Positions 1 through 61,870 of a DNA stretch of 61,870 bases are shown in pieces. The DNA lies in NCBI RefSeq assembly GCF_003046545.1, contig NZ_QAAA01000014.1, positions 1 through 61,870 on the forward strand, written 5' to 3'. The position numbers and the translations under genes were made by a program. This DNA is from Rhodovulum imhoffii (lineage in GTDB: Bacteria > Pseudomonadota > Alphaproteobacteria > Rhodobacterales > Rhodobacteraceae). A model generated the notes under the pieces. It was not told where the DNA came from and made no database searches. It saw only the letters and a list, made by a program, of their open reading frames with translations. Positions within the stretch are counted from its first letter, which is position 1. Every line of letters starts with the position of its first letter.

Positions 1-91
1 TTGCGAACATTGCGAAACGCACTCCTTCTCTTCGGATGCGTATCAACTCGCAATGGCTGATCCCGTCGGCAATGTGGGGCGGCGACACCGC

Positions 92-985
92 TTACGAAGG
101 TACGCTTTCCGATAACCTGAAGAACTCCTTAAGCCAAGGTTTGAGGTTTCGGTATCTATCACGCAATCCGAGCTTTGTACTAACAATAATGGGCTGATTA
201 ATTTCAGCCCAGTGCCTCGCGAGGTCAAGAATCATTTGGGCTTGATTTGAATGATCCATCGCATCAAAGGCCGCGATCTGTTCCTCCAACTCTTTTTTCG
301 TTAAAGCGCCCGAAACGTCCTGCTTCATAGCTAGATAAAAGTCCACGGCCTCCGCCATGTCTGGGAGGTTAAATGTGGGTCCCCCAGATCGCATTCGGCT
401 AAAAGATTTCTTTGCAAACTCTTGCGCAAAGGTCTTTCTACCCATTCCCGCAAGCCCAGAAAGAACAATGTGTTGGATGGGGCTTCCTGTCTCTTGAACA
501 CGTTTCAAAGTCTCGATGTGTGCTTGCCGCAACAGCTCTTCGCGCCCCACAACAATATCAGTATGGCCGCTAAGCTCATCAATCAGTTGTCTTTGAAGTA
601 ACTGAATTTGCCGGACTATATCTGAAACCGAGTAGCACTCGGTGCAGGTCATGAAGCTTTTCATCCACTCGGGCAAACTGCGGTAAGTCTCGCCAAGCAA
701 CGGCACCACAAGCACTTTGCCACGCATTGATGCATTGTTAATCTCAGCAAGTCTTTTTTCATATTCAACCCAAGTATCCTGCGTGTTGGGTGAGTGGAAA
801 AGCACAAAGATATTATTGCCGGACGTTCCCTCTTGCATTGCTTCGATGAAGCTTTGCCCGGGTTGAACCGATTTGATATCGTAAAACGTGCTTGAGACAT
901 CAAGCCGCTCGTATACCTTTTCAACAAAGGTTTTGTCTGCAGCCGCGTGAGACAGAAAAATACTACCACTACTGACGTTATTCAT
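92..985 (-). CDS. TIR-domain P-loop NTPase (STAND-like), probably truncated
   Basis: The 297-residue product starts with a TIR fold (about residues 7-120: FLSHAAAD opening strand, BB-loop region around QPGQSF, and a WVEYE motif whose E76 is at the usual NADase glutamate position). A linker follows, then a P-loop of the GLAGMGRKT type (about 177-185), as in TIR-NTPase (STAND) proteins. Such proteins normally continue through a full NTPase module and repeats, often 700 residues or more. Here a TAA at 92-94 ends the frame about 110 residues after the P-loop, with no Walker B or sensor region. The same frame stays open from 91 to the window edge, so a nonsense mutation is possible. The start ATG at 983-985 has a weak AAGAAG ribosome site. 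The family includes anti-phage abortive-infection effectors; that role here is inference from the domains and the neighbouring mobile genes. Confidence 0.75.
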   Translation of the reverse strand: MNNVSSGSIFLSHAAADKTFVEKVYERLDVSSTFYDIKSVQPGQSFIEAMQEGTSGNNIFVLFHSPNTQDTWVEYEKRLAEINNASMRGKVLVVPLLGETYRSLPEWMKSFMTCTECYSVSDIVRQIQLLQRQLIDELSGHTDIVVGREELLRQAHIETLKRVQETGSPIQHIVLSGLAGMGRKTFAQEFAKKSFSRMRSGGPTFNLPDMAEAVDFYLAMKQDVSGALTKKELEEQIAAFDAMDHSNQAQMILDLARHWAEINQPIIVSTKLGLRDRYRNLKPWLKEFFRLSESVPS

Positions 986-1364
986 TGCTTCTTGTTCTCA
1001 ATTGATTTTTGTAGCCCAACCATGGCGGGACCAGAACACGCTGCCTCACGCCAAGCCCGAACACAACCCTAACCAGTTGCATTTTGCCAAATGCGACCGT
1101 CGATGAAGCCAGGCTCATAAAATGATAGCTTCCGAGAAGGTGTGTGCTTGAGTACGGCCAACCCTGGATTTCCGTGACCAAGGTCTGATTTAGGGGTCTG
1201 GGCTGTCTCCCGCTGCAACGCGGCTAATGCACACTTTCCGCCCATTCCGTAGGTGGCCTGAAGTTCGGCGGCGCGAGCTTGGCGGCGCGTCCGCTTCTAT
1301 GATCTGACGAGGTGGTGTTCGCACTTGCAGAGAAGGTCTGGAAGCCGCCGTTGGCGTGTCGTTC
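986..1364. other. Intergenic stretch, no gene recognised
   Basis: This 379-base stretch separates the TIR-NTPase gene from the small HTH gene, both read leftward. Short open frames exist on both strands, but none has a recognisable motif or good ribosome site. It should contain the promoter of the TIR gene. I could not identify a transposon end here. Confidence 0.4.
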
Positions 1365-1808
1365 TCATCCTCTTGCCGTTAATTTTGCGCGACGTTTCCT
1401 CACCGTGCCACGGTCAACGTTCATCTCTCTGGAAATCTGGGCATCGTTCTTGCCCGCCAGAAATGCGGCCGTGAACTCGGCATCTGATGCCTTGCGCAGA
1501 TGGTTCCCACGAGAGATGTTGATCCCTCGGCCCTCCAGCGCCTTTTGGACGCGCGCGTGCGACACGCCATGCTTGCCCATGAGTTCCGATACTAAGGCCC
1601 CTGCCTGATATTGTTCGACAAGACGCGCGTCGAAATCGCAGCCAGAAACTGTGAGCGCTTGAATCATGACGCGCGCGCTAAGGTCATGCACCTGCCGCAT
1701 TTCGGAGAGCCATTCCTCGCTATCGAATAGATTTTGGAGCTTAGATTTCGACAGCCAATAGCCAGCAGACTTAGACTCTATCCAGATGCGGCCTCCCTCA
1801 ATGCGCAT
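1365..1808 (-). CDS. Small helix-turn-helix DNA-binding protein
   Basis: This 147-residue protein has two segments that look like resolvase-type helix-turn-helix units. The first, centred near LVSELMGKHGVSHARVQKAL, is followed by a second, DAQISREMNVDRGTVRKRR, near the C-terminus. The N-terminal third (SAGYWLSKSKLQNLF...) is not recognised. The start is taken at the ATG at 1806-1808, preceded by a GAAGG-like site; a TTG nine codons upstream (1835) is the alternative. It is divergent from the Ner-like gene at 1981, and the AT-rich 170-base gap between them probably holds both promoters. A role as regulator or accessory protein of the adjacent transposition module is inference. It could equally be cargo. 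Confidence 0.6.
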   Translation of the reverse strand: MRIEGGRIWIESKSAGYWLSKSKLQNLFDSEEWLSEMRQVHDLSARVMIQALTVSGCDFDARLVEQYQAGALVSELMGKHGVSHARVQKALEGRGINISRGNHLRKASDAEFTAAFLAGKNDAQISREMNVDRGTVRKRRAKLTARG

Positions 1809-1945
1809 TGAAGTATCCAACCCTTCGCATCTCAATTTTCAATTTTGTGTTGAATTTCAAATCTACGGGATTCGGAAATGAAACCCGCATAAGCATTTGT
1901 TTTATTATGCTAAAATTTGACGAGCGCATACTTTCGGGATATCGG

Positions 1946-1960
1946 TATGTGTCAGACATA
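1946..1960. promoter_or_regulatory. Palindrome in divergent HTH/Ner promoter region
   Basis: TATGT-GTCAG-ACATA is a 5-5-5 inverted repeat lying 20 bases before the Ner-like start and between two divergent DNA-binding protein genes. Related GGGA(A)TATCG-type strings flank it at about 1935-1945, 1961-1975 and 2270-2283. It may be an operator for one of the two proteins or part of a transposase-binding end. The sequence alone does not decide. Confidence 0.35.
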
Positions 1961-1980
1961 GGGAATCGATATTCGGTAAT

Positions 1981-2211
1981 ATGGTTGTGGATCACGCTCA
2001 GCATAGAGAAATTCGAATGCGATTGCGTGCTTCCGGGTCATCTTTCTCGAAAATCGCCCGTGAATTGGCAATCACCCCGACGACCGTGGTGACCGCATCG
2101 CTGGGGCGTTGCAAATCGCGACGCGTGGAAGAGGCTATCGCTGGAAAGCTGGGCACTTCACCCGAAGCTCTCTGGCCGGACCGATACGACGAAGAGGAGG
2201 GCGAAAAATGA
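1981..2211 (+). CDS. Ner/Nlp-type winged HTH regulator
   Basis: The 76-residue protein has the pattern of phage Mu Ner and E. coli Nlp/SfsB. It has an N-terminal helix with a basic RMRLRASG stretch, an HTH (SFSKIARELAITPTTVVTASLG), then the characteristic C-terminal end IAGKLGTSPEALWPDRY. Ner proteins repress early transposition promoters in Mu-like elements. Sitting just upstream of TnsA, it is a good candidate repressor of the transposition operon, though this is inference. The ATG at 1981 has no strong ribosome site. It ends 218 bases before the TnsA start chosen here. Confidence 0.75.
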   Translation: MVVDHAQHREIRMRLRASGSSFSKIARELAITPTTVVTASLGRCKSRRVEEAIAGKLGTSPEALWPDRYDEEEGEK

Positions 2212-2429
2212 CATAGACCACTCCCAAAACGAGGACAGCCACGAAAGCTGGAACTTTCGCGGCCGTCGGGAATATCGATTTCGCGGGCGATGCTCCTTTG
2301 TCCTCCATCACTCATCCCGTGTCAAGACTGACGGCCCGCAGGGACGGTCGGACACGCATGTTTTCATCAATAAAGGAGCGCCCTTGGGCGAACGGCCTGT
2401 CGCGGCCGGACGCTATGGGCATTGGACAA

Positions 2430-3128
2430 ATGACCTCTAAGAACAAACCTTTCAGCCCACCCAAGAACAGCAAAGCCACTCGGAAAATTCCTGCACGCTC
2501 AAAGGCAAGCAGCCGCGGTATCGTCGTGGCTCAGCTGCCCGCCGACAGTCACCCACGCCGAATTCAGTACGAAAGTAAACTCGAACACCACATTCTGCAT
2601 CTGCTTCTCGCTCGCCGGGACGTGCATGATATCTGGGACCAACCGCCGGGCATCACGTTTTGCGATGCTAAAGGGCACGTTCGCCTGCATTTCTATGATT
2701 ATCTTGTGCGCCTCCGTGATTCTCGGCGTATTGCGCTTGCCATCAAGCCTTTTGAAATTTGCCAACGTACCGGGTTTCGAGAGTACCTTCAGTATGTGCG
2801 CGCTGCTACCGATGTGAGCTATGCACATGAGGTCGTCTTGGTGACTGACCGTTCGTATCGTCGTGTTGACGCACTTAATGCAGAGCGGCTGCATTTCTTT
2901 CGGCGCCACGCCGATGACGAGGCTGATCGGATCGTGGCGCAGGTTGCCCAGGGCCTTATTGTCCCGACGAGCATTGAAGCTCTCGTTGTGGAGGCAGAAC
3001 TCGGAGAACGAGGATTCGCCGCCGCATTTCGCGCCATTTATACAGGTGTCCTTTGCAGGTTAGACGACGGCGAAATCACACCGCGCTCCCAAGTTTGCGC
3101 AGCGCGTAGCGCAGAGGTGGCGTCATGA
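2430..3128 (+). CDS. tnsA: TnsA-like transposon endonuclease
   Basis: TnsA is the restriction-endonuclease-fold subunit that cuts the 5' ends of Tn7-like transposons, allowing cut-and-paste movement. The 232-residue product carries the three expected acidic/basic positions: E in YESKLE (about residue 48), D in FYDYLV and K in LAIKP, matching the E...D...xxK nuclease core. The Q of the Tn7 QVK triplet is replaced by A. The open frame extends upstream to a TTG at 2298, with other ATGs at 2358 and 2415. The ATG at 2430 is preferred because the upstream part (many R/S/P residues) lacks family character, but no start has a strong ribosome site. The stop overlaps the TniA start (ATGA at 3125-3128), showing translational coupling. 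Most Tn5053/Tn402-type tni modules lack TnsA, so its presence places this element with Tn7-like transposons. Confidence 0.75.
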   Translation: MTSKNKPFSPPKNSKATRKIPARSKASSRGIVVAQLPADSHPRRIQYESKLEHHILHLLLARRDVHDIWDQPPGITFCDAKGHVRLHFYDYLVRLRDSRRIALAIKPFEICQRTGFREYLQYVRAATDVSYAHEVVLVTDRSYRRVDALNAERLHFFRRHADDEADRIVAQVAQGLIVPTSIEALVVEAELGERGFAAAFRAIYTGVLCRLDDGEITPRSQVCAARSAEVAS

Positions 3129-5263
3129 GTTGGCGCATCCGTTTGCTCGAAACCGACATGGTCAAGATTGGAGATTCAGAGCTTCGGCTGGCGGCCCAAT
3201 CGGCCACCGAATTGTCTCTGCGAGACGTCCATGCCCCGGATGTTGTGAAAAGCTTCAGTCATGCTGAATTCCATGCACTGCTCCAAAAACCCGATGTGCG
3301 CCTGAAACGTGGCTTTTACGACGAAAAAGGAGTCCGGCGTCGGCTGGCCTGCGACAAGCTGTACCTTGAGAGCGTTCATCCAAAACAGCGGCGCGTGATC
3401 CTTTGGAAATCTGCTTGGTGCGAAGAGTTCCTGCGAGCCGAACTGAATGGCAAAGTTCAGCGCACGGAAATCTCGATCTCATCTGCGCTTTCCACTCTTC
3501 GAAACATGGTCGACGAGAGAGAGCGACAAAGGCAGGGCTGTGGGGACACCCGCAGAGCTGGCCATCCTCTCACCCTGAACGCACCACCACATCCGAAAAC
3601 CTTGCTTCGGTGGGTGCGCCGTTACGAACGTGCAGGGCATTCTCCTCTGGCGTTGGCTCGGGCACGCACCAAATGTCAGGCCAGAACGATTGAGAGCTAT
3701 CGGGCGCGAGAAACACTGCTTCAGGAGTGCGTGCAAGGTTATCAGGAGCGCAACCGGCCTACGATGGAAATCATCATTGCCAATACGGCAGCGGCTTTTC
3801 GTAAGGCAAATGAAGAGCGTGCCCGCGAGGGGCGGCTACCTCTTGAGCCTCCGTCAGCTTCAACGATTCGACGGCGAATTCGACAACTCGATCCTTTTGA
3901 AACCTATGCGCAACGTCATGGCGCCGATGCCGCTCGTAAGAAATTTCGGCCCTATCGGACCGGTGTCTCAACACTGACTCCACTGGAACGGATCGAGATG
4001 GACGAGTGGCGCATTGATCTTATGACGCTCCTTGATGAAGGAGGGGCATTTGACGGCGCCCCATCGGGGTTGAGGGATCGTTTTCGGGTTGGACGTCGCT
4101 GGCTCTATGTCGCCATTGATGTCGCCACACGCTGCATCCTCTCAATGCGGCTTTGCGAGAATCCGACACCCGAGGACGCGGTTCGCTCTCTGGAGCTCAT
4201 CACCGTCGACAAGACGGCCATCTCTGACGCTGCCAGTTGTGAGGCGCCCTGGGATCAGTTTGGAGGTGTTGGCGCTTTGCTGTCGGACCAAGGGCCTTCC
4301 TTCATATCCGATCAGTTTAAAATTGCCGTCACCGATCTCGGCGCGACGGTCGAAAAGCCTGCTGCCGGACTCGCCGAAATGCGGGCCACAGTGGAACGTG
4401 TTTTCAGAACCTTCGGCGTCCAACTGATGCCTTGGTTGTCAGGCCGGACATTCTCAAATGTCGTAGAGCGTGGCGACTACCCTTCCGAAGCACTTGCCGT
4501 ATTTAAGGATGATGAGCTGACAGAAATCCTCGTGCGATACGTCGTAGATGGGTATCATAATAGCCCCCACGCGGGCCTTGGTGGAGAAACACCGGCAAAT
4601 GCCTGGAAGAGGCTGTGCAGCGAGGTCGGCAGGCTCCCCGCACCAGATGCAACACAGCGCCGCTATGTCTTTGGCATACCAGGCGTGCGCAAGGTTGAGC
4701 GGCACGGGATCCGCGTATGTAGCATCCACTATGATCACCCTCTCTTGGGGGAATTGTTCCGGCACGGTACGGATCGATCTGTTCGTTTTCGCATGGATCC
4801 TCAGGATCTCGGACATATTGCGATCTACATTGACGATGAGTGGCATGGAGCGAAAGCGGTGCAGGCAGGTTTCGAAGGCATGTCCCTCGAAGAATGGACG
4901 ATTGCAATGCGCGACATTCGGCAGCAGCATCGCGATGCGCAGATCATCAATGCGGGAATTGTCCGGCGTGCGTTCGAAAGAATCTCGGAAATTGACCGTG
5001 CCGCCAGCCAGCGCGCCCGGCTGACACCGAGGTTCATGACAGAAAAAGACATTCAGAAACTGGAGCGCAATCTGTTCATCCATTTGAGTTGGGAGGAGAA
5101 CGGCGAGGCGCAGTCTCTGGATACAGATGAGGCCGATTTGTTTGGCGACGTCATCAATGCTCCGGGTCATCACCCAATCCCGCAGGATCTGGATAAAGAG
5201 AATAGTCGGCCCGACGATGATCAGGGGGCCTCCCCTGATTGGTGGTTGGAGGATCCGAAATGA
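3125..5263 (+). CDS. tniA: TniA/TnsB-type DDE transposase
   Basis: This 712-residue protein is a Mu/TnsB-type transposase, joining the 3' ends of the element to target DNA. An N-terminal DNA-binding region includes an HTH-like HPKTLLRWVRRYERAG segment near residue 160. The rve catalytic core has D293 (MDEWRIDL), D388 (LLSDQGPSF) and E424 (ATVERVF), giving a D-x94-D-x35-E triad. The C-terminal Mu-type beta-barrel and tail extend to residue 712. Length and motif spacing are normal for TniA/TnsB, and the gene appears intact. The ATG overlaps the tnsA stop, and its own stop overlaps the tniB ATG. Confidence 0.92.
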   Translation: MSWRIRLLETDMVKIGDSELRLAAQSATELSLRDVHAPDVVKSFSHAEFHALLQKPDVRLKRGFYDEKGVRRRLACDKLYLESVHPKQRRVILWKSAWCEEFLRAELNGKVQRTEISISSALSTLRNMVDERERQRQGCGDTRRAGHPLTLNAPPHPKTLLRWVRRYERAGHSPLALARARTKCQARTIESYRARETLLQECVQGYQERNRPTMEIIIANTAAAFRKANEERAREGRLPLEPPSASTIRRRIRQLDPFETYAQRHGADAARKKFRPYRTGVSTLTPLERIEMDEWRIDLMTLLDEGGAFDGAPSGLRDRFRVGRRWLYVAIDVATRCILSMRLCENPTPEDAVRSLELITVDKTAISDAASCEAPWDQFGGVGALLSDQGPSFISDQFKIAVTDLGATVEKPAAGLAEMRATVERVFRTFGVQLMPWLSGRTFSNVVERGDYPSEALAVFKDDELTEILVRYVVDGYHNSPHAGLGGETPANAWKRLCSEVGRLPAPDATQRRYVFGIPGVRKVERHGIRVCSIHYDHPLLGELFRHGTDRSVRFRMDPQDLGHIAIYIDDEWHGAKAVQAGFEGMSLEEWTIAMRDIRQQHRDAQIINAGIVRRAFERISEIDRAASQRARLTPRFMTEKDIQKLERNLFIHLSWEENGEAQSLDTDEADLFGDVINAPGHHPIPQDLDKENSRPDDDQGASPDWWLEDPK

Positions 5264-6216
5264 CCACACAGCAAAATACTGACCGCCGTGCAAATCAGAT
5301 CGCCACCACCGTTGTCGAGTTGCGTGCTTTCTTCGCGCATCACGAAGGCTATGCGATGTTGCGAGAGCAATTCGAAATTCTGCTGGCCGAGCGTTGCGCC
5401 GCTCTGGCGGCCGGACGACCTGTGGAAGCCCGCGGAATAGCGGTGATCGGGGACACAGGAAGCGGCAAAACGACGGCTGTTCGTCATCTCTTACGCAATT
5501 ACCTTCCCGAGGCCGGTGAGGACACGGCTGAAGTTGCGAGTTTTCAGGTGCCGTCGCCGGCCACACTGAAGCATGTCGGCTATGAGCTTCTGAATGCGCT
5601 CGGTTACCCCATGAACCGGCTGCCTACGAGTATGATAATCTGGAGAAAGGTTCGCTTTCACCTACGGGAACGTCAGGTAAAATTTCTCCATCTCGACGAA
5701 GCGCAAGACCTCGCGATCAATCAAAGTGACAAGGAAAAAATTGATGTCGTGAACACTCTGAAATCCCTGATGCAAGAGCCCTCGTGGCCAGTCGGCCTGA
5801 TATTGTCCGGGATGCCGGACCTCAGGTCGATGTTAAACATGGACCCGCAATTGGCGAGGCGTTTTCACCCGGTGGAATTTCAGCCCATTTCAGCCGCGCG
5901 ATCAGGTGGAAATATCATGCAAATCGTTCAGGCATATGGTGCGAAGGCCCGGTTGGAAACAGCATCAGGTCTTGGTGAGCGCGACTTTGTCGAGCGGCTT
6001 GTTCATGCTTCGGCGCACGAGTTTGGCCGCATGATCGAGTTGATCGTCAATGCTATCCGCGAACGTTTGTATGCGGGTGGCGGAACGCTGGAGGCGGTCG
6101 ATTTTGCCGCAGCCTTCCGCCGCGCCACAGGTGTTGTGGACGGAGTGAACCCGTTCCTTGCAGATCAGTTCCAACATCTCGATACTCGGATGCTTCGTGG
6201 GGGCATGGAACTATGA
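5260..6216 (+). CDS. tniB: TniB/TnsC-type AAA+ transposition ATPase
   Basis: The 318-residue protein is the AAA+ regulator that links the transposase to the target selector. Walker A is GDTGSGKTT (about residues 64-72) and Walker B is FLHLDEAQDL (about 145). A GMPDLRSML sensor-I-like segment follows, with RRFHPVEF as a possible arginine-finger region. The ATG at 5260 overlaps the tniA stop (ATGA). An upstream GTG at 5239 is in frame but lies inside tniA and is less likely. The stop overlaps the tniQ start, so the four genes form one coupled operon. Confidence 0.9.
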   Translation: MTTQQNTDRRANQIATTVVELRAFFAHHEGYAMLREQFEILLAERCAALAAGRPVEARGIAVIGDTGSGKTTAVRHLLRNYLPEAGEDTAEVASFQVPSPATLKHVGYELLNALGYPMNRLPTSMIIWRKVRFHLRERQVKFLHLDEAQDLAINQSDKEKIDVVNTLKSLMQEPSWPVGLILSGMPDLRSMLNMDPQLARRFHPVEFQPISAARSGGNIMQIVQAYGAKARLETASGLGERDFVERLVHASAHEFGRMIELIVNAIRERLYAGGGTLEAVDFAAAFRRATGVVDGVNPFLADQFQHLDTRMLRGGMEL

Positions 6217-8096
6217 ACCAACTGGCTCTGACCTTACCGCTCGCCCCATGTGAGACCCAAACATCCTACGTTTCGCGCTTGGCGGCGCGGAACGGTTGCG
6301 CTTCCGCCTATGAGTTTTGCCATGACGTAGGTTTGGAGTGGCGCGCGGTGATCAATGGCGACGCTCACGAACTCGCTCGATTGGCGGACATGTCGGGCAC
6401 CGATAAAGAGCAATTGATCTCGCAATCCGTCAGGGTGGTCGGGCGGCGTAGGCTCGCGACTCGCTTTGGCGAGGTCTCGGACAAGGTTCTGGAACGAACT
6501 CAGGTCCGTCTTTGCCCGATATGCGCTCGTAACGCCGATGATGGCGAGATGCCGTTCTCGGCGATCCAAGTCTTACAGAATATCATCGCGCCAGTTCTCA
6601 CATGCCCGTGGCACAAACGGCCTTTGGTCGTGCTTCCCCGTGCGCGGTTTGCAATCGACAATTTCGATGTGACGGCCATCGCACGCAAGCATCTGGCATT
6701 GTTGGAGGTTCCGCCGACAGACCTTGCCAGTGGTCGGCCTGCCGCAATCGAAACCTACATGATTGCACGCATCGTAGATGGGCGATCAACCTGCGATTGG
6801 CTTGATGGGCTGCCAGCGCATGTTGTTGCGCGCGCGAGCGAAGTAATCGGACTGCGAGCCTGTCTCGGGGCCGATGCCGCATTATCCGGGCATGAGGTAA
6901 GTGTGCTCAATCGCGCCCGCGCGGCAGGTTTCGATATTCTGAAAGGCGGATCTTCAGCTTTGACCGATTGGCTGGAAACAACATGCATTAGCAAGGAAGG
7001 CCGACGCCGTCGCTACGGAAAAGACCTCGGCCCAATCAACATCTGGCTCACGACTTCCCGGCTGCACCCAAATTACTTCCCGCTACGGAAAGTGTTCGCG
7101 GAGTTTATTGTCAGGAACTACGCCATAAAGGCTGGCGCTAAGGTTCTTGGTCAAACCATCGCAACGCCGAACTTGCTGCCAACCCGTCATTTCGCCCGCA
7201 CAGCCGGCGTCAGCACATCGTTTATTCGCGATGTCATCTCTTCCGGCTTCGCTCCATCACTGCCACCAGCACTCGAAGACTTGCAAGCCCTTTCCTTGGT
7301 CACAGCGGAGCAGGCGTCTGCGGTCAGGGCGATCAGTGCAGGTGTCATCGAACCGATAGAAGCGCGAAATTTGCTGGGATGCAGCGAAGGCACATTTGCC
7401 AGTATTCTGAAAGCGGGGTTGGTGCGTCCTTATGAAGACAGCCCTGTTCAACTGCATTGGTATTCGCGGTCCGACGTGAACGCACTCTTGGATCGCTTCC
7501 AAGAACTGGCAATCGTCAAAGATAGTCACGAAGATGCGGTTCCGCTCGCCGCTGCTGCGCAAGCATCCAAACGTTCCATCGGTGAACTTTTGAGGATGAT
7601 GATGCGCGACGAAGTGCAAATGGGGCGGTGCCGCCACGATGAAACTATGATGTCGGGCGTCGTACTCACTCGGGAGGCTGTCTCAAAAATCTGCCCATCC
7701 TACGAAGGTCAAGGCCTCCTTCGTTCCGAGGTTGCGCAAATCCTGGGGGTCTCGGTGCGGACTGTCGCAAGACTGCTTCGCCTTGGCCAGCTTGAGCCAT
7801 TGGAGGAGCGTCACCCGATGACAGGGGATACGCTTGTCACGGTTCAGAAGGACAGCTTGGACGCGTTTCAAGCTCGGTACGTTGCCATTGCCCGTGCCGG
7901 TGATGAGATCTTTGAACCCTTTCAGGCGATCCAATCCGCAGCTGACCGGCTGGGCATTCCATTCCTCTCAGCGGGACAGCGGGGGGCTCGTTTCCTCCAG
8001 CGTAAGGACTTGCCACGCATCGTTGAAGATCTTCATTTCCGGGAAATCAGCGGCAAGCGAAGAGGGCGGAAGGCAACCGCAGGCATCGTCGGATAG
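6213..8096 (+). CDS. tniQ: TniQ/TnsD-family target-selection protein
   Basis: TniQ-family proteins choose the insertion target for Tn7-like and Tn5053-like elements. The N-terminal domain (about residues 1-160) has the diagnostic ETQTSYVSRLAARNG start and a zinc-binding CPICARN...LTCPWHKRPL set (C-x2-C...C-x2-H). The remaining 460 residues hold two or more HTH-like stretches, such as RSEVAQILGVSVRTVARLLRLGQLEP near residue 500 and ARNLLGCSEGTFASILKAGLV near 390. At 627 residues it is much longer than minimal TniQ (about 400), nearer to TnsD, so it may read a specific attachment site. The site itself could not be identified. The ATG overlaps the tniB stop. Confidence 0.85.
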   Translation: MNQLALTLPLAPCETQTSYVSRLAARNGCASAYEFCHDVGLEWRAVINGDAHELARLADMSGTDKEQLISQSVRVVGRRRLATRFGEVSDKVLERTQVRLCPICARNADDGEMPFSAIQVLQNIIAPVLTCPWHKRPLVVLPRARFAIDNFDVTAIARKHLALLEVPPTDLASGRPAAIETYMIARIVDGRSTCDWLDGLPAHVVARASEVIGLRACLGADAALSGHEVSVLNRARAAGFDILKGGSSALTDWLETTCISKEGRRRRYGKDLGPINIWLTTSRLHPNYFPLRKVFAEFIVRNYAIKAGAKVLGQTIATPNLLPTRHFARTAGVSTSFIRDVISSGFAPSLPPALEDLQALSLVTAEQASAVRAISAGVIEPIEARNLLGCSEGTFASILKAGLVRPYEDSPVQLHWYSRSDVNALLDRFQELAIVKDSHEDAVPLAAAAQASKRSIGELLRMMMRDEVQMGRCRHDETMMSGVVLTREAVSKICPSYEGQGLLRSEVAQILGVSVRTVARLLRLGQLEPLEERHPMTGDTLVTVQKDSLDAFQARYVAIARAGDEIFEPFQAIQSAADRLGIPFLSAGQRGARFLQRKDLPRIVEDLHFREISGKRRGRKATAGIVG

Positions 8097-8140
8097 GCGG
8101 TCCGGTTCTATCGCGTTCAGAGAGAAACTATTGGCGACGC

Positions 8141-8155
8141 TACGGCATTGCCGTA
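8141..8155. promoter_or_regulatory. Operator-like palindrome before antitoxin gene
   Basis: TACGGCA-T-TGCCGTA is a perfect 7-1-7 inverted repeat, 38 bases before the ATG of the XRE protein. Antitoxins of the HigA type autorepress through such palindromes around their promoter. Confidence 0.55.
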
Positions 8156-8193
8156 TAGTCATGTGTGTTGAAACAAAGCAGCGCAGGTGAATC

Positions 8194-8520
8194 ATGGTGT
8201 TCGGACAAGAGTTGATCGAAAGCGCGCATGAAGCTCAAGCTATCGCGGAGGGCATATCTCAGCCCGGCGCGGTCTTCACTCCTGAGAGTATCGACGTTGC
8301 GACGCTCCGAAAGTCTCTCGGGCTTTCACAAAGTCGCTTCGCCGAAAGATATTGCCTTCCGGTCAGCACCATTCGCGATTGGGAGCAAGGGCGGCGGCGT
8401 CCTGACCGTGCCGCATTCCTGCTCCTTCGCTTGATTGAGGCGGAGCCTGAGCTCGTCGCGAAGACGCTGGCAAATGCAGATGCGCCAACTGCGCGCAGAA
8501 GCTGCGCGCCCAGTGACTGA
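8194..8520 (+). CDS. XRE/HigA-type antitoxin-like regulator (orphan)
   Basis: This 108-residue protein has a Cro/C1-type HTH (about residues 35-85: VATLRKSLGLSQSRFAERYCLPVSTIRDWEQGRRRPD). The layout is typical of HigA2/NadS antitoxins, with a variable N-terminus before the HTH and a short tail after it. In most such systems a RelE/HigB-type toxin gene precedes the antitoxin. Here there are only 97 bases after tniQ, holding the palindrome at 8141-8155 and a nine-codon frame (8161-8190), so the toxin is absent. It may be a remnant or a solitary regulator serving the mobile element. Confidence 0.7.
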   Translation: MVFGQELIESAHEAQAIAEGISQPGAVFTPESIDVATLRKSLGLSQSRFAERYCLPVSTIRDWEQGRRRPDRAAFLLLRLIEAEPELVAKTLANADAPTARRSCAPSD

Positions 8521-8533
8521 GAACGCGGGCTTT

Positions 8534-8702
8534 TCACCAGAGATCGTCAAACCGACGCGCAGCAGTGCGTGTGTAATGCGCCGTATGTCGCGGGTCGCGA
8601 TGCCCAAGGTAGTCCTGAATCAAGCGAAGGTCATGCCCCCGGTTTGCCAAAGCAAAACCGCAGGAATGGCGAAGCATATGCGGATTAATGTACCCGAGAC
8701 CG
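8534..8702 (-). pseudogene. C-terminal stump of a tyrosine recombinase
   Basis: Reading leftward, about 50 residues match the C-terminal catalytic part of phage/ICE integrases. They include the HMLRHS box (H and second catalytic R), an LGHRD box and the nucleophile tyrosine in HYTR, ending RRFDDLW. The first catalytic arginine and the whole N-terminal half are missing. The homology stops near 8702, seven bases before the MFS gene ends, which marks a recombination junction between two differently composed segments. Confidence 0.7.
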
Positions 8703-8708
8703 GCCCGT

Positions 8709-9899
8709 TCATCCGCGTTGTTCGACCGCGACGCCAGGCGTCTCCAGCGCGGCCAAGGCAACGAGGCAGGCCAGCGTCAGCAGCGCGGCCACCGCAAAGA
8801 GCACCGGCATGCCCGCGACCGAGAGGATCGCCGCGCCGAGCGCCGCTCCGAGGCCGATCGCCCCGTTGAACAGCGCCACGTAAATCGCTGAGGCCGGGAG
8901 GGCATCCTTGCCCGCGTCCTTCAGGATCCAGGTCTGGAGGCCGACGAGGATGATCGCCACCGCGCCGCCCCAGGCAGAGAGGCACAGGCCCGCCAGCACC
9001 GGAGTCCCTGACGTCACCGGCAGCGTCAGCATCCCGAGCGCCACGGACGAGACGGTCAGCGCCCCCATCAACAACGTCTTCAGGTGACGGTCGATCAGCG
9101 CCCCGCAAAGCACGTTGGCCAGAAGACCCGCACCTCCGAAGACGAACAGCAACAAGGCAATCGTCGTCGGACCCACAGCGAGCTGTGTCGCGAGATACGG
9201 CTCGACGAATGTGAAGGCCATGAAATGCGCCATGATCGACAGAATGGTGACCGCAAAGATCGGCACAAAGCGCCCGTCGCGGGCGATCCGCCCCAGTGTC
9301 GCCGCAGAGATCCCCGGCTGTCCCGGCAGGTCCGGCACGCTGCCCCGCAAGGTCACGGCCACCAGCGCGGCCAGCGCCGCCACCGCGAGGAAGGCCGTCT
9401 GCCATCCCGCCAATCCGCCGATGAAACTTGCGGCCGGGATGCCCAGCACGCTCGCCGCAGAGACCCCGCCAAAGATGATCGAGGTGGCGAGACCTACCTT
9501 TTCGGGCGGCACGATCTGCGCCCCCAGCGTGCCGATCATCGCCCAGAAGGCCCCGTGCGCCAAGGCGCCCGCGAGCCGCGCCGCCATAAGCATTCCGAAG
9601 CTGTTCGCGAGGCCCGAGATCAGCGCCGACAGCGCCAGTAGCGCCATGAGGCTGACCAGAAGGGGACGCCTGCGCATCCCGCTAAGCAATGTTACCGAAG
9701 CCAAAGCTGCTGCGGCGCCGATCCAGGCGTAGAGCGTGACGGCGAGGGCCACGGTGGCTTCGCTCTGGCCAAGCTCTGCGCCGATGGGCGAAAGAAGGCC
9801 CACAGGGGCGAGTTCCGTGGTGACAATGGCGAAACTGCCGACGCCGAGCGCCGAAACAGCCAACCACTGCCGCCACGTCGAAGGGACGTGTTCGGTCAT
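8709..9899 (-). CDS. MFS efflux transporter (DHA1-like)
   Basis: A 396-residue inner-membrane protein with about 12 predicted hydrophobic helices belonging to the major facilitator superfamily. The N-terminal half carries the GFAIVTTELAPVGLL-like opening and the RMAG.AHGAFWA motif-C region typical of DHA1 drug/sugar efflux pumps (SotB/AraJ type). The start is the ATG at 9897-9899 with an AAGGAA ribosome site; a longer frame upstream to 9959 overlaps the CMD gene and is not needed. It is the last gene of the minus-strand set AKR-CMD-MFS facing the LysR regulator. The substrate is unknown, but export of a small product made by the neighbouring genes is conceivable. Confidence 0.85.
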   Translation of the reverse strand: MTEHVPSTWRQWLAVSALGVGSFAIVTTELAPVGLLSPIGAELGQSEATVALAVTLYAWIGAAAALASVTLLSGMRRRPLLVSLMALLALSALISGLANSFGMLMAARLAGALAHGAFWAMIGTLGAQIVPPEKVGLATSIIFGGVSAASVLGIPAASFIGGLAGWQTAFLAVAALAALVAVTLRGSVPDLPGQPGISAATLGRIARDGRFVPIFAVTILSIMAHFMAFTFVEPYLATQLAVGPTTIALLLFVFGGAGLLANVLCGALIDRHLKTLLMGALTVSSVALGMLTLPVTSGTPVLAGLCLSAWGGAVAIILVGLQTWILKDAGKDALPASAIYVALFNGAIGLGAALGAAILSVAGMPVLFAVAALLTLACLVALAALETPGVAVEQRG

Positions 9900-9942
9900 A
9901 GTGTCATTCCTTTTGATAAAGTTCGATGGAGCGACGCGGCGG

Positions 9943-10323
9943 TCAGTCCACCGCGGCAAAGGCCTTCTTGGCCGAGGTGATCGCGTTCATGCAGGCCGGA
10001 ACCCCGGCATAGACCGCCACTTGAAGGACGATCTCGACGATCTCCTCTCGGGTGACGCCGGTGTTCATCGCGGCGCGCATGTGGAAATCGAGCTGCCCCG
10101 GCGCGGTGCCCATGGCGGCCAACATGGCCACCGTCAGCATCTCGCGCGTCTTCAGGTCGATCCCGTCGCGCCCGACGACGTCGGCAAAGGACCAGCCCAG
10201 CACCAGTTCGGCGGTGTCGGGGTGAAAGGCGTCGAGGTTGGCGCGCACCTTGTTCGGTGCGCCGGCCTCGAGTTGCGCCAACAGATCCATTGCTGTCGGC
10301 AGAGCGTCGGCAGAGCGGCTCAT
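9943..10323 (-). CDS. Carboxymuconolactone decarboxylase (CMD) family protein
   Basis: This 126-residue all-helical protein matches the CMD/AhpD-like fold family, with the conserved core segments LKTREMLTVAMLAAMG, QLDFHMRAAMNTGVTREEIVEIVLQ and AVYAGVPACMNAI. The CxxC redox pair of AhpD is absent, so a peroxidase role is unlikely. It resembles gamma-carboxymuconolactone decarboxylase-like proteins of unknown substrate. Its ATG overlaps the stop of the aldo/keto reductase (TGA/ATG around 10320-10323), so the two are translationally coupled. Confidence 0.85.
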   Translation of the reverse strand: MSRSADALPTAMDLLAQLEAGAPNKVRANLDAFHPDTAELVLGWSFADVVGRDGIDLKTREMLTVAMLAAMGTAPGQLDFHMRAAMNTGVTREEIVEIVLQVAVYAGVPACMNAITSAKKAFAAVD

Positions 10324-11303
10324 GCGTTCACCCCCTTCATGCCTTCCGCCGTGTAGCGCGCGCCCGCGACGGGCAGCGCCTCGATCAGCGATTCCAGCCG
10401 GGAGACGTCAGCCGCGTCCAGCCGTACCTGCACCGCGCCGACGTTGTCGCGCAGGTACTCCAACCGCTTTGTGCCGGGAATGGGGACGATGTCATCGCCC
10501 TTGGACAGCAGCCAGGCCAGCGACAACTGCGCCGGGGTGCAGCCCTTCTCGGCGGCCATCTTGGCCACGGCTCCGGCGATGCGGCGATTGGTGGTGAGCG
10601 CCTCGTCCTGAAAACGCGGCAGGCTGGCGCGGAAGTCGCCTTCCTTGAAAGCCGCCTCCTCCTGGAAGCTGCCGGTCAGGAACCCGCGTCCCAGCGGCGA
10701 ATAAGGCACGAAGCCCACGCCGAGCGCCCGGCAGGTCGGCAGGATGTCGGCCTCAACGTGACGCGACCAGAGCGAATATTCCGTCTGCACGGCAGCGACC
10801 GGGTGCACCGCATGAGCGCGCTTCAGCGTCTCGGCGCTGACCTCGCACAGGCCGATGCGGGCGATCTTGCCCGCGCGCACCAGGTTCGCAAGACCTTCCA
10901 TCGTCTCTTCGATGGCGCGATCCTGCTCGATGCGGTGCACGTAATAAAGGTCGATCTGCTCGCGCCCGAGCCGTTTCAGCGACGCCTCGCAGGCGCGGCG
11001 GGCGTAGTCGGGCGAGTTGTCTAGGCGGCGCTTGTATTCGCCGGGGTTACGGACAATGCCGAACTTGGTGGCGACCTTCACGTCCGCGCCGCTGTCCGCC
11101 AGGAAGCGGCCAAGCAGGCTTTCGTTGTGATGCGGGCCGTACATGTCGGCCGTATCAAAGAAGTCTACGCCCAGGTCGACCGCTTCGGACAGGACCTTCA
11201 TCGCACTGTCATCGTCGCGCGGACCGTAGAATTCGGACATGCCCATGCAGCCCAAACCAATGGCCGAGACCTCGAATCCGGGGCTTAGTGTGCGGCGTTC
11301 CAT
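10320..11303 (-). CDS. Aldo/keto reductase (AKR, YakC/AKR13-like)
   Basis: A 327-residue (alpha/beta)8-barrel NADPH-dependent oxidoreductase. The catalytic tetrad is visible: D50, Y55 (DTADMYG), K80 (ATKFG) and H123 (YYVHR). The C-terminal cofactor-binding stretch IPGTKRLEYLRDN is present. The ATG at 11303 has a strong GAGGAGGA ribosome site at 11311-11318. It is the first gene of the AKR-CMD-MFS set, divergent from the LysR gene, and its promoter overlaps a duplicated dyad element. The substrate is unknown, but reductases of this type act on aldehydes and ketones. Confidence 0.9.
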   Translation of the reverse strand: MERRTLSPGFEVSAIGLGCMGMSEFYGPRDDDSAMKVLSEAVDLGVDFFDTADMYGPHHNESLLGRFLADSGADVKVATKFGIVRNPGEYKRRLDNSPDYARRACEASLKRLGREQIDLYYVHRIEQDRAIEETMEGLANLVRAGKIARIGLCEVSAETLKRAHAVHPVAAVQTEYSLWSRHVEADILPTCRALGVGFVPYSPLGRGFLTGSFQEEAAFKEGDFRASLPRFQDEALTTNRRIAGAVAKMAAEKGCTPAQLSLAWLLSKGDDIVPIPGTKRLEYLRDNVGAVQVRLDAADVSRLESLIEALPVAGARYTAEGMKGVNA

Positions 11304-11315
11304 GGTGTTCTCCTC

Positions 11316-11345
11316 CTCTTATGAGTGTCTTACTCTTATGAGTGT
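11316..11345. promoter_or_regulatory. Duplicated dyad operator between AKR and LysR genes
   Basis: CTCTTATGAGTGT occurs twice, at 11316-11328 and 11333-11345, a 17-base offset. The second copy contains the dyad ACTC-TTAT-GAGT (11332-11343); the first copy has three of four matching bases in that arm. The pair lies immediately upstream of the AKR ribosome site, so a bound regulator would block AKR expression. It fits an operator for the divergent LysR protein. Confidence 0.5.
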
Positions 11346-12335
11346 TTTAATCCCCTTGCGGGTGCAGCATCACCATGGCAGGCTCTGCACGGTAAGGATG
11401 TAGTAAAGAGTGGCGAAGGGATTTTCAAAATCGGAAAGCTCAATGACAAGCGGCTGATCTGGGACGATGCCAAGGCGTTCCTTGCCGTCGCCCGCGCGGG
11501 CACGCTCAGCGCTGCGGCAGAGCAGATGGGGGTCGGCATTGCCACGCTGTCGCGGCGGGTGGAACGGCTGGAAGAGGCGCTCGGCGCCCCGCTCTTCGTC
11601 CGGCAGCAATCGGGCTACCAGATGACCGAGGACGGTACCGCGCTGGTGCCCGCAGCCGAGGCGATGGAGGCTGCGGCCTACGCCATGCGGGCCGGATGCG
11701 ACGACCGGATTACGATCTCCGGCACGGTCCGGCTGGCCACGGCGGAGAACCTTGCGACGGCCCTGATCCTGCCCGCCCTGCCCGCGCTGCGTCAGGCTCA
11801 TCCGGCGTTGACGGTGGAGATCGTGACCGACATCGCTACGGTGAACCTGCACCGGCGGGATGCGGATCTGGCCTTGCGAATGGTCCGGCCCGAGCGTGGA
11901 AACGTTATCCTTCAAAGACTTGGCGTGCTGGGCTATGGGCTCTACGGCAGCCGCGACTACCTCGAAGCCCACACCGCCGCGCCGGATGCCGCCGGATACG
12001 ACACGCATGATTTCGTCGGATGGGGCGAGGCGCAGGGACATCTCGGCCCCGCGCAATGGGTGGAACGCATATTACAAGGCCGCGCCCCCGCGGTCACCAC
12101 GACGTCGCTGTCGACACAGATCGCCGCCGTGCGCGCCGGGCTGGGCCTCGCCGCTCTGCCGCATTTCCTCGCACGCGAGGCGGGGCTGACCTGCATCGAC
12201 GGTGACCTCGGACTCGACCAGGCGATCTACCTCGTGGTGCAGTCGGACCTGGCCCAGGCGGCACGGGTCGAGGTGGTGGCGCATTTCCTTCGCAATTTGG
12301 TTCAGGGCAACAAGGACATGCTGAGTGGCGGCTGA
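11325..12335 (+). CDS. LysR-family transcriptional regulator
   Basis: The protein has an N-terminal LysR HTH (WDDAKAFLAVARAGTLSAAAEQMGVGIATLSRRVERLEEALGAPLF) followed by a substrate-binding domain to the C-terminus (about 300 residues in all). The only canonical in-frame start is a GTG at 11325, which lies inside the operator repeat and adds about 40 residues with no family resemblance. No ATG, GTG or TTG occurs in frame between there and the HTH, so the true start is uncertain (non-standard codon, or an altered start). It controls, by position, the divergent AKR-CMD-MFS genes and possibly the AfsA-like operon 137 bases downstream. Confidence 0.85.
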   Translation: MSYSYECFNPLAGAASPWQALHGKDVVKSGEGIFKIGKLNDKRLIWDDAKAFLAVARAGTLSAAAEQMGVGIATLSRRVERLEEALGAPLFVRQQSGYQMTEDGTALVPAAEAMEAAAYAMRAGCDDRITISGTVRLATAENLATALILPALPALRQAHPALTVEIVTDIATVNLHRRDADLALRMVRPERGNVILQRLGVLGYGLYGSRDYLEAHTAAPDAAGYDTHDFVGWGEAQGHLGPAQWVERILQGRAPAVTTTSLSTQIAAVRAGLGLAALPHFLAREAGLTCIDGDLGLDQAIYLVVQSDLAQAARVEVVAHFLRNLVQGNKDMLSGG

Positions 12336-12355
12336 TACCGCCGCCGCCACAGCTT

Positions 12356-12372
12356 CCATTTTCGGAAAATGG
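12356..12372. promoter_or_regulatory. Palindrome upstream of the AfsA-like operon
   Basis: CCATTTTC-G-GAAAATGG is a perfect 8-1-8 inverted repeat, 21 bases after the LysR stop and 100 bases before the operon's first ATG. It has no downstream T-tract, so it reads better as a protein-binding site than a terminator. A second, looser dyad (TGCGCT-N9-AGCGCA, 12425-12445) lies between it and the ribosome site. Confidence 0.4.
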
Positions 12373-12471
12373 CTTCTGCCAAACAGCCAAAGATTTCGGT
12401 TTTGAGATCTCGTTAAGGTGAATTTGCGCTCTTTGTTGCAGCGCAGAAACATAACTTAAAGGAGATTACTC

Positions 12472-13083
12472 ATGCCGACATCGACCCTTCTGCTTTCCCG
12501 TTTCCCGGTCAAGCCGGGCTTTGCCACCAAGATGATCGAGGCGCTCGGCGAAAGCGCCGACACCCAGGTTCTGGCTTCCATGGAGGCTGACGAGGTGCTC
12601 CAACTGCGGGCTCTTCCCGACACGCTGACCCTGGCCGAAACCGAGGCGTTGCTCTCGCCCGAGGCCGGCCAGTTCGCTCCGTACCTTGCCGGGGACGTCC
12701 GCCGCGAGCTGCTCAGCTATGTCGAAGCGCCCAAGCCCTGCGCAGGCGTCCTGCCCGACACCCCCTACATCCAGCTGCGCCATGTCGAGGTGAAGCCCGA
12801 ACAGCAGGCGGCCTATCGCACATGGCGCGACGAAACGATCTTTGAAGTGGTGCGCGGGCACGACGCGGCCGAGGTCTTTCTCGCCTACCACTCCGTCATC
12901 AGCAGCCAGCCGGGCGTGATGTTCGTGGCTGGCTTCTCCAGCGCGCCGGAGGACTACACCTCCGCCTTCACCTCCGAGCACTACGCCGAAATCGTGCGCC
13001 AGGCGGGGGACACCTACATCACCGGCGGCACCGACGGCCTCTACACCAAGATTTACTGCACCCCGACCGCCCTGGCTGCCTAA
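12472..13083 (+). CDS. Unrecognised protein with ABM-like repeats, AfsA operon
   Basis: A 203-residue soluble protein with no signal peptide. Two halves (about 1-95 and 100-195) each look like a dimeric alpha/beta-barrel (ABM/NIPSNAP-like) unit. The second half, with YIQLRHVEVKPEQQAAYRTWR and PGVMFVAGFSS, has the strand-helix-strand pattern of that fold. This assignment is structural guesswork and no catalytic residues can be named. The start is clear (AAAGGAG nine bases before the ATG). It is the first gene of a plus-strand operon with AfsA-like, unknown, tautomerase and HAD genes. A chaperone, cyclase-like or monooxygenase-like role in small-molecule biosynthesis is possible but unproven. 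Confidence 0.7.
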   Translation: MPTSTLLLSRFPVKPGFATKMIEALGESADTQVLASMEADEVLQLRALPDTLTLAETEALLSPEAGQFAPYLAGDVRRELLSYVEAPKPCAGVLPDTPYIQLRHVEVKPEQQAAYRTWRDETIFEVVRGHDAAEVFLAYHSVISSQPGVMFVAGFSSAPEDYTSAFTSEHYAEIVRQAGDTYITGGTDGLYTKIYCTPTALAA

Positions 13084-13114
13084 CCCATCGTCCCCGACAC
13101 AAGGAACTCCTCCC

Positions 13115-13900
13115 ATGAACGTACACGCAAACGACACCGTCATGCCTGCGACCTTCATCATCGTGGCCGACAAGTTCGCCGATTTCGCGATCAACGCGCA
13201 GACCATCACGCTCAGCCAGCTCAAGGCGCTGATGGCGCTGCCGACGCACCTCTTGCAGGATCGCAACCGGCTGCTGCCGGGCCAGGGCCTGTCCGATGAT
13301 GATTGCAGCGAGATCGTCACCCTGGTCGAGAATTCCCGCGGCCATGAGGACCGCTGGGACATCACCGGCCTGAAGGCACTGCCCTCCCGGGCCGAGGCCA
13401 AGCTGTCGCACAAGCGCAAGCCCTGCAACACGCTGATCGGCACCCCGCGCACCGACGGTCTGGACCAGTACCGGATCGATCTGTGCATCGACGAAGCCTG
13501 CGAGATGATGGACGACCACCAGACCGGGCAGCACGTGCAGGGCATGGTGCTGGTCGAAGCCGCCCGCCAGGCGTTTCTGGCGGTGACGGAGAAGTTTTTC
13601 CTGCAAGGGATGAACCACAAAAGCTACTTTGTCATCAACGACATGCAGACCCGGTTCCTGGGCTTCGTCTTCCCGCTGGCGGCGCACATGATTTACCGGA
13701 TCGTCGACAAGGACATCAATCTGCGCCGGCAGAAATTCCAGGTCGAGATCGACTTGGTGCAGGGCAGCGAGGTCCGGGCCAGCACCCGCTTCGGCTTCAC
13801 CGCCTATCCAGAGGAGGTGATCTCAGCCAAGGAGGCGGAGCTGGCGATGGTCGCCACGGCGCAGGTCCTCAAGACGGTTCAGCCGCAACACGTGGCATGA
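13115..13900 (+). CDS. AfsA-like hot-dog protein (gamma-butyrolactone synthase family)
   Basis: This 261-residue protein resembles AfsA, which in Streptomyces condenses a beta-ketoacyl thioester with dihydroxyacetone phosphate, the first step of A-factor-type gamma-butyrolactone signal synthesis. The diagnostic first hot-dog helix is seen at about residues 134-153 (DHQTG..VQGMVLVEAARQA). Before it comes the R/H-rich stretch AKLSHKRKPCNTLIG. A second hot-dog-like half (about 175-255) has LGFVFPLAAHMIYRIV and EVRASTRFGFTAY. Length is slightly under the Streptomyces proteins (about 300). The ribosome site is AAGGAA. It is followed by a phosphatase gene, as expected if a phosphorylated butenolide intermediate must be dephosphorylated. 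The family is best known from Actinobacteria; its product here is unknown. Confidence 0.75.
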   Translation: MNVHANDTVMPATFIIVADKFADFAINAQTITLSQLKALMALPTHLLQDRNRLLPGQGLSDDDCSEIVTLVENSRGHEDRWDITGLKALPSRAEAKLSHKRKPCNTLIGTPRTDGLDQYRIDLCIDEACEMMDDHQTGQHVQGMVLVEAARQAFLAVTEKFFLQGMNHKSYFVINDMQTRFLGFVFPLAAHMIYRIVDKDINLRRQKFQVEIDLVQGSEVRASTRFGFTAYPEEVISAKEAELAMVATAQVLKTVQPQHVA

Positions 13901-13972
13901 AGCCCAAGGCCGTCCGGCAGGCGCAAGCAGCCCGCCGGGCGGGGTTCCTCCCCTGACCAAAGGAAACATCCC

Positions 13973-14812
13973 ATGCAGACGACACTCGACCTGAGCCTCA
14001 CGACACAGGGGCCGCTTTATCCGCCGAGCGAGGTCATGGACCAAGACGGCAATTTCATCGTTATCGGTGCGCTGAACCGCGATGACGGCGCAGGCGGCGT
14101 GCGGACCGACTGGGGCGGAGCCATCGTGAAGCCGGACAGCGCCCTGCCCGATTTTGGCGCCCGTGCGCCCTATGACATTTTGCGCGAATTTGGCCCGGAA
14201 ATTCCCGAGGACATCGCAGACAGCGTGCTGCACACCCTGCCCCTGCCCCTGCCCTGCACCAACTACCCGATGCTCTTTGCGCCGGATCAATACCCACAGG
14301 CCAATTCCGAGAGCCGGCCCTCCTACCCATTCCACGACACGCCGATCCCCGATGCACTGCCGGAACACGGGCGGGCACGGACGACCCCGATCCGGCTGCG
14401 GGAGTGGGCCACCGCGCGCGGGCAGGTCACCGTGACCGTCACCGAAGATCAACGTGCCGCAGATTTCGACTGCACCTTCGCCGGGCTGCTTCCCGGGTCG
14501 CTCTATACGATCATGACGCTGCGTGCCCATGACCTCGACCCCGACGGTCCGACACGGCCCGGCCCCTTGGGCATTCCGAATGTCTTCGTGACCGACGCCG
14601 AGGGCCGCGCGACCTTTCATGCGCGACTGCCCGATCCCTTTCCGGATCCGGCCCGCCCGGGGGCGAACCGCGTCATCAACATCGTCGTGCTGTGGATGAG
14701 CTACCAGCAGAGCCACGGCGGCGCCATCGGCCGCTACGGCCTTGGCGGTGACATCCACGCCCAACTGAAACTGCGCGGCCCGTCCTTTGACGACCTGCGC
14801 ACCATTTCCTGA
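13973..14812 (+). CDS. Unrecognised beta-sandwich-like protein, AfsA operon
   Basis: This 279-residue protein is rich in proline and predicted beta strands, with no signal peptide or membrane helix. The C-terminal half (about 140-275) reads like a Greek-key sandwich, with FAGLLPGSLYTIMTLR, GIPNVFVTDAEGRATFHARL, VINIVVLWMSYQQSHGGAIG and GGDIHAQLKLRG. That half resembles the layout of Cu/Zn-SOD-like or CHRD-like domains, though the metal ligands cannot be assigned. I do not recognise a family. The ribosome site is AAAGGAAAC. Its place between AfsA-like and tautomerase genes suggests a part in the same pathway. Confidence 0.7.
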   Translation: MQTTLDLSLTTQGPLYPPSEVMDQDGNFIVIGALNRDDGAGGVRTDWGGAIVKPDSALPDFGARAPYDILREFGPEIPEDIADSVLHTLPLPLPCTNYPMLFAPDQYPQANSESRPSYPFHDTPIPDALPEHGRARTTPIRLREWATARGQVTVTVTEDQRAADFDCTFAGLLPGSLYTIMTLRAHDLDPDGPTRPGPLGIPNVFVTDAEGRATFHARLPDPFPDPARPGANRVINIVVLWMSYQQSHGGAIGRYGLGGDIHAQLKLRGPSFDDLRTIS

Positions 14813-14833
14813 ACCTTCTGAAAGGACACGAAC

Positions 14834-15091
14834 ATGCCCGTTGTACAGATTGCGACCTTCGCCATGGACGACCAGCAAAAAGCCGAGGAACTACTCACCG
14901 AGATGACCGCCACGATGCATCGTGTGACCGGCATCCCGCTCGACAAGATCAGCGTCTACCTGACCGAGATCCAGCCCGCCCGCTGGGCCGACGCCGGGGT
15001 CGTGGGATCGGATCCGGACTTCCGCACCGCCAGCCGACGTATGGACTACGACACGCCTTCGGAGACCGAAAAAGCTCGGAGGACGGCGTAA
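14834..15091 (+). CDS. 4-oxalocrotonate tautomerase-like protein
   Basis: An 85-residue protein starting MPVVQIATF, so after Met removal it has the N-terminal proline that serves as catalytic base in tautomerases (4-OT, CaaD, MIF superfamily). The EELLTEMTATMHRVTGIPLDKISVYLTEIQPARWADAGV stretch gives the expected strand-helix-strand core and the common xxIxPxxWxxAG segment. Such enzymes move double bonds between keto and enol or alpha,beta and beta,gamma positions, which would suit a butenolide or enol-lactone product. The ribosome site is GAAAGGA. Its TAA overlaps the HAD ATG by one base, so the two are coupled. Confidence 0.8.
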   Translation: MPVVQIATFAMDDQQKAEELLTEMTATMHRVTGIPLDKISVYLTEIQPARWADAGVVGSDPDFRTASRRMDYDTPSETEKARRTA

Positions 15092-15750
15092 TGGCCTATG
15101 CCTTTTTCGACGTGGACGACACGCTGATCCGCACCAAGAGCATGTTCGCCTTCTTCCGCTTCTGGGCGGAGGACTGGCAGCAGGACCCGGCCCTGCTGCG
15201 GCGCTTCGAGGAACACTTCCGGCTGGCCCGGGCGCGAGGCGTGCCGCGCGAGCAGCTCAACCGCGACTACTATCGCTTTTTGGCGGGGGTGGAACTGGAC
15301 CGGCTGGAGGCCGCCGGACGCCAATGGGCCCGAGGCGTGATCGGCGAGGCGCTGTTCTTTCCAGCCGCCGTAGCACAGCTGCGCGCCCGGATGCGGCAGG
15401 CGATCGACCCGGTCTTCGTCTCCGGTTCCTTCGAGCCGGTACTGCGCCCCATCGCGGAGCACCTGGGCGTGCGCCACATCCTGTGCACGCGGCTGGACGT
15501 CCGGCTGGACAACTGCCTGACCGGCGAGATCGGCAGGCCCCAGACCATCGGCCAGGGCAAGGCGGAAGCCATCGCGCAGTTCCTGTCGACGCGCCGCGCC
15601 CGGGCTTCGGACTGCTGGGCCTACGGCGACGATATCTCCGACGTGCCGATGTTGGAAAGCGTGGGCCACCCGGTTGCGGTCGGGCAGGACGCGGCGCTTT
15701 GTGGCAAGGCCCAGAACATGGGATGGGCGCAGCTGCCGCTCACAGCGTGA
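15091..15750 (+). CDS. HAD-IB phosphatase (SerB-like), AfsA operon
   Basis: A 219-residue haloacid dehalogenase superfamily hydrolase. All four motifs are visible: FFDVDDTL with nucleophile D7 and acid D9, the VSGSFEP serine (motif II), GQGKAEAI lysine (motif III) and YGDDISDVPML (motif IV). The helical cap between motifs I and II is of the C1 SerB-like kind. In gamma-butyrolactone synthesis a phosphate left from dihydroxyacetone phosphate has to be removed, and this enzyme would fit. That is inference from context. It could instead be a general phosphatase. The gene is the last of the operon. Confidence 0.85.
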   Translation: MAYAFFDVDDTLIRTKSMFAFFRFWAEDWQQDPALLRRFEEHFRLARARGVPREQLNRDYYRFLAGVELDRLEAAGRQWARGVIGEALFFPAAVAQLRARMRQAIDPVFVSGSFEPVLRPIAEHLGVRHILCTRLDVRLDNCLTGEIGRPQTIGQGKAEAIAQFLSTRRARASDCWAYGDDISDVPMLESVGHPVAVGQDAALCGKAQNMGWAQLPLTA

Positions 15751-16109
15751 TCTCGCCAAGGCGTGGTCCTGCGACCGGGGCCGCGCGTCACGCGGGGAAT
15801 GGGTCGTCTGCTCGGTCCTGCAGGCGATGGATCGGGATGCGCAGATGGCACAGCTAGAGGCGATCCGGCAAGAGTTCGCCGCGCGCGATACCCTCGGCGG
15901 CATGCACCAGATCGCGAGGCTTGCGGGGCACCGCGAGGCGAAAACGACCTTTGAAACCTAGACCATTCTGATTAGTGAATTGAGAGGCTATCAACATGTT
16001 TTCTGACGAAAAAGGTCATTTTTGTTTCTGAGCCAAATTAGACCAGCGTGTTTTCAAAGAGTTGCGCGCGGTCAAAAGGACAAGTCGGGTGACTCTCGAC
16101 ATCAAATGC
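15751..16109. other. Junction region with an unrecognised reading-frame remnant
   Basis: On the plus strand a coding-like frame without its own start, about 15760-15961, ends with AIRQEFAARDTLGGMHQIARLAGHREAKTTFET. It is probably the C-terminal stump of a gene lost at the junction, and I cannot name it. Base composition changes here from the GC-rich AfsA segment to an AT-richer stretch (15960-16110) with no recognisable gene. Confidence 0.4.
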
Positions 16110-16355
16110 TTAGCAAGTGTTGTTCCGGGCCTCGTTCACGCCCGGTCCGGATTTGATCCGGATTATTCGGCTTTTCGGCGGCGGTTTCGTGAGTCTCTTC
16201 TGTAGCTCGCCAAAATTTTTTTCAGTGTGTGACACGGAAAGTTGCAGCAGCGCGTTTTTCTGTTCCTGAGTGATTTGGCGAGCGTTAGCGGCCTGTTTAA
16301 CGCCCCGTTCAATCCCACTTGAAATTCGAGATTTAAAGCTCGGATCGGCTGCCAC
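16110..16355 (-). CDS. Small basic hypothetical protein after Dam gene
   Basis: An 81-residue frame starting GTG at 16355 and overlapping the end of the Dam methylase gene by 23 bases. The part KSRISSGIERGVKQAANARQITQEQKNALLQLSV looks helical and protein-like, and the end is basic. No family is recognised. The lysine/glutamine-rich codon use differs from the neighbouring prophage genes. It may be the tail of another gene fused to dam by deletion. Two hairpins lie in its 3' part (CCGGGC-N9-GCCCGG at 16125-16145 and TCCGGAT-ttg-ATCCGGA at 16146-16162). Confidence 0.3.
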   Translation of the reverse strand: MAADPSFKSRISSGIERGVKQAANARQITQEQKNALLQLSVSHTEKNFGELQKRLTKPPPKSRIIRIKSGPGVNEARNNTC

Positions 16356-17142
16356 GACTGTCGTTCTGTTTGCCGATCGTATAGGTGGTTGCCACCTCTG
16401 TCACCCGGAATGCGCCAAAGGTCTCGCGGATCGCGGGCACATCGTTGATCGACATCAGGAAGCGGCCTTTGATCTGGCCAAGCTGGCCCGCCATCCGATC
16501 AAACGCCTCACGGTCGAACAGCTCCTTGCCGTAGTCGCCCTCGCAGCCCCAGTATGGCGGGTCCAGGTAGAACAGCGTTTCCTTTCCATCGTAGCGCGTA
16601 ATGAAGTCGCCATAATCCAGGCATTCGATCACCACCCCCGCCATGCGCGTATGCAGATCCTCGAGCATCGGCTCGAGCGTGGTCAGATTGAACCGGCCGT
16701 GCCGATCCCTGGCAACACCGAAGTTGCGGCCTGAAACCTTACCCCCGAAAGCCGTGCGCTGAAGGTAGAGAAACCGCGCTGCCCGCTCGAGGTCAGTCAG
16801 GGTGTTCGGATCGGTATCGACCAGGCGCAGAAACTCGGCGCGGGTGGTGAGCTGGAAACGCAGCACCTCGAGGAACTGGGGATAGTGCCGTTGCAGGATC
16901 CGGAAGAGATTACTGACATCACGGCCGAAGTCGTTGATGACCTCGCAGCGCGGGCGCATCGAGCGCCGCAGAAAGATGCCGCCCATGCCGACAAACGGCT
17001 CGGCATAGGTCTGGTGCTGGACGCCATCGAGGATGGCTGTGATCCGCTTCGCCAGATTGCGCTTGCCGCCCAGCCACGGAGCGACGGGATTGACGGGTTT
17101 AACGGGGCGTAAATGGTCTCTTTTCATGGGGTGTAGAATCAT
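16333..17142 (-). CDS. dam: D12-class DNA adenine methylase (prophage Dam)
   Basis: The 269-residue protein has the SAM-binding motif I APWLGGKRNLA near the N-terminus, the AEPFVGMGGIFLRR segment and the catalytic motif IV DPPYWG at about residue 195, as in Dam-type (D12, alpha class) N6-adenine methylases. Phage copies protect DNA from host restriction or alter regulation. Length is normal. The last residues (QNDSRGSRSEL) deviate from the family, so the 3' end may be a fusion. It belongs to the minus-strand Mu-like prophage remnant. The ATG at 17142 is preferred; a second ATG lies five codons downstream. Confidence 0.85.
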   Translation of the reverse strand: MILHPMKRDHLRPVKPVNPVAPWLGGKRNLAKRITAILDGVQHQTYAEPFVGMGGIFLRRSMRPRCEVINDFGRDVSNLFRILQRHYPQFLEVLRFQLTTRAEFLRLVDTDPNTLTDLERAARFLYLQRTAFGGKVSGRNFGVARDRHGRFNLTTLEPMLEDLHTRMAGVVIECLDYGDFITRYDGKETLFYLDPPYWGCEGDYGKELFDREAFDRMAGQLGQIKGRFLMSINDVPAIRETFGAFRVTEVATTYTIGKQNDSRGSRSEL

Positions 17143-17270
17143 GCCTCTATGCCGCTTCCCTGATCAGGGGTGGGAGCGGCCATAAGGCTTCTGCTGGTCG
17201 GCGGGGTCCGATGTGAGAGTTTGGCCCCGTGTTGCGGGGCGTTGGCACGCCCCGTGGCCTCCCAAGTCGA

Positions 17271-17645
17271 TCACTCTGGTGATCGGCCGGTGGCCCAAAG
17301 GAGAAAACGCCGCGCGCGCATGGCGGAATAGGCCACCCAGGTGCGCAGGCCCGGTGCGTGTTCGCTGAGAGCGGCTTCGAACCATTGGCTGTCGGCAAAC
17401 GCCTGACGAAACCCTTCCTCAAGGAGCGTGTCGTGGATGGCGGCGGACTTCAGAAAAAACGGATCGTCGGGCGAGAACACCCATGTCAGCCAGCGCGGCA
17501 CCGAGCTTTCAAACTCGCGGTCGACCGGGACTGTCAGCTTCCAGCCGCTTTCCTTCTTGCCGATCCACCATTCGATCGGTTGCGTCGTGACATAGCCACG
17601 TGCACCACCCTTGCGGCACCAGGAGACGTCTGGAAGTGCACTCAT
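17271..17645 (-). CDS. DUF1353-type phage protein
   Basis: A 124-residue protein with the pattern of DUF1353 phage proteins (WWIGKKESGWKLTVPVDREFESSVPRW...VFSPDDPFFLKSAAIHDTLLEEG). These are found near the tail or lysis end of many prophages. The exact role is unknown; the conserved H/D pattern (AAIHD) is retained. The start overlaps the stop of the gpD stub upstream (ATGA at 17642-17645). The C-terminal helix is arginine-rich. It is part of the Mu-like remnant. Confidence 0.7.
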   Translation of the reverse strand: MSALPDVSWCRKGGARGYVTTQPIEWWIGKKESGWKLTVPVDREFESSVPRWLTWVFSPDDPFFLKSAAIHDTLLEEGFRQAFADSQWFEAALSEHAPGLRTWVAYSAMRARRFLLWATGRSPE

Positions 17646-17846
17646 TCCTTGTCCTGCTCGTTGTCACGCTCGGCATCGAAGCTGGTCGTCAGGGTGTCGG
17701 TCAGGCGGTGCTGGACGCGGGTGATCAACCACTCGCCGGTCAGTTCGGGCTTGATGCCCTGGAGATCGACCCTGGCCTCCGCCATCAGGTCGCCCCAGAA
17801 ACCGCCCAGCCCGATGCTGATCTTGCCGCTGGCCCGGCGCGACCGC
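17642..17846 (-). pseudogene. C-terminal stub of phage late control protein D
   Basis: About 60 residues (SGKISIGLGGFWGDL...VDLQGIKPELTGEWLITRVQHRLTDTLTTSFDAE) match the C-terminus of the late control/tail hub protein gpD family. The rest of the gene, normally 330-370 residues, is missing. Upstream the frame runs straight into the morphogenesis gene stub, so a single deletion removed all tail genes between the two. Confidence 0.65.
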
Positions 17847-18020
17847 TCAGGCCGCGCCATCCGGTGCGATCTTGGTGTCAAAGCGGCCGCGAGTGGAGCT
17901 TTCCAGAATGGCCCCGGCCGCGTCGGTCAGCTCGGCCATTTGGAAACCTTCGAGACGGCTCAGCCGCTTGATCGCGGCATCAAGCCCTTCGGTGGTCAGG
18001 GATGCGGTTACACCAGCCAT
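17847..18020 (-). pseudogene. N-terminal stub of phage virion morphogenesis (gpG-like) gene
   Basis: The 57-codon frame starting at the ATG at 18018-18020 and ending at 17847 begins MAGVTASLTTEGLDAAIKRL and continues to FDTKIAPDG, the usual N-terminus of Mu-type virion morphogenesis/tail completion proteins. Full-length copies have about 150 residues. It starts two bases after the stop of the gp36-like gene, giving a coupled phage order, and is cut off where the gpD stub begins. Confidence 0.6.
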
Positions 18021-18022
18021 GC

Positions 18023-18478
18023 TCAAAGCCCCCGCATTTTCCCGCGCGTGAACTCACGCGCAGGGCCACCGGCCACGATCGGGCGCGGTGAGGTTTGGGT
18101 GGCTTCGCCGGTGTCGGGATCCACGGGACCAGGCAGGTTCAGGGACGCGGTGCCCTTGGCGATCTTGTCGAGATGCTTGATCGTGTCTTCATAGCGGCGG
18201 CGATGCTCTTCGGAGAGCACGTCGCGGGCCAGTGCCAAGCGGTAAATCGCGATATCGACGCAGAACTGCTTGAGCAACTCGCTCGCCGCATCGCCCTCGG
18301 CTACCACAAGCGGCAGGCCGTAGCGCACACCGATATAGCTGTCGATTTCACCGGAGGCCGAAGTCAGGGCACGGGCCACGGCATCCGCCTCAACCACGCC
18401 GTCACCATCCCGATCCGCGACATAGAGCGCGTCCTCGGAATAGAGCGTGATGATATCGTCTTGCGTGGCGTAGGCCAT
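18023..18478 (-). CDS. Mu gp36-like protein (DUF1320)
   Basis: The product, starting at MAYATQDDIITLY, has about 151 residues and matches the DUF1320/Mu gp36 family. It has the AYATQDDIITLYSEDAL opening, an acidic DRDGDGVVEADAV turn, SGEIDSYIGVRYGLPL and a helical C-terminal half with LARDVLSEEHRRRYEDTIKHL. Mu gp36 lies between the major head genes and tail genes and is thought to help head-tail connection. The longer frame to 18520 adds residues with no family match. It is the best-preserved structural gene of this remnant. Confidence 0.75.
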   Translation of the reverse strand: MAYATQDDIITLYSEDALYVADRDGDGVVEADAVARALTSASGEIDSYIGVRYGLPLVVAEGDAASELLKQFCVDIAIYRLALARDVLSEEHRRRYEDTIKHLDKIAKGTASLNLPGPVDPDTGEATQTSPRPIVAGGPAREFTRGKMRGL

Positions 18479-18524
18479 GATCGTCCTCTGTTTGGGTTGC
18501 CCGGCCAGCAGTGCTGCCACTCCA

Positions 18525-18762
18525 CCGACCGGGCTTTTCCGACGCGCGCGCCACCTGGGGGGATGTCTGCTCGCCCGCGTGCCGGGTTTGAATTCAGGGG
18601 CAGTTTTCTGACATGCCCAGGTCGCGGCGTGTTGGGGGCTTCGCTTGGCGCTACGCTCTGGGCGTCCCCTGCGCCGGTGCCACGAAGGGCTTTCAAACCG
18701 GCGGTCTATGGGTGCTGACGGACTTGCGGCCCGGACCAGTTGCCCCCTCTCTCAGGTATTGG
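18525..18762. other. Prophage intergenic stretch
   Basis: Between the gp36-like start and the end of the gp35-like stub lie about 240 bases without a convincing gene. It is GC-rich with several short repeats. No terminator with a T-tract was seen. Confidence 0.35.
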
Positions 18763-18900
18763 TCAGCTCGAAGCGGTTGGCGCTTCGAACCCGCTTTCTT
18801 TCATGGCCTCCCAGACGCGGTCGCGTTCCGCTCCGGAGATCTTGCCCAGCTCGTCACCCAGGAGGGCGTTCAAGCTGTCAAGCTTGGGCTTGCCGTCGCG
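18763..18900 (-). pseudogene. C-terminal stub of Mu gp35-like protein
   Basis: On the minus strand about 45 residues (KPKLDSLNALLGDELGKISGAERDRVWEAMKES) resemble the C-terminus of the Mu gp35/FluMu HI1506-like protein, which in Mu directly precedes gp36. The order gp35-gp36 is therefore conserved. The frame is cut at about 18901, where an IS3-family transposase fragment begins on the other strand. Confidence 0.55.
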
Positions 18901-19540
18901 CTGGCAGACCGACTTCACCTATCTCAAGGTCATCGGCTGGGGCTGGTTCTATCTCAGCACGATCCTCGACGACTACAGCAGGTACATCATCGCCTGGAAG
19001 CTCTGCACGACGATGAAGGCAGAGGATGTGACTGATACGCTCGACCTGGCATTGCAAGCCTCGGGCTGTGATCAGGCAACAGTCCTGCACAAGCCGCGCC
19101 TGCTCAGCGACAATGGGTCCAGTTACATATCTGGCGAACTGGCTGATTGGCTCGAGGATCAAAAGATGGACCACGTACGAGGCGCACCATATCACCCGCA
19201 GACCCAAGGCAAGATCGAACGTTGGCACCAGACCCTGAAGAACCGAATCTTGCTGGAAAATTACTACCTGCCAGGCGATCTCAGGCGACAGATCGATGCC
19301 TTTGTTGAGCACTACAACCACCGACGCTACCACGAGAGCCTACAGAACCTCACGCCAGCCGACGTCTACTTCGGGCGCGGAAAGACCATCCTCAAACAAC
19401 GAGAAAGGATCAAACGAAAGACCATCGAAGCGCGGCGCTTGCTTCACCGAAAATCCGCCGCATAATCAAACCAACCAGATGCGCCAGACCCTCTCTTAGT
19501 TCAGGCAGCCATCTGTCCCAAAATCCCTGACGACGGACAT
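18901..19540 (+). mobile_element. Left-truncated IS3-family insertion sequence
   Basis: The right end of the element is visible: read on the minus strand from 19540, it starts TGTCCGTCGTCAGGGATTTT, a TG-start terminal repeat of the IS3 kind. It directly abuts the interrupted FAA-hydrolase reading frame at 19541. The left half of the element, including OrfA and the N-terminus of OrfB, is absent, and position 18901 joins a prophage gene stub. An IS insertion into the FAA gene followed by a large one-sided deletion explains both edges. Confidence 0.65.
18902..19465 (+). pseudogene. IS3-family transposase OrfB, C-terminal part
   Basis: About 187 residues of the rve integrase core are left. They include the three catalytic residues, D in WQTDFTYLKV, D in LLSDNGSSY and E in GKIERWHQT, and the C-terminal HYNHRRYHESLQNLTPADVYFGR. 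The upstream open frame from 18740 is not transposase; it is antisense to the gp35-like stub. Without the N-terminal HTH parts and the left end, the element should not be able to move on its own. Confidence 0.8.
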
Positions 19541-19918
19541 TCGACCTCCCAATCCGACTTGACGGATGCATGTGGAATGACAACAGGATCAAACGGGTCG
19601 GAGAGGGCGGAACTCGCCTTGGAGGCGATGATCCGTTCCTTCGGCGGTTCCGCTCCGGTTTCCGCGGCGTGCCTGGCGTAGTTCAGGCCGATACAGAAGA
19701 AATTTGGCGCAGAGGCCAGGCAGGGTCCGCTCCGGCCCGGATCCGCGACCGCCGGCAGGCTATTTACGTCCAGCCCGCCAACAGCGTCGAGCGCCGCTGG
19801 AGACACCCCCGCACCGGCAAAATCGGCCACCTTGCCCGAAAGATCCCTGACCTGCCCATCAGCATCCAGAAGGCCGGGTTTTTTCCTGGCCTTTCGGGCC
19901 AAAACGCAAAAGTTTCAT
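19541..19918 (-). pseudogene. FAA-hydrolase family gene, frameshifted and interrupted
   Basis: The gene begins at the ATG at 19916-19918 with MKLLRFGPKGQEK and continues, after a shift of frame, with PGLLDADGQVRDLSGKVADFAG...NFFCIGLNYARHAAETGAE and IIASKASSAL. This is the N-terminal 120 residues of a fumarylacetoacetate hydrolase/2-keto-3-deoxy acid dehydratase family enzyme. The shift lies in a run of six A (T at 19879-19884 on the plus strand), consistent with a one-base insertion. At 19540/19541 the frame runs into the IS3 right end. It would have been the gene after the GntR regulator, transcribed in the same direction. Confidence 0.75.
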
Positions 19919-19951
19919 GGAGTTTCCATTCCCCTGTTGCGATCGCCGGGA

Positions 19952-20638
19952 TCAGGAAACCGTCTGGTTGGTGGGTTCGGGAGGCAGATCCTCCCGATCT
20001 TGTTCGAAAAAATCGCGCACGTTAATGACAAGATGCTCCAGATGGCTGTGGAGGTGCTGCTTGATCATCTCTGTATCCCGTGCACGCAGCCCGGCGACGA
20101 TCGCGTTGTGCTGGGCAAGTACCCGATCACGGGACCGCTTTCGGCTGGCCGACAGATAGCGGGCCCGCCAAAGGCGCGCCAGGATAGCGCCGTGGGTGTC
20201 AGCCAGAACCTGATTGCCTGCGGCGCGTACGATGGCCTTGTGGAATTCCATGTCCAGTTCGAAGACATCGACCATGTTCAGATCGTCGTAGAGCCGTTCC
20301 ATGCGGCTCTGGATATCCGCGATTTCCTGAAGCTGGGTATCGCTGGCGCGCTTCACGGCCAGTTCCCCGGAAAGCATCTCAAGCGCCGTCAGAACCTCGA
20401 TATTGTTTTCAACCTCATGCAGGCTCAACTCGGCCACGATCGGACTGCGGGCCGGGCGCAGGATCACCAGCCCCTCTTTGGCAAGGATGCGGATTGCCTC
20501 ACGCATCGGTGTGCGGCTGACCCCCATTTCGGCGGCATTGTCGCGTTCCTTGACCGAGGTGCCGGGCACCAGCTTGCCCCGCAGGATGTCCCTGCGCAAC
20601 TGCGTCGCGATCTGTTCTGCCAGCGTGTTTTCAGCCAT
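19952..20638 (-). CDS. GntR/FCD-family regulator of the sugar-acid locus
   Basis: The 228-residue protein has an N-terminal GntR winged HTH (about residues 5-72: LRRDILRGKLVPGTSVKERDNAAEMGVSRTPMREAIRILAKEGLV) and an all-helical FCD ligand-binding domain (about 80-215) with the metal-site histidines in MEFHKAIVRAAGN and ...QHNAIVAGLRARD...HLHSHLEH. FCD-type GntR proteins sense sugar acids and other carboxylates. It faces the TRAP operon, and two TGGTATACCA palindromes lie between them, with further copies at 32768 and 34902, so it is the likely regulator of all these promoters. The gene downstream of it is the broken FAA gene. Confidence 0.9.
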   Translation of the reverse strand: MAENTLAEQIATQLRRDILRGKLVPGTSVKERDNAAEMGVSRTPMREAIRILAKEGLVILRPARSPIVAELSLHEVENNIEVLTALEMLSGELAVKRASDTQLQEIADIQSRMERLYDDLNMVDVFELDMEFHKAIVRAAGNQVLADTHGAILARLWRARYLSASRKRSRDRVLAQHNAIVAGLRARDTEMIKQHLHSHLEHLVINVRDFFEQDREDLPPEPTNQTVS

Positions 20639-20720
20639 GTGGTGTCGTCACCTTGCTGTTCGAGATTCAGCACCCCCTAAACATCGCGGTTTCGGGTATG
20701 TAAAGCTCACTTTTTTAAAA

Positions 20721-20734
20721 TTTGGTATACCAAA
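20721..20734. promoter_or_regulatory. GntR operator 1 (TRAP/GntR divergon)
   Basis: TTTGGTATACCAAA is a perfect 14-base palindrome, 83 bases before the GntR start and 126 before dctP. It shares the TGGTATACCA core with three other sites in the window. Confidence 0.75.
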
Positions 20735-20774
20735 AATTGTTGATTGTCGAGGCGGCATTGGTTACCGTCAGTCA

Positions 20775-20788
20775 GATGGTATACCATC
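20775..20788. promoter_or_regulatory. GntR operator 2 (TRAP promoter)
   Basis: GATGGTATACCATC is a perfect 14-base palindrome, 54 bases downstream of operator 1 and 72 before the dctP ATG. The spacing (about five helical turns) would let two bound dimers lie on the same face and interact. Confidence 0.75.
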
Positions 20789-20859
20789 GCCGGCGCACAA
20801 AAGAGAATGCGCGACACTCAAACCGGCGCTGCACAGACACCGCCAAGGGAGGAGAAAAT

Positions 20860-21873
20860 ATGAAATTCGATGCCTTTTTCATGGCCGCCGGCGCCAGTGC
20901 GCTGATGGCCGGGGCGGCAATCGCCGAACCGGTCACCCTGCGGGTTCAGACCCATTACGCAACAGAACACCCGACGGGCAAACAACTGGCCGAATGGGCG
21001 GATGATGTGCAGGTCATGTCCGGCGGCGAAATCACCGTCGAGATGTTTTATTCGTCATCGGTCGTGGCGACAACTGAAACCTTCGATGCCGCGATCAACG
21101 GCATTCTCGACTGCGATGCCACCGGCGGCGCCTACCAGACCGGCAAGAACCCTGCCTTCCAGTTCGTCGGCGACATCATGGGCGGGTATGAAACGCCCTG
21201 GCAGCAGTATTCATGGCTTTACTACGGTGACGGCTATGCGGCCGCACAGGAACTCTATAACGGGCAGAACATGCAGTTGATCGGCTGGTCGATCTACGGC
21301 CAGGAATCGCTGTCCTCGTCAAAGCCGATTGCCGGTTTCGAGGACCTGAAGGGCTGGAAATTCCGCTCGCCTCCGGGGATGGAAACCGAAATCTTTGAAA
21401 AGCTCGGCGCCTCGCCCATCGTGATGGACTTCACCGAAATCTTCACCGCGCTGGAAACAGGGATTATCGACGGGGCCGACGCCTCGGGTCTCTACAACAA
21501 CGTTGGCCTTGGCCTCTATGACATCGTGAAACATGCCACCTATCCGGGCTTCCATTCGATGCCGTCGGACCACCTGTCCTGTAATCTCGATGTCTGGAAC
21601 AGTCTGACCGAACAGCAGCGCCGGATCATCGATACGGCCTGGCAGAAGGTTTCGTTCCAGATCGCGCTGTCGAACGAACTGAACAACAATGCTGCGGCAT
21701 CCGAATTGCAGGCCCAAGGCGTTACTTTGCACGACTGGTCGCCGGAAGACCGGGCTGAGTTTCGCAAGGCGGCACAGGCTGCCTGGGATGACTGGGGCAC
21801 GCGTTCGCCGGAAGCCGGCGCCATCCTGGCAAGCCATAAGGCCTATATGCAAAAGCTGGGCCTGATCGATTAG
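20860..21873 (+). CDS. dctP: TRAP transporter solute-binding protein DctP
   Basis: A 337-residue periplasmic binding protein. The Sec signal peptide (about residues 1-22, MKFDAFFMAAGASALMAGAAIA, cleavage before EPVTL) is followed by the DctP fold, with LRVQTHYATEHPTGKQLAEWADDV, the FRSPPGMETEIFEKLGASP segment holding the substrate arginine, and IIDGADASG. The ATG at 20860 has a GGGAGGAG ribosome site; the longer frame from 20722 overlaps the operators. The ligand is probably a sugar acid or related carboxylate, judged from the surrounding catabolic genes. Confidence 0.93.
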   Translation: MKFDAFFMAAGASALMAGAAIAEPVTLRVQTHYATEHPTGKQLAEWADDVQVMSGGEITVEMFYSSSVVATTETFDAAINGILDCDATGGAYQTGKNPAFQFVGDIMGGYETPWQQYSWLYYGDGYAAAQELYNGQNMQLIGWSIYGQESLSSSKPIAGFEDLKGWKFRSPPGMETEIFEKLGASPIVMDFTEIFTALETGIIDGADASGLYNNVGLGLYDIVKHATYPGFHSMPSDHLSCNLDVWNSLTEQQRRIIDTAWQKVSFQIALSNELNNNAAASELQAQGVTLHDWSPEDRAEFRKAAQAAWDDWGTRSPEAGAILASHKAYMQKLGLID

Positions 21874-21912
21874 GGCGAACCACGCTCCGATTGACACCAA
21901 ACAATGGGCGCG

Positions 21913-21939
21913 GCCCCGCACCGGGGCTGGCCACCGGCC
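21913..21939 (+). promoter_or_regulatory. Hairpins between dctP and dctQ
   Basis: Two adjacent stems, GCCCCG-cac-CGGGGC (21913-21927) and GGCC-acc-GGCC (21929-21939), lie in the 106-base gap after dctP, with no T-tract. Such structures often stabilise the upstream binding-protein message or dampen read-through, giving more binding protein than membrane subunits. Confidence 0.4.
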
Positions 21940-21979
21940 AAAAGACGGCGCAAATCCGTGAACGGTGGGGGGGACCAGC

Positions 21980-22789
21980 ATGGAAAAGAAAAGCGTGTGG
22001 CTGGGCAGGTTTCGGCAACCCGTTCGTACCGCCATGCTGGTATTCTCTGGGATTGTGGCGCTTCTTTACGTATGGCTGGTCGTCAACCGCCTCCTGTCCG
22101 ACGACGCTCTCGGCATGCATGAGATGATCCGCCCGACAGGCCGGCCGATTGTCTGGGCAATGCTGATCTCCCTTGCGGGCGCGATGGTCTTCGCATCGCT
22201 CTACCTGTCCGATTTCCAGGGTGAGATCGAAACCGAACCCGAGGGGTTTTTCGACTTTCTGTCCCTGATCACGTCGCGCATGGCGATGATCCTGACCGCA
22301 TTGATCGTGATCGTAATGTTTTACGAGGTCGTCTCACGCTACGTGTTCTCGCGACCGACGCTGTGGGCAAACGAATTGTCGCTCTGGATTGCCGCCTTCG
22401 TTTTTCTTTTCGCCGGTCAATACGCGATGCAGCAGCGCAGCCATATCCGCATCTACGTGATTTACGACATCATGCCCCGCTGGGCACAGAAGACCGCCGA
22501 TGTCCTGTCGGTGCTGCTGATCGTCGGCTTCACCGTCGCGCTTGTATGGGGGAACTACGCCGACGCCAAGCGCCGGTTTCTGCGGCTCGAGACCTTCGGC
22601 ACGGCCTGGGATCCGCCGATTCCCGGCATCGTCAAACCGGCGATCCTGATCATCGTCGTTCTGGTCGCATTGCAGGCGGTGTCAAACCTGATCGCCGACT
22701 GGAACAAGCAACCGGAACATCACTCTCCACTGGACGACATCGACGAATCCGAAATCGAAAACATCCGTGAAACGCTGGAGAAGAAATAG
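21980..22789 (+). CDS. dctQ: TRAP transporter small permease DctQ
   Basis: The 269-residue inner-membrane protein has four core helices of the DctQ domain (about 100-250; FYEVVSRYVFSRPTLWANELSLWIAAFVFLFAGQYAMQQRSHIRIYVIYD) plus two extra N-terminal helices (about residues 18-75). It is therefore longer than the usual 160-200 residues. The ATG at 21980 follows a GGGGGG ribosome site; a GTG five codons upstream is possible. The stop directly abuts the dctM ATG. Confidence 0.88.
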   Translation: MEKKSVWLGRFRQPVRTAMLVFSGIVALLYVWLVVNRLLSDDALGMHEMIRPTGRPIVWAMLISLAGAMVFASLYLSDFQGEIETEPEGFFDFLSLITSRMAMILTALIVIVMFYEVVSRYVFSRPTLWANELSLWIAAFVFLFAGQYAMQQRSHIRIYVIYDIMPRWAQKTADVLSVLLIVGFTVALVWGNYADAKRRFLRLETFGTAWDPPIPGIVKPAILIIVVLVALQAVSNLIADWNKQPEHHSPLDDIDESEIENIRETLEKK

Positions 22790-24418
22790 ATGGAATTCTT
22801 CGAGCTGTTCGCCTGGATGAAGGTCGATGACATCGCGACCCTTTCGATTCTGCTTCTCTTCGGCATGTTTGCGCTGCTGGCGATCGGGATGCCGCTTGGC
22901 TTCGCCTCGGCGTTTCTGGCCGTGGCGGTGATCGTGATGAAATTTGGCCCGGAGGCCTCGTTCGGCCGGTTCGGCAGCGGGCCGATGTCAGTCCTGGCGC
23001 AGGCCGTCTACCGGCAGATGACCAATTACGTACTGATTTCGGTGCCGCTATTCATCTTCATGGCATCACTGCTCGAACGTTCCGGCATTGCAAAGGAGAT
23101 GTACGACTCCCTCAACCAATGGCTGTCTCGCACACGGGGCGGCATTGCAATCGTCACCTCGATCATGGCTGTCATCATGGCCGCGATGTCAGGCATCATC
23201 GGCGGTGAAGTCGTGCTTCTGGGGCTGATCGCGCTGCCGCAGATGCTGCGCCTTGGGTATAGCCAGAACCTCGCGATCGGGACGATCTGCGCCTCGGGTT
23301 CGCTGGGGACGATGATCCCGCCCTCGATCGTTCTGATCTTTTACGGGCTGGTAACGGAAACATCGATCAAGGCGCTTTTCACCGCCTCGTTCCTGCCGGG
23401 GTTCATGCTGGCATCGTTCTTCATTCTCTACATTGTCATCCGCACCCATCTGAACCCGAAACTGGCGCCGCTGCCCGAGGAAGACCCGGACACCCCCAAG
23501 GGGGTGCAGAAATTCGTACTGTTCGTCGGTTTTCTCTCACGGTTCGCCTTATGGATCACCGGGTTCCTGTTCCTCCGTGCCCTGTTCTTCACCGTGACCG
23601 GAGAAAACGCGGTACAGGAAGGGCTTGACCCAATCGCGCTCGGCATGGTGTCGGACATCCCCTATATCGTGGGGGCCTTCGTTCTGGCCCTGTTCCTGAT
23701 CCTGTTCGCGGTGGGCCGGGAACGCGCCGATGCGGGGTGGCGCATGGGCAAGGGGCTGGTGCCGCCGATCATCGTGATCGGGGTGGTTCTGGGCTCTATC
23801 TACATGGGCATCACCGGCATTACCGAGGCCGCCGGCATGGGAGTTGTCGCGGTTTTTGTCATCGGGCTTGCACGGCGCGAAATGACGTTCGAAATCGTCT
23901 GGGACAGCCTGATACGCACGCTGAAATCCACCGGCACGATCATCTGGGTCACCATCGGCGCGGCATCGCTCGCGGCCGCCTACACGCTGGCCGGCGGGCC
24001 GACCTACGTTGCGAACATGATCGTCGCCGCCGACCTGCCCACGATGGGGATCATTCTGGTGATGATGCTGATCTTTCTGATCATGGGCATGTTCATGGAC
24101 TGGATCGGCATCGTGCTCCTGATCATGCCCGTCTTCCTTCCCATCGTACTCAAACTGCCCGTCCAGGAGATCGGGGTTTTTGGAGAACTGAACCCGCGCC
24201 ACGTCGCGATCTGGTTCGGCGTGGTGTTCTGCATGAATATGCAGGTGAGTTTCCTGTCGCCGCCCTTCGGCCCCGCCGCGTTCTATCTGAAGTCGGTGGC
24301 GCCACCGCATATTTCGCTGACGGCAATCTTCCGGGGCTTTCTGCCCTTCATCGTGCTGCAGCTTCTGGCGCTTTCAGTGCTGCTGATCTGGCCGCCCATC
24401 GTGACGATGTTCCTGTGA
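22790..24418 (+). CDS. dctM: TRAP transporter large permease DctM
   Basis: A 542-residue inner-membrane protein with 12-14 helices, the sodium-driven transport subunit. Typical DctM motifs are visible, such as GMPLGFASAFLAVA, SVPLFIFMASLLERSGIAKEMYDSLNQWL, SGIIGGEVVLLGLIALPQMLRLGY and the G/S-rich ASGSLGTMIPPSIVLIFYG. An insert near residues 220-300 makes it longer than the usual 430, as in the larger TRAP permeases of marine Rhodobacteraceae. It is the last intact gene of the transporter operon. Confidence 0.93.
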   Translation: MEFFELFAWMKVDDIATLSILLLFGMFALLAIGMPLGFASAFLAVAVIVMKFGPEASFGRFGSGPMSVLAQAVYRQMTNYVLISVPLFIFMASLLERSGIAKEMYDSLNQWLSRTRGGIAIVTSIMAVIMAAMSGIIGGEVVLLGLIALPQMLRLGYSQNLAIGTICASGSLGTMIPPSIVLIFYGLVTETSIKALFTASFLPGFMLASFFILYIVIRTHLNPKLAPLPEEDPDTPKGVQKFVLFVGFLSRFALWITGFLFLRALFFTVTGENAVQEGLDPIALGMVSDIPYIVGAFVLALFLILFAVGRERADAGWRMGKGLVPPIIVIGVVLGSIYMGITGITEAAGMGVVAVFVIGLARREMTFEIVWDSLIRTLKSTGTIIWVTIGAASLAAAYTLAGGPTYVANMIVAADLPTMGIILVMMLIFLIMGMFMDWIGIVLLIMPVFLPIVLKLPVQEIGVFGELNPRHVAIWFGVVFCMNMQVSFLSPPFGPAAFYLKSVAPPHISLTAIFRGFLPFIVLQLLALSVLLIWPPIVTMFL

Positions 24419-25010
24419 TGCGCGGCCTCTGACAAAATTCCGGGGGACGGATGCCCGCTCCCCGACGTTCAACCGCCCATGAGAGAGACATCATGCTCAA
24501 TCAGGCTCAGATCGACGCCTTCGCCCGCGACGGTGTGCCGGGAGTTCCGGACCTGTTGCCGCCTAGGGGGAGGATATCGGGGTGCGCAGAATATGCCGCG
24601 CCGCCCGCCACATTCCATGACGACCGGCGCCGGGCGGGCCGGGTGCCCTTGCCGGGGGGGCAAAGGGCCATTGCCGATGGGCACCCTGGGCGTGTCCGGG
24701 CCCGGCCTTCGCCGGTCGGGGCCGGCGGGGCGGTGATGTCCCGCCCGCTGACGCCCTGTGTCGTGCTCAACGATCTGCCGGACCGGTTCCGCCGGACCTC
24801 GGGCATCCGCCGCGTGACCGGGCAACCCGTCGGCAGGGCACATTTGCCCCGGCGTTTCGCCCGCCCACGCGAAAAGCCGAAAACCCAGCCGAAGGGCTGG
24901 CACATCCGGTGCAACACCGGGAACGTCGCGCGGGCACACCTTTCCGACCAACCGCACAATCCCATTCACCGTTGGCGGGCGGACAGCCCGGCCTGCGCCT
25001 GAGGTCGCCC
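24419..25010. pseudogene. PhyH-type gene remnant and eroded intergenic stretch
   Basis: A plus-strand start at 24493 encodes MLNQAQIDAFARDGVPGVPDLLPP, matching the first 24 residues of phytanoyl-CoA dioxygenase-family proteins (usually LTQAQIDAFHRDGVLVVPGLL). Homology then stops (about 24565) and the remaining 440 bases are GC-rich and carry no recognisable gene. The rest of the dioxygenase gene was evidently deleted. PhyH-type oxygenases often accompany TRAP operons. Confidence 0.5.
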
Positions 25011-26504
25011 ATGCAAAAAACCATTCGCTTGTCAAAGGCCGACAACGTGGTCACAGCGATCACCCGGCTGGCCCCGGGCGAGGCCGGCGCCGTCGAGCAC
25101 ATCCCGCGCGGCCACAAGCTCGCCACGCGGCCCATCGCCAAGGGAGACAAGGTACGCAAATACGCGCAGGTGATCGGCTATGCCGTCAGCGATATCGCAG
25201 CGGGCGCGCATGTGCACACCCACAATCTGGAGTTTCGCCCGGTCGAGGCTGAATACGAGTTCTCGACCAACGTGACCCCGATCATACCCGCGGCACAAGC
25301 CGATATGTTCATGGGATACCGGCGTGCCTCGGGCCGGGTGGGAACGCGCAACTACATCGCGGTACTGACATCGGTAAACTGCTCGGCCACGGCGGCACGA
25401 ATGATCGCCGCGTATTTTTCACCCGACCGGCTGGCCGGCTTTCCGAATGTCGATGGCGTGGTTGCCTTCGTCCATGGCACCGGCTGCGGCATGGCCGGGT
25501 CCGGCGACGGATTCGAGGCCCTGCAACGGGTGATGTGGGGCTATGCCCGGCATCCGAATGTGGGCGGGGTGCTGATGACCGGACTGGGCTGCGAGATGAA
25601 CCAGATCGACTGGCTGGTCGAGGCTTACGGGCTGACACCGGGGCCTTTGTTTCAGACCATGAACATCCAGGACGCGGGCGGGTTGCGCAAGACCGTCGAT
25701 CTGGGAATCCGCAGAATCGAGGCGATGCTGCCGCTGGTCAATGACGTGCAGCGCCAGCCCTGCCCCGCCTCGGAACTGATGGTGGCCCTGCAATGCGGCG
25801 GATCGGATGCCTGGTCCGGTATCACCGCGAACCCGGCGGTAGGATATGCCTGCGACCTTCTGGTGGCACAGGGAGGAACCGGCGTACTGGCCGAAACACC
25901 GGAAATATACGGCGCCGAACATCTGCTGACCGCCCGCGCAACGACCCGAGAGGTTGGCGACAGGCTTCTGGGCCTCATACGCTGGTGGGAGGATTACACC
26001 GCCCGCAACCTGGGCAGCATGGATAACAACCCAAGTCCGGGCAACAAGACGGGCGGGCTGACCACGATCCTTGAAAAATCGCTGGGTGCGGCGGCCAAGG
26101 GGGGCACGACACCGCTGACCGGTGTCTTCAAATACGCCGAACCCGTGACAGCCAGGGGGTTCGCGTTCATGGACAGCCCCGGCTATGATCCGGTCAGCGT
26201 AACCGGCCAGATCGCCAGCGGCTGTACCCTCGTGGTGTTCACCACCGGGCGTGGTTCGGCCTTTGGTTCCAAGCCCGCGCCAACCCTGAAGGTTGCCACC
26301 AATACCGAGATGTTCCAGCGCCTGACCGCGGACATGGATGTGAACGCAGGACGCATCCTGACCGACGGCGCCAGTGTTGAACAGATCGGGCACGAAATTT
26401 ATCAGGCATGGCTAAGGCTGGCCTCTGGCATGCCGTCGAAATCCGAGGCGCAGGGGCTGGGGGATTACGAGTTCGTGCCCTGGCAGATCGGCGCGGTGAT
26501 GTGA
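25011..26504 (+). CDS. UxaA/GarD-family sugar-acid dehydratase
   Basis: A 497-residue protein of the altronate/galactarate dehydratase family. The N-terminal SAF domain (about 1-85) is followed by the UxaA catalytic part, with the metal/iron-binding TSVNCSATAARMIA, HGTGCGM, GLGCEMNQ, LQCGGSDAWSGITANPAVG and TTGRGSAFGSKPAPTLKVATN segments. It removes water from an aldonate or aldarate to give a 2-keto-3-deoxy acid; which substrate cannot be told from sequence. The ATG at 25011 is chosen because the upstream open frame lies in the eroded gap. The stop shares a base with the next ATG. Confidence 0.88.
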   Translation: MQKTIRLSKADNVVTAITRLAPGEAGAVEHIPRGHKLATRPIAKGDKVRKYAQVIGYAVSDIAAGAHVHTHNLEFRPVEAEYEFSTNVTPIIPAAQADMFMGYRRASGRVGTRNYIAVLTSVNCSATAARMIAAYFSPDRLAGFPNVDGVVAFVHGTGCGMAGSGDGFEALQRVMWGYARHPNVGGVLMTGLGCEMNQIDWLVEAYGLTPGPLFQTMNIQDAGGLRKTVDLGIRRIEAMLPLVNDVQRQPCPASELMVALQCGGSDAWSGITANPAVGYACDLLVAQGGTGVLAETPEIYGAEHLLTARATTREVGDRLLGLIRWWEDYTARNLGSMDNNPSPGNKTGGLTTILEKSLGAAAKGGTTPLTGVFKYAEPVTARGFAFMDSPGYDPVSVTGQIASGCTLVVFTTGRGSAFGSKPAPTLKVATNTEMFQRLTADMDVNAGRILTDGASVEQIGHEIYQAWLRLASGMPSKSEAQGLGDYEFVPWQIGAVM

Positions 26505-27568
26505 TGGCCGCGCCCCTGCCGCTGTGCATTGTCGGTGCCGGTACAATCGGGATGCGGCATATCGGGATGGCTCAGAGATCGAACCGCGTGCGCCTGACCG
26601 CGGTGGTTGAGTCCGATGCCGCCCGCCGCGGCGGGCTTGCGGATTCGGGCCTGCCGGTTGCGGCCACCCTGGCCGACGTGCCGGCGGATACGCGTGCTGC
26701 GGTGATTGCCACTCCGACACCCGCTCACCGGATGAGCGGCGAGGCTGCGTTGCAGCGTGGCCTCGCGGTTCTGATAGAAAAACCTGTCGCCGTCACGCTG
26801 GAGGATGCCCGCGCCCTGCTCGCGACGGCACAGGCGCGCGGGCTGCCCCTGATCGTGGGGCATCATCGCCGCTGCCACCCGTTTGTCATGGCCGCCCGGC
26901 AAGCGGTGCAGGAGATGGGGGAACTGGTCGGGCTTCAGGGAATGTGGTGTCTGCGCAAACATGCGGCCTACTACGAACCCGAATGGCGCAGGCGCGTCGG
27001 GGCCGGACCTCTGATGACCAATCTGAGCCATGAAATCGACCTGCTGCACTTTCTGATCGGAGGGATCGCCGAGGTCACGACGCTAACCTCATCGGCCCGG
27101 CGCGGGCTGGCAATCGAAGACACCGCCGCGATGGCGTTCCGGTTCGAAAATGGCATGCTGGGCTCGTTCCTGGTTTCGGATGCCGGTGCGTCCCCCTGGA
27201 GCTTCGAAACGGCGACCGGCGAGAACCCTGCAATCGCCGTCTCGGGCGAGGATTATATTCGCATCGCCGGGACCGAAGGCGCACTGGCATTTCCATCGCT
27301 GACCCGCTGGGGCAGGTCCGCACCGGGAGAGATCGAATGGTCGAAACCGCTGCGGCGCAGATCCGGGCCGGGCCTGCAGAAAGTGGACCCGTTGCTGGAA
27401 CAACTGAACCGTTTTGCCGTTCTTGTAACCGGCAAGGATGATGACGTGCTGTGTTCCGGTGCGGACGGGATCGCGGCGCTGGACGTGACGCTGGCCGCGG
27501 CGCTGTCTGCCAAAACCGGGCATCCGGTGCGCGCCGGCGCGGTGCCGGCAGATTACAGGGGAGCATGA
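26504..27568 (+). CDS. Gfo/Idh/MocA-family oxidoreductase
   Basis: The 354-residue NAD(P)-dependent dehydrogenase has the N-terminal Rossmann motif CIVGAGTIGMRH and the EKPVAVTLEDARAL signature (EKP lysine) near residue 90. A C-terminal alpha/beta domain has NLSHEIDLLHFLIGG with the usual active-site histidine. Members oxidise or reduce sugars, inositols and sugar-acid derivatives. It is coupled to the UxaA-type gene (TGATG at 26502-26506), so it probably acts on a substrate of the same route. Confidence 0.88.
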   Translation: MAAPLPLCIVGAGTIGMRHIGMAQRSNRVRLTAVVESDAARRGGLADSGLPVAATLADVPADTRAAVIATPTPAHRMSGEAALQRGLAVLIEKPVAVTLEDARALLATAQARGLPLIVGHHRRCHPFVMAARQAVQEMGELVGLQGMWCLRKHAAYYEPEWRRRVGAGPLMTNLSHEIDLLHFLIGGIAEVTTLTSSARRGLAIEDTAAMAFRFENGMLGSFLVSDAGASPWSFETATGENPAIAVSGEDYIRIAGTEGALAFPSLTRWGRSAPGEIEWSKPLRRRSGPGLQKVDPLLEQLNRFAVLVTGKDDDVLCSGADGIAALDVTLAAALSAKTGHPVRAGAVPADYRGA

Positions 27569-27578
27569 GGAGATCCTA

Positions 27579-28472
27579 ATGACCAAACCAACCATCGGAT
27601 TTATCGGGCTCGGGCTGATGGGCCGGGCCATGGTCGAATGCCTTCAGCGCGCAGGCTATGACGTTACGGTGCTGGGCAATCGCGACCGCACCGGAATCGC
27701 AGAGGCGCTTTCCCGTGGCGGGCATGAGGCCGGAACGGCGCGGGACCTGGCGGCAAGCTGCGATATCGTCATGATTTGTGTCGGCACGTCAGCCCAGGTC
27801 GAGGCGCGCATCTATGGCGATGACGGTGTGCTGGCGGGGATAAGACCTGGCCAGGTGGTGATTGATTTCGGCACCTCGCTGCCCGCTTCGACGCTGAAGA
27901 TTTGCGATGATCTGAAGGCCAGGGGGGCTGCCTATCTCGACGCGCCTCTGGGACGCACCCCGGCCCATGCCAGGGAGGGGCGGCTGAACATCATGTGCGC
28001 GGGGGATGACGCCGCCTATGCGCAAGTCAGGCCAGTGCTCGATGTTATCGGTGAAAACGTCTTCCACCTCGGCAAATCGGGCAATGGCCACACCATCAAG
28101 CTCATCAACAATTTCTACGGCATGACCCTCGCCATGGCGATGGCCGAAGCCTTTGCTCTGGCCGACGCGGCGGGGGTCGAGCGCCAGGCGCTTTACGGGG
28201 TGATGTCGGCGGGACCGCTGCATTCGGGCATGATGGACTTCATCCGCAACTACGCAGTGGACGGGCAGATCGATCTCGCCTTTTCGGTGGCCAACGGTGC
28301 AAAAGATATCGGCTATTACCGCCAGATGTCCGGTGATCTGGGGCTTTTCAGCCGTATGTCAGGTGCTGCCGATGCCACCCTGCGCGAGGCAAGCAATGGC
28401 GGCGATGGCGAGATCATGATCCCGCAAATGGTGGACTGGATGGTGCGGCATCTGGAGTATGAACAATCATGA
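27579..28472 (+). CDS. GarR-like 3-hydroxyacid dehydrogenase
   Basis: A 297-residue beta-hydroxyacid dehydrogenase of the HIBADH/tartronate semialdehyde reductase type. Motifs: IGFIGLGLMGRAMVECL dinucleotide site, the substrate loop DAPLGRTPAHAREGRLNIMCAG, catalytic lysine region GNGHTIKLINNFY (K about 172) and the FSVANGAKDIGYY helix. If the upstream dehydratase and the HpcH/HpaI aldolase at 40636 work as GarD and GarL, this enzyme would reduce the tartronate semialdehyde they release, but that assignment is inferred from context. Confidence 0.85.
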   Translation: MTKPTIGFIGLGLMGRAMVECLQRAGYDVTVLGNRDRTGIAEALSRGGHEAGTARDLAASCDIVMICVGTSAQVEARIYGDDGVLAGIRPGQVVIDFGTSLPASTLKICDDLKARGAAYLDAPLGRTPAHAREGRLNIMCAGDDAAYAQVRPVLDVIGENVFHLGKSGNGHTIKLINNFYGMTLAMAMAEAFALADAAGVERQALYGVMSAGPLHSGMMDFIRNYAVDGQIDLAFSVANGAKDIGYYRQMSGDLGLFSRMSGAADATLREASNGGDGEIMIPQMVDWMVRHLEYEQS

Positions 28473-28748
28473 CACGGGCAGACAAACGCACCGTCACGGC
28501 CGCGGCGGGGCACCCGGCAGGCGGGCCCGCACCGTGAACACTTCGTCACTGCACGGCCGGCCGAAGCCCACGGGCGCTCTGACAAGACCCCGACCCACCT
28601 GCCGATGGGCCGTTGGGCGGGTCGGGAGACCGCGCAAAAGATCGCGACCGCGGCAGTCCATGTTGCCAGCGGCGAAAGCCGGCATATCCCGGGCAATGCG
28701 TAACCAACGATGGCGGCATGACCCTGCAACCAGCCTCGGAGAGACCTG
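28469..28748 (+). other. Short gap, possible stub of a lost SDR gene
   Basis: A frame coupled to the GarR-like stop (ATGA at 28469) begins MTRADKRTVTAAAGHPAGG and ends at 28537. Its first residues resemble the start of short-chain dehydrogenases (..KTVLVTAAAGGIG), so it may be what is left of a deleted gene. The remaining 210 bases hold nothing recognisable. Confidence 0.3.
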
Positions 28749-29660
28749 TTGAGCGCACCGAGACCTCGTGAGGACCGCATTGCCGCCGGCCTGTTGAGCA
28801 TGTTCTGCGCGGTCCTGTTTTTCACCTGCATCGATACCTCGGCAAAGTGGCTTACGCTTGCCGGTCTGCCGGTTTTGCAGGTGGTCTTTGCGCGGTATTT
28901 CGGGCACTTCGTTTATGCCGCGATCATCTACCTGCCGCAGGAAGGCGTCGAGGCCTTCCGGTCGCGGGCACCGGTCAAGCAATTCTTCCGCTCACTTTTT
29001 CTGTTCGGCTCGACAGTCTGCAATTTCTTCGCGCTGCAATCCCTGCCGATCACGGTGACCACAACGATCATGTTCGCCGGGCCTGTCGTCGTGACCCTTC
29101 TGGCGATCCCGATTTTGGGTGAGAAGGTCGGGCTGCGCCGGATCGTGGCGGTCTGCACCGGTTTCTTGGGTGTTCTGGTCGTAATCCAGCCCTGGGGGGC
29201 CGCGTTCCACCCGGCAATGCTTTATTCGCTCGCTGCGCTGGTGATCGCCTCATTATACTTTATCATGACGCGCATGCTGGCTGGCGTTGAAACCAACGCG
29301 ACCCAGCAGGTTTGGTCGGCCGGGCTGGCGTCGGTTGCCCTGGCGCCCTTCGGCCTGTCCGTCTGGGTCTGGCCCCAGAGCAACTTGCAATGGCTGATCC
29401 TGTGTCTGATCGGCTTGTTCGGCTTGGCCGGTCATATTCTCGCGACGACCGCCCATCGCTGGGCCGATGCGTCGATCCTTGCACCAATCATCTACGTTCA
29501 GGTTTTTCTGGCAGCATTCGTGGGGATCGTGGTCTTTGCAACCTGGCCCACGGTCTGGACACTGGGCGGAGGCCTGATCATCATTGCATCGGGGCTTTAT
29601 ATCTGGCACCGGGAACGGCGCGCGGCACCCCCACATACGCAAGCCGATCGGTCTTCGTAA
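28749..29660 (+). CDS. EamA/DMT-family transporter
   Basis: A 303-residue inner-membrane protein with ten predicted helices in two EamA repeats (about 12-150 and 160-290). Features include FFTCIDTSAKWLTL in the first helix and FALQSLPITVTTTIMFAGPVVVTLLAIPILGEKVGLRRI, the typical DMT hinge. The start is a TTG at 28749. These carriers export or import small metabolites. Within this locus it may handle a sugar acid or an intermediate. Confidence 0.85.
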   Translation: MSAPRPREDRIAAGLLSMFCAVLFFTCIDTSAKWLTLAGLPVLQVVFARYFGHFVYAAIIYLPQEGVEAFRSRAPVKQFFRSLFLFGSTVCNFFALQSLPITVTTTIMFAGPVVVTLLAIPILGEKVGLRRIVAVCTGFLGVLVVIQPWGAAFHPAMLYSLAALVIASLYFIMTRMLAGVETNATQQVWSAGLASVALAPFGLSVWVWPQSNLQWLILCLIGLFGLAGHILATTAHRWADASILAPIIYVQVFLAAFVGIVVFATWPTVWTLGGGLIIIASGLYIWHRERRAAPPHTQADRSS

Positions 29661-30171
29661 TGTCTCTTGCCCTGGCAAAGCACCGCCGGGTCGTTCGGCT
29701 CCGGTCTGGGCGCCGCGCATGGCACCCACCAGCCTTGGCATGCCCGCGGCGGACCTCCATGTCGCCATCATCCGTCGCCCCTTGGCCGGGAGAAACTCAC
29801 ACCGATGCGCGGCCCGGCGTTTCGAGACCGTGTTTATCCCGATACATCCGTACGAACGCTTCGCCACCGGCTTTCAACACGCCGGAGTTGCTGTCTGGCC
29901 GGATCGGTGAGGGCGTCATGAGGCACGGTTCACGGCCATGTAGCCCGATGACATGGCCCCGACTTGCGAAAACGGATCGGAAACCTTGCTTTGCGCGGCA
30001 TCGGGGGCGGTCAGATCGCAGGCAACGCATTTCTTGCCCCTGCCCGGCTCATCCCCGCCGAGGGCGCCCGACAGCAGCCAATCGCGGCGCATTCAGTCAG
30101 GCCGGACGGATCTGCTGAGCCATTGTCCCGGCACCGCCGGTCACAACCAGGCGGTTGATTTTGCGGATGGG
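29661..30171. other. Intergenic stretch, no gene recognised
   Basis: This 511-base gap lies between the convergent EamA and SDR genes. Open frames exist on both strands but show arginine- and proline-rich sequence without motifs. A plus-strand ATG overlaps the EamA stop (TAATG at 29658-29662), which might mark another lost gene. No clear terminator was found. Confidence 0.35.
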
Positions 30172-30906
30172 TCATCCCCGCCCGATAAAAGGCATGTTCG
30201 TCGCCATCACCGTCATGAACTGCACATTGGCCTCCAGCGGCAATTCGGCCATGTGCAGGACCGACCGGGCGACATGGGCCACGTCCATCACCGGTTCGAC
30301 GGCGATCGTGCCATCGGCCTGAGGGACGCCCCTGGTCATTTTCTCGGCCATATCGGTCAGCGCATTCCCGATATCGATCTGGCCGCAGGCGATGTTGAAA
30401 GGCCGGCCATCAAGGCTGAGGCTGCGGGTCAGGCCCGTGATCGCATGTTTTGAGGTTGTATAGGGGGCCGAGCCCCAGCGGGGCACATATGCCGAGACGG
30501 ACCCGTTATTGATGATCCGCCCGCCTTGCGGGTTCTGGCGGCGCATCAGGCCAAAGGCAGCACGGGCGCAGATGAAACTGCCGGTGATGTTGATGTCGAT
30601 GAGTTTGCGCCACTCCTCGATGGAAATCTCGTCGACCGGCGCTCCGGGCAGGCTGACGCCTGCATTGTTGAAGATCGCATCGAGACGCCCCCATTCCTGC
30701 ATGGCCGTGTCGAAAGCGGTCTCGACTTGCCTGCCGTCGGTCACGTCGCAGGGCAAGATCAGGGCATCGGCGTTCCCGCCCGCGGTTTCCTTCAGCGATC
30801 CGGCGCGGCGCCCGGCCAACCCGACGCGCCACCCGGCGTTCAGAAACGCACGGGCGGTTGCACGGCCCACACCGCCGCCACCACCGGTGATAATGATGGT
30901 TTTCAT
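30172..30906 (-). CDS. Short-chain dehydrogenase/reductase
   Basis: The 244-residue Rossmann-fold enzyme has TGGGGGVGRATARAF (cofactor), NNAGVSLPG, the catalytic serine in NNGSVSAYV and the YTTSK motif (Y-x3-K). The ATG at 30904-30906 has a GAGGGGGAGG ribosome site and follows the IlvD-type stop by ten bases, so both are in one operon under operator 3. It probably oxidises or reduces a sugar acid or keto intermediate. Confidence 0.88.
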   Translation of the reverse strand: MKTIIITGGGGGVGRATARAFLNAGWRVGLAGRRAGSLKETAGGNADALILPCDVTDGRQVETAFDTAMQEWGRLDAIFNNAGVSLPGAPVDEISIEEWRKLIDINITGSFICARAAFGLMRRQNPQGGRIINNGSVSAYVPRWGSAPYTTSKHAITGLTRSLSLDGRPFNIACGQIDIGNALTDMAEKMTRGVPQADGTIAVEPVMDVAHVARSVLHMAELPLEANVQFMTVMATNMPFIGRG

Positions 30907-30916
30907 GGCCTCCCCC

Positions 30917-32698
30917 TCAGTGATTGTCGCGCGGCAGGTCGCGACCGACCTTCTGATAAGCTGTGGCGAGTTCAAGGCAACCGCCATCGGCCAGTTGCCC
31001 CACATGGGTACGGTAAATCTCCTGCCACGGGGTCTGGCTGCGAATTTCCGGCGCCTGCCAGGCGTCGATGCGGGCCTGCCATTCGGCCTCGTCGACCAGC
31101 GCGTCCATGGTCGAGGCATTCAGGTCGAGCCGCACCCTGTCACCGGTCTTCAGGTAGGCCAAACCGCCCCCCACCACGCTTTCAGGGGAAGCGTTGAGAA
31201 TCGAGGGACTTTCCGACGTGCCGGATTGGCGGCCATCCCCAACCGTGGGAAGGTGGCTGATCCCTTGCCGGATAATGGCATCGGGGGGCTGCATGTTCAC
31301 CACCTCGGCCGAGCCTGGATAGCCGACACAGCCGACACCGCGTATGAACAGAATGGTATGTTCGTCGATGCCAAGCGCGGCATCGTTGATCCGGTCATGG
31401 TAATCCTCGGGCCCCTCGAATACCACCGCGCGGGCCTCGAAAACGCCTTCATTGCCAGGCTCCGACAGGAACCGCTGACGGAAATCCTCCGAGATCACGC
31501 TGGTCTTCATCAGCGCGGAATCGAAAAGATTGCCCGACAGAACCTTGAAGCCCGCATTCGCGCGCAACGGCGCATCATGGGTGGTGATCACCTCCCTGTC
31601 CCGGCTTTCCCAGCCCTCCAGATTGACGCCAACGGTTTGACCGGTCACCGTCATCGCGCCCGCGTGGATACGGCCCGCCTTCATCAATTCACCCATCACC
31701 GCCGGCACGCCACCCGCGCGGTAGAAGCTCTCACCAAGGTACTTGCCCGCGGGCTGCATGTTGACCATCAGCGGCACGCCGAAACCGATGGTCTCCCAGT
31801 CCCGGACGTTCAGATCGACACCGATATGCCGCGCGACAGCCTGAAGATGCGGCGGCGCGTTGGTCGACCCGCCGATGGCGGCATTCACGACAATGGCGTT
31901 CTCAAACGCTTCGCGGGTCATGATATCGGACGGTTTGAGATCCTCGAAAACCATCCCGACGATGCGCTTGCCAGTCTCGTAGGCCATTGCCATCCGTTCC
32001 CGGAACGGCGCCGGGATCGCGGAGTTGCCGGTCAGCGACATGCCCAGGGCCTCGGCCATGGCGTTCATCGTGCTGGCGGTCCCCATGGTGTTGCAATGGC
32101 CCAGGCTGGGCGCCGACGAACAGACCCGGTTGATGAATTCGTCATAGTCGATCTCCCCCGCGGCCAGCAGGCGGCGACTTTCCCACACGATCATGCCCGA
32201 ACCTGACCGTTTGCCATTCCACCAGCCATCCAGCATCGGCCCGCCATTCAGGGCGATTGCGGGCAGGTCCACAGTTGCCGCCCCCATCAACATTGCCGGG
32301 GTGGTCTTGTCGCACCCCGTGGTCAGCACCACGCCGTCGATCGGGTAGCCATGCAAGACCTCGACAAGGCTCAGATACTGCAGGTTCCGATCCAGCGCCG
32401 CCGTAGGCCGCTTGCCGGTTTCCTGGATCGGGTGGACAGGAAACTCCATCGGAATCCCCCCGGCCTCGCGGATACCGGCCTTGATCCTGTCGATCAGGAA
32501 CATGTGGATCTTGTTGCAGGGAGCGATATCCGACCCGGTCTGGGCGATGCCGATAACGGGCCTGCCCCCTTGCAGTTCCTCTCGTGTATATCCCTGGTTC
32601 TGATAACGCTCGACATAAAGCGCCGTCATACCCGGATTATTGGGATTGTCGAACCATTCCTGCGACCGGAATCGTTTGCCAGCACGGGTATCTGCCAT
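30917..32698 (-). CDS. IlvD/Edd-family sugar-acid dehydratase
   Basis: A 593-residue iron-sulfur dehydratase of the dihydroxyacid/6-phosphogluconate dehydratase family. Cluster cysteines and active-site segments are visible: GSDIAPCNKIHMFL, the TTGCDKTTPAMLMG block, SSAPSLGHCNTMGTASTMNAMAEALGMSLTG and the C-terminal GRQSGTSESPSILN. The length and the CNTMGTA block match the pentonate/hexonate dehydratases (xylonate, arabinonate, gluconate) more than IlvD of branched-chain synthesis. The ATG at 32696-32698 is 70 bases from GntR operator 3. It would yield a 2-keto-3-deoxy acid for the XylX-like enzyme or KdgK. Confidence 0.87.
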   Translation of the reverse strand: MADTRAGKRFRSQEWFDNPNNPGMTALYVERYQNQGYTREELQGGRPVIGIAQTGSDIAPCNKIHMFLIDRIKAGIREAGGIPMEFPVHPIQETGKRPTAALDRNLQYLSLVEVLHGYPIDGVVLTTGCDKTTPAMLMGAATVDLPAIALNGGPMLDGWWNGKRSGSGMIVWESRRLLAAGEIDYDEFINRVCSSAPSLGHCNTMGTASTMNAMAEALGMSLTGNSAIPAPFRERMAMAYETGKRIVGMVFEDLKPSDIMTREAFENAIVVNAAIGGSTNAPPHLQAVARHIGVDLNVRDWETIGFGVPLMVNMQPAGKYLGESFYRAGGVPAVMGELMKAGRIHAGAMTVTGQTVGVNLEGWESRDREVITTHDAPLRANAGFKVLSGNLFDSALMKTSVISEDFRQRFLSEPGNEGVFEARAVVFEGPEDYHDRINDAALGIDEHTILFIRGVGCVGYPGSAEVVNMQPPDAIIRQGISHLPTVGDGRQSGTSESPSILNASPESVVGGGLAYLKTGDRVRLDLNASTMDALVDEAEWQARIDAWQAPEIRSQTPWQEIYRTHVGQLADGGCLELATAYQKVGRDLPRDNH

Positions 32699-32767
32699 CG
32701 AATCGTCCTCTCGTTCGCCCTGTACCGCGGCCCCTGCGGAACACGGCCCTTGTGACAGCATTCCCAC

Positions 32768-32779
32768 TTGGTATACCAA
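32768..32779. promoter_or_regulatory. GntR operator 3 (IlvD promoter)
   Basis: TTGGTATACCAA is a perfect 12-base palindrome with the same TGGTATACCA core as the sites beside the GntR gene. It lies 70 bases before the IlvD-type start on the minus strand, with a second possible target reading rightward into the RraA-like remnant. Confidence 0.75.
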
Positions 32780-32909
32780 ATGCAAGGGCAAAGCTTGCCG
32801 ATACCGGGGCATTCGAGGGATTCTTCCAAACCAAAGATGCCGCTGGCTTTTTCGGTGCCGATATTCGCCCGATGCGCATCTCCAATGCTCTGGTCACAGG
32901 AAAACTGCC

Positions 32910-33014
32910 ATGATCGAAGAACCGCCCATTCTGACCCTGCACCGGGATTTTGCGCGCCCCGCTGTCGTTTTGCGCAAAAATGTTCATCAGCCTTTCACAG
33001 CGGATTCGGTGTGA
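32910..33014 (+). pseudogene. N-terminal stub of RraA-like aldolase gene
   Basis: A 34-codon frame starting at the ATG at 32910 encodes MIEEPPILTLHRDFARPA, the typical start of the RraA/HMG-CHA aldolase (dimethylmenaquinone methyltransferase-like) family, whose members have about 230 residues. The ending is unrelated, so most of the gene is deleted. Its ATG overlaps the stop of another short plus-strand frame (ATGA at 32910-32913) whose last 30 residues (TKDAAGFFGADIRPMRISNALVTGKLP) look coding, suggesting that two coupled genes were eroded together. The rest of the 32699-33063 gap holds operator 3. Confidence 0.45.
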
Positions 33015-33063
33015 CCTGTAATGAGCAGGGAACAGTATGTGTTCATGCCGTAGATTCGAGGCC

Positions 33064-33981
33064 TTACGAGGCGAGAACGATCATGATCGGGAGAGTAAAA
33101 ATCGCAAGGATGGTTTGCCACATGAGCAGATGGGCATAGAGGTCGGCGTCCCCGCCCATCTGCTTTGCGACGATGTATCCGTTGGAGGCGGCGGGCACGG
33201 CGCAGATCAGCATCCCGCAGAGCATCTGCGTGTTGTCCAGGCCAAAGGCTTGCCCGATCAGCCAGAAAATCGCTGGCCCGACGACAAGCCTGGCAACTGT
33301 TCCGAATGCCAGCGGCCACGACACTGCGATCAGCTTTCTGAAATCAATCGAAGCGCCGATGGCAAGAAGCCCTATGCCGATGGCGGCCTGACCGATTGTC
33401 TTGAGGGTGCTTTCGGCACTGGAGGCTAGCGATACGCCTGAAAAGTTGAGGAAGAGGCCGATGGCACAGGCGAGGATGAGCGGGTTGGTGACGATGTTCT
33501 GAACTGTTTTGCGGACATTGATCGGCGTGTCGCCATACGTCGCCAGGACCACGATGTTGAGAACGTTCACGAAAGGAATGATGAAGGCCATCGCGATTGA
33601 GATCAGGGCGAGGCCGGGTTGCCCAAGGGCCTGTGAAGACAGGGCCAAGGCGATGAATGCATTCCAGCGCGTCGTCGCCTGAAAGATCGTGGTGAGCTGA
33701 GGGTTTCCAAGAGCCGAGTGCGGGATTACGAGCCGGGACGCCAGAACCAGGATTCCGGTGATGGAAACTGTAATGAGAAGCGCCCAAATAAATTCGCCGA
33801 GCTGGGAGAGCGCAAGATCGGACTGGTAAATGGATTGGATGATGATCGCCGGGATGAGCACCTTGAAGCTAAGCTGCTCGATCCCCGTCCAGTTATCGCG
33901 GGGGACTGCCCCAAAGCGTTTCGCAAGGTAGCCGACCGTGATGGTCAATATGATCGGGAGTACCAGAAGGCCGACGGTCAT
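33064..33981 (-). CDS. AEC-family (auxin efflux carrier-like) transporter
   Basis: A 305-residue inner-membrane protein with about ten helices. The family pattern is seen in LLVLPIILTITVGYLAKRFG at the N-terminus, AIGLFLNFSGVSLA, the central broken-helix region and AVPAASNGYIVAKQMGGDADLYAHLLMWQTILAIFTLP near the end. Bacterial AEC carriers move organic acids such as malate and malonate. Here it may export an acid intermediate. The gene follows the idnO-like gene by 99 bases on the same strand. Confidence 0.87.
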   Translation of the reverse strand: MTVGLLVLPIILTITVGYLAKRFGAVPRDNWTGIEQLSFKVLIPAIIIQSIYQSDLALSQLGEFIWALLITVSITGILVLASRLVIPHSALGNPQLTTIFQATTRWNAFIALALSSQALGQPGLALISIAMAFIIPFVNVLNIVVLATYGDTPINVRKTVQNIVTNPLILACAIGLFLNFSGVSLASSAESTLKTIGQAAIGIGLLAIGASIDFRKLIAVSWPLAFGTVARLVVGPAIFWLIGQAFGLDNTQMLCGMLICAVPAASNGYIVAKQMGGDADLYAHLLMWQTILAIFTLPIMIVLAS

Positions 33982-34080
33982 TCTGCTGCGGGCCTCTGCC
34001 AGAGGAGAGGCATCAAGGCTTCATCTTGTGCACACGCCGATGAAGCGACAACCGGTTCCCTGTTCATGTTCCGACCTCCT

Positions 34081-34842
34081 TCAAAGGCTCGCCGTGATAC
34101 CGCCATCGACAAACAGGGTGTGACCGTTGACAAAGCTCGCCGCATCGGATGCAAGAAAAATACAGGCGCCGACCAGTTCCTCGACCTCGCCCCAGCGGCC
34201 TGCGGGCGTACGTTTTTCCAGCCAGGCGGAGAACTCCGGATCGGCCACCAGCGCGGCATTCAGCGGAGTGTCGAAATAACCCGGCGCGATGGCGTTGCAA
34301 TTGAGCCCGTATTTCGCCCAATCCGTCGCCATTCCCCTGGTTAGATTGGCCACCGCCCCCTTGCTCGCCGTATAGGGCGCGATGCCCGGCCGGGCGAGCC
34401 GCGCCTGCACGCTGGCGATATTGATGATCTTACCCGACCCGCGCCCGATCATATGCCGTGCTGCGGCCTGGCCGACGTAAAAAACCGAGTTGACATTGAC
34501 CCGCATCAGCCGGTCGAAATCCTCCGGCTCGAACGCCTCGAGCGGTGTGCGATGCTGCATACCGGCATTGTTGACGAGGATATGGAGCGGACCGGTCTGT
34601 GCCTCGTACCCGTCGATGGCCGCACGCACCGCTTCGGCATCGGTGACATCGAAGGGCAACGTCTCCACCATTACCCCTCCGCGGCGCAGAACGTCAGCAG
34701 CTTCGTCCAACCGTTTTGCGTTCCGGGCGTTGATCACCAGCCGCGCGCCCGCCTGAGCCAGCCCCCGCGCCAGCCCCAGGCCGATCCCCATGGATGACCC
34801 GGTCACCAGTGCTGTGCGGCCTGTCAGATCGAAGAGCTTCAT
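34081..34842 (-). CDS. SDR, gluconate 5-dehydrogenase-like
   Basis: A 253-residue short-chain dehydrogenase with LTGRTALVTGSSMGIGLGLARGL (cofactor), NNAGMQHRTPLEAF, the INIASVQA serine region and the YTASKGAV catalytic pair. The NNAGMQHRTP segment and the start FDLTGRTALVTGSS are typical of gluconate 5-dehydrogenase (IdnO/Gno), which interconverts 5-keto-D-gluconate and D-gluconate. It is divergent from an idnD-like gene over GntR operator 4, reproducing the usual idnD-idnO pairing. The ATG is at 34842. Confidence 0.82.
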   Translation of the reverse strand: MKLFDLTGRTALVTGSSMGIGLGLARGLAQAGARLVINARNAKRLDEAADVLRRGGVMVETLPFDVTDAEAVRAAIDGYEAQTGPLHILVNNAGMQHRTPLEAFEPEDFDRLMRVNVNSVFYVGQAAARHMIGRGSGKIINIASVQARLARPGIAPYTASKGAVANLTRGMATDWAKYGLNCNAIAPGYFDTPLNAALVADPEFSAWLEKRTPAGRWGEVEELVGACIFLASDAASFVNGHTLFVDGGITASL

Positions 34843-34901
34843 CTTTTCCCCCTGCGCGGGCATCCCCGGGCATTGACATTTCCGGCCGAACCCGCCTTGA
34901 T

Positions 34902-34917
34902 AAATGGTATACCATTT
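34902..34917. promoter_or_regulatory. GntR operator 4 (idnO/idnD divergon)
   Basis: AAATGGTATACCATTT is a perfect 16-base palindrome, the longest of the four sites. It lies between the divergent SDR (start 34842) and zinc dehydrogenase (start 34957) genes, so one bound dimer could control both. Confidence 0.77.
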
Positions 34918-34956
34918 CTGTGGCGATGCAAGAACAAGCCCGGAGGAGAAGCGGCG

Positions 34957-35994
34957 ATGAAGGCGCTCTATGCCTATGCAGCGCAGGATTTACGCCTGGA
35001 AGAGTGCGCCGATCCCGCACCCGGCCCGGGCCAGGTGCGTGTGCGGATGATCCGGGGCGGCATCTGCGGTTCGGATTTGCATTACTATAATCACGGTGGG
35101 TTCGGTGCCGTGCGCCTGCGCGAGCCGATGATCCTTGGGCATGAAGTCGCGGGCAAGATCGATGCCCTGGGCGACGGCGTTGACGGGCTGTCAAAAGGCG
35201 ACCTTGTGGCGGTATCTCCCTCGCGCCCTTGTGGCACCTGCACCGAATGCCTGCGCGGGCTGGCAAACCAGTGCCTTAACATGCGCTTTTACGGCTCTGC
35301 CATGCCGTTCCCGCACATCCAGGGGGCTTTCCGCGAAACGCTCATCGCCGACGCGGAGCAATGTGTGCCCGCAGGCGGACTTTCCGCCGCCGAGGCCGCA
35401 ATGGCAGAACCGCTTGCCGTTGCCCTGCATGCGGTGCGGCGGGGCGGTGAAATACTGGGCAGGCAGGTTCTGGTGACCGGCTGCGGCCCGATCGGCGTAT
35501 TGGCGATCCTGGCGGCGCGGCGGGCCGGGGCTGCCCGGATCATCGCCACAGATCTCGCCGAAAACGGGCTCCGTTTCGCCCGCGAAGCCGGTGCGGATGC
35601 AACCCTGAACACCGCCAATGACCCGGACGCGCTTGCGCCCTACACCAAGGGCAAAGGCCGCCTCGACCTGCTGTTCGAATGTTCCGGCGCCGATGCGGCG
35701 CTTGGCAACGGCATCGCGGCCCTGCGCCCGCGTGGCACAGTGGTACAACTGGGCCTGTCGGGCGACATGCGCCTGCCGATGGTACAGATCACGGCCAAGG
35801 AACTGTCCATCTGTGGCTCGTTTCGCTTTCACGAGGAATTCTCAGTGGCCATCGCGCTGATGTGCAAGGGACTGATCGATGTCAAACCCCTTATCACGCA
35901 TAGCTTTCCCTTGCGCGATTTCAACACGGCCTTCGCCACGGCGTCGGACCGGAGTCAGGCCATGAAGGTGCAACTGGACTTTGCCGAATGCTGA
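34957..35994 (+). CDS. idnD: Zinc alcohol dehydrogenase, L-idonate 5-dehydrogenase-like
   Basis: A 345-residue medium-chain dehydrogenase. The catalytic zinc site is GGICGSDLHYY (C about 37) with LGHEVAGK (H/E). The four structural-zinc cysteines are in SRPCGTCTECLRGLANQC, and the cofactor site is VLVTGCGPIGVLAILAARRAGA. The GGICGSDLHYYNHGGFG segment and HIQGAFRE strongly recall L-idonate 5-dehydrogenase, which makes 5-ketogluconate for the IdnO-type partner. The ATG has an AGGAG site. The LysE-type gene overlaps its 3' end. Confidence 0.83.
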   Translation: MKALYAYAAQDLRLEECADPAPGPGQVRVRMIRGGICGSDLHYYNHGGFGAVRLREPMILGHEVAGKIDALGDGVDGLSKGDLVAVSPSRPCGTCTECLRGLANQCLNMRFYGSAMPFPHIQGAFRETLIADAEQCVPAGGLSAAEAAMAEPLAVALHAVRRGGEILGRQVLVTGCGPIGVLAILAARRAGAARIIATDLAENGLRFAREAGADATLNTANDPDALAPYTKGKGRLDLLFECSGADAALGNGIAALRPRGTVVQLGLSGDMRLPMVQITAKELSICGSFRFHEEFSVAIALMCKGLIDVKPLITHSFPLRDFNTAFATASDRSQAMKVQLDFAEC

Positions 35995-36590
35995 CCTTCG
36001 CCGTCGCCGTTTTATTCCTGATCATCACGCCGGGTCCCGGGGTGATGACCACGGCGGGTTTCGGTGCGGCCTATGGCTTCTCGCCTTCCCTGCCTTATGT
36101 GATTGGTCTCTTCATCGGGACCAATCTGGTCATGCTGGCGGTGATGAGCGGACTGGCAGCGGTCATCCTGTCGACGCCCTGGCTGCGGACGGGGCTTATG
36201 CTGGCCTCGGTCGCTTATCTGCTCTACCTTGCCGCGCGGATCGCCTTTGCCGGGGCGCGGGTCGCCTTCATACGGGCGGAACAGCCGCCCGGCATCGCCG
36301 GCGGCGTTCTTTTGCAGGCGATCAACCCAAAGGCCTACGCGGTCAACACCTCGCTCATCACCGGGTTCAACTATGCGCCCGACGCCTTCCTGTTCGAGAT
36401 GATGACCAAGGCCGCCATCCTCAACACGATCTGGATTCCGGTCCATCTGGCATGGCTCTGGGCCGGAGTTTCGTTGCGCCGTCTCGACCTGACCGATCGC
36501 ACGCAGCGAACGATCAACATCCTGATGGCGCTGTCGATGCTGGGGGTCGTGGCGCTTGCGCTCTGGTCGATGGCGCACGGCACCGAATGA
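35988..36590 (+). CDS. LysE/RhtB-family translocator
   Basis: A 200-residue inner-membrane protein with six predicted helices. It has the LysE signature FLIITPGPGVMTTAGFGAAYGF near the N-terminus and QAINPKAYAVNTSLI in the middle. Family members export amino acids and similar small molecules. The start lies inside the end of the idnD-like gene, so translation is coupled. In a sugar-acid operon it may be a metabolite safety valve, but the substrate is unknown. Confidence 0.87.
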   Translation: MLTFAVAVLFLIITPGPGVMTTAGFGAAYGFSPSLPYVIGLFIGTNLVMLAVMSGLAAVILSTPWLRTGLMLASVAYLLYLAARIAFAGARVAFIRAEQPPGIAGGVLLQAINPKAYAVNTSLITGFNYAPDAFLFEMMTKAAILNTIWIPVHLAWLWAGVSLRRLDLTDRTQRTINILMALSMLGVVALALWSMAHGTE

Positions 36591-37127
36591 AGCGACCAGA
36601 CAAAAGGTGACGGCCCCGCGACCCACTCCATCCGTTCCGGTATCTGGCCCGTGGGCCCCACTCCGCTCCGGTCGGACGGCAGGATCGATACCGGGGGATG
36701 AAGCCCGTGCGCGATTGCATGAGCGGCCAGCAAGTTGGGGGCCTGTGCGCCCCCGCCGAATTTTCAAAACGACTCCTGACCCCGGATTCAGGGCGCGAAA
36801 CGCTGCCCAGACTGTTGCTGGAACATTTGGCAGGCCAGGCCAGGCCCGGCGCGGGCGCGACAAGACCTGTCATGCCGATGCGCCGCCCGGTGCGCCAGCC
36901 TGCCTGGAAAACACCGCGGATATCCCGATTACCCTGCCCATCCATTACGCGCCGGGCCCCGGTGACGGGCGATGCGGCCAGCGGCCCCGGCAGCCGACAT
37001 ATGGCTGTCTCCGGCGGCCCAAAACCCGATATAACAAGGGTGAACCGCGTCATGCGGCGAAAACCGGGTCGACCCCGCAAGATCCTCAACCCCGGCAAGC
37101 CGTTGCCCCGACCCCCAGGAGCCCGCA
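36591..37127. other. Intergenic stretch, no gene recognised
   Basis: This 537-base gap lies between LysE and FAH-type genes. An ATG overlaps the LysE stop (36587), but its frame ends after seven codons, possibly another deleted gene. The remaining sequence is GC-rich, with arginine/proline-rich shadow frames only. No operator of the GntR type was found here. Confidence 0.35.
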
Positions 37128-38270
37128 ATGATCCCTGCCGATAAAAAAGCCCTGCTGGTCGGTCGCGTCTGGCGACCCGGTATTGGTCCGGCGCTGGTAC
37201 GGCTGGACGGGAATGCGGTGACGGACATCACTCATCGCCAAATACCAACGATGCAGGCGCTTCTGGAGACGGAATATCCCGCCGCAACGGCCCGTGCCGC
37301 GCCCGGCGACCCGTTCTGTATGCGGGCCGCGCTTGAGGTGGCCTCCACCGAAACCGCGGGCGGGGACGATCTGCGCCTTCTTTCCCCGCCCGACCTTCAG
37401 GCAATCAAGGCGGCGGGCGTCACCTTTGCCGAAAGCATGGTCGAGCGGGTCATCGAGGAGCAGGCGGCGGGCGATCCCGGTCGGGCCGAGACGATCCGCA
37501 CCCGCGTCAGATCCGTAATCGGCGACAGCCTCTCGGGGATCGAACCCGGATCGGAGCAGGCCATGCAGGTGAAGGCGGTCTTGCAGGAGGAAGGTCTCTG
37601 GTCGCAATATCTTGAAGTCGGCATCGGGCCGGATGCGGAGGTCTTCACCAAGTGCCAGCCCATGGCCGCCGTCGGATCCGGCGCGGCGGTGGGGTTGCAC
37701 CCGATCTCGTGCTGGAACAATCCCGAACCCGAAATCGTGCTGGCGGTGAACTCAAGGGGTGGGGTCGTCGGCGCCACGCTTGGCAACGATGTCAACCTGC
37801 GCGATGTCGAGGGGCGTTCGGCACTGCTGCTGGGCAAGGCCAAGGACAACAACGCCTCTTGCGCCATCGGCCCGTTTCTGCGGCTTTTCGATGGCAATTT
37901 CGGTCTCGAGGATCTCCGCAAGTCGGTATTGCGCATGCAGGTCGTGGGGCAGGACGGATTCGTACTCGAAGGTCATTCCTCGATGACCAGGATCAGCCGT
38001 CGGCCGGAAGATATCGTCGCCCAGACCATCGGGACACATCACCAATACCCCGACGGCTTCTTTCTGTTCCTCGGCACCATGTTCGCACCGGTGAAAGACC
38101 GTGACAGGGCGGGACAGGGCTTTACCCATCACCCGGGCGATATGGTGACGATTCATGAGCCATCCCTGGGGACCTTGCAAAATACCGTGCGTCTCTCCAC
38201 AGAATGCCCGGAATGGAAATTCGGCACGGCTGCGCTGATGCGGAACCTTGCAGGACGGGGGTTGCTATGA
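37128..38270 (+). CDS. FAH-fold 2-keto-3-deoxy acid dehydratase (XylX-like)
   Basis: A 380-residue enzyme of the fumarylacetoacetate hydrolase fold. It carries the metal-binding acidic pattern NNPEPEIVLAVNSRG (E-x-E...D) and ATLGNDVNLRDVEGRSALLLGKAKDNNASCAIGPF. Its length of about 380 and large N-terminal domain match XylX/AraD1-type 2-keto-3-deoxy-pentonate dehydratases rather than short FAH proteins. Those enzymes convert 2-keto-3-deoxy-pentonate to alpha-ketoglutarate semialdehyde in the Weimberg route. With the IlvD/Edd dehydratase this would give two successive steps. No semialdehyde dehydrogenase is seen nearby. Confidence 0.82.
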   Translation: MIPADKKALLVGRVWRPGIGPALVRLDGNAVTDITHRQIPTMQALLETEYPAATARAAPGDPFCMRAALEVASTETAGGDDLRLLSPPDLQAIKAAGVTFAESMVERVIEEQAAGDPGRAETIRTRVRSVIGDSLSGIEPGSEQAMQVKAVLQEEGLWSQYLEVGIGPDAEVFTKCQPMAAVGSGAAVGLHPISCWNNPEPEIVLAVNSRGGVVGATLGNDVNLRDVEGRSALLLGKAKDNNASCAIGPFLRLFDGNFGLEDLRKSVLRMQVVGQDGFVLEGHSSMTRISRRPEDIVAQTIGTHHQYPDGFFLFLGTMFAPVKDRDRAGQGFTHHPGDMVTIHEPSLGTLQNTVRLSTECPEWKFGTAALMRNLAGRGLL

Positions 38271-38752
38271 AGACCAATGAAATTTTCGACAAGAGCCGCG
38301 GCCCGCTTGGGGAATGTCCAGTCATGCATCCCGAACGCAAACAGTTTTTCTGCTTCGATAGCGCCACGCACCGTCTGTATGCACACAGCGGGTTTGCCTA
38401 TTTGACCGACACACCAGCCGGATTTTTCCGGCACAAGACACTGGATGGCAAGGGCTGGCCCGCAGACGGCCACCGTCCCGACGGGGCGGTTGCGGATACC
38501 GGTGGCGATATGTGGTGCACGCGTTACGGAAACGCCGGATCCGCAGTGTTTTCCCGTCAGGACGGGGACCTTCAACTTCACGATTTCCTGCCCGCGCATA
38601 CGACCTGCCCGGTATTCGGTGAGGCAGAGCAGCGGTCACTGTTCGTCATCCCCGCCCATCAGAAAACCAAGGCCCAAACCGGCGGTGGAGGAAACACCTT
38701 TTGCCTGCCCGTCGGGGCGGCCCGTCAGCCAGAACATCGGGTGATCCTGTGA
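38267..38752 (+). pseudogene. Shortened SMP-30/gluconolactonase gene
   Basis: The frame starts at the ATG at 38267 with MKTNEIFDKSRGPLGECPVMHPE, the SMP-30 N-terminal blade, and later has HRPDGAVADTGGDMWCTRYGNAGSAVF, a metal-site RPDGxxxD blade. Only 161 residues remain of the usual 290. About 60 residues are missing between the two matched parts and the C-terminal blades are also reduced. The frame is still open and overlaps the kinase start, so it may still be translated, but it should not fold as a full beta-propeller lactonase. Confidence 0.6.
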
Positions 38753-39666
38753 CCGGGTCTTTCCTTTCCATTGGCGAATGCATGGTCGAACTGTCCGACG
38801 CGGGCAACGGACTTTACCGTCGCGGTTTTGCGGGGGACACGTTCAACACCGCCTGGTACGCTCGCCGCCTTCTGCCTGCGGAATGGACCATAAGCTATGG
38901 CAGTTGCATCGGAACCGATGCGGTCTCGGCCGAAATGTGCGCTTTCATGGCCGGCGAGGGCATCGACACGACAGCCCTGCGACGACTGGAGAGCCGCACC
39001 GTTGGCCTTTACATGATCAGCCTCGACGCGGGCGAGCGCAGCTTTTCCTACTGGCGCGGGCAGTCGGCGGCACGGATGCTGACAGAGGACCGGGTCTGGC
39101 TGAGAGGAATCCTGTCTGAACGCGACATTGTCTATTTTTCCGGGATCACCCTGGCGATCCTGTCGTCACGGGGGCGCGACAGGCTTTGCGACGCGCTGGC
39201 CGAAGCACGCCGGGGGGGGGCTCAGATCGCGTTCGATACCAACCTGCGCCCGCGTCTTTGGGAAGATCGCGATACGATGCGGGCGGGAATGCGGATGGGG
39301 GCAAAGGTTGCCGATGTGGTGCTCCCCTCCTTCGACGAGGAAAGCTGGCTGTTCGGTGATGCCACGCCTGCGGACACCATAGCGCGCTACCGCGACTGCG
39401 GCGCGCGGATCGTTGCGGTCAAAGACGGCGGTCGCGCGCTGACCCTGTGGGACAGTGGTGGTCCGCGATCACTACCGGCAATCATGGTGCAGGATTTTGT
39501 CGACACGACTGCCGCCGGCGACAGTTTCGCCGCGGCCTTCCTGGCCGGACTGGCCAGTGGGAAAAATCCCGACGCGGCCGGTCGCAGCGCCATGGAACTG
39601 GCGGCAAAGGTCATTCAATTCCGGGGGGCGCTTGTTCCCGGAATATTTCAGGGAGGCACGTCATGA
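38749..39666 (+). CDS. kdgK: PfkB-family 2-keto-3-deoxygluconate kinase
   Basis: A 305-residue sugar kinase with the PfkB opening FLSIGECMVELSDAGNG, the substrate-binding FAGDTFNTAWYARRLLP (NTA asparagine) and FDTNLRPRLWED. The C-terminal catalytic motif is DTTAAGDSFAAAFLAGLASG with the GD aspartate base. The SIGECMVEL...GDTFNTA pattern is characteristic of KdgK, which phosphorylates 2-keto-3-deoxygluconate to KDPG. The GTG start at 38749 overlaps the SMP-30 stop (GTGA). The stop overlaps the next ATG (38749-39666 into 39663). No KDPG aldolase gene is in the window. Confidence 0.88.
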   Translation: MTGSFLSIGECMVELSDAGNGLYRRGFAGDTFNTAWYARRLLPAEWTISYGSCIGTDAVSAEMCAFMAGEGIDTTALRRLESRTVGLYMISLDAGERSFSYWRGQSAARMLTEDRVWLRGILSERDIVYFSGITLAILSSRGRDRLCDALAEARRGGAQIAFDTNLRPRLWEDRDTMRAGMRMGAKVADVVLPSFDEESWLFGDATPADTIARYRDCGARIVAVKDGGRALTLWDSGGPRSLPAIMVQDFVDTTAAGDSFAAAFLAGLASGKNPDAAGRSAMELAAKVIQFRGALVPGIFQGGTS

Positions 39667-40631
39667 ACATCCTGATCATTGGCGGCGGAGGCGTAATCGG
39701 TCAGAAACTCGGCCGGGCGCTCGCGGCGCGCGGAGAGTTGCGTGGGAAAGTCATTTCAGGGATCACCCTCGCCGACATCGTCGATCCGGCGCGGATTCCC
39801 GGCAGTGCAGTTCCGGTCAAGACCGTTGTCTGCAACATCGCCGACCCGGCGTCGGTCGCAAAATGTGTTACGGCGGATGTCGATGTGATCTATCTGCTTG
39901 CCGCGGTCGTCTCCGCCCATGCCGAGGAAGACCTCGACGCGGGTCTTTCGATCAACATGATGGGCACCCTCAATGTCCTACAGCACGCCCGTGCGTTGGG
40001 AACCAGGCCCGTTCTGGTCTTTACCTCCTCTATCGCGGTAAATGGCGGCGAGGTCCCCCAGCCGTTCACCGATTACACGGGCCTCAACCCGCAAACCTCC
40101 TACGGCGCGCAAAAGGCGATTGGCGAGTTGCTGGTCACCGATTTCTCGCGCCGGGGCCTGATAGATGGGCGCGGTTTTCGCCTGCCTACGATCTCGATCC
40201 GGCCCGGCAAGCCGAACCGCGCGGCATCGGGTTTCATGTCGTCGATCTTTCGCGAACCGTTGCAGGGACGAACCGCCAACTGCCCGGTTTCTTCCGATTT
40301 CAACCACTATTACCTGTCGCCGCGCAAATGCGTTGAAAACCTGATCAAAGGGGCCGAATTGCCCGCCGAAGCCCTGGGCCTGAACCGGTGCATGCCCATG
40401 CCCGGGCGGGTCTGGACCATCCGGCAGATGATCGACGCGATGACAGCGGTGGCCGGGTCCGGGCCCGCCCGCCTGATCAGCTGGGAAAAGCAGCCTGGGC
40501 TGGATCTGATCCTTGATGGCTGGCGCATGGATATCCGCGCCGACAAGGCCGAAAGCCTGGGGTTGGAGGCGGATGCAAGCTTCGAGGACAATATCCGCTA
40601 TTTCCTCGAAGACGATCTGCCGGGCGCGTAA
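39663..40631 (+). CDS. denD: NAD-dependent epimerase family, DenD-like
   Basis: A 322-residue extended SDR. Features include MNILIIGGGGVIGQKLGRALAARG for NAD, the VFTSSIAVNGG serine segment, YGAQKAIGELLV (Y-x3-K) and RLPTISIRPGKPNRAASGFMSSIFREPLQG. This combination is typical of D-erythronate 2-dehydrogenase (DenD), which starts four-carbon acid sugar breakdown. The other erythronate enzymes (OtnI, OtnC, DtnK) are absent, so it may act on a related aldonate. It is coupled to kdgK (ATGA). Confidence 0.8.
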   Translation: MNILIIGGGGVIGQKLGRALAARGELRGKVISGITLADIVDPARIPGSAVPVKTVVCNIADPASVAKCVTADVDVIYLLAAVVSAHAEEDLDAGLSINMMGTLNVLQHARALGTRPVLVFTSSIAVNGGEVPQPFTDYTGLNPQTSYGAQKAIGELLVTDFSRRGLIDGRGFRLPTISIRPGKPNRAASGFMSSIFREPLQGRTANCPVSSDFNHYYLSPRKCVENLIKGAELPAEALGLNRCMPMPGRVWTIRQMIDAMTAVAGSGPARLISWEKQPGLDLILDGWRMDIRADKAESLGLEADASFEDNIRYFLEDDLPGA

Positions 40632-40635
40632 GGGC

Positions 40636-41403
40636 CTATTCCCTGATTGTCCGGCACGCTTCCAATCGCGCCATTGCACCCCGTCGCAGAACGCTCAAAT
40701 CCATGTCGATGGCGGTGAACACGCAGCCGGCGCTCACGACATCTTCCAACAGGCCCTGATCCGGCGACAGGAAACCCGCCGGCTTTCCTGCGGCACGAAT
40801 ACGGCGGATACCGTCCAGGATCGCCGCGTGGACCTCCGGATGTTTTGGGTTTCCCGGATGGCCCAGGCTCGCGGCAAGATCGGCCGGCCCGATGAACAGC
40901 CCGTCGATTCCCGGCACCGCCGCGATATCCTCCAGCCGGTCCAGCGCCGCGCCGGTCTCGATCTGGACGATCAGGCAAATCTCGTCCCGTGCCGTGACGA
41001 AGTAGTCCGGCGCCGCGCCGAAACCCGCCGCGCGAGACACGTTACTCACCCCCCGAATGCCAGCCGGCGGATAGGCGACCGCGGCAGCGGCGAGTTCGGC
41101 TTCCTCGACCGTCTGCACGTAAGGTATCAGGATGTTGCGCGCACCCACATCCAGAAGGCGCTTTATCTCGGCCACATTGAGGCAACTGGGCCGTACCATC
41201 GGTTCGGTCTCGCAGGCTGAAAGAGCCTGCAACATCGCCATCACGCCAGGCTCGTCGTTAGGGGTGTGTTCGCAATCGAGCAGGATCCAGTCATACCCGA
41301 GTTGCCCCAGCATCTCGGTTACCATCGGCTCGCGCATCATGCTCCAGATGCCGATCTGCTGTCGCCCTTGGACAATGGCGCGTTTGAAGCGGTTCTCTTT
41401 CAT
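40636..41403 (-). CDS. HpcH/HpaI-family class II aldolase
   Basis: A 255-residue TIM-barrel aldolase. Motifs: GIWSMMREPMVTEMLGQLGYDWILLDCEHTPND at the N-terminus (catalytic H and acidic residues), SACETEPMVRPS (R for pyruvate binding), QIETGAALDRLEDIAAVPGIDGLFIGPADLAASLGHPG with metal-binding E and D. Class members such as GarL and HpaI split 2-keto-3-deoxy acids to pyruvate and an aldehyde. With the GarR-like and UxaA/GarD-like genes this could complete an aldarate route. It is convergent with the denD gene, four bases apart. Confidence 0.87.
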   Translation of the reverse strand: MKENRFKRAIVQGRQQIGIWSMMREPMVTEMLGQLGYDWILLDCEHTPNDEPGVMAMLQALSACETEPMVRPSCLNVAEIKRLLDVGARNILIPYVQTVEEAELAAAAVAYPPAGIRGVSNVSRAAGFGAAPDYFVTARDEICLIVQIETGAALDRLEDIAAVPGIDGLFIGPADLAASLGHPGNPKHPEVHAAILDGIRRIRAAGKPAGFLSPDQGLLEDVVSAGCVFTAIDMDLSVLRRGAMARLEACRTIRE

Positions 41404-41415
41404 ACCCCGCCCCTG

Positions 41416-42354
41416 TCAGTTCACGGCCGTCAACAGCGTCCGGCCCGCGTGATGGGCTGCCACATTGTCGCGCTGAAGCTGCCCCATCGCGGCACGCGTC
41501 TCAAATGTGCCGGATCCTTGATGCGGTTGGATCACCACATTCTCCAGCCTGTAAAAGCGGGGGTCGATATCCGGCTCGTTCAGAAACACGTCAAGCGCCG
41601 CTCCGGCGATCCTGCCCTCTTCCAACGCCTCCAACAAGGCGCGCTCATCCACCGTCGTGCCACGCGAGATATTAACCACCACACCGCGGGGGCCAAGCGC
41701 GTCGATCACCTTTCTCGAGACGAATTTCTCGGTTTCCGCGCCGCCGACAAGGGCAATCACCAGATAATCCACCGCCCGCGCCAACGACACCGGATCGGCA
41801 TGATAGGTCCAACCCGGCGTTGGTTTCTCGGAGCGGGCGAAATAGTGGATATCCATCTTGAACGCCGCCAGCCGATCGGCGATCTCGCGGCCGATCCTCC
41901 CCAGGCCGACGATACCCGCGCGCCCGCCTGAAACCTTGCGGTTCAACCGGTATTCGCCCGCGGTCTTCCAGTTGCCAGACCTTGCCCATTCGCTGGCCTG
42001 CACCATCTCACGGCCCTGCATCAGCAGCATCGCCACGGCAAGATCCGCCACATCGTCATTCAGCACATCTGGCGTGTTCGTCACCCTGATCCCGCGTGTG
42101 CTTGCGGCTTTGACGTCTATCGCATCGTAGCCAACCCCGTAATTGGCAATCAGGGCGAGGTTGGGCAGAAGGTCCATCTCTGTCATGCCAACGGCATGGT
42201 GCCCCTTGTAGGCCAGGGCCGTGATCGCCCCGCGGGCAGCACCATCAAGTCCGGACAGCTTTTCAGGATGGTCGAGGAACACCGGATCAAAGGCTTCTTT
42301 CAGGGCGGCGGTATCGATGTCGCTATAAGGGCCGATAACAAGTGTGGCGGTCAT
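41416..42354 (-). CDS. D-2-hydroxyacid dehydrogenase (GhrB-like)
   Basis: A 312-residue NAD(P)-dependent enzyme. It carries the substrate-loop NYGVGYDAID, the dinucleotide site GIVGLGRIGREIADRLAAF, catalytic R in NISRGTTVDE, E in ALDVFLNEPDIDP and H in VIQPHQGSGT. It would reduce glyoxylate, hydroxypyruvate or a 2-keto sugar acid. The ATG at 42352-42354 has an AAAAGGAGC ribosome site. The long upstream extension of the frame (to 42675) has no family match and is ignored. It is first in an operon with the aldolase. Confidence 0.87.
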   Translation of the reverse strand: MTATLVIGPYSDIDTAALKEAFDPVFLDHPEKLSGLDGAARGAITALAYKGHHAVGMTEMDLLPNLALIANYGVGYDAIDVKAASTRGIRVTNTPDVLNDDVADLAVAMLLMQGREMVQASEWARSGNWKTAGEYRLNRKVSGGRAGIVGLGRIGREIADRLAAFKMDIHYFARSEKPTPGWTYHADPVSLARAVDYLVIALVGGAETEKFVSRKVIDALGPRGVVVNISRGTTVDERALLEALEEGRIAGAALDVFLNEPDIDPRFYRLENVVIQPHQGSGTFETRAAMGQLQRDNVAAHHAGRTLLTAVN

Positions 42355-42985
42355 AATCGCTCCTTTTGCAGCTGGGTCAACGATGCGGCGCTGGACCCGC
42401 CCTGTCAAACCGGGAAAGCCCCGTGTCGCCAGTAACTGCACATTGGCCCGGCCTGTGCCCGAGACCGTGTTTACAAAATGGAGTCGCAAAACGCCTTGGG
42501 CGTACTTCGGGCTGGCATCTGCAATGAAGACCAGTTTGGCACGAGAATCGATGTCGGGCGAGGCAGGAGACGCCCCGAACGATTCACCACGCCCGTCCCC
42601 TGCCACGAACGAGCGCAACCCAACCAGCGGCTTGGACCTGACGGGATTTTCCGGACTGCTCACACCGGAGCCCATGAGGTGACCCGCCCGAAAATTCGCG
42701 AACGGTCACGCGTTCACCGGCAGGCCCGGCCCCGAACCATGACCGGCTCCGGAGGCAGATATCGACAGCCGGAATGAAGCGAGGCAAAAACGCACACCAG
42801 CCAATGACCGACAAAATGTCGACCCGCCTTTGGATGCGTATTTGTCAGCAGGACTCACCGAAAGCAGCCATCGCCCTGGTGTGGGCCGCTGTTTTCGCGG
42901 GGTCCGAAATGCTCATGTGAAATATTGGGTAAAAAAATTTGCGCCCCCTCTAGACGACCGGTCTAATCGTGCCTAGATCCCCCAC
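42355..42985. other. Intergenic region with promoters, no gene recognised
   Basis: This 631-base gap lies between divergent genes. The right end is AT-rich (about 42918-42945) and carries the NemR-like box at 42951. The left part should hold the promoter of the 2-hydroxyacid dehydrogenase-aldolase pair. No TGGTATACCA site was seen here, so this pair may be outside the GntR regulon or controlled by another site. Confidence 0.4.
42951..42965. promoter_or_regulatory. NemR-like box 1 (TetR autoregulation)
   Basis: TAGACGACCGGTCTA, 21 bases before the TetR start, has arms TAGAC and GTCTA around CGACCG-type spacing, close to the NemR box pattern TAGACC...GGTCTA. Confidence 0.6.
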
Positions 42986-43576
42986 ATGAAAACACAAGCC
43001 AAAGATACACGCAGCCATATTCTGGAAGTTGGACGCAGCCTGACGGCGCGCCAGGGCTATGTCGGAGTGGGACTGAATGAGCTCCTGAAAGCTGCGTGCG
43101 TTCCCAAGGGATCGTTCTACCACTACTTCGAATCGAAAGAAGCCTATGGTTGCGCACTTCTTGAGGATTTTGTCGAGCAATACCAGGAAACGCTTGCCAG
43201 CACCCTCGGGAATCCGGAACGACCGGCACGCAGCCGGATTCTGGCGTATTTTGAAGGCTGGCTTGCAAAACAAACTGGCCCTGTGTTGCAGGATCGGTGC
43301 CTTGTGGTGAAGTTATCCGCAGAGGTCGCCGATCTGTCGCCGGACATGAGCAGGATTTTGCAAAACGGCGTAAACAGCATCATCTCGAGGCTGGCGAAAA
43401 CATTGGAACAAGGCACCGCTGACGGATCGATCGCACCGCTGGAGAACCCAAACGATCTGGCACAGTCGATCTACTACCAGTGGCTGGGGGCCAGCCTGGT
43501 TGCGGGCCTTTCCCATGACGACGCCCCCCTGCAAGCGGCGATGAAAACAACGAGAAAGGCCATACCCGCCCCTTGA
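42986..43576 (+). CDS. TetR-family regulator, NemR-like
   Basis: The 196-residue protein has a TetR HTH (about residues 9-56: RSHILEVGRSLTARQGYVGVGLNELLKAACVPKGSFYHYFESKEAYG) and a helical C-terminal domain with QDRCLVVKLSAEVADLS and GASLVAGLS. The GSFYHYF helix and single cysteines (C32, C51, C103 region) fit NemR-type sensors of electrophiles, where a reactive cysteine releases DNA. It precedes the CurA-type reductase and DJ-1 genes, and NemR-like boxes lie before itself and before the reductase. Confidence 0.85.
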   Translation: MKTQAKDTRSHILEVGRSLTARQGYVGVGLNELLKAACVPKGSFYHYFESKEAYGCALLEDFVEQYQETLASTLGNPERPARSRILAYFEGWLAKQTGPVLQDRCLVVKLSAEVADLSPDMSRILQNGVNSIISRLAKTLEQGTADGSIAPLENPNDLAQSIYYQWLGASLVAGLSHDDAPLQAAMKTTRKAIPAP

Positions 43577-43625
43577 TCCCCGGAAGCAAACAAGGCGGAC
43601 CTTCTGACCATTTGCGAATGCAGAT

Positions 43626-43640
43626 AAGACGACTGGTCTA
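43626..43640. promoter_or_regulatory. NemR-like box 2 (reductase promoter)
   Basis: AAGACGACTGGTCTA has AGAC...GTCT arms and matches box 1 at 12 of 15 positions or better. It lies 81 bases before the reductase ATG and downstream of the TetR stop, giving the reductase its own promoter control. Confidence 0.6.
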
Positions 43641-43720
43641 CTTTAAAAGTTCAACTTTGGAGAATGTCCCGCGCAACTGTGCGACACTCCCGCGAACCAT
43701 TCACAGGAAAGGAACAGCAC

Positions 43721-44755
43721 ATGACACAGACCACAATGACGAACCGCCAACTCATACTTGCGGAACGCCCCCGGGGCGAACCGACAAAAGACACGCTGAA
43801 ACTGATCGAGACGCCCATACCGACGGCCGGTGCAGGTCAGATGTTGCTCCGCACCACGTTATTGTCGCTTGATCCCTACATGCGCGGCCGGATGAGCGAT
43901 GCCCCCTCCTACGCAGCCCCTGTAGAGGTCGGTGGCGTCATGGTGGGTGGCACAGTCGCGCAGGTCGTCACCTCCGATATCGACGGGTTCGCCGTGGGGG
44001 ATTACGTGCTCAGCCTCAACGGCTGGCAGGATTATGCCGTGTCGGATGGCACAGGTGTGACGAACCTTGGAAAGTCCCCGGATCACCCCTCCTGGGCGCT
44101 TGGGATCCTCGGCATGCCCGGCTTTACCGCATGGGCGGGGCTGACCCGCATTGGCGCGCCTCAGCCGGGTGAAACAATCGTGGTCGCGGCAGCAACCGGC
44201 CCGGTGGGGGCAACCGTCGGCCAGATCGGCAAACTGCTCGGCTGCCGCGTTGTCGGCGTTGCCGGCGGATCGGACAAGTGCGACCACGCAGTGACCAACC
44301 TGGGCTTTGACGCCTGCATCGACCACAAGGCAGATGATTTTGCCGAACAACTGGCCGCTGCGACCCCCGATGGCATCGACGTCTATTTCGAGAATGTCGG
44401 CGGCAAAGTGCTGGATGCGGTGATCCCCTTGCTGAACGCCAATGCCCGGATACCAGTCTGCGGATTGGTTTCGCAGTATAACGCCACCGAAATGCCCGAT
44501 GGGCCGGATCGCATGAACTGGCTGATGGGCCAGATCCTGAGCAAGAAGGTCAAGGTACAGGGTTTTATCATCTTTGACGACTTCGGACATCTTTACCCCG
44601 AATTCGCCAGGGAAATGTCGGTGTGGATCGAAGCTGGCAAAATCAAATACCGCGAAGAGATCATCGATGGCCTAGAAAACGCGCCCAAAGCCTTTGTCGG
44701 GCTTTTGAAAGGCGAGAATTTCGGCAAGCGGGTTATCCGCGTTGCCCAGGATTGA
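43721..44755 (+). CDS. NADPH-dependent 2-alkenal/curcumin reductase-like (MDR)
   Basis: A 344-residue zinc-free medium-chain dehydrogenase/reductase. It shows LSLDPYMRGRMSD, the signature of the leukotriene B4 dehydrogenase/CurA group, and a cofactor site AATGPVGATVGQIGKLLGCRVVGVAGGSDKC. The C-terminal QGFIIFDDFGHLYPEFAREMSVWIEAGKIKYREEIIDGLENAPKAFVGLLKGENFGK is typical. These enzymes reduce the double bond of alpha,beta-unsaturated aldehydes and ketones. The ribosome site is AGGAAAGGA before the ATG at 43721. Regulation by the adjacent TetR protein is likely. Confidence 0.9.
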   Translation: MTQTTMTNRQLILAERPRGEPTKDTLKLIETPIPTAGAGQMLLRTTLLSLDPYMRGRMSDAPSYAAPVEVGGVMVGGTVAQVVTSDIDGFAVGDYVLSLNGWQDYAVSDGTGVTNLGKSPDHPSWALGILGMPGFTAWAGLTRIGAPQPGETIVVAAATGPVGATVGQIGKLLGCRVVGVAGGSDKCDHAVTNLGFDACIDHKADDFAEQLAAATPDGIDVYFENVGGKVLDAVIPLLNANARIPVCGLVSQYNATEMPDGPDRMNWLMGQILSKKVKVQGFIIFDDFGHLYPEFAREMSVWIEAGKIKYREEIIDGLENAPKAFVGLLKGENFGKRVIRVAQD

Positions 44756-44766
44756 AAGGCAAGAAA

Positions 44767-45444
44767 ATGAAAATTCTGATGGTTCTGACATCACATGACC
44801 GACTTGGCGAGACGGGTAACAAGACCGGCTTCTGGCTGGAAGAATTCGCCGCTCCCTACTACGTCTTCAAGGACGCGGGCGCGGAGATCACGCTTGCCTC
44901 GCCCAAGGGCGGTCAGCCTCCGATCGACCCGTCCAGCGACAATGACACCGCCCAGACGGAACACACCCGCCGGTTCAGGGCCGACAGCGACGCACAACAG
45001 CATCTCGCCACGACACTGAAGCTTGCGGATGTTCCCGAAAACGGCTTTGACGCGATCTTCTTCCCGGGCGGGCATGGCCCGCTGTGGGACCTGGCCGAAG
45101 ACGCCGACAGCAAGCGCCTTATCGAGGCCTTCGCAGCAGCCGGCCGGCCCATGGGCGCCGTGTGCCACGCACCGGCCGTATTCCGCCACACGTACAGAGC
45201 CGACGGCACGCCGTTGGTCTCGGGGCGTCGCGTCACGGGCTTTACCAACTCCGAAGAAGCCGCGGTGGGGCTGACAAACATCGTGCCCTTCCTTGTCGAG
45301 GACATGTTGAAGGCCAATGGCGGACAATTCGAGCGCGGCGAGGACTGGGGCGATTTTGTCCTGCGCGATGGCAATCTGATCACCGGACAGAACCCCGCTT
45401 CTTCTGCCGGGACCGCCAGAGAAATACTGACGCTGCTCGGCTGA
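44767..45444 (+). CDS. DJ-1/PfpI-family protein (Hsp31-like)
   Basis: The 225-residue protein is of the type 1 glutamine amidotransferase-like fold. The nucleophile elbow is MGAVCHAPAVFR (C-H pair), the acid is the E in the FWLEEFAAPYY segment, and the FFPGGHGPLWDLAED loop is family-typical. Hsp31/glyoxalase III-type members remove methylglyoxal. It follows the reductase by 11 bases, so the pair works in one transcript, probably in defence against reactive carbonyls. Confidence 0.88.
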   Translation: MKILMVLTSHDRLGETGNKTGFWLEEFAAPYYVFKDAGAEITLASPKGGQPPIDPSSDNDTAQTEHTRRFRADSDAQQHLATTLKLADVPENGFDAIFFPGGHGPLWDLAEDADSKRLIEAFAAAGRPMGAVCHAPAVFRHTYRADGTPLVSGRRVTGFTNSEEAAVGLTNIVPFLVEDMLKANGGQFERGEDWGDFVLRDGNLITGQNPASSAGTAREILTLLG

Positions 45445-45735
45445 CCTGTATTGATCGGGCTGATCCCCCACTCAAAGGGTTCTCCGCTTCCCCGAACAAA
45501 ATGGCGGACCCTTTCAGTGGGCTTCAGGGGGGATATATCCATCCTGCGCACCGCCCGGAAACCACATTCATCGCGGGACACACCCGTTCAATCCGCCCAC
45601 GACACAGCAGAGCGGGAAATCAAGAACGGTTCGTTTTTCAGCATCTTCTGAGCGGCGACGCAGCGCAACGTGTTATGAGGACCCCGGAAGACATCCCCTC
45701 AGCCTGCGATCCCGCCGCCGCCATCAAGCCCTGAC
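45445..45735. other. Convergent intergenic stretch
   Basis: The 291 bases lie between the convergent DJ-1 and RND genes. No gene and no clear terminator with T-tract was found; an inverted ACTCAAAGGGTT-type stretch near 45470-45482 is too weak to call. Confidence 0.35.
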
Positions 45736-48700
45736 CTAGGCTGCATCCCCCTTTTCGGCCAATCCTTTGGCGACTTTCTGGTCTTTCGGCCGCGTCCAAT
45801 CCCGCATGTGTTCGAAGACTATGAACAGCAAGGGTATCAGGATGACGCCGATCACCGCTGAACCGATCATCCCGGCAAACACGGGCACACCGACCGCGAA
45901 CATGCTGTCTGCGCCAGGCCCACTCGCAGTAACCAGAGGCACAAGACCCGCGATGAAAGCAAACGAGGTCATCATGACCGGGCGGAAACGCTCCTGCGCG
46001 CCCATCACTGTCGCCTCTTCGATCGATTCGCCCTCTCCCAATCGCATGAGCGCGAATTCAACGATCAGGATGGCGTTCTTCGCGGCCAAGGCAATCAACA
46101 CGACGATACCGATCTGCACGTAAACGTCGAGCGACGAGCCGACCACCCAAACACCGAAGATTGCCGCAAGCACCGCCCCGGCAACGGACAACATAACCGA
46201 AATTGGAACGTTCCAGCTTTCGTAGAGCGCCACAAGGAACAAATACGCAAACAACATCGCGAACCCAAGGACAATCGTGGTCTGCCCGGCAGAGCTTTTC
46301 ACCTCAAGCGCCATTCCGGTCCATTCATAGGCGAAACCGTCCGGCAACACCTCGTCCGCGATCCTTTCCATCTCCGCGATGGCTTCGCCGTCGCCAACAC
46401 CCGGCGCGGGGCTGCCGTTGATCGCCACGGATCGATAATTATTGTACCGAACCAATGACCGCGGCCCCGAATCAATTTCAGCCGTTGCAAATGATGAGAC
46501 ACGAACCATCTCGCCATTGGCGTTACGCACCCTGATATCATAAAGTGCATTGATGTTGTCGCGGGCCTCGGGGGCGCCGTTGACCCAAACTGTGAAGTTC
46601 TTGCCAAACAGCGTGATGTCATTGACATAAATACCGCCCAATGTGCCTTGCAGGGCCGTGAAAACCTGCGGCAAGGTCAGACCAAGCGCGTATACCTTTT
46701 CACGGTCTATATCCAGGCGGATCTGGGGCGAAGATGCGTCAAACGTCGTATAGACTGCTGACAGCTTTTCATTCTGGTTGGCATTGACGATCAGACTGCG
46801 CGTTACGGCCGCCATTTCGCCTGCATCCTGCCCCTGCAACGCCTCCACCATCATTTCGAACCCGCCAGTGGTTCCGATACCCGGGATCGCGGGCGGGTTG
46901 AGGGCCAGGAAATTCGCGTTCGGGATCTGCTGAAGCTTCTCCGTCAGACGGCGCACGATTGCGGTAGAATGCATGTCTGCGCCCGTTCGCTCTTCGAACG
47001 GGGTAAGCCGAATGAATGCGACACCGCCGTTCGAAGCAAGCCCGCCGTCGATCAGGCTGAACCCTGCGACGATAGCCGCGCTTTCAACCGCTTCGTCCTC
47101 TTCGAAGATCTTCTGACCTTCCTGCATCACATCGAAAGTCCGGTTAAGCGACGCACCGGGCGGCAGCGTCACCGTCGCCATTATAAAGCCCTTGTCTTCG
47201 GCCGGCATGAAGCCGGATGGCGTGATCGCGCCAAGGCGCGCCGTGGCAAACATGAACAAGGCGGTCAGCGCGATACTTAAAATCGCAAGACGCGCGAGGC
47301 GGCGCACCAGACTGCCATAGCCGCGGCTGATGGAGTTGATGCCGTCAGAGATATTCTTCATGAAACTGACCGGCTCACCGGGTTTCATCAGCACGGCACA
47401 AAGCGCCGGTGAAAGCGTCAGGGCGTTGATCGCCGAAATCACCATCGCGGCCGAAATCGTAACGGCAAACTGCCGGAACAACACGCCGCTGGAACCGGAC
47501 AGAAACGCCACAGGCACAAATACCGAAAGCAGGACCAGCGTGATCGCGATAATCGGCCCTGTGATCTCCTTCATTGCCTTTCGGGTTGCATCCGCCGGAG
47601 AAAGGTCCGGTTCTTCATGCATCACCTTTTCGACGTTTTCCACAACCACGATTGCGTCGTCCACAACGATGCCGATAGCAAGGATCATGGCGAGCAACGA
47701 AATCGTATTGGCGGAATACCCAAGCGCCAGAAGCACGGCAAAGGTCCCGATGATCGAGACCGGAACGGCGACCAGGGGAATGATCGTCGGGCGGGCACGT
47801 CCGAGAAACACGAACACCACGATGCCGACAAGGATGAAGGCTTCGATCAGCGTGTGTTCGACCTTCTTGATCATCGCCTCAACGAACTCGGCCGTGTCAT
47901 AGATGTAAGTGTATTTCACGCCATCCGGAAACCGCTCTTCCAGGTCGTGCAATTTCTCACGAACCGCCTCGGCTACCGAAACGGCATTGGCGCCGGGGGA
48001 CAGATAGATCGCGACCGGCGCGTTGGCTTCGCCCTGGAATCGCGTCTCGACATCATAGAACTGCCCGCCAAGTTCGACTTCGGCGATATCCTTGATCCGG
48101 ATATAAGACCCATCGGGCATGGCCCGCACGATGATGTCTTCAAACTCTCCAACATCCGTGAGCTTGCCCTTCGTCGTTATGGTCATTTGCAGCTGCGTAT
48201 CGCTGCCTTTGACCAAAGGCGCGGCACCGACACGGCCCGCCGCAGCCTGTAAATGCTGGCTGCGGATTGCCGACACGACGTCTTCATGCGCAATATCCAG
48301 ATCGGCCAGCTTCTGCGGATCGATCCAGACACGCATCGCGTAATCCCGCAGGCCGAAGTTATATACATCCCCCACACCATCGATGCGCTTCAACTCATCC
48401 ACAATGTTGATCGCAACAAAGTTCGCCAGGAATAACTGGTCATGATCCTTGTTGTCGGAGTGGAACGTGAAAACCTGAAGAATGTCGGTAGATGCCTTGA
48501 AGATCGACAACCCCTGGTCACGCACGGATTGCGGCAACTTGGGCTCTGCCAACTTGACTCTGTTTTGAACGTTCACCGTTGCGATATCGGGATCTTCGCC
48601 CAATTCGAACATGACCTGAAGCGCATACTGACCCGAATTGTTCGAGTTGGAACGCATATAACGCATGCCCGCAACGCCGTTCACCTGACTTTCGATGGGA

Positions 48701-48891
48701 AGCGCCACCGCCTCCTCGACAGAATCGGTGGATGCGCCACTATACGAGGCCAGAACCTGTACCGTTGGGGGGGCAATCTCTGGATATTGCGATACCGGAA
48801 TCACGCGCATCGCGATCAGGCCGGCAATTGTGATCACGATCGAGATGACAAACGCGAGACGTGGCCGGCGAATAAAAACTTCGGAAATCAC
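45736..48891 (-). CDS. RND multidrug efflux permease (AcrB/HAE1-like)
   Basis: This 1051-residue inner-membrane pump has 12 helices and two large periplasmic loops. The proton relay pair is in helix 4 (AIGIVVDDAIVVVENVE, DD), and the second half has AAKNAILIVEFA with the expected lysine region. The N-terminal MISEVFIRRPRLAFVISIVITIAGL and the LPQSVRDQGL porter segment are typical of HAE1 pumps. It is co-transcribed with the adaptor 11 bases upstream. No TolC-type gene is adjacent, so it must use one encoded elsewhere. Substrates are unknown. Confidence 0.95.
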   Translation of the reverse strand: MISEVFIRRPRLAFVISIVITIAGLIAMRVIPVSQYPEIAPPTVQVLASYSGASTDSVEEAVALPIESQVNGVAGMRYMRSNSNNSGQYALQVMFELGEDPDIATVNVQNRVKLAEPKLPQSVRDQGLSIFKASTDILQVFTFHSDNKDHDQLFLANFVAINIVDELKRIDGVGDVYNFGLRDYAMRVWIDPQKLADLDIAHEDVVSAIRSQHLQAAAGRVGAAPLVKGSDTQLQMTITTKGKLTDVGEFEDIIVRAMPDGSYIRIKDIAEVELGGQFYDVETRFQGEANAPVAIYLSPGANAVSVAEAVREKLHDLEERFPDGVKYTYIYDTAEFVEAMIKKVEHTLIEAFILVGIVVFVFLGRARPTIIPLVAVPVSIIGTFAVLLALGYSANTISLLAMILAIGIVVDDAIVVVENVEKVMHEEPDLSPADATRKAMKEITGPIIAITLVLLSVFVPVAFLSGSSGVLFRQFAVTISAAMVISAINALTLSPALCAVLMKPGEPVSFMKNISDGINSISRGYGSLVRRLARLAILSIALTALFMFATARLGAITPSGFMPAEDKGFIMATVTLPPGASLNRTFDVMQEGQKIFEEDEAVESAAIVAGFSLIDGGLASNGGVAFIRLTPFEERTGADMHSTAIVRRLTEKLQQIPNANFLALNPPAIPGIGTTGGFEMMVEALQGQDAGEMAAVTRSLIVNANQNEKLSAVYTTFDASSPQIRLDIDREKVYALGLTLPQVFTALQGTLGGIYVNDITLFGKNFTVWVNGAPEARDNINALYDIRVRNANGEMVRVSSFATAEIDSGPRSLVRYNNYRSVAINGSPAPGVGDGEAIAEMERIADEVLPDGFAYEWTGMALEVKSSAGQTTIVLGFAMLFAYLFLVALYESWNVPISVMLSVAGAVLAAIFGVWVVGSSLDVYVQIGIVVLIALAAKNAILIVEFALMRLGEGESIEEATVMGAQERFRPVMMTSFAFIAGLVPLVTASGPGADSMFAVGVPVFAGMIGSAVIGVILIPLLFIVFEHMRDWTRPKDQKVAKGLAEKGDAA

Positions 48892-48902
48892 GGCGCCGCT
48901 CC

Positions 48903-50054
48903 TTAGTTACTTGGTTGAGCGGCATTCGGAGCCACTTTGATGCCTGGCGATGCCTTCTGGATCCCCTCGACAATGACGCGCGCGCCCGGCTCAAGGCCCG
49001 ACCTGACTTCCAGATAACCGTCTTGTTGGCGCCCCTCTTCAATACGCGCAATCTGGACTTTATCCTCGTCATCGACAGTCAAGACAAAAGATCCCTGCTG
49101 ATCGATAAGCAAAGCCTGCAAAGGAATGGCCAGAACACTCGTGTCCTCGTTCGAAACCACGCGGACATCCACAAGTCCGGAGTTCACCAGAAAATAGTCA
49201 GGGTTGGGAACGGTTGCCCGGACGACAATCGTATCCGTCGAGGCATTCGCGGTTACATCGGCGAATGAAACCTGCCCATGGTGCTCATATTTTTTGCCAT
49301 CGGCCAGGGTCAACTCGACAAAGACGTCTTCATTGCGGGCCCCACGCTTTCGGATATCGATGAACAGGGTCTGCGGGACGGGAAATCTCACATATACCGG
49401 ATCGGTTTGCACGATGCTTGCCATCACGCCGGATTGCGGACTGATCAAATCCCCTACAGAAACGGTCGAGCGCCCGATCAACCCCGTCAGGGGCGCCTCG
49501 ATCGTTGTGTATCCCAGGTTGATCTGCGCCTCTTCCACCTTGGCCTTGGCGGCCGCGACATTCGCAAAGCCGATGTCCAGCCTTGCCTGCGCCTCTTCAA
49601 GCATCGCGCGGGATTGGACGTTTCGTTCTGTCAACTCGAGTTGCCGGTCGAATTGCTGTTGTGCCAGCTTTTCGTTTGCCTGTGCGATCTGCAACGCGGC
49701 CTGAGCTTGATTGAGCGCGTTGCGGTAGATTTCCGAATCCAGCTCATAGAGAAGATCGCCCTTCTCCACACGCGCCCCTTCCTCGAAGTGCCTGGCCTCG
49801 AGATACCCCTGGACCCGAGCAAGGAGTTCAACAGCTTCTATTGCTTCGACCCGGCCCGTGAACGCACTTGCGTTCTCAAAATTCCTGGTCTCCGTGATCG
49901 CGACGGTAACCGCCGGCGCGGGCCGCTCCGCCTCATCCGACTGAGCGGACACAGGCGCCGATATCGAATAAATACCTATTATAAAATAAAAAATTATCCT
50001 GCGCAAGCCTCCGGAATGAGAACTCGGAGCACGTTGAGGGCCGGACAAAATCAT
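48903..50054 (-). CDS. RND periplasmic adaptor (AcrA/HlyD-like)
   Basis: A 383-residue membrane-fusion protein. After a basic N-terminal stretch a hydrophobic signal (IIFYFIIGIYSISAPVSA) ends near residue 38; no lipobox cysteine is seen, so it is probably a soluble or membrane-anchored adaptor. A beta-barrel/lipoyl part (VELLARVQGYLEARHFEEGARVEKGDLLYELD) and a coiled-coil hairpin (about 105-170, ALNQAQAALQIAQANEKLAQQQ) follow, then barrel and membrane-proximal domains. The start at 50054 has an AAGGAG site; the ORF extension to 50090 lacks one. First gene of the pump operon. Confidence 0.92.
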   Translation of the reverse strand: MILSGPQRAPSSHSGGLRRIIFYFIIGIYSISAPVSAQSDEAERPAPAVTVAITETRNFENASAFTGRVEAIEAVELLARVQGYLEARHFEEGARVEKGDLLYELDSEIYRNALNQAQAALQIAQANEKLAQQQFDRQLELTERNVQSRAMLEEAQARLDIGFANVAAAKAKVEEAQINLGYTTIEAPLTGLIGRSTVSVGDLISPQSGVMASIVQTDPVYVRFPVPQTLFIDIRKRGARNEDVFVELTLADGKKYEHHGQVSFADVTANASTDTIVVRATVPNPDYFLVNSGLVDVRVVSNEDTSVLAIPLQALLIDQQGSFVLTVDDEDKVQIARIEEGRQQDGYLEVRSGLEPGARVIVEGIQKASPGIKVAPNAAQPSN

Positions 50055-50448
50055 GGTGAGCTCCTTGTACTGTACGCATTTCTCGGGCAATTTGCTGGGC
50101 GAGCGTAAAGCAGAATTTTAACCAGTTCTAGAGCATTTCTTGAGTTTAATTCTTAAATGGATACGGTTTTTTCGTCGCGCCTGACCCTGATAGGCCACCC
50201 CATGAACAGGTCATTTCGACCCGACAACTGGCCTGACCACGGCGCCGGCAGCGCAAGACTCAGGCTGAACTGACAGACAGCCCAGGGAACGGCACCTAAA
50301 ATGGGTCTCACCAGCAGGAGACCGGGGCCAGGACCCCAGCGAAAACCGCCCGCACAACGTGGCCTGGAATGTCCCCTCCCCGTGAGATCGCAGAACCAAA
50401 ATCAAGATCTCTTGGGGAGGCCGGTGAAACGCGGGCCGGGTCCTGCCC
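50055..50448. other. Intergenic region holding RND promoter and preA 3' end
   Basis: The 394-base gap has an AT-rich part at about 50110-50165, a plausible RND promoter region, and a hairpin at 50304-50323 behind preA. No gene was recognised. No local regulator for the pump is encoded next to it. Confidence 0.4.
50304..50323 (-). terminator. Possible terminator after preA
   Basis: Read on the minus strand, GGTCTC-N8-GAGACC is followed by CATTTTAGG, a weak T-stretch, 125 bases downstream of the preA stop. The stem is only six base pairs, so the call is tentative. Confidence 0.35.
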
Positions 50449-51747
50449 CTAACCGCATCCGGCCCCGATGTTGTTGGGATGGGTTGTCCAGTTTGCATAT
50501 TGGCCAACCTTTTTGCCTGTACGTTCGTCCACTTCCCCCACCTCCAGTTCCCGCATCGTGATGCAACCTTCGACCGGGCAGACATTGACACACAGATTAC
50601 AGGCGACACATTCCGCATCGTTGACCTCGAAGACGCGGCCCTGATGCATCCAGATCGCCTGGTGCGAGGTATCTTCGCACACGATATGGCATCGCCCGCA
50701 CTTGATGCATTTGTTTTGATCGATCACAGCCTTGGTAACATAATTCAGGTTCAGATCCTGCCAGTCCCTGGCGTTGGGAACCGCACGGCCGACGATCTCG
50801 GTGACACTCCCGAAGCCCTTTTCGTCCATGTACTGGCCGAGGCCCGAGATCATTTCCTGTACGATCCTGAAACCGTAGGTCATGGCTGCGGTACACACCT
50901 GGACGTTTCCTGCCCCAAGCGCCATGAACTCCACCGCATCCCGCCATGTCGTGACGCCGCCGATGCCACTGACCGGCAGGTTGGCGGTCTCCGGATTGCG
51001 CGCGATTTCAGCCACCATGTTCAGCGCGATCGGTTTGACCGCAGGTCCGCAATAACCACCATGCGCGCCCCAGCCGTCGATCGTGGGTTCGGGCGCGAAA
51101 GTGTCGAGATTGACCGACGTGATCGAGTTGATCGTATTGATCAGCGATACGGCATCCGCCCCCCCATCCAAGGCTGCCTTGGCAGGGTAGAGGATATTGG
51201 TGACATTCGGCGTCAGCTTCACGATGCAGGGAAAGTCCGAGTGTTTCTTGACCCACTCCGTCACCATCCGGATGTATTCGGGCACCTGGCCAACGGCCGA
51301 TCCCATCCCCCGTTCGGCCATCCCGTGGGGGCACCCGAAATTCAGTTCGACCCCGTCGGCGCCGGTATCTTCGATCCGCCTGAGGATGTCGCGCCAGGGC
51401 TTCTCCTCGCAAGGAACCATGAGGCTGACCACAAGGGCATGATCGGGATAATCCTTCTTCACCCGGGTGATCTCTTCGATATTCACCTCGAGCGGACGAT
51501 CGGTGATCAGTTCGATATTGTTCAGACCAAGAAGCCGGCGGTCCGCGCCATGAATCGCCCCATAACGCGGGCCGCTGACATTCACGACAGGCGGGCCGGC
51601 TTCGCCGAGAGTTTTCCAAACGACCCCTCCCCATCCGGCCTCATAAGCGCGGCGTACGTTGTACTCCTTGTCCGTCGGTGGCGCGGATGCCAGCCAGAAT
51701 GGATTCGGGGATTTGATGCCAATGAATTCCGAACTCAGATCTGCCAT
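50449..51747 (-). CDS. preA: Dihydropyrimidine dehydrogenase subunit PreA
   Basis: The 432-residue protein reduces uracil or thymine to the 5,6-dihydro form together with PreT. The N-terminal FMN TIM-barrel domain (dihydroorotate dehydrogenase-like, about 1-320) contains LNFGCPHGMAERGMGSAVGQ with the active-site cysteine region, and ISGLG/GIGGVTTWRDA near the phosphate-binding loop. The C-terminal ferredoxin domain carries two 4Fe-4S sets, CIKCGRCHIVC and CVACNLCVNVCPVEGC. It follows preT by three bases. Confidence 0.95.
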   Translation of the reverse strand: MADLSSEFIGIKSPNPFWLASAPPTDKEYNVRRAYEAGWGGVVWKTLGEAGPPVVNVSGPRYGAIHGADRRLLGLNNIELITDRPLEVNIEEITRVKKDYPDHALVVSLMVPCEEKPWRDILRRIEDTGADGVELNFGCPHGMAERGMGSAVGQVPEYIRMVTEWVKKHSDFPCIVKLTPNVTNILYPAKAALDGGADAVSLINTINSITSVNLDTFAPEPTIDGWGAHGGYCGPAVKPIALNMVAEIARNPETANLPVSGIGGVTTWRDAVEFMALGAGNVQVCTAAMTYGFRIVQEMISGLGQYMDEKGFGSVTEIVGRAVPNARDWQDLNLNYVTKAVIDQNKCIKCGRCHIVCEDTSHQAIWMHQGRVFEVNDAECVACNLCVNVCPVEGCITMRELEVGEVDERTGKKVGQYANWTTHPNNIGAGCG

Positions 51748-51750
51748 GAC

Positions 51751-53076
51751 TTATCCCTTCCCCATCAGGTTCTTGTGAATGTCTTCGGCAGCATCGCGAC
51801 CCTGGGCAACGGCTGTCACGGTCAGATCTTCCCCGCCTGAAGCGCAGTCCCCGCCGGCCCAGATTCCCTCAACGGAGGTTCTGCCGGCCTCCCCCACCTG
51901 AATCTTGCCATCTTGTACCGCCAGAATATCGGGCACACCTTCAAGCGCCTGTCCAATCGCGCGCATCACCTGATCGGCCGGAAGTGTGATTTCGGCCCCG
52001 GTCTCAACCAGCTTTCCATCGCGGGTTTCGGTCCGTGCAAGTGTGATGCTGCCCGAAGCCAGAGATCTTGGTGCGGCATTGTAAAGGATACGAACACCTT
52101 TCGAAGTCGCGAGGATCTGCTCGAATTCGGAGGCTGCCATGGCGGCCTTGTCCCTACGATAGGCGATTGTCACGGTTTCAGCACCCAAAAGCCTGGCCTG
52201 AACAGCGGCGTCCACTGCGGTCATGCCACCCCCGATCACCACAACATTGCGGCCTACGGGAATGTCGGTTTTATCCCGTGACTGACGCAGTTCGGAAATC
52301 CACTCCACCGCATTCACATCGGCGTCATGAGTGCCTGGAATTGTCAGCGCGTTCACACCCGCCAGACCGACTGCGAGAAACACGGCATCATGGCTTTTCC
52401 GGAGCGTCTCAAGCGACAGATTCCCCCCAAGCCGCATTCCGTATTCAAGGGTGATCCCGCCAATGCCCATCAGCCATTTCAGTTCCTTCTGGGCAAAATC
52501 GTCCGCGGCTTTGTACGCGGCGATACCGTATTCGTTCAGACCGCCGCCTTTTGCGCGCGCGTCGAAAACAGAGACATCATGGCCATGCAACGCCAAACGG
52601 TGCGCACAGGCAAGACCGGCGGGGCCGGCCCCCACGATCGCAACGGACCTGCCCGTTGAGGCCGCGCGCGTATAGGGGTGCCCCCCCTGTGCCATCAGAC
52701 GGTCGGTGGCGTGGCGTTGTAATTGGCCGATGATGACGGGCTTGCCTTCCGCTTCTTCACGGACACAGGCCTTTTCACACAGGGTTTCGGTCGGGCATAC
52801 GCGGGCGCACATCCCGCCGAGAATGTTTTGCGCGAAAATCGTGTGAGCGGCAGCCTCGGGCCGCCCCGTCGCGATCTGCCTTATGAACAATGGAATGTCG
52901 ATCTCGGTCGGGCAGGCCTCCATGCAGGGGGCATCGTGGCAGAAGTAACACCGATCCGCCGCAACACGGGCCTCATGATCGCTGAGCGGCGGGTGAAGTT
53001 CACTGAAATTGGAGCCGATCTGCGCGGAGGACAACCGCCCGGACGCAACACCCGGAGTGGAATGATCATTGGTCAT
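51751..53076 (-). CDS. preT: Dihydropyrimidine dehydrogenase subunit PreT
   Basis: A 441-residue electron-input subunit of dihydropyrimidine dehydrogenase. N-terminal cysteines for iron-sulfur clusters lie in CYFCHDAPCMEACPTEIDIP and GGMCARVCPTETLCEKAC. The FAD site is VAIVGAGPAGLACAHRL, the NADH site NVVVIGGGMTAVDAAVQARL, and the C-terminal GIWAGGDCASGGEDLTVTAVAQGRDAAE binds the FAD. The start at 53076 follows a 160-base gap with a nested palindrome. It is the first gene of the preTA operon. Confidence 0.95.
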   Translation of the reverse strand: MTNDHSTPGVASGRLSSAQIGSNFSELHPPLSDHEARVAADRCYFCHDAPCMEACPTEIDIPLFIRQIATGRPEAAAHTIFAQNILGGMCARVCPTETLCEKACVREEAEGKPVIIGQLQRHATDRLMAQGGHPYTRAASTGRSVAIVGAGPAGLACAHRLALHGHDVSVFDARAKGGGLNEYGIAAYKAADDFAQKELKWLMGIGGITLEYGMRLGGNLSLETLRKSHDAVFLAVGLAGVNALTIPGTHDADVNAVEWISELRQSRDKTDIPVGRNVVVIGGGMTAVDAAVQARLLGAETVTIAYRRDKAAMAASEFEQILATSKGVRILYNAAPRSLASGSITLARTETRDGKLVETGAEITLPADQVMRAIGQALEGVPDILAVQDGKIQVGEAGRTSVEGIWAGGDCASGGEDLTVTAVAQGRDAAEDIHKNLMGKG

Positions 53077-53100
53077 TGCTCTCTTCCCTGATGGCCCAGC

Positions 53101-53142
53101 AATTTTTACACCCGATCAAATTTTGATCAACAAGTAAAAATT
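53101..53142. promoter_or_regulatory. Nested palindrome upstream of preTA
   Basis: An inner repeat GATCAAA-T-TTTGATC (53114-53128) sits almost concentrically inside an outer repeat AATTTTTAC (53101-53109)/GTAAAAATT (53134-53142). It lies 25-66 bases before the preT start. The inner TTGATC...GATCAA arms vary from the RutR half-site TTGACC. It is a good candidate operator for one of the two RutR-like proteins. Confidence 0.55.
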
Positions 53143-53236
53143 TCCGGGGGCCGGAAATCGGCATTCGAACCCCGGAAAATAACGGCCTTGGTCCGACGAA
53201 TTGGCGCCTGCCTTTTGGCCCGTACCGCATGCAATC

Positions 53237-53851
53237 TCAGGAAGGTGTCAACGCCCTGCGGTAGAAATTTTTCAAGAAAGCCCCGGCTTGCGGGAAATGG
53301 TCTTCGCCAGACCTGTTGAGTATCGCGCTGACCTGTACATCGAAATCCGCATAATGCTGCGTTGTTGCCCAGATCGAGAACAGCAAGTGTTTCGGATCGA
53401 GCCGCGTCAGCTTGCCGTCATCCATCCAGGCCTGAATGACGGCTGATTTTTCCTCTACCAACATGCGCAATTCGCCCTTGAGCGCAGCCATGATTCTGGG
53501 CGCGCCCTGCAACACCTCGTTGGCGAACAGGCGGCTTTCGCGCGGCTGGGTGCGCGACATATCCAGCTTCTGCTGAACGTATTTCAGGATTTCCTCAACG
53601 GGGTCGCCATCCGGGTCGAGCCTGTGCAGCGGAGCCAGCCACGTTTCCAGCATCGCGGACAAAAGCGTCACGTGGATGTCTTCTTTCGAGGGGAAATAAT
53701 AGAGCAGATTGGGCTTTGAAAGCCCGGCCTCCTGTGCGATCTGATCCAGGGTCGACCCACGGTATCCATGGCGTGAAAACACCTCGAGCGCGGCGTCGAG
53801 GATGGCTTGGGAGTTCTTCCGCTGGATGCGGGTATTGCGCTGCGGCTTCAA
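53237..53851 (-). CDS. TetR-family regulator, RutR-like (upstream of preTA)
   Basis: A 204-residue regulator with TetR HTH (NSQAILDAALEVFSRHGYRGSTLDQIAQEAGLSKPNLLYYFPSKEDIHVTLL) and a RutR-type C-terminal domain (LDMSRTQPRESRLFANEVLQGAP...LDPKHLLFSIWATTQHYADFDVQVSAIL). The TTG at 53849-53851 is chosen as start because the family begins with LKPQRNTRIQRKN-like residues there; the longer frame to 53995 has no match. RutR proteins bind uracil or thymine and lose or change DNA binding. It lies just upstream of preT on the same strand and may be autoregulated with it. Confidence 0.85.
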   Translation of the reverse strand: MKPQRNTRIQRKNSQAILDAALEVFSRHGYRGSTLDQIAQEAGLSKPNLLYYFPSKEDIHVTLLSAMLETWLAPLHRLDPDGDPVEEILKYVQQKLDMSRTQPRESRLFANEVLQGAPRIMAALKGELRMLVEEKSAVIQAWMDDGKLTRLDPKHLLFSIWATTQHYADFDVQVSAILNRSGEDHFPQAGAFLKNFYRRALTPS

Positions 53852-54133
53852 GATGATGCAATGCCCGTTCTGAACCAGGTAACATCGGAGCCGGCCGGGT
53901 GTCCGGCAAAATTCCCGGTAGCAAGCAATCTGGCCAAACGGCAACAAAATGTCAAATACGCCCCCACAGACGCCTGATCGGATGCGGGGCGGCAACGGCG
54001 AACGTTATCCGCAAGTTTCTGACCCACACAAGCCTCCGCCCGGATCGCAGGCCGCAGATTCACCGCCGCATGGCGACCCCTCACCGTTACGCCGGCACAC
54101 CGGCGTAACGGCGAATCCATCGGTCAGGCACGC
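53852..54133. other. Intergenic stretch with strong hairpin
   Basis: The gap lies between the regulator start and the SBP stop, both minus strand. It contains the hairpin at 54084-54111 and should contain the regulator's own promoter. No gene is recognised. Confidence 0.4.
54084..54111 (-). terminator. Strong hairpin after pyrimidine ABC operon
   Basis: CCGTTACGCCGG-N4-CCGGCGTAACGG is a perfect 12-base-pair stem with a four-base loop, 22 bases downstream of the last gene of the operon. There is no clear T-tract, so it may end transcription with Rho help or protect the 3' end of the message. Confidence 0.6.
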
Positions 54134-55120
54134 TCAGTTCAACGCGGCATCGGTAATGACATGTGTCCAGGCGCCTTCCGGAACCGCGGTGATGACCGGA
54201 TCAGACCCCCCCGACATCAAAGTCGAAACAGTCCGCTCATAATCTGCCGGATCAAGGGCGCCATTCGACCCTGCCGTCAGTTTGGCGATTTCCCCCATCA
54301 TTCGGATCTGGTGATGCTCGGTCTGGGCCCCTGTTTCATCGTTGTCCAAAACGATCATGGCTGCCTTTTCCGGGTTTTCCTCGGCCCATTTCCAGCCCTT
54401 CATGGAGGCTCGCACGAAGCGGGTCATCTGATCGACGAATGCCGGGTCGTCCAGCCGTTCCTCGATCACGTAAAGGCCGTCCTCGAGCGTGGCGACACCC
54501 TGATCTTCATACTTGAAGGTCACGAGATCGTCCGCGGTCAGGCCCGCGTCGATGATCTGCCAGTATTCGTTATAGGTCATCGTCGATACACAATCGGCCT
54601 GACCCTGAAGAATCGGATCGACGTTGAAACCCTGCTTGAGAACGGTCACACCGTCGTCCCCCCCATCGGTTCCGATGCCCAGCGTGCTCATCCAGCTCAG
54701 GAACGGATACTCGTTCCCGAAAAACCAGACCCCCAGCGTCTTGCCCGGGAAATCGGCCGGGCCGGTGATGCCCGTGTCCTTGCGGCACGTCAGCATCATG
54801 CCAGAGCTCTTGAAAGGCTGCGCAATGTTGACGACCGGGGCTCCTTGTTCACGTGCGGCCAGAGCCGAGGGCATCCAGTCGATCATGACATCGGCCCCCC
54901 CGCCCATGAGCACCTGAACGGGGGCAATGTCAGGCCCGCCCGGTTTGATGGTGACGTTGAGATCTTCGTCGGCATAATAGCCGTTCTCAAGAGCCACATA
55001 GTAGCCCGCGAATTGCGCCTGGGTGACCCATTTGAGCTGTAGCGTCACATCGTCGGCGGCCAAGGCGCCCCCTGCGGTCAGCGCCAACGCCCCAAGGGCT
55101 GCTTTCATCTGCCTTATCAT
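54134..55120 (-). CDS. ABC transporter substrate-binding protein (NMT1/ThiY-like)
   Basis: The 328-residue periplasmic protein has a signal peptide (MIRQMKAALGALALTAGGALA, cleavage before ADDVTL) and the NMT1/ThiY-like fold start VTLQLKWVTQAQFAGYYVALENGYYADEDLNVTIKPGGPDIAP. The WxxQAQFAGYYVA motif is typical of proteins binding pyrimidine-like rings (thiamine precursors, pyrimidines). Together with dihydropyrimidinase and hydrolase genes in the same operon, uptake of a pyrimidine or a hydantoin is likely. Last gene of a six-gene operon. Confidence 0.9.
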   Translation of the reverse strand: MIRQMKAALGALALTAGGALAADDVTLQLKWVTQAQFAGYYVALENGYYADEDLNVTIKPGGPDIAPVQVLMGGGADVMIDWMPSALAAREQGAPVVNIAQPFKSSGMMLTCRKDTGITGPADFPGKTLGVWFFGNEYPFLSWMSTLGIGTDGGDDGVTVLKQGFNVDPILQGQADCVSTMTYNEYWQIIDAGLTADDLVTFKYEDQGVATLEDGLYVIEERLDDPAFVDQMTRFVRASMKGWKWAEENPEKAAMIVLDNDETGAQTEHHQIRMMGEIAKLTAGSNGALDPADYERTVSTLMSGGSDPVITAVPEGAWTHVITDAALN

Positions 55121-55153
55121 TTGTCTTCCTCCCGGTTGGTTGATTCAGGTTGC

Positions 55154-55999
55154 TCAGCCTCTTTGCGAGGGATGCCAGAACGTGACCCCTTTTTCGAGTA
55201 GTGCGACGGCGCCGTAAAAGGCCGAACCGGCCAATGCCGCCACGGTTATTTCCGCCCAGACCATATCAAGCCCCAGTTTGCCGACCTCGGTCGAAATCCG
55301 AAAGCCCATACCTTTGATGGGGCTGCCGAAAAATTCGGCGACTATGGCTCCGATCAACGCCAGCGTTGTCGCAATTTTCAGGCCGTTGAAAACGGCGGGC
55401 ATCGCGGCGGGCAGGCGCAGTTTGGTCAGCGTCTGCCAGTAACTTGCCGAATAGGTCGCCATCAGGTCGCGCTGCATCCTGTCGGTCGCGGTCAGGCCCT
55501 GTACCGTGTTGACCAGCACCGGAAAGAAGACCATCGCGACGACAACGGCCGCTTTCGACTGCCAGTCAAAGCCGAACCACATGACCAGAATAGGGGCCGT
55601 GCCCACAATGGGCAGAGCCGCAATGAAATTGCCCACCGGCAGCAAACCGCGCTGCAGGAACGGGGAGCGATCGATCAGCACCGCAACAAGGAACGCCGCG
55701 CCGCATCCGATCACGTAGCCGGAAAGGGCGCCCTTGACGAAAGTCTGAACGAAATCGACCCAGAGAACGGGGAGACTGCCGGCAAAGCGTTCCGCGATGG
55801 CCGATGGCGGTGGCAGGATCACATGAGGCACGTCCAAACCACGCACCATCCCTTCCCAGACCGCCATGACCGTGACGCCGAAAATCATTGGAACAGCCAG
55901 TTTCACAAGACGGGTCTGCCTGAGGGCGCTGTTGGCGAGTTTGTAATTCGCCCAATAGCCGACGGCCCAGGACACCAGGGCAAAGACGATCCAGGTCAT
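55154..55999 (-). CDS. ABC transporter permease 1 (pyrimidine uptake)
   Basis: A 281-residue inner-membrane protein of the BPD_transp_1/SsuC type, with about six helices. The EAA loop is at about residues 180-200 (MATYSASYWQTLTKLRLPAAMPAVFNGLKIATTLALIGAIVAEFFG). The ATG at 55997-55999 overlaps the stop of the second permease gene. It is expected to form a heterodimer with the 56xxx permease. Confidence 0.9.
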   Translation of the reverse strand: MTWIVFALVSWAVGYWANYKLANSALRQTRLVKLAVPMIFGVTVMAVWEGMVRGLDVPHVILPPPSAIAERFAGSLPVLWVDFVQTFVKGALSGYVIGCGAAFLVAVLIDRSPFLQRGLLPVGNFIAALPIVGTAPILVMWFGFDWQSKAAVVVAMVFFPVLVNTVQGLTATDRMQRDLMATYSASYWQTLTKLRLPAAMPAVFNGLKIATTLALIGAIVAEFFGSPIKGMGFRISTEVGKLGLDMVWAEITVAALAGSAFYGAVALLEKGVTFWHPSQRG

Positions 56000-56871
56000 T
56001 GGCTCATCCCCATTCTTTTCAGAATGGACCGTTCGGCCAGACCGATTGCACCGACCAGAATGGCGGCAAGGATGGCCGCCGCGAACAGGGCCGACCAAAT
56101 CTGGATTGTCTGTCCATAATAGCTGCCCGTCAGCATGCGCGCGCCCAGGCCCCGGACAGCGCCCGTGGGCAACTCGCCCACGATCGCCCCGACCAGCGAT
56201 GCCGCCATGCCGATTTTCAAAGAGGTGAACAGGTAAGGCGTCGAGGATGGCAACCGCAGCTTCCAGAAGGTCGCGTTCGGAGTCGCGTTATAGGTACGCA
56301 GCAGATCGAGTTGATCGGAGGACGGGCTGCGCAACCCCTTCACCATGCCGACAACGACCGGGAAAAAACTGAGATACGCCGAGATGATCGCCTTCGGGAT
56401 CAGACCCTGAATACCGACCGAGTTCAGAACGACGATGATCATCGGCGCAATGGCCAGAATCGGGATGGTCTGCGAAGCGATCGCCCAAGGCATCACCGAC
56501 ATGTCCATTACGCGGTAATACACAATGCCCACCGCCAGCAGAATACCCGCACCGGTCCCCATGACGAACCCAAGAAGCGTGGCCGAGAGCGTGATCCAGC
56601 CATGAAAGATCAAAGACCGTTTCGACATGGCCCGCCCCTGGAGCGCCATGTCCGCGGTGGTATTCCATAGCTCCACCACGACCTGGTGGGGGGCCGGCAA
56701 ACGGGGGCGCTCCTGGCTCCAGGTGTCGGCCACCAATTCGGGGATGGACAACTCCACCCCGGCCCGCACCGCCTGATCCTGCGCCCATTTCGCGTTCATC
56801 CACACGGCAGCGCCATACCAGAACACCACGATGGCGGTGACAACGGTGAGTATGGGAAGGAAGGATCGCAT
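55996..56871 (-). CDS. ABC transporter permease 2 (pyrimidine uptake)
   Basis: A 291-residue inner-membrane permease with a long N-terminal helix and a periplasmic segment (about 25-75) before the BPD_transp_1 core. The EAA loop is LLRTYNATPNATFWKLRLPSSTPYLFTSLKIGMAASLVGAIVGELP. It overlaps the start of permease 1 by four bases. It starts nine bases after the ATPase stop. Confidence 0.9.
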   Translation of the reverse strand: MRSFLPILTVVTAIVVFWYGAAVWMNAKWAQDQAVRAGVELSIPELVADTWSQERPRLPAPHQVVVELWNTTADMALQGRAMSKRSLIFHGWITLSATLLGFVMGTGAGILLAVGIVYYRVMDMSVMPWAIASQTIPILAIAPMIIVVLNSVGIQGLIPKAIISAYLSFFPVVVGMVKGLRSPSSDQLDLLRTYNATPNATFWKLRLPSSTPYLFTSLKIGMAASLVGAIVGELPTGAVRGLGARMLTGSYYGQTIQIWSALFAAAILAAILVGAIGLAERSILKRMGMSQ

Positions 56872-56880
56872 CAGCCGGCC

Positions 56881-57669
56881 TCACTCATCGTCATAGGCAT
56901 GACCGGCCCGCAACCCTTCGCGGACCCTGTGGGCGATTTCGAGGAATTCCGGCGTGTCGCGGATATCCAGCGGGCGTTCGCGCGGCAATGTACTTTCGAT
57001 CACATCCGTGATGCGGCCCGGACGCGGGCTCATCACGACGATCTTGGTCGACAGATAAACCGCCTCGGGGATCGAGTGGGTGACAAAACCGATCGTCTTG
57101 TCGGTCGACCCCCACAGGTGAAGGAGCTGCTCGTTCAGGTGGTCGCGAACAATCTCGTCCAGCGCGCCGAAGGGTTCATCCATCAGAAGAAGATTGGCAT
57201 CAAAGGCCAGGGCACGGGCGATGCTTGCCCGCTGCTGCATGCCGCCCGACAATTGCCAGGGAAATTTCTTGCCGAAGCCGCGCAGATCGACCAGGTCAAG
57301 AACCCGGTCGATCTGCGTGTCCTGTTCGGATTTCGGAAAGCCCATGATCTCAAGCGGCAAGCGAATGTTGTCGCGGATGCTCCGCCAGGGATAGAGCCCG
57401 GCGGCCTGGAAAACATATCCGTAGGCGCGCCGTCGGCGAGCATCGTCCGGGCTCATCCCGTTGACGGTTATACTGCCGGCTGTCGGGTGTTCCAGGGCTG
57501 CCACCACGCGCAGAAACGTGGTTTTCCCGCAGCCGGACGGACCGATGAAACTGACGAAATCGCCTTTGTCGATGGTCAGCGTCACGCCCTTCAATGCGTG
57601 TACCGGACCATCGTTCGTTTCAAAGGTCAGATTAAGGTCTTTTGCTTCGATGACGGGGGCGTTGCGCAC
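56881..57669 (-). CDS. ABC transporter ATP-binding protein (pyrimidine uptake)
   Basis: A 262-residue ATPase of the SsuB/TauB group. Walker A is GPSGCGKTTFLRVVAAL, the Q-loop is YVFQAAGLYPW, the signature is LSGGMQQRASIARALA, Walker B is LLLMDEPFGALDE and the H-loop is VTHSIPEAVYL. The start is taken as a GTG at 57669, with a GGAG site, close to the hydantoinase stop (57672). The longer frame to 57735 lies within that gene. Confidence 0.93.
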   Translation of the reverse strand: MRNAPVIEAKDLNLTFETNDGPVHALKGVTLTIDKGDFVSFIGPSGCGKTTFLRVVAALEHPTAGSITVNGMSPDDARRRRAYGYVFQAAGLYPWRSIRDNIRLPLEIMGFPKSEQDTQIDRVLDLVDLRGFGKKFPWQLSGGMQQRASIARALAFDANLLLMDEPFGALDEIVRDHLNEQLLHLWGSTDKTIGFVTHSIPEAVYLSTKIVVMSPRPGRITDVIESTLPRERPLDIRDTPEFLEIAHRVREGLRAGHAYDDE

Positions 57670-57671
57670 GT

Positions 57672-59126
57672 TCAAACTCCGGTTGCAGGAATCCCCCTGC
57701 GAATAACCGGCCGCGGCGCCGTGAGGGCCTTCCACTGCGACAGCGCCTTGTTCACGGGGGCATTCGGTTCACGGGCCACGAATTTGCCGTACCCTTCCCG
57801 GGTGCGGATTTCTCCGTCATGGATCGCGACATACCCGCGGGTCAGGGTGAAGCGCGGAAGGCCTTTGACGTGGTGGCCCTCGAAGACGTTGTAGTCGATG
57901 GCGCTTTGCTGATCGCCTGCGGCGATCGTTTTTTCCTTCTCCGGGTCCCAGACGACGATATCCGCGTCGGCCCCGACAAGAATGGCGCCTTTGGTCGGAT
58001 AGCAATTCAGGATCTTGGCGATATTGGTCGAGGTGACGGCCACAAATTCATTCATCGTCAAACGGCCCGTACCCACGCCATGAGTCCAAAGCATTGGCAT
58101 CCGGTCCTCCAGCCCGCCGGTCCCGTTGGGAATCCTGGTGAAATCGCCCGCCCCAAATCGCTTCTGTTCGGTCGTGAAGGCACAGTGATCGGTTGCGACA
58201 ACGCTGAGCGACCCGGATGCCAGACCGGCCCACAGGCTGTCCTGGTGCTTCTTGTTGCGGAACGGAGGTGACATGACGCGGCGCGCCGCATGGTCCCAAT
58301 CCTTGTTGAAATACTCGCTTTCATCCAGGGTCAGATGCTGAATCAGCGGCTCACCCCAGACGCGCTTGCCCTGCATGCGGGCGCGGCGAATGGCTTCGTG
58401 CGCTTCTTCACAACTCACATGCACCACGTAAAGCGGCACCCCCGCCATGTCTGCAATCATGATGGCACGGTTCGTGGCCTCGCCTTCGACCTGGCTCGGA
58501 CGCGAATAGGCATGTGCCTCAGGGCCGGTATTGCCTTCGGCCAGCAACCTGGCGCTGAGCTCGGCCACCACATCACCGTTTTCAGCATGGACCATGGGTG
58601 TGGCGCCCAGTTCGGCCAGACGGCTGAAGCTGGCAAACAATTCGTCATCGTTCACCATCAGGGCCCCCTTGTAGGCAAGGAAATGCTTGAAGGTGTTGAT
58701 GCCCCGTTCCTGCACCACGGTTTTCATGTCTTCGAAGACCTGCTCCCCCCACCATGTCACGGCCATGTGGAACGAGTAGTCGCAATTGGCCCGCGCCGAC
58801 TTGTTGTCCCAGCGTTTCAGCGCGTCCAGCAGGCTTTCGCCCTGGTTGGGAAGGGCGAAATCGACGATCATCGTGGTTCCCCCCGCCAAGCCGGCGCGGG
58901 TTCCGGATTCGAAATCGTCACTGGAATAGGTTCCCATGAAGGGCATTTCGAGGTGGGTGTGCGGGTCAATACCGCCGGGCATGACATAGCAGCCGGTCGC
59001 ATCCAGTTCCTTGTCGCCTTTCAGATCGGGGCCGATTTCAGCGATCTTGCCCCCGTCGACCGACACGTCGGCTTTGTAGGTCAGGTCAGCCGTGACGACC
59101 GTTCCGTTCTTGATGACTGTTGTCAT
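57672..59126 (-). CDS. hydA: Dihydropyrimidinase (D-hydantoinase)
   Basis: A 484-residue cyclic amidohydrolase opening dihydrouracil/dihydrothymine to the N-carbamoyl beta-amino acid. Metal ligands and active-site pieces are visible: GGIDPHTHLEMPFMGT (two His), FKHFLAYKGALM (carboxylated Lys), HAENGDVV, YVVHVSCEEA and VATDHCAFTTEQK (Asp). Length and motifs are normal. It follows the hydrolase gene (59217) by 90 bases in the same operon and directly precedes the transporter ATPase. Confidence 0.95.
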   Translation of the reverse strand: MTTVIKNGTVVTADLTYKADVSVDGGKIAEIGPDLKGDKELDATGCYVMPGGIDPHTHLEMPFMGTYSSDDFESGTRAGLAGGTTMIVDFALPNQGESLLDALKRWDNKSARANCDYSFHMAVTWWGEQVFEDMKTVVQERGINTFKHFLAYKGALMVNDDELFASFSRLAELGATPMVHAENGDVVAELSARLLAEGNTGPEAHAYSRPSQVEGEATNRAIMIADMAGVPLYVVHVSCEEAHEAIRRARMQGKRVWGEPLIQHLTLDESEYFNKDWDHAARRVMSPPFRNKKHQDSLWAGLASGSLSVVATDHCAFTTEQKRFGAGDFTRIPNGTGGLEDRMPMLWTHGVGTGRLTMNEFVAVTSTNIAKILNCYPTKGAILVGADADIVVWDPEKEKTIAAGDQQSAIDYNVFEGHHVKGLPRFTLTRGYVAIHDGEIRTREGYGKFVAREPNAPVNKALSQWKALTAPRPVIRRGIPATGV

Positions 59127-59216
59127 GGTTGTTCTCCCCGCTCGCCGGACCGTTTGAGCGCCGGCTTTCCTTGGTATCCGCGTCCCCCGCTTTCGGGCTT
59201 GGGGCCCGGCGGCAGA

Positions 59217-60467
59217 TCATTCGACGATTTCCGCCGTTTCCACGACCGCATGCATCAACACATCCACACCGGCTGTGGCCCAGTCTTTTGATATCTCTTC
59301 GGCTTCGTTATGCGACAGCCCGTCGACACAGGGGCACATGACCATTGCGGTCGGGGCAACCTGATTGATCCAGCAGGCATCGTGCCCCGCACCCGAGATG
59401 ATGTTCATGTGGCTGTAGCCCAGGCGTTCGGCGGCATTGCGGATGGCCTTGACGCAGTTTTCATCGAAGGTCACCGGGTCGAATCCTCCCACCTTTTCAA
59501 TCTCATAAGACAGTTCCATCGGCTCGCAGACATCCTTCACCGCAGCAGCCAGCCGGGCCTCCATGTCCTCGATGACGGCACGCTCCGGGCTGCGCAGATC
59601 GACGGTAAACACCACCTTGCCGGGAATCACGTTGCGTGAATTGGGATAAACATCGATGTGCCCGGCCGCCCCCACGGCATGAGGCGCGTGGGAGCAGGCG
59701 ATCTCGTCTACCCTTTCCAAGATCCGCGCCATGCCGAGACCCGCGTTGCGGCGCATCGGCATCGGGGTGGACCCGGTGTGGGCCTCCTTGCCCGTGATCG
59801 TGATCTGGGTCCAGCTCAGCCCCTGGCCGTGGGTGACCACGCCGATATCGACACCCTCGGCTTCCAGGATGGGACCCTGCTCGATGTGCAACTCGAACAT
59901 CGCATGCATCTTCCGGGCCCCTGTCGGCTCATCGCCTTCCCAACCGATCCGCCTGAGCTCATCCCCGAACCGCTTACCTTCGGCATCGGTCCTGTCCTTG
60001 GCCCAGGCTTCCGTGTGAATCCCTGCGAAAACACCCGAGGACAGCATCGCGGGGGCGTAGCGGGTACCTTCTTCATTTGTCCAGTTGGCAACGACGATCG
60101 GGCGTTTCGTCCTGACGCCGAGATCGTTCAGCGTGCGCACAAGCTCCAGCCCGCCAAGAACACCGAGAACGCCGTCATACTTGCCCCCTGTCGGCTGGGT
60201 GTCGAGATGCGATCCCACATAGACAGGCAGGGCATCGGGTTCCGTACCGGGGCGGGTGGCGAACATGTTTCCCATTGTATCCACCCCCACCCGGCAGCCG
60301 GCCGCTTCGCACCATTTCCGGAATAGCGCACGCCCCTCTGCATCTTCATCGGTGAGCGTTTGCCGGTTGTTTCCGCCTGCAATCCCTGGTCCGATCCTGG
60401 CCATTTCCATCAGGCTTTCCCATAAACGGTCGCCATTTATTTTCAGGTTTACACCAGGTGCAGTCAT
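59217..60467 (-). CDS. Zn-dependent beta-ureidopropionase-type hydrolase
   Basis: The 416-residue M20-fold amidohydrolase belongs to the N-carbamoyl amino acid hydrolase/allantoate amidohydrolase group. Metal-site motifs: VGSHLDTQPTGGKYDGVLGVLGGLE, NEEGTRYAPAM, MFELHIEQGPILE and SGAGHDACW. In this operon it would hydrolyse N-carbamoyl-beta-alanine to beta-alanine, CO2 and ammonia (PydC-like role). The start at 60465-60467 has a GGGG-type site. A RutR-type operator lies 56 bases upstream, between it and the divergent TetR gene. It is the first gene of the six-gene operon. Confidence 0.92.
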   Translation of the reverse strand: MTAPGVNLKINGDRLWESLMEMARIGPGIAGGNNRQTLTDEDAEGRALFRKWCEAAGCRVGVDTMGNMFATRPGTEPDALPVYVGSHLDTQPTGGKYDGVLGVLGGLELVRTLNDLGVRTKRPIVVANWTNEEGTRYAPAMLSSGVFAGIHTEAWAKDRTDAEGKRFGDELRRIGWEGDEPTGARKMHAMFELHIEQGPILEAEGVDIGVVTHGQGLSWTQITITGKEAHTGSTPMPMRRNAGLGMARILERVDEIACSHAPHAVGAAGHIDVYPNSRNVIPGKVVFTVDLRSPERAVIEDMEARLAAAVKDVCEPMELSYEIEKVGGFDPVTFDENCVKAIRNAAERLGYSHMNIISGAGHDACWINQVAPTAMVMCPCVDGLSHNEAEEISKDWATAGVDVLMHAVVETAEIVE

Positions 60468-60522
60468 CTTATTCCCCTGTCGCTGTCTGTACGAGAGTGT
60501 GCCCTCTCTTGCCTTGGCCATC

Positions 60523-60544
60523 ATCCTGACCATATGGTCAGGAT
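60523..60544. promoter_or_regulatory. RutR-type operator between hydrolase operon and TetR gene
   Basis: A perfect 22-base palindrome centred on TGACCATATGGTCA, with arms ATCCTGACCAT and its complement. The core matches the RutR consensus TTGACCAnnTGGTCAA except in the outermost base. Located between two divergent starts (60467 and 60597), it should control both the catabolic operon and the regulator. Confidence 0.8.
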
Positions 60545-60596
60545 AACAGCAGCACACCCCGACCACCCGATCAAGAAAATTCTGGAAGGGAATTGC

Positions 60597-61250
60597 ATGA
60601 CGTCAACCATCCGCCCCTTGAAAAAGAAAAAGGTCCGCCAGGAAAACGAAAAGATCATTTTGGATGCAGCGGAAAAAGTTTTTTCCGAAGCCGGCTACGG
60701 GGGGGCGACAATGCAACTGATCGCTGATGTGGCAGGTTTGCCCAAAGCCAACCTGCACTACTATTTCCCGACAAAAGAATCTCTGTATCGACAGGTCGTC
60801 CAGAACATTTTCAACGTATGGCTTGTGGCTGCCGAGGTGTTCGACAGCGCCACCGGGCCAGCCGAAGGCCTGGGGGCCTACATCGACGCCAAGATGGAAA
60901 TCTCCCGCCGTCACCCGGCCGGTTCCAAAGTCTGGGCCTCCGAGGTGATGCACCGGGCACCGATTATACACGACTACCTGGAAACCGCACTGGTCGATTG
61001 GACCAACGACCGGATCAAGGTCATGCAAGGCTGGGTGGAGGCTGGCCTGATGGACCCGATCGATCCCCGGCATCTGCTTTACATGATTTGGGCGACCACG
61101 CAGCACTACGCGGATTTCAATCATCAGATCGAAACCCTGAATCACGCACAGCCGCTCTCGGACAAACAATGGCAGGCAGCGAAGCGAAATATAAAACGAA
61201 TTATCCTGAAGGGGATCGGCGTACCGGAGTCGGAGCTTTCCAGGCTCTGA
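60597..61250 (+). CDS. TetR-family regulator, RutR-like (divergent)
   Basis: A 217-residue protein with TetR HTH (IILDAAEKVFSEAGYGGATMQLIADVAGLPKANLHYYFPTKESLYRQVV) and a RutR-like C-terminal domain (MEISRRHPAGSKVWASEVMHRAPIIHDYLETAL...LLYMIWATTQHYADFNHQIETL). The ATG at 60597 has a GAAGGGAA site; the frame upstream overlaps the operator. It shares the WATTQHYADF block with the regulator at 53237, so the two are paralogues. By position it regulates the six-gene pyrimidine operon in response to uracil or a downstream compound. Confidence 0.87.
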   Translation: MTSTIRPLKKKKVRQENEKIILDAAEKVFSEAGYGGATMQLIADVAGLPKANLHYYFPTKESLYRQVVQNIFNVWLVAAEVFDSATGPAEGLGAYIDAKMEISRRHPAGSKVWASEVMHRAPIIHDYLETALVDWTNDRIKVMQGWVEAGLMDPIDPRHLLYMIWATTQHYADFNHQIETLNHAQPLSDKQWQAAKRNIKRIILKGIGVPESELSRL

Positions 61251-61292
61251 ATATTCAACGCCCCCCGCACGAAAGACCGAAAGGAAACGCTC

Positions 61293-61583
61293 ATGACGAA
61301 AGCATACTCCATTGTCACTTACCTGAATATCTCAGACCCGGATCGCTTTGCGGCCTATGCGAAAATCGCCGGGCCGGCGATCGAAGCAGAGGGCGGCCGC
61401 TTCATTGCCCGTGGGGAACCCGTGGAAATTCTTGAGGGGACCAACAACAACCGGGTCGTGATTATCGAGTTCGAAAGTACGGAAGCCGCCTTGTCCGCTT
61501 ATCGCAGCGCAAGCTACCAAAGCGCGGTGGAGGCCCTTGGGGATGGTGCCCGGCGGGATTACCGGATCGTGCCCGGCTGCTAG
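61293..61583 (+). CDS. DUF1330-family small protein
   Basis: A 96-residue ferredoxin-like (ABM-type) protein of the DUF1330 family, with YSIVTYLNISDPDRFAAYAKIAGPAIEAEGGRFIARG, VVIIEFESTEAALSAYRSASYQSA and a final DYRIVPG. The function is unknown. These proteins occur in many catabolic clusters. The AAGGAAA site precedes the ATG, 42 bases after the TetR stop, so it may be co-transcribed with it. Confidence 0.85.
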   Translation: MTKAYSIVTYLNISDPDRFAAYAKIAGPAIEAEGGRFIARGEPVEILEGTNNNRVVIIEFESTEAALSAYRSASYQSAVEALGDGARRDYRIVPGC

Positions 61584-61870
61584 GGTCAGGGTTTCTGTTT
61601 CATCTCCACTTCTTGGCGGTTACGCTGTGCCGCAACCCTCCCTTATCAAGTCGCCCTAAACTGTCCCATCGGTTCTGACGTCAGGCAAGTTGCTCAGCGG
61701 GCTCACGCCGTACGGGTGCATCTTCCGGGTCTGGACTTTGGAGGCGGATCGACCCTTTCCCGATCTGATCCCCGCGATACCGGGACTGAACATCTGGGCG
61801 TGGCGCTCAGAGGTTTTTCATCCGACTGTTTTTATTCATCGCATTCATGCGTTTGATGCGGCGTTCGACG
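61584..61870. other. Window end, no gene recognised
   Basis: The last 287 bases have no convincing reading frame, hairpin or repeat. A gene may begin outside the window. Confidence 0.3.

Follow-up and report, generated by a model that had tools for sequence, protein, structure and literature searches.

Does the AfsA-like gene of Rhodovulum imhoffii belong to a butyrolactone-type signal pathway of a new kind, and how far does the gene set around it extend? The DNA analysed here is a stretch of 61,870 nucleotides (contig NZ_QAAA01000014.1, positions 1–61,870; hereafter the window), in which a sequence-only reading had singled out five closely spaced plus-strand genes at 12472–15750. The A-factor/ScbA/BarX pathway of Streptomyces comprises an AfsA-family enzyme, a phosphatase, and a reductase, while the mmf route to 2-alkyl-4-hydroxymethylfuran-3-carboxylic acid in Streptomyces coelicolor uses an AfsA homologue and a phosphatase. 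The window resembles the A-factor pathway in carrying an AfsA-family enzyme with an adjoining phosphatase and reductase, and the mmf route in pairing an AfsA homologue with a phosphatase.

The gene cluster and its counterpart in Ruegeria pomeroyi

All five open reading frames (ORFs) at 12472–15750 are open as proposed, and they cannot be put down to chance because each has a syntenic homologue in Ruegeria pomeroyi, in matching order and with 52–72% identity over at least 85% of its length. However, the unit is wider than this run and consists of nine genes at 8709–15750, which share order and orientation with a cluster on the megaplasmid of R. pomeroyi DSS-3 (52–72% identity), so that these diverged counterparts narrow the shared gene set to nine. 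The minus strand encodes an MFS transporter (8709–9959; PF07690; 54% identical to its DSS-3 counterpart), presumed to be an exporter, a PcaC-like protein of the carboxymuconolactone decarboxylase family (CMD; 9943–10323; PF02627; 72%) that falls under the PcaC equivalog cut-off (84.4 versus 155.7 bits), and an aldo/keto reductase (AKR; 10320–11303; PF00248; 70%). Divergent from these, the plus strand encodes a LysR-type regulator identified by Pfam (11325–12335; 61%), by gene order the counterpart of SPOA0344, with an uncertain start and homology from around position 11412. It is followed on the same strand by hypA (12472–13083; 203 residues) and hypB (13973–14812; 279 residues), by gene order the counterparts of SPOA0343 and SPOA0341, with the gene of the 261-residue AfsA-family protein (13115–13900; SPOA0342 counterpart) between them, and then by a 4-OT-like tautomerase (14834–15091; 85 residues) and a HAD-IB phosphatase (15091–15750; 219 residues). 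All nine ORFs are open and of lengths comparable to those of DSS-3. The AKR and exporter genes noted earlier as neighbours are thus real, and the CMD and LysR genes complete the set. In contrast, the earlier view that the gene set had not been described does not stand, as it matches the R. pomeroyi killing cluster and is already known.

In the DSS-3 study, diffusible killing is lost when transposons insert in the megaplasmid cluster, and immunity is impaired by some of the insertions; loss of killing follows insertion in hypB, the regulator, and the AfsA gene (PMC7426152). The region 8709–15750 is a counterpart of this diffusible-killing (GBL) cluster and probably makes, along the route proposed below, one molecule or close relatives that would serve as signal and weapon. 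The two clusters differ in their mobile setting. They also differ in regulation, as three regulators are counted in the DSS-3 cluster (PMC7426152), while one was seen in the window; the downstream LysR and upstream winged-helix genes of DSS-3 were not matched at E 1e-10 by anything in the remaining loci or in window positions 5001–20000.

The AfsA-family protein and its partners

The 261-residue protein belongs to the AfsA family, as had been proposed, with a PF03756 match at residues 99–226 (50.9 bits, cut-off 24, E 2.1e-13) that follows an N-terminal part of around 95 residues. Two AfsA hotdog repeats are a feature of canonical ScbA/BarX gamma-butyrolactone synthases; in this protein Pfam recognises a single stretch, a second hotdog was not detected, and the N- and C-terminal halves appear unrelated by hhalign (probability 0.2%; 32 rows, L011 left out, no positive control). 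The canonical ScbA/BarX model, NF041195, gave 25.4 bits, below its cut-off of 200, and a PDB profile search of the protein returned nothing credible. The window thus departs from the A-factor pathway in having one recognisable hotdog and this low model score, in encoding LysR where that pathway has a TetR receptor, and in its extra hypA, hypB, tautomerase, and CMD genes. The single hotdog, the unrelated N-terminal part, and the NF041195 score could also be taken to mean that the protein is a hotdog enzyme of another kind, performing non-AfsA chemistry in a different small-molecule pathway. Yet this appears very unlikely in view of the PF03756 score and of an alignment of homologues in which H135, H140, R151, and Q152 are invariant and E148 nearly so (A4: L011, L012, the window, and 30 of the 48 loci from a contig scan with a hypB pair profile). 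It also sits poorly with a HAD-IB partner in 49 of 51 surveyed loci and with ketosynthase III and ACP genes in many actinobacterial ones.

The partner enzymes keep the motifs that were looked for. The HAD protein exceeds the TIGR01490 cut-off (126.9 versus 98.3 bits) and carries DVDDT, SGS, K157, and GDDISD, in agreement with the phosphatase call of the sequence-only reading. Its Pro-1 tautomerase is likewise borne out by PF01361 (27.8 bits, cut-off 22) and by an N-terminus, MPVV, that places Pro first once Met is removed, while the AKR keeps the motifs expected of its family. Neither of the two proteins that had gone unrecognised, hypA and hypB, was matched in Pfam (E up to 1) or in NCBIfam (E up to 0.1). 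Pfam ABM was weakly matched by 7 of 35 hypA family members (alignment A3: 34 of the 48 scan loci and the window), with a best E of 0.011, and a PDB profile search gave no matches for hypA and nothing credible for hypB (two matches, E 0.41 and 0.82). hypB is strongly conserved, with 66 invariant columns in 41 sequences (alignment A2: 40 of the 48 scan loci and the window). One distant relative of hypB, in G873 (E 2.6e-10; alignment covering residues 113–238 only), has no Pfam match and offers no functional hint; of the 398 genomes sampled from the phylum in that search, two carried hypB, and one of these is the window's own. hypA and hypB are conserved families without a Pfam name that lie inside a cluster of known phenotype.

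Distribution and proposed product

Selecting by hypB, 51 loci were surveyed (33 actinobacterial and 18 proteobacterial), and hypA and AfsA each occurred in 50 and HAD in 49 of them. Homologues are not confined to one primary-metabolism operon, a finding that, according to the sequence-only reading, would have spoken against a signal pathway had it gone the other way. The core is thus also found in many actinobacterial genomes, where its partners hint at the substrate: ketosynthase III was present in 27 and ACP in 13 of the 33 actinobacterial loci, a plausible supply of the substrate for the AfsA step, while ketosynthase III was found in none of the 18 proteobacterial loci. In a hypB tree (alignment A2 with L013 and L064 added), the window groups with rows from Ruegeria, Paracoccus, Salinarimonas, and Halomonadaceae (98/92). 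An AfsA-only contig scan for relatives gave 25 pattern matches and no relatives. hypB was found in none of six further genomes, from the window's family or class, that encode AfsA-type proteins (a search without positive control), so the AfsA domain alone is no marker of the pathway. Among these six, one of the two nearest AfsA relatives (L067) has an adjoining HAD gene, and the other (L066) has none of hypA, hypB, and HAD in the stretch examined.

No reported product of a DSS-3-type cluster was found in the open-licence PMC literature, and the lactone chemistry is for this reason derived from the AfsA and HAD families. DHAP or another three-carbon phosphate would be coupled by the single-hotdog AfsA protein to a beta-ketoacyl thioester, and the HAD enzyme would dephosphorylate the resulting butenolide phosphate. 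Tailoring of the product to a small lactone or furanone may then fall to hypA, hypB, the AKR, the tautomerase, and the PcaC-like protein, with the MFS protein as its putative exporter. LysR would be activated by the product or a close precursor and may bind a palindrome that occurs both in the LysR/AKR region and upstream of hypA, switching on both arms, one for biosynthesis and the other for export or protection. On this view signal and weapon would be one molecule or close relatives. More broadly, and only tentatively, it could be speculated that a single pathway, separate from A-factor synthesis, spans phyla: hypA, single-hotdog AfsA, hypB, HAD, and in many cases the tautomerase would together yield a small lactone or furanone with antibacterial action, by way of two new protein families. 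Within the clade that contains the window and DSS-3, LysR might then sense this product by means of the TTTCC-N6-GGAAA sites upstream of both arms, making the weapon its own inducer. Of the lactone-type signal pathway first proposed, the small diffusible molecule remains plausible, but the canonical butyrolactone synthase model is not matched.

R. pomeroyi is a model marine bacterium, and the structure of its killing substance was not found in the open-licence PMC literature. In the DSS-3 study, afsA is required for transcription of the cluster: in an afsA mutant 21 of 4,252 genes changed, 10 of them within the cluster, and these ten cluster genes lose expression while the regulator SPOA0344 does not (PMC7426152). 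Such a pattern would be predicted for a regulator whose ligand depends on AfsA. The same study reports that hypB mutants lost resistance, whereas afsA mutants, hit upstream in the same gene run, kept it (PMC7426152). The contrast is not explained by simple polarity. Alternatively, the cluster may make a signal only, an A-factor-like butyrolactone triggering an antimicrobial encoded elsewhere, as in Streptomyces; the AfsA and HAD proteins would fit the A-factor route. The DSS-3 authors themselves offer both a butyrolactone-type signal and a lactone-like product that is itself antimicrobial, and describe the killing as cell-density dependent (PMC7426152). We nevertheless regard the signal-only explanation as unlikely, since no TetR-type receptor is encoded among the nine genes, the ScbA/BarX model is not matched, and 10 of the 21 afsA-dependent DSS-3 genes lie in the cluster, although the remaining 11 leave room for a remote weapon. 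In addition, 6 of 7 mutants from the DSS-3 screen map to the cluster, and the remaining one, affected in a sulfate adenylyltransferase gene, retained killing when the starting ratio was raised (PMC7426152).

Candidate operator and mobile setting

Comparison of clusters supplies a testable candidate LysR operator. TTTCC-N6-GGAAA, with at most one mismatch, occurs upstream of both arms in all seven clusters with the window layout (six complete; L060 without tautomerase and HAD), where shuffled sequences averaged 0.112 and 0.049 clusters for the two regions, the palindrome having been found and tested in identical regions. In DSS-3 it lies in the same two regions as in the window. The window copies have one mismatch each: copy 1 (11422–11437) lies within the LysR frame near its 5' end, upstream of the divergent AKR-CMD-MFS arm, and copy 2 (12353–12368) between LysR and hypA. 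As copy 1 falls inside LysR codons, protein constraint may contribute to its conservation. The window holds five such one-mismatch matches versus 2.04 expected (7 of 100 shuffles reach five), and the forward strand of the whole genome holds 142 one-mismatch matches versus 89 for a reversed control; seven exact copies are listed genome-wide, none of them in the cluster. On these counts, the sites are not significant in this genome alone, and the case for them is one of position and conservation.

The cluster lies among Tn7-like genes, an integrase remnant, a Mu gp36-like gene, and an IS-type integrase gene. The Tn7-like transposition genes (2298–8096, plus strand), which encode a TnsA-like protein with a match below its cut-off, a transposase with Mu-transpos_C, a TniB-type ATPase, and TniQ, are found to its left and provide context outside the pathway. 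Among 25 of 27 inverted repeats listed for window positions 1–20000, none convincingly brackets the cluster. Four of the five genus genomes with long right-flank matches were compared; nucleotide homology to these relatives begins at 19528–19541, the right edge of mosaic DNA that includes the cluster and is absent from their matching site. The cluster was probably acquired horizontally, and the earlier placement of an AfsA-type operon in an island is upheld insofar as an AfsA-family enzyme lies in apparently foreign DNA. Such a setting, together with a mismatch in both candidate operators and the presence of PF03756 in 1 of 16 genus genomes, could suggest that in R. imhoffii the cluster serves no function at present and is carried along as silent cargo of mobile DNA. 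This seems quite unlikely for nine open ORFs of DSS-3-like length that keep the motifs looked for. Finally, in two genomes of the family the PF03756 search matched two places in one frame, the second below the cut-off each time.

Gene content and counterpart in Ruegeria pomeroyi

The window cluster (8709-15750) is a real, open nine-gene set in apparently foreign DNA, with a LysR regulator gene between two divergent arms. The five plus-strand ORFs proposed by the sequence-only reading are present at 12472-15750, and its assignments held up in Pfam and NCBIfam searches: the second ORF (13115-13900, 261 residues) matches the AfsA family (PF03756, 50.9 bits against a cut-off of 24), the fourth is a tautomerase and the fifth an HAD-IB phosphatase, while the two proteins it called unrecognised, the first (hypA, 12472-13083) and third (hypB, 13973-14812), have no Pfam or NCBIfam match. 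The AKR and transporter named as neighbours lie on the opposite strand, as AKR and MFS genes together with a gene for a PcaC-like (CMD) protein. The set had also been thought undescribed, yet it is already known from R. pomeroyi, as the main text of PMC7426152 describes it. The families of hypA and hypB lack names. The megaplasmid of strain DSS-3 carries counterparts of all nine genes in matching order and orientation, with protein identities of 54% (MFS), 72% (CMD), 70% (AKR), 61% (LysR), 58% (hypA), 53% (AfsA), 63% (hypB), 72% (tautomerase) and 52% (HAD).

As reported in the main text of PMC7426152, a screen for lost killing in DSS-3 gave seven mutants, of which one, in a sulfate adenylyltransferase gene, merely killed more weakly and was set aside. 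The other six had insertions in the cluster, which hit afsA (SPOA0342) three times, SPOA0341 twice and SPOA0344, a predicted regulator, once. Gene order and the way the paper describes the genes identify SPOA0341 as hypB, SPOA0343 as hypA and SPOA0344 as the LysR gene, the word LysR being absent from that main text. The afsA mutants retained immunity, recovery of SPOA0341 mutants beside the parent was reduced, and the SPOA0344 mutant dropped below detection (PMC7426152). Compared with an afsA mutant, the wild type expressed ten cluster genes at 4- to 60-fold higher levels, with SPOA0344 the exception, and the authors left undecided whether the product is an antimicrobial or a signal (PMC7426152). 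In the open-licence PMC literature, no report of the product was found.

Proposed regulation by an AfsA-dependent product

The simplest account covering most of these facts would be that an AfsA-dependent product is made and exported by the cluster and activates LysR at both arms. On this account an afsA mutant growing beside its parent could still receive induction from outside and remain immune, while a regulator mutant could not, as was observed (PMC7426152); the resistance loss of hypB mutants is not covered by this account. The window cluster is probably the counterpart of the DSS-3 killing cluster, with the proposed lactone route and LysR activation. A single AfsA stretch was found by Pfam in the proteins of the window, DSS-3, a Streptomyces plasmid (L064) and a further locus (L065), and a second hotdog in the N-terminal part was not detected (hhalign probability 0.2%, without positive control). 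Since the window protein has one such stretch and does not reach the canonical synthase model, it is an AfsA-family member that may not be a canonical butyrolactone synthase. In each of two other family genomes the PF03756 search marks a single reading frame twice, with the second place scoring below the cut-off. In another family genome, two AfsA-domain matches (L006/L007, G404:C75) lie within a 4264-residue open frame, possibly a megasynthase.

A candidate LysR operator, TTTCC-N6-GGAAA, occurs with at most one mismatch both upstream of hypA and in the LysR/AKR region of all seven clusters of this layout (the window, DSS-3 (L013), L015, L017, L018, L059 and the incomplete L060). It is exact in five on the hypA side and six in the LysR/AKR region. 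Over 1000 dinucleotide shuffles, an average of 0.112 (hypA side) and 0.049 (LysR/AKR region) clusters had a hit when one mismatch was allowed, and 0.001 and 0.002 when exact copies were required, for a pattern discovered in the same regions where it was later tested. Pairwise identity of the hypA-side regions is 34-58% for 19 of the 21 pairs, while the other two, which are close, reach 74% and 84%, so about five independent lineages are counted. Among 82 loci examined, exact copies occur in six, all of this layout. Several findings weigh against the operator: the window's own two copies carry one mismatch each, the AKR-side copy falls within LysR codons, and the total of five one-mismatch matches in the window was reached in 7 of 100 shuffles. 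The genome's forward strand holds 142 one-mismatch matches against 89 for the reversed control, and because seven exact copies are listed elsewhere in the genome, the operator step is weaker. The main text of PMC7426152 contains none of the words operator, binding site, palindrom or promoter. The window cluster offers a testable candidate regulatory site as well as two unnamed protein families.

Breadth of the hypB neighbourhood

The neighbourhood survey covered 51 loci (33 actinobacterial, 18 proteobacterial), comprising 48 from a hypB pair-profile scan of genome contigs, DSS-3, the Streptomyces plasmid and the window. The loci were chosen by hypB, which is therefore in all 51. AfsA and hypA each accompany it in 50, a HAD gene in 49 and a tautomerase gene in 37, absences being soft because scan-locus flanks reach at most 10 kb and some contigs are short. 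Ketosynthase III (27 loci) and ACP (13) occur only among the actinobacterial loci, with none in the 18 proteobacterial ones within these flanks. According to the main text of PMC7426152, AfsA homologues occur in 35 organisms, 29 of which also have both hypothetical neighbours; the pattern of HAD, tautomerase, ketosynthase III and ACP partners is added by the present survey. Among the exceptions, L045 lacks AfsA, HAD and tautomerase, and L058, on a short contig, lacks hypA and tautomerase. In L060 (Shimia marina, 5859-6401) the hypB match ends at query residue 177, and HAD and tautomerase were not found although the DNA runs on for 10 kb; we read this cluster as broken or interrupted. In L016 (a Paracoccus MAG, 6733-7367), an MFS fragment adjoins a partial hypA, and CMD, AKR and LysR were not found, which we read as deletion or misassembly. 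In two Bartonella genomes (L046, L047), CMD-type, hypA, AfsA, hypB and HAD genes occur side by side in one locus. A distant hypB relative in L068 (8031-8981) has a signal-peptide-like start by eye and an unrelated gene setting.

Kinship and horizontal movement

In a hypB tree of 43 rows, the window groups (support 98/92, n=8) with a Paracoccus MAG, two Ruegeria, Salinarimonas and three Halomonadaceae, an intermixing of Alphaproteobacteria and Halomonadaceae that fits horizontal transfer. The actinobacterial rows all lie to one side of a branch supported at 83/90, and the tree accordingly gives no sign of recent exchange between the two phyla. Counting the window's own genome, PF03756 occurs in 1 of 16 genus genomes and 6 of 394 family-drawn genomes, and is absent from four genus relatives in which the blastn match to the window begins at 19528-19541 and extends rightward. 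Left of this point, the compared stretches of these relatives gave no blastn match at E 1e-5 and only short scattered tblastx pieces. The cluster is flanked on the left by Tn7-like genes and an integrase remnant and on the right by a DNA methylase, a Mu gp36-like gene and an IS-type integrase gene. The cluster has a GC content of 65.4%, compared with 56.5% for the Tn7-like genes and 60.5% for 19952-61870. At the cluster's left edge lies a C-terminal remnant of a tyrosine recombinase (PF00589, 8534-8761, minus strand), and left of the Tn7-like genes a TIR-domain protein (PF13676, 92-985, minus strand) is encoded, possibly by a defence gene.
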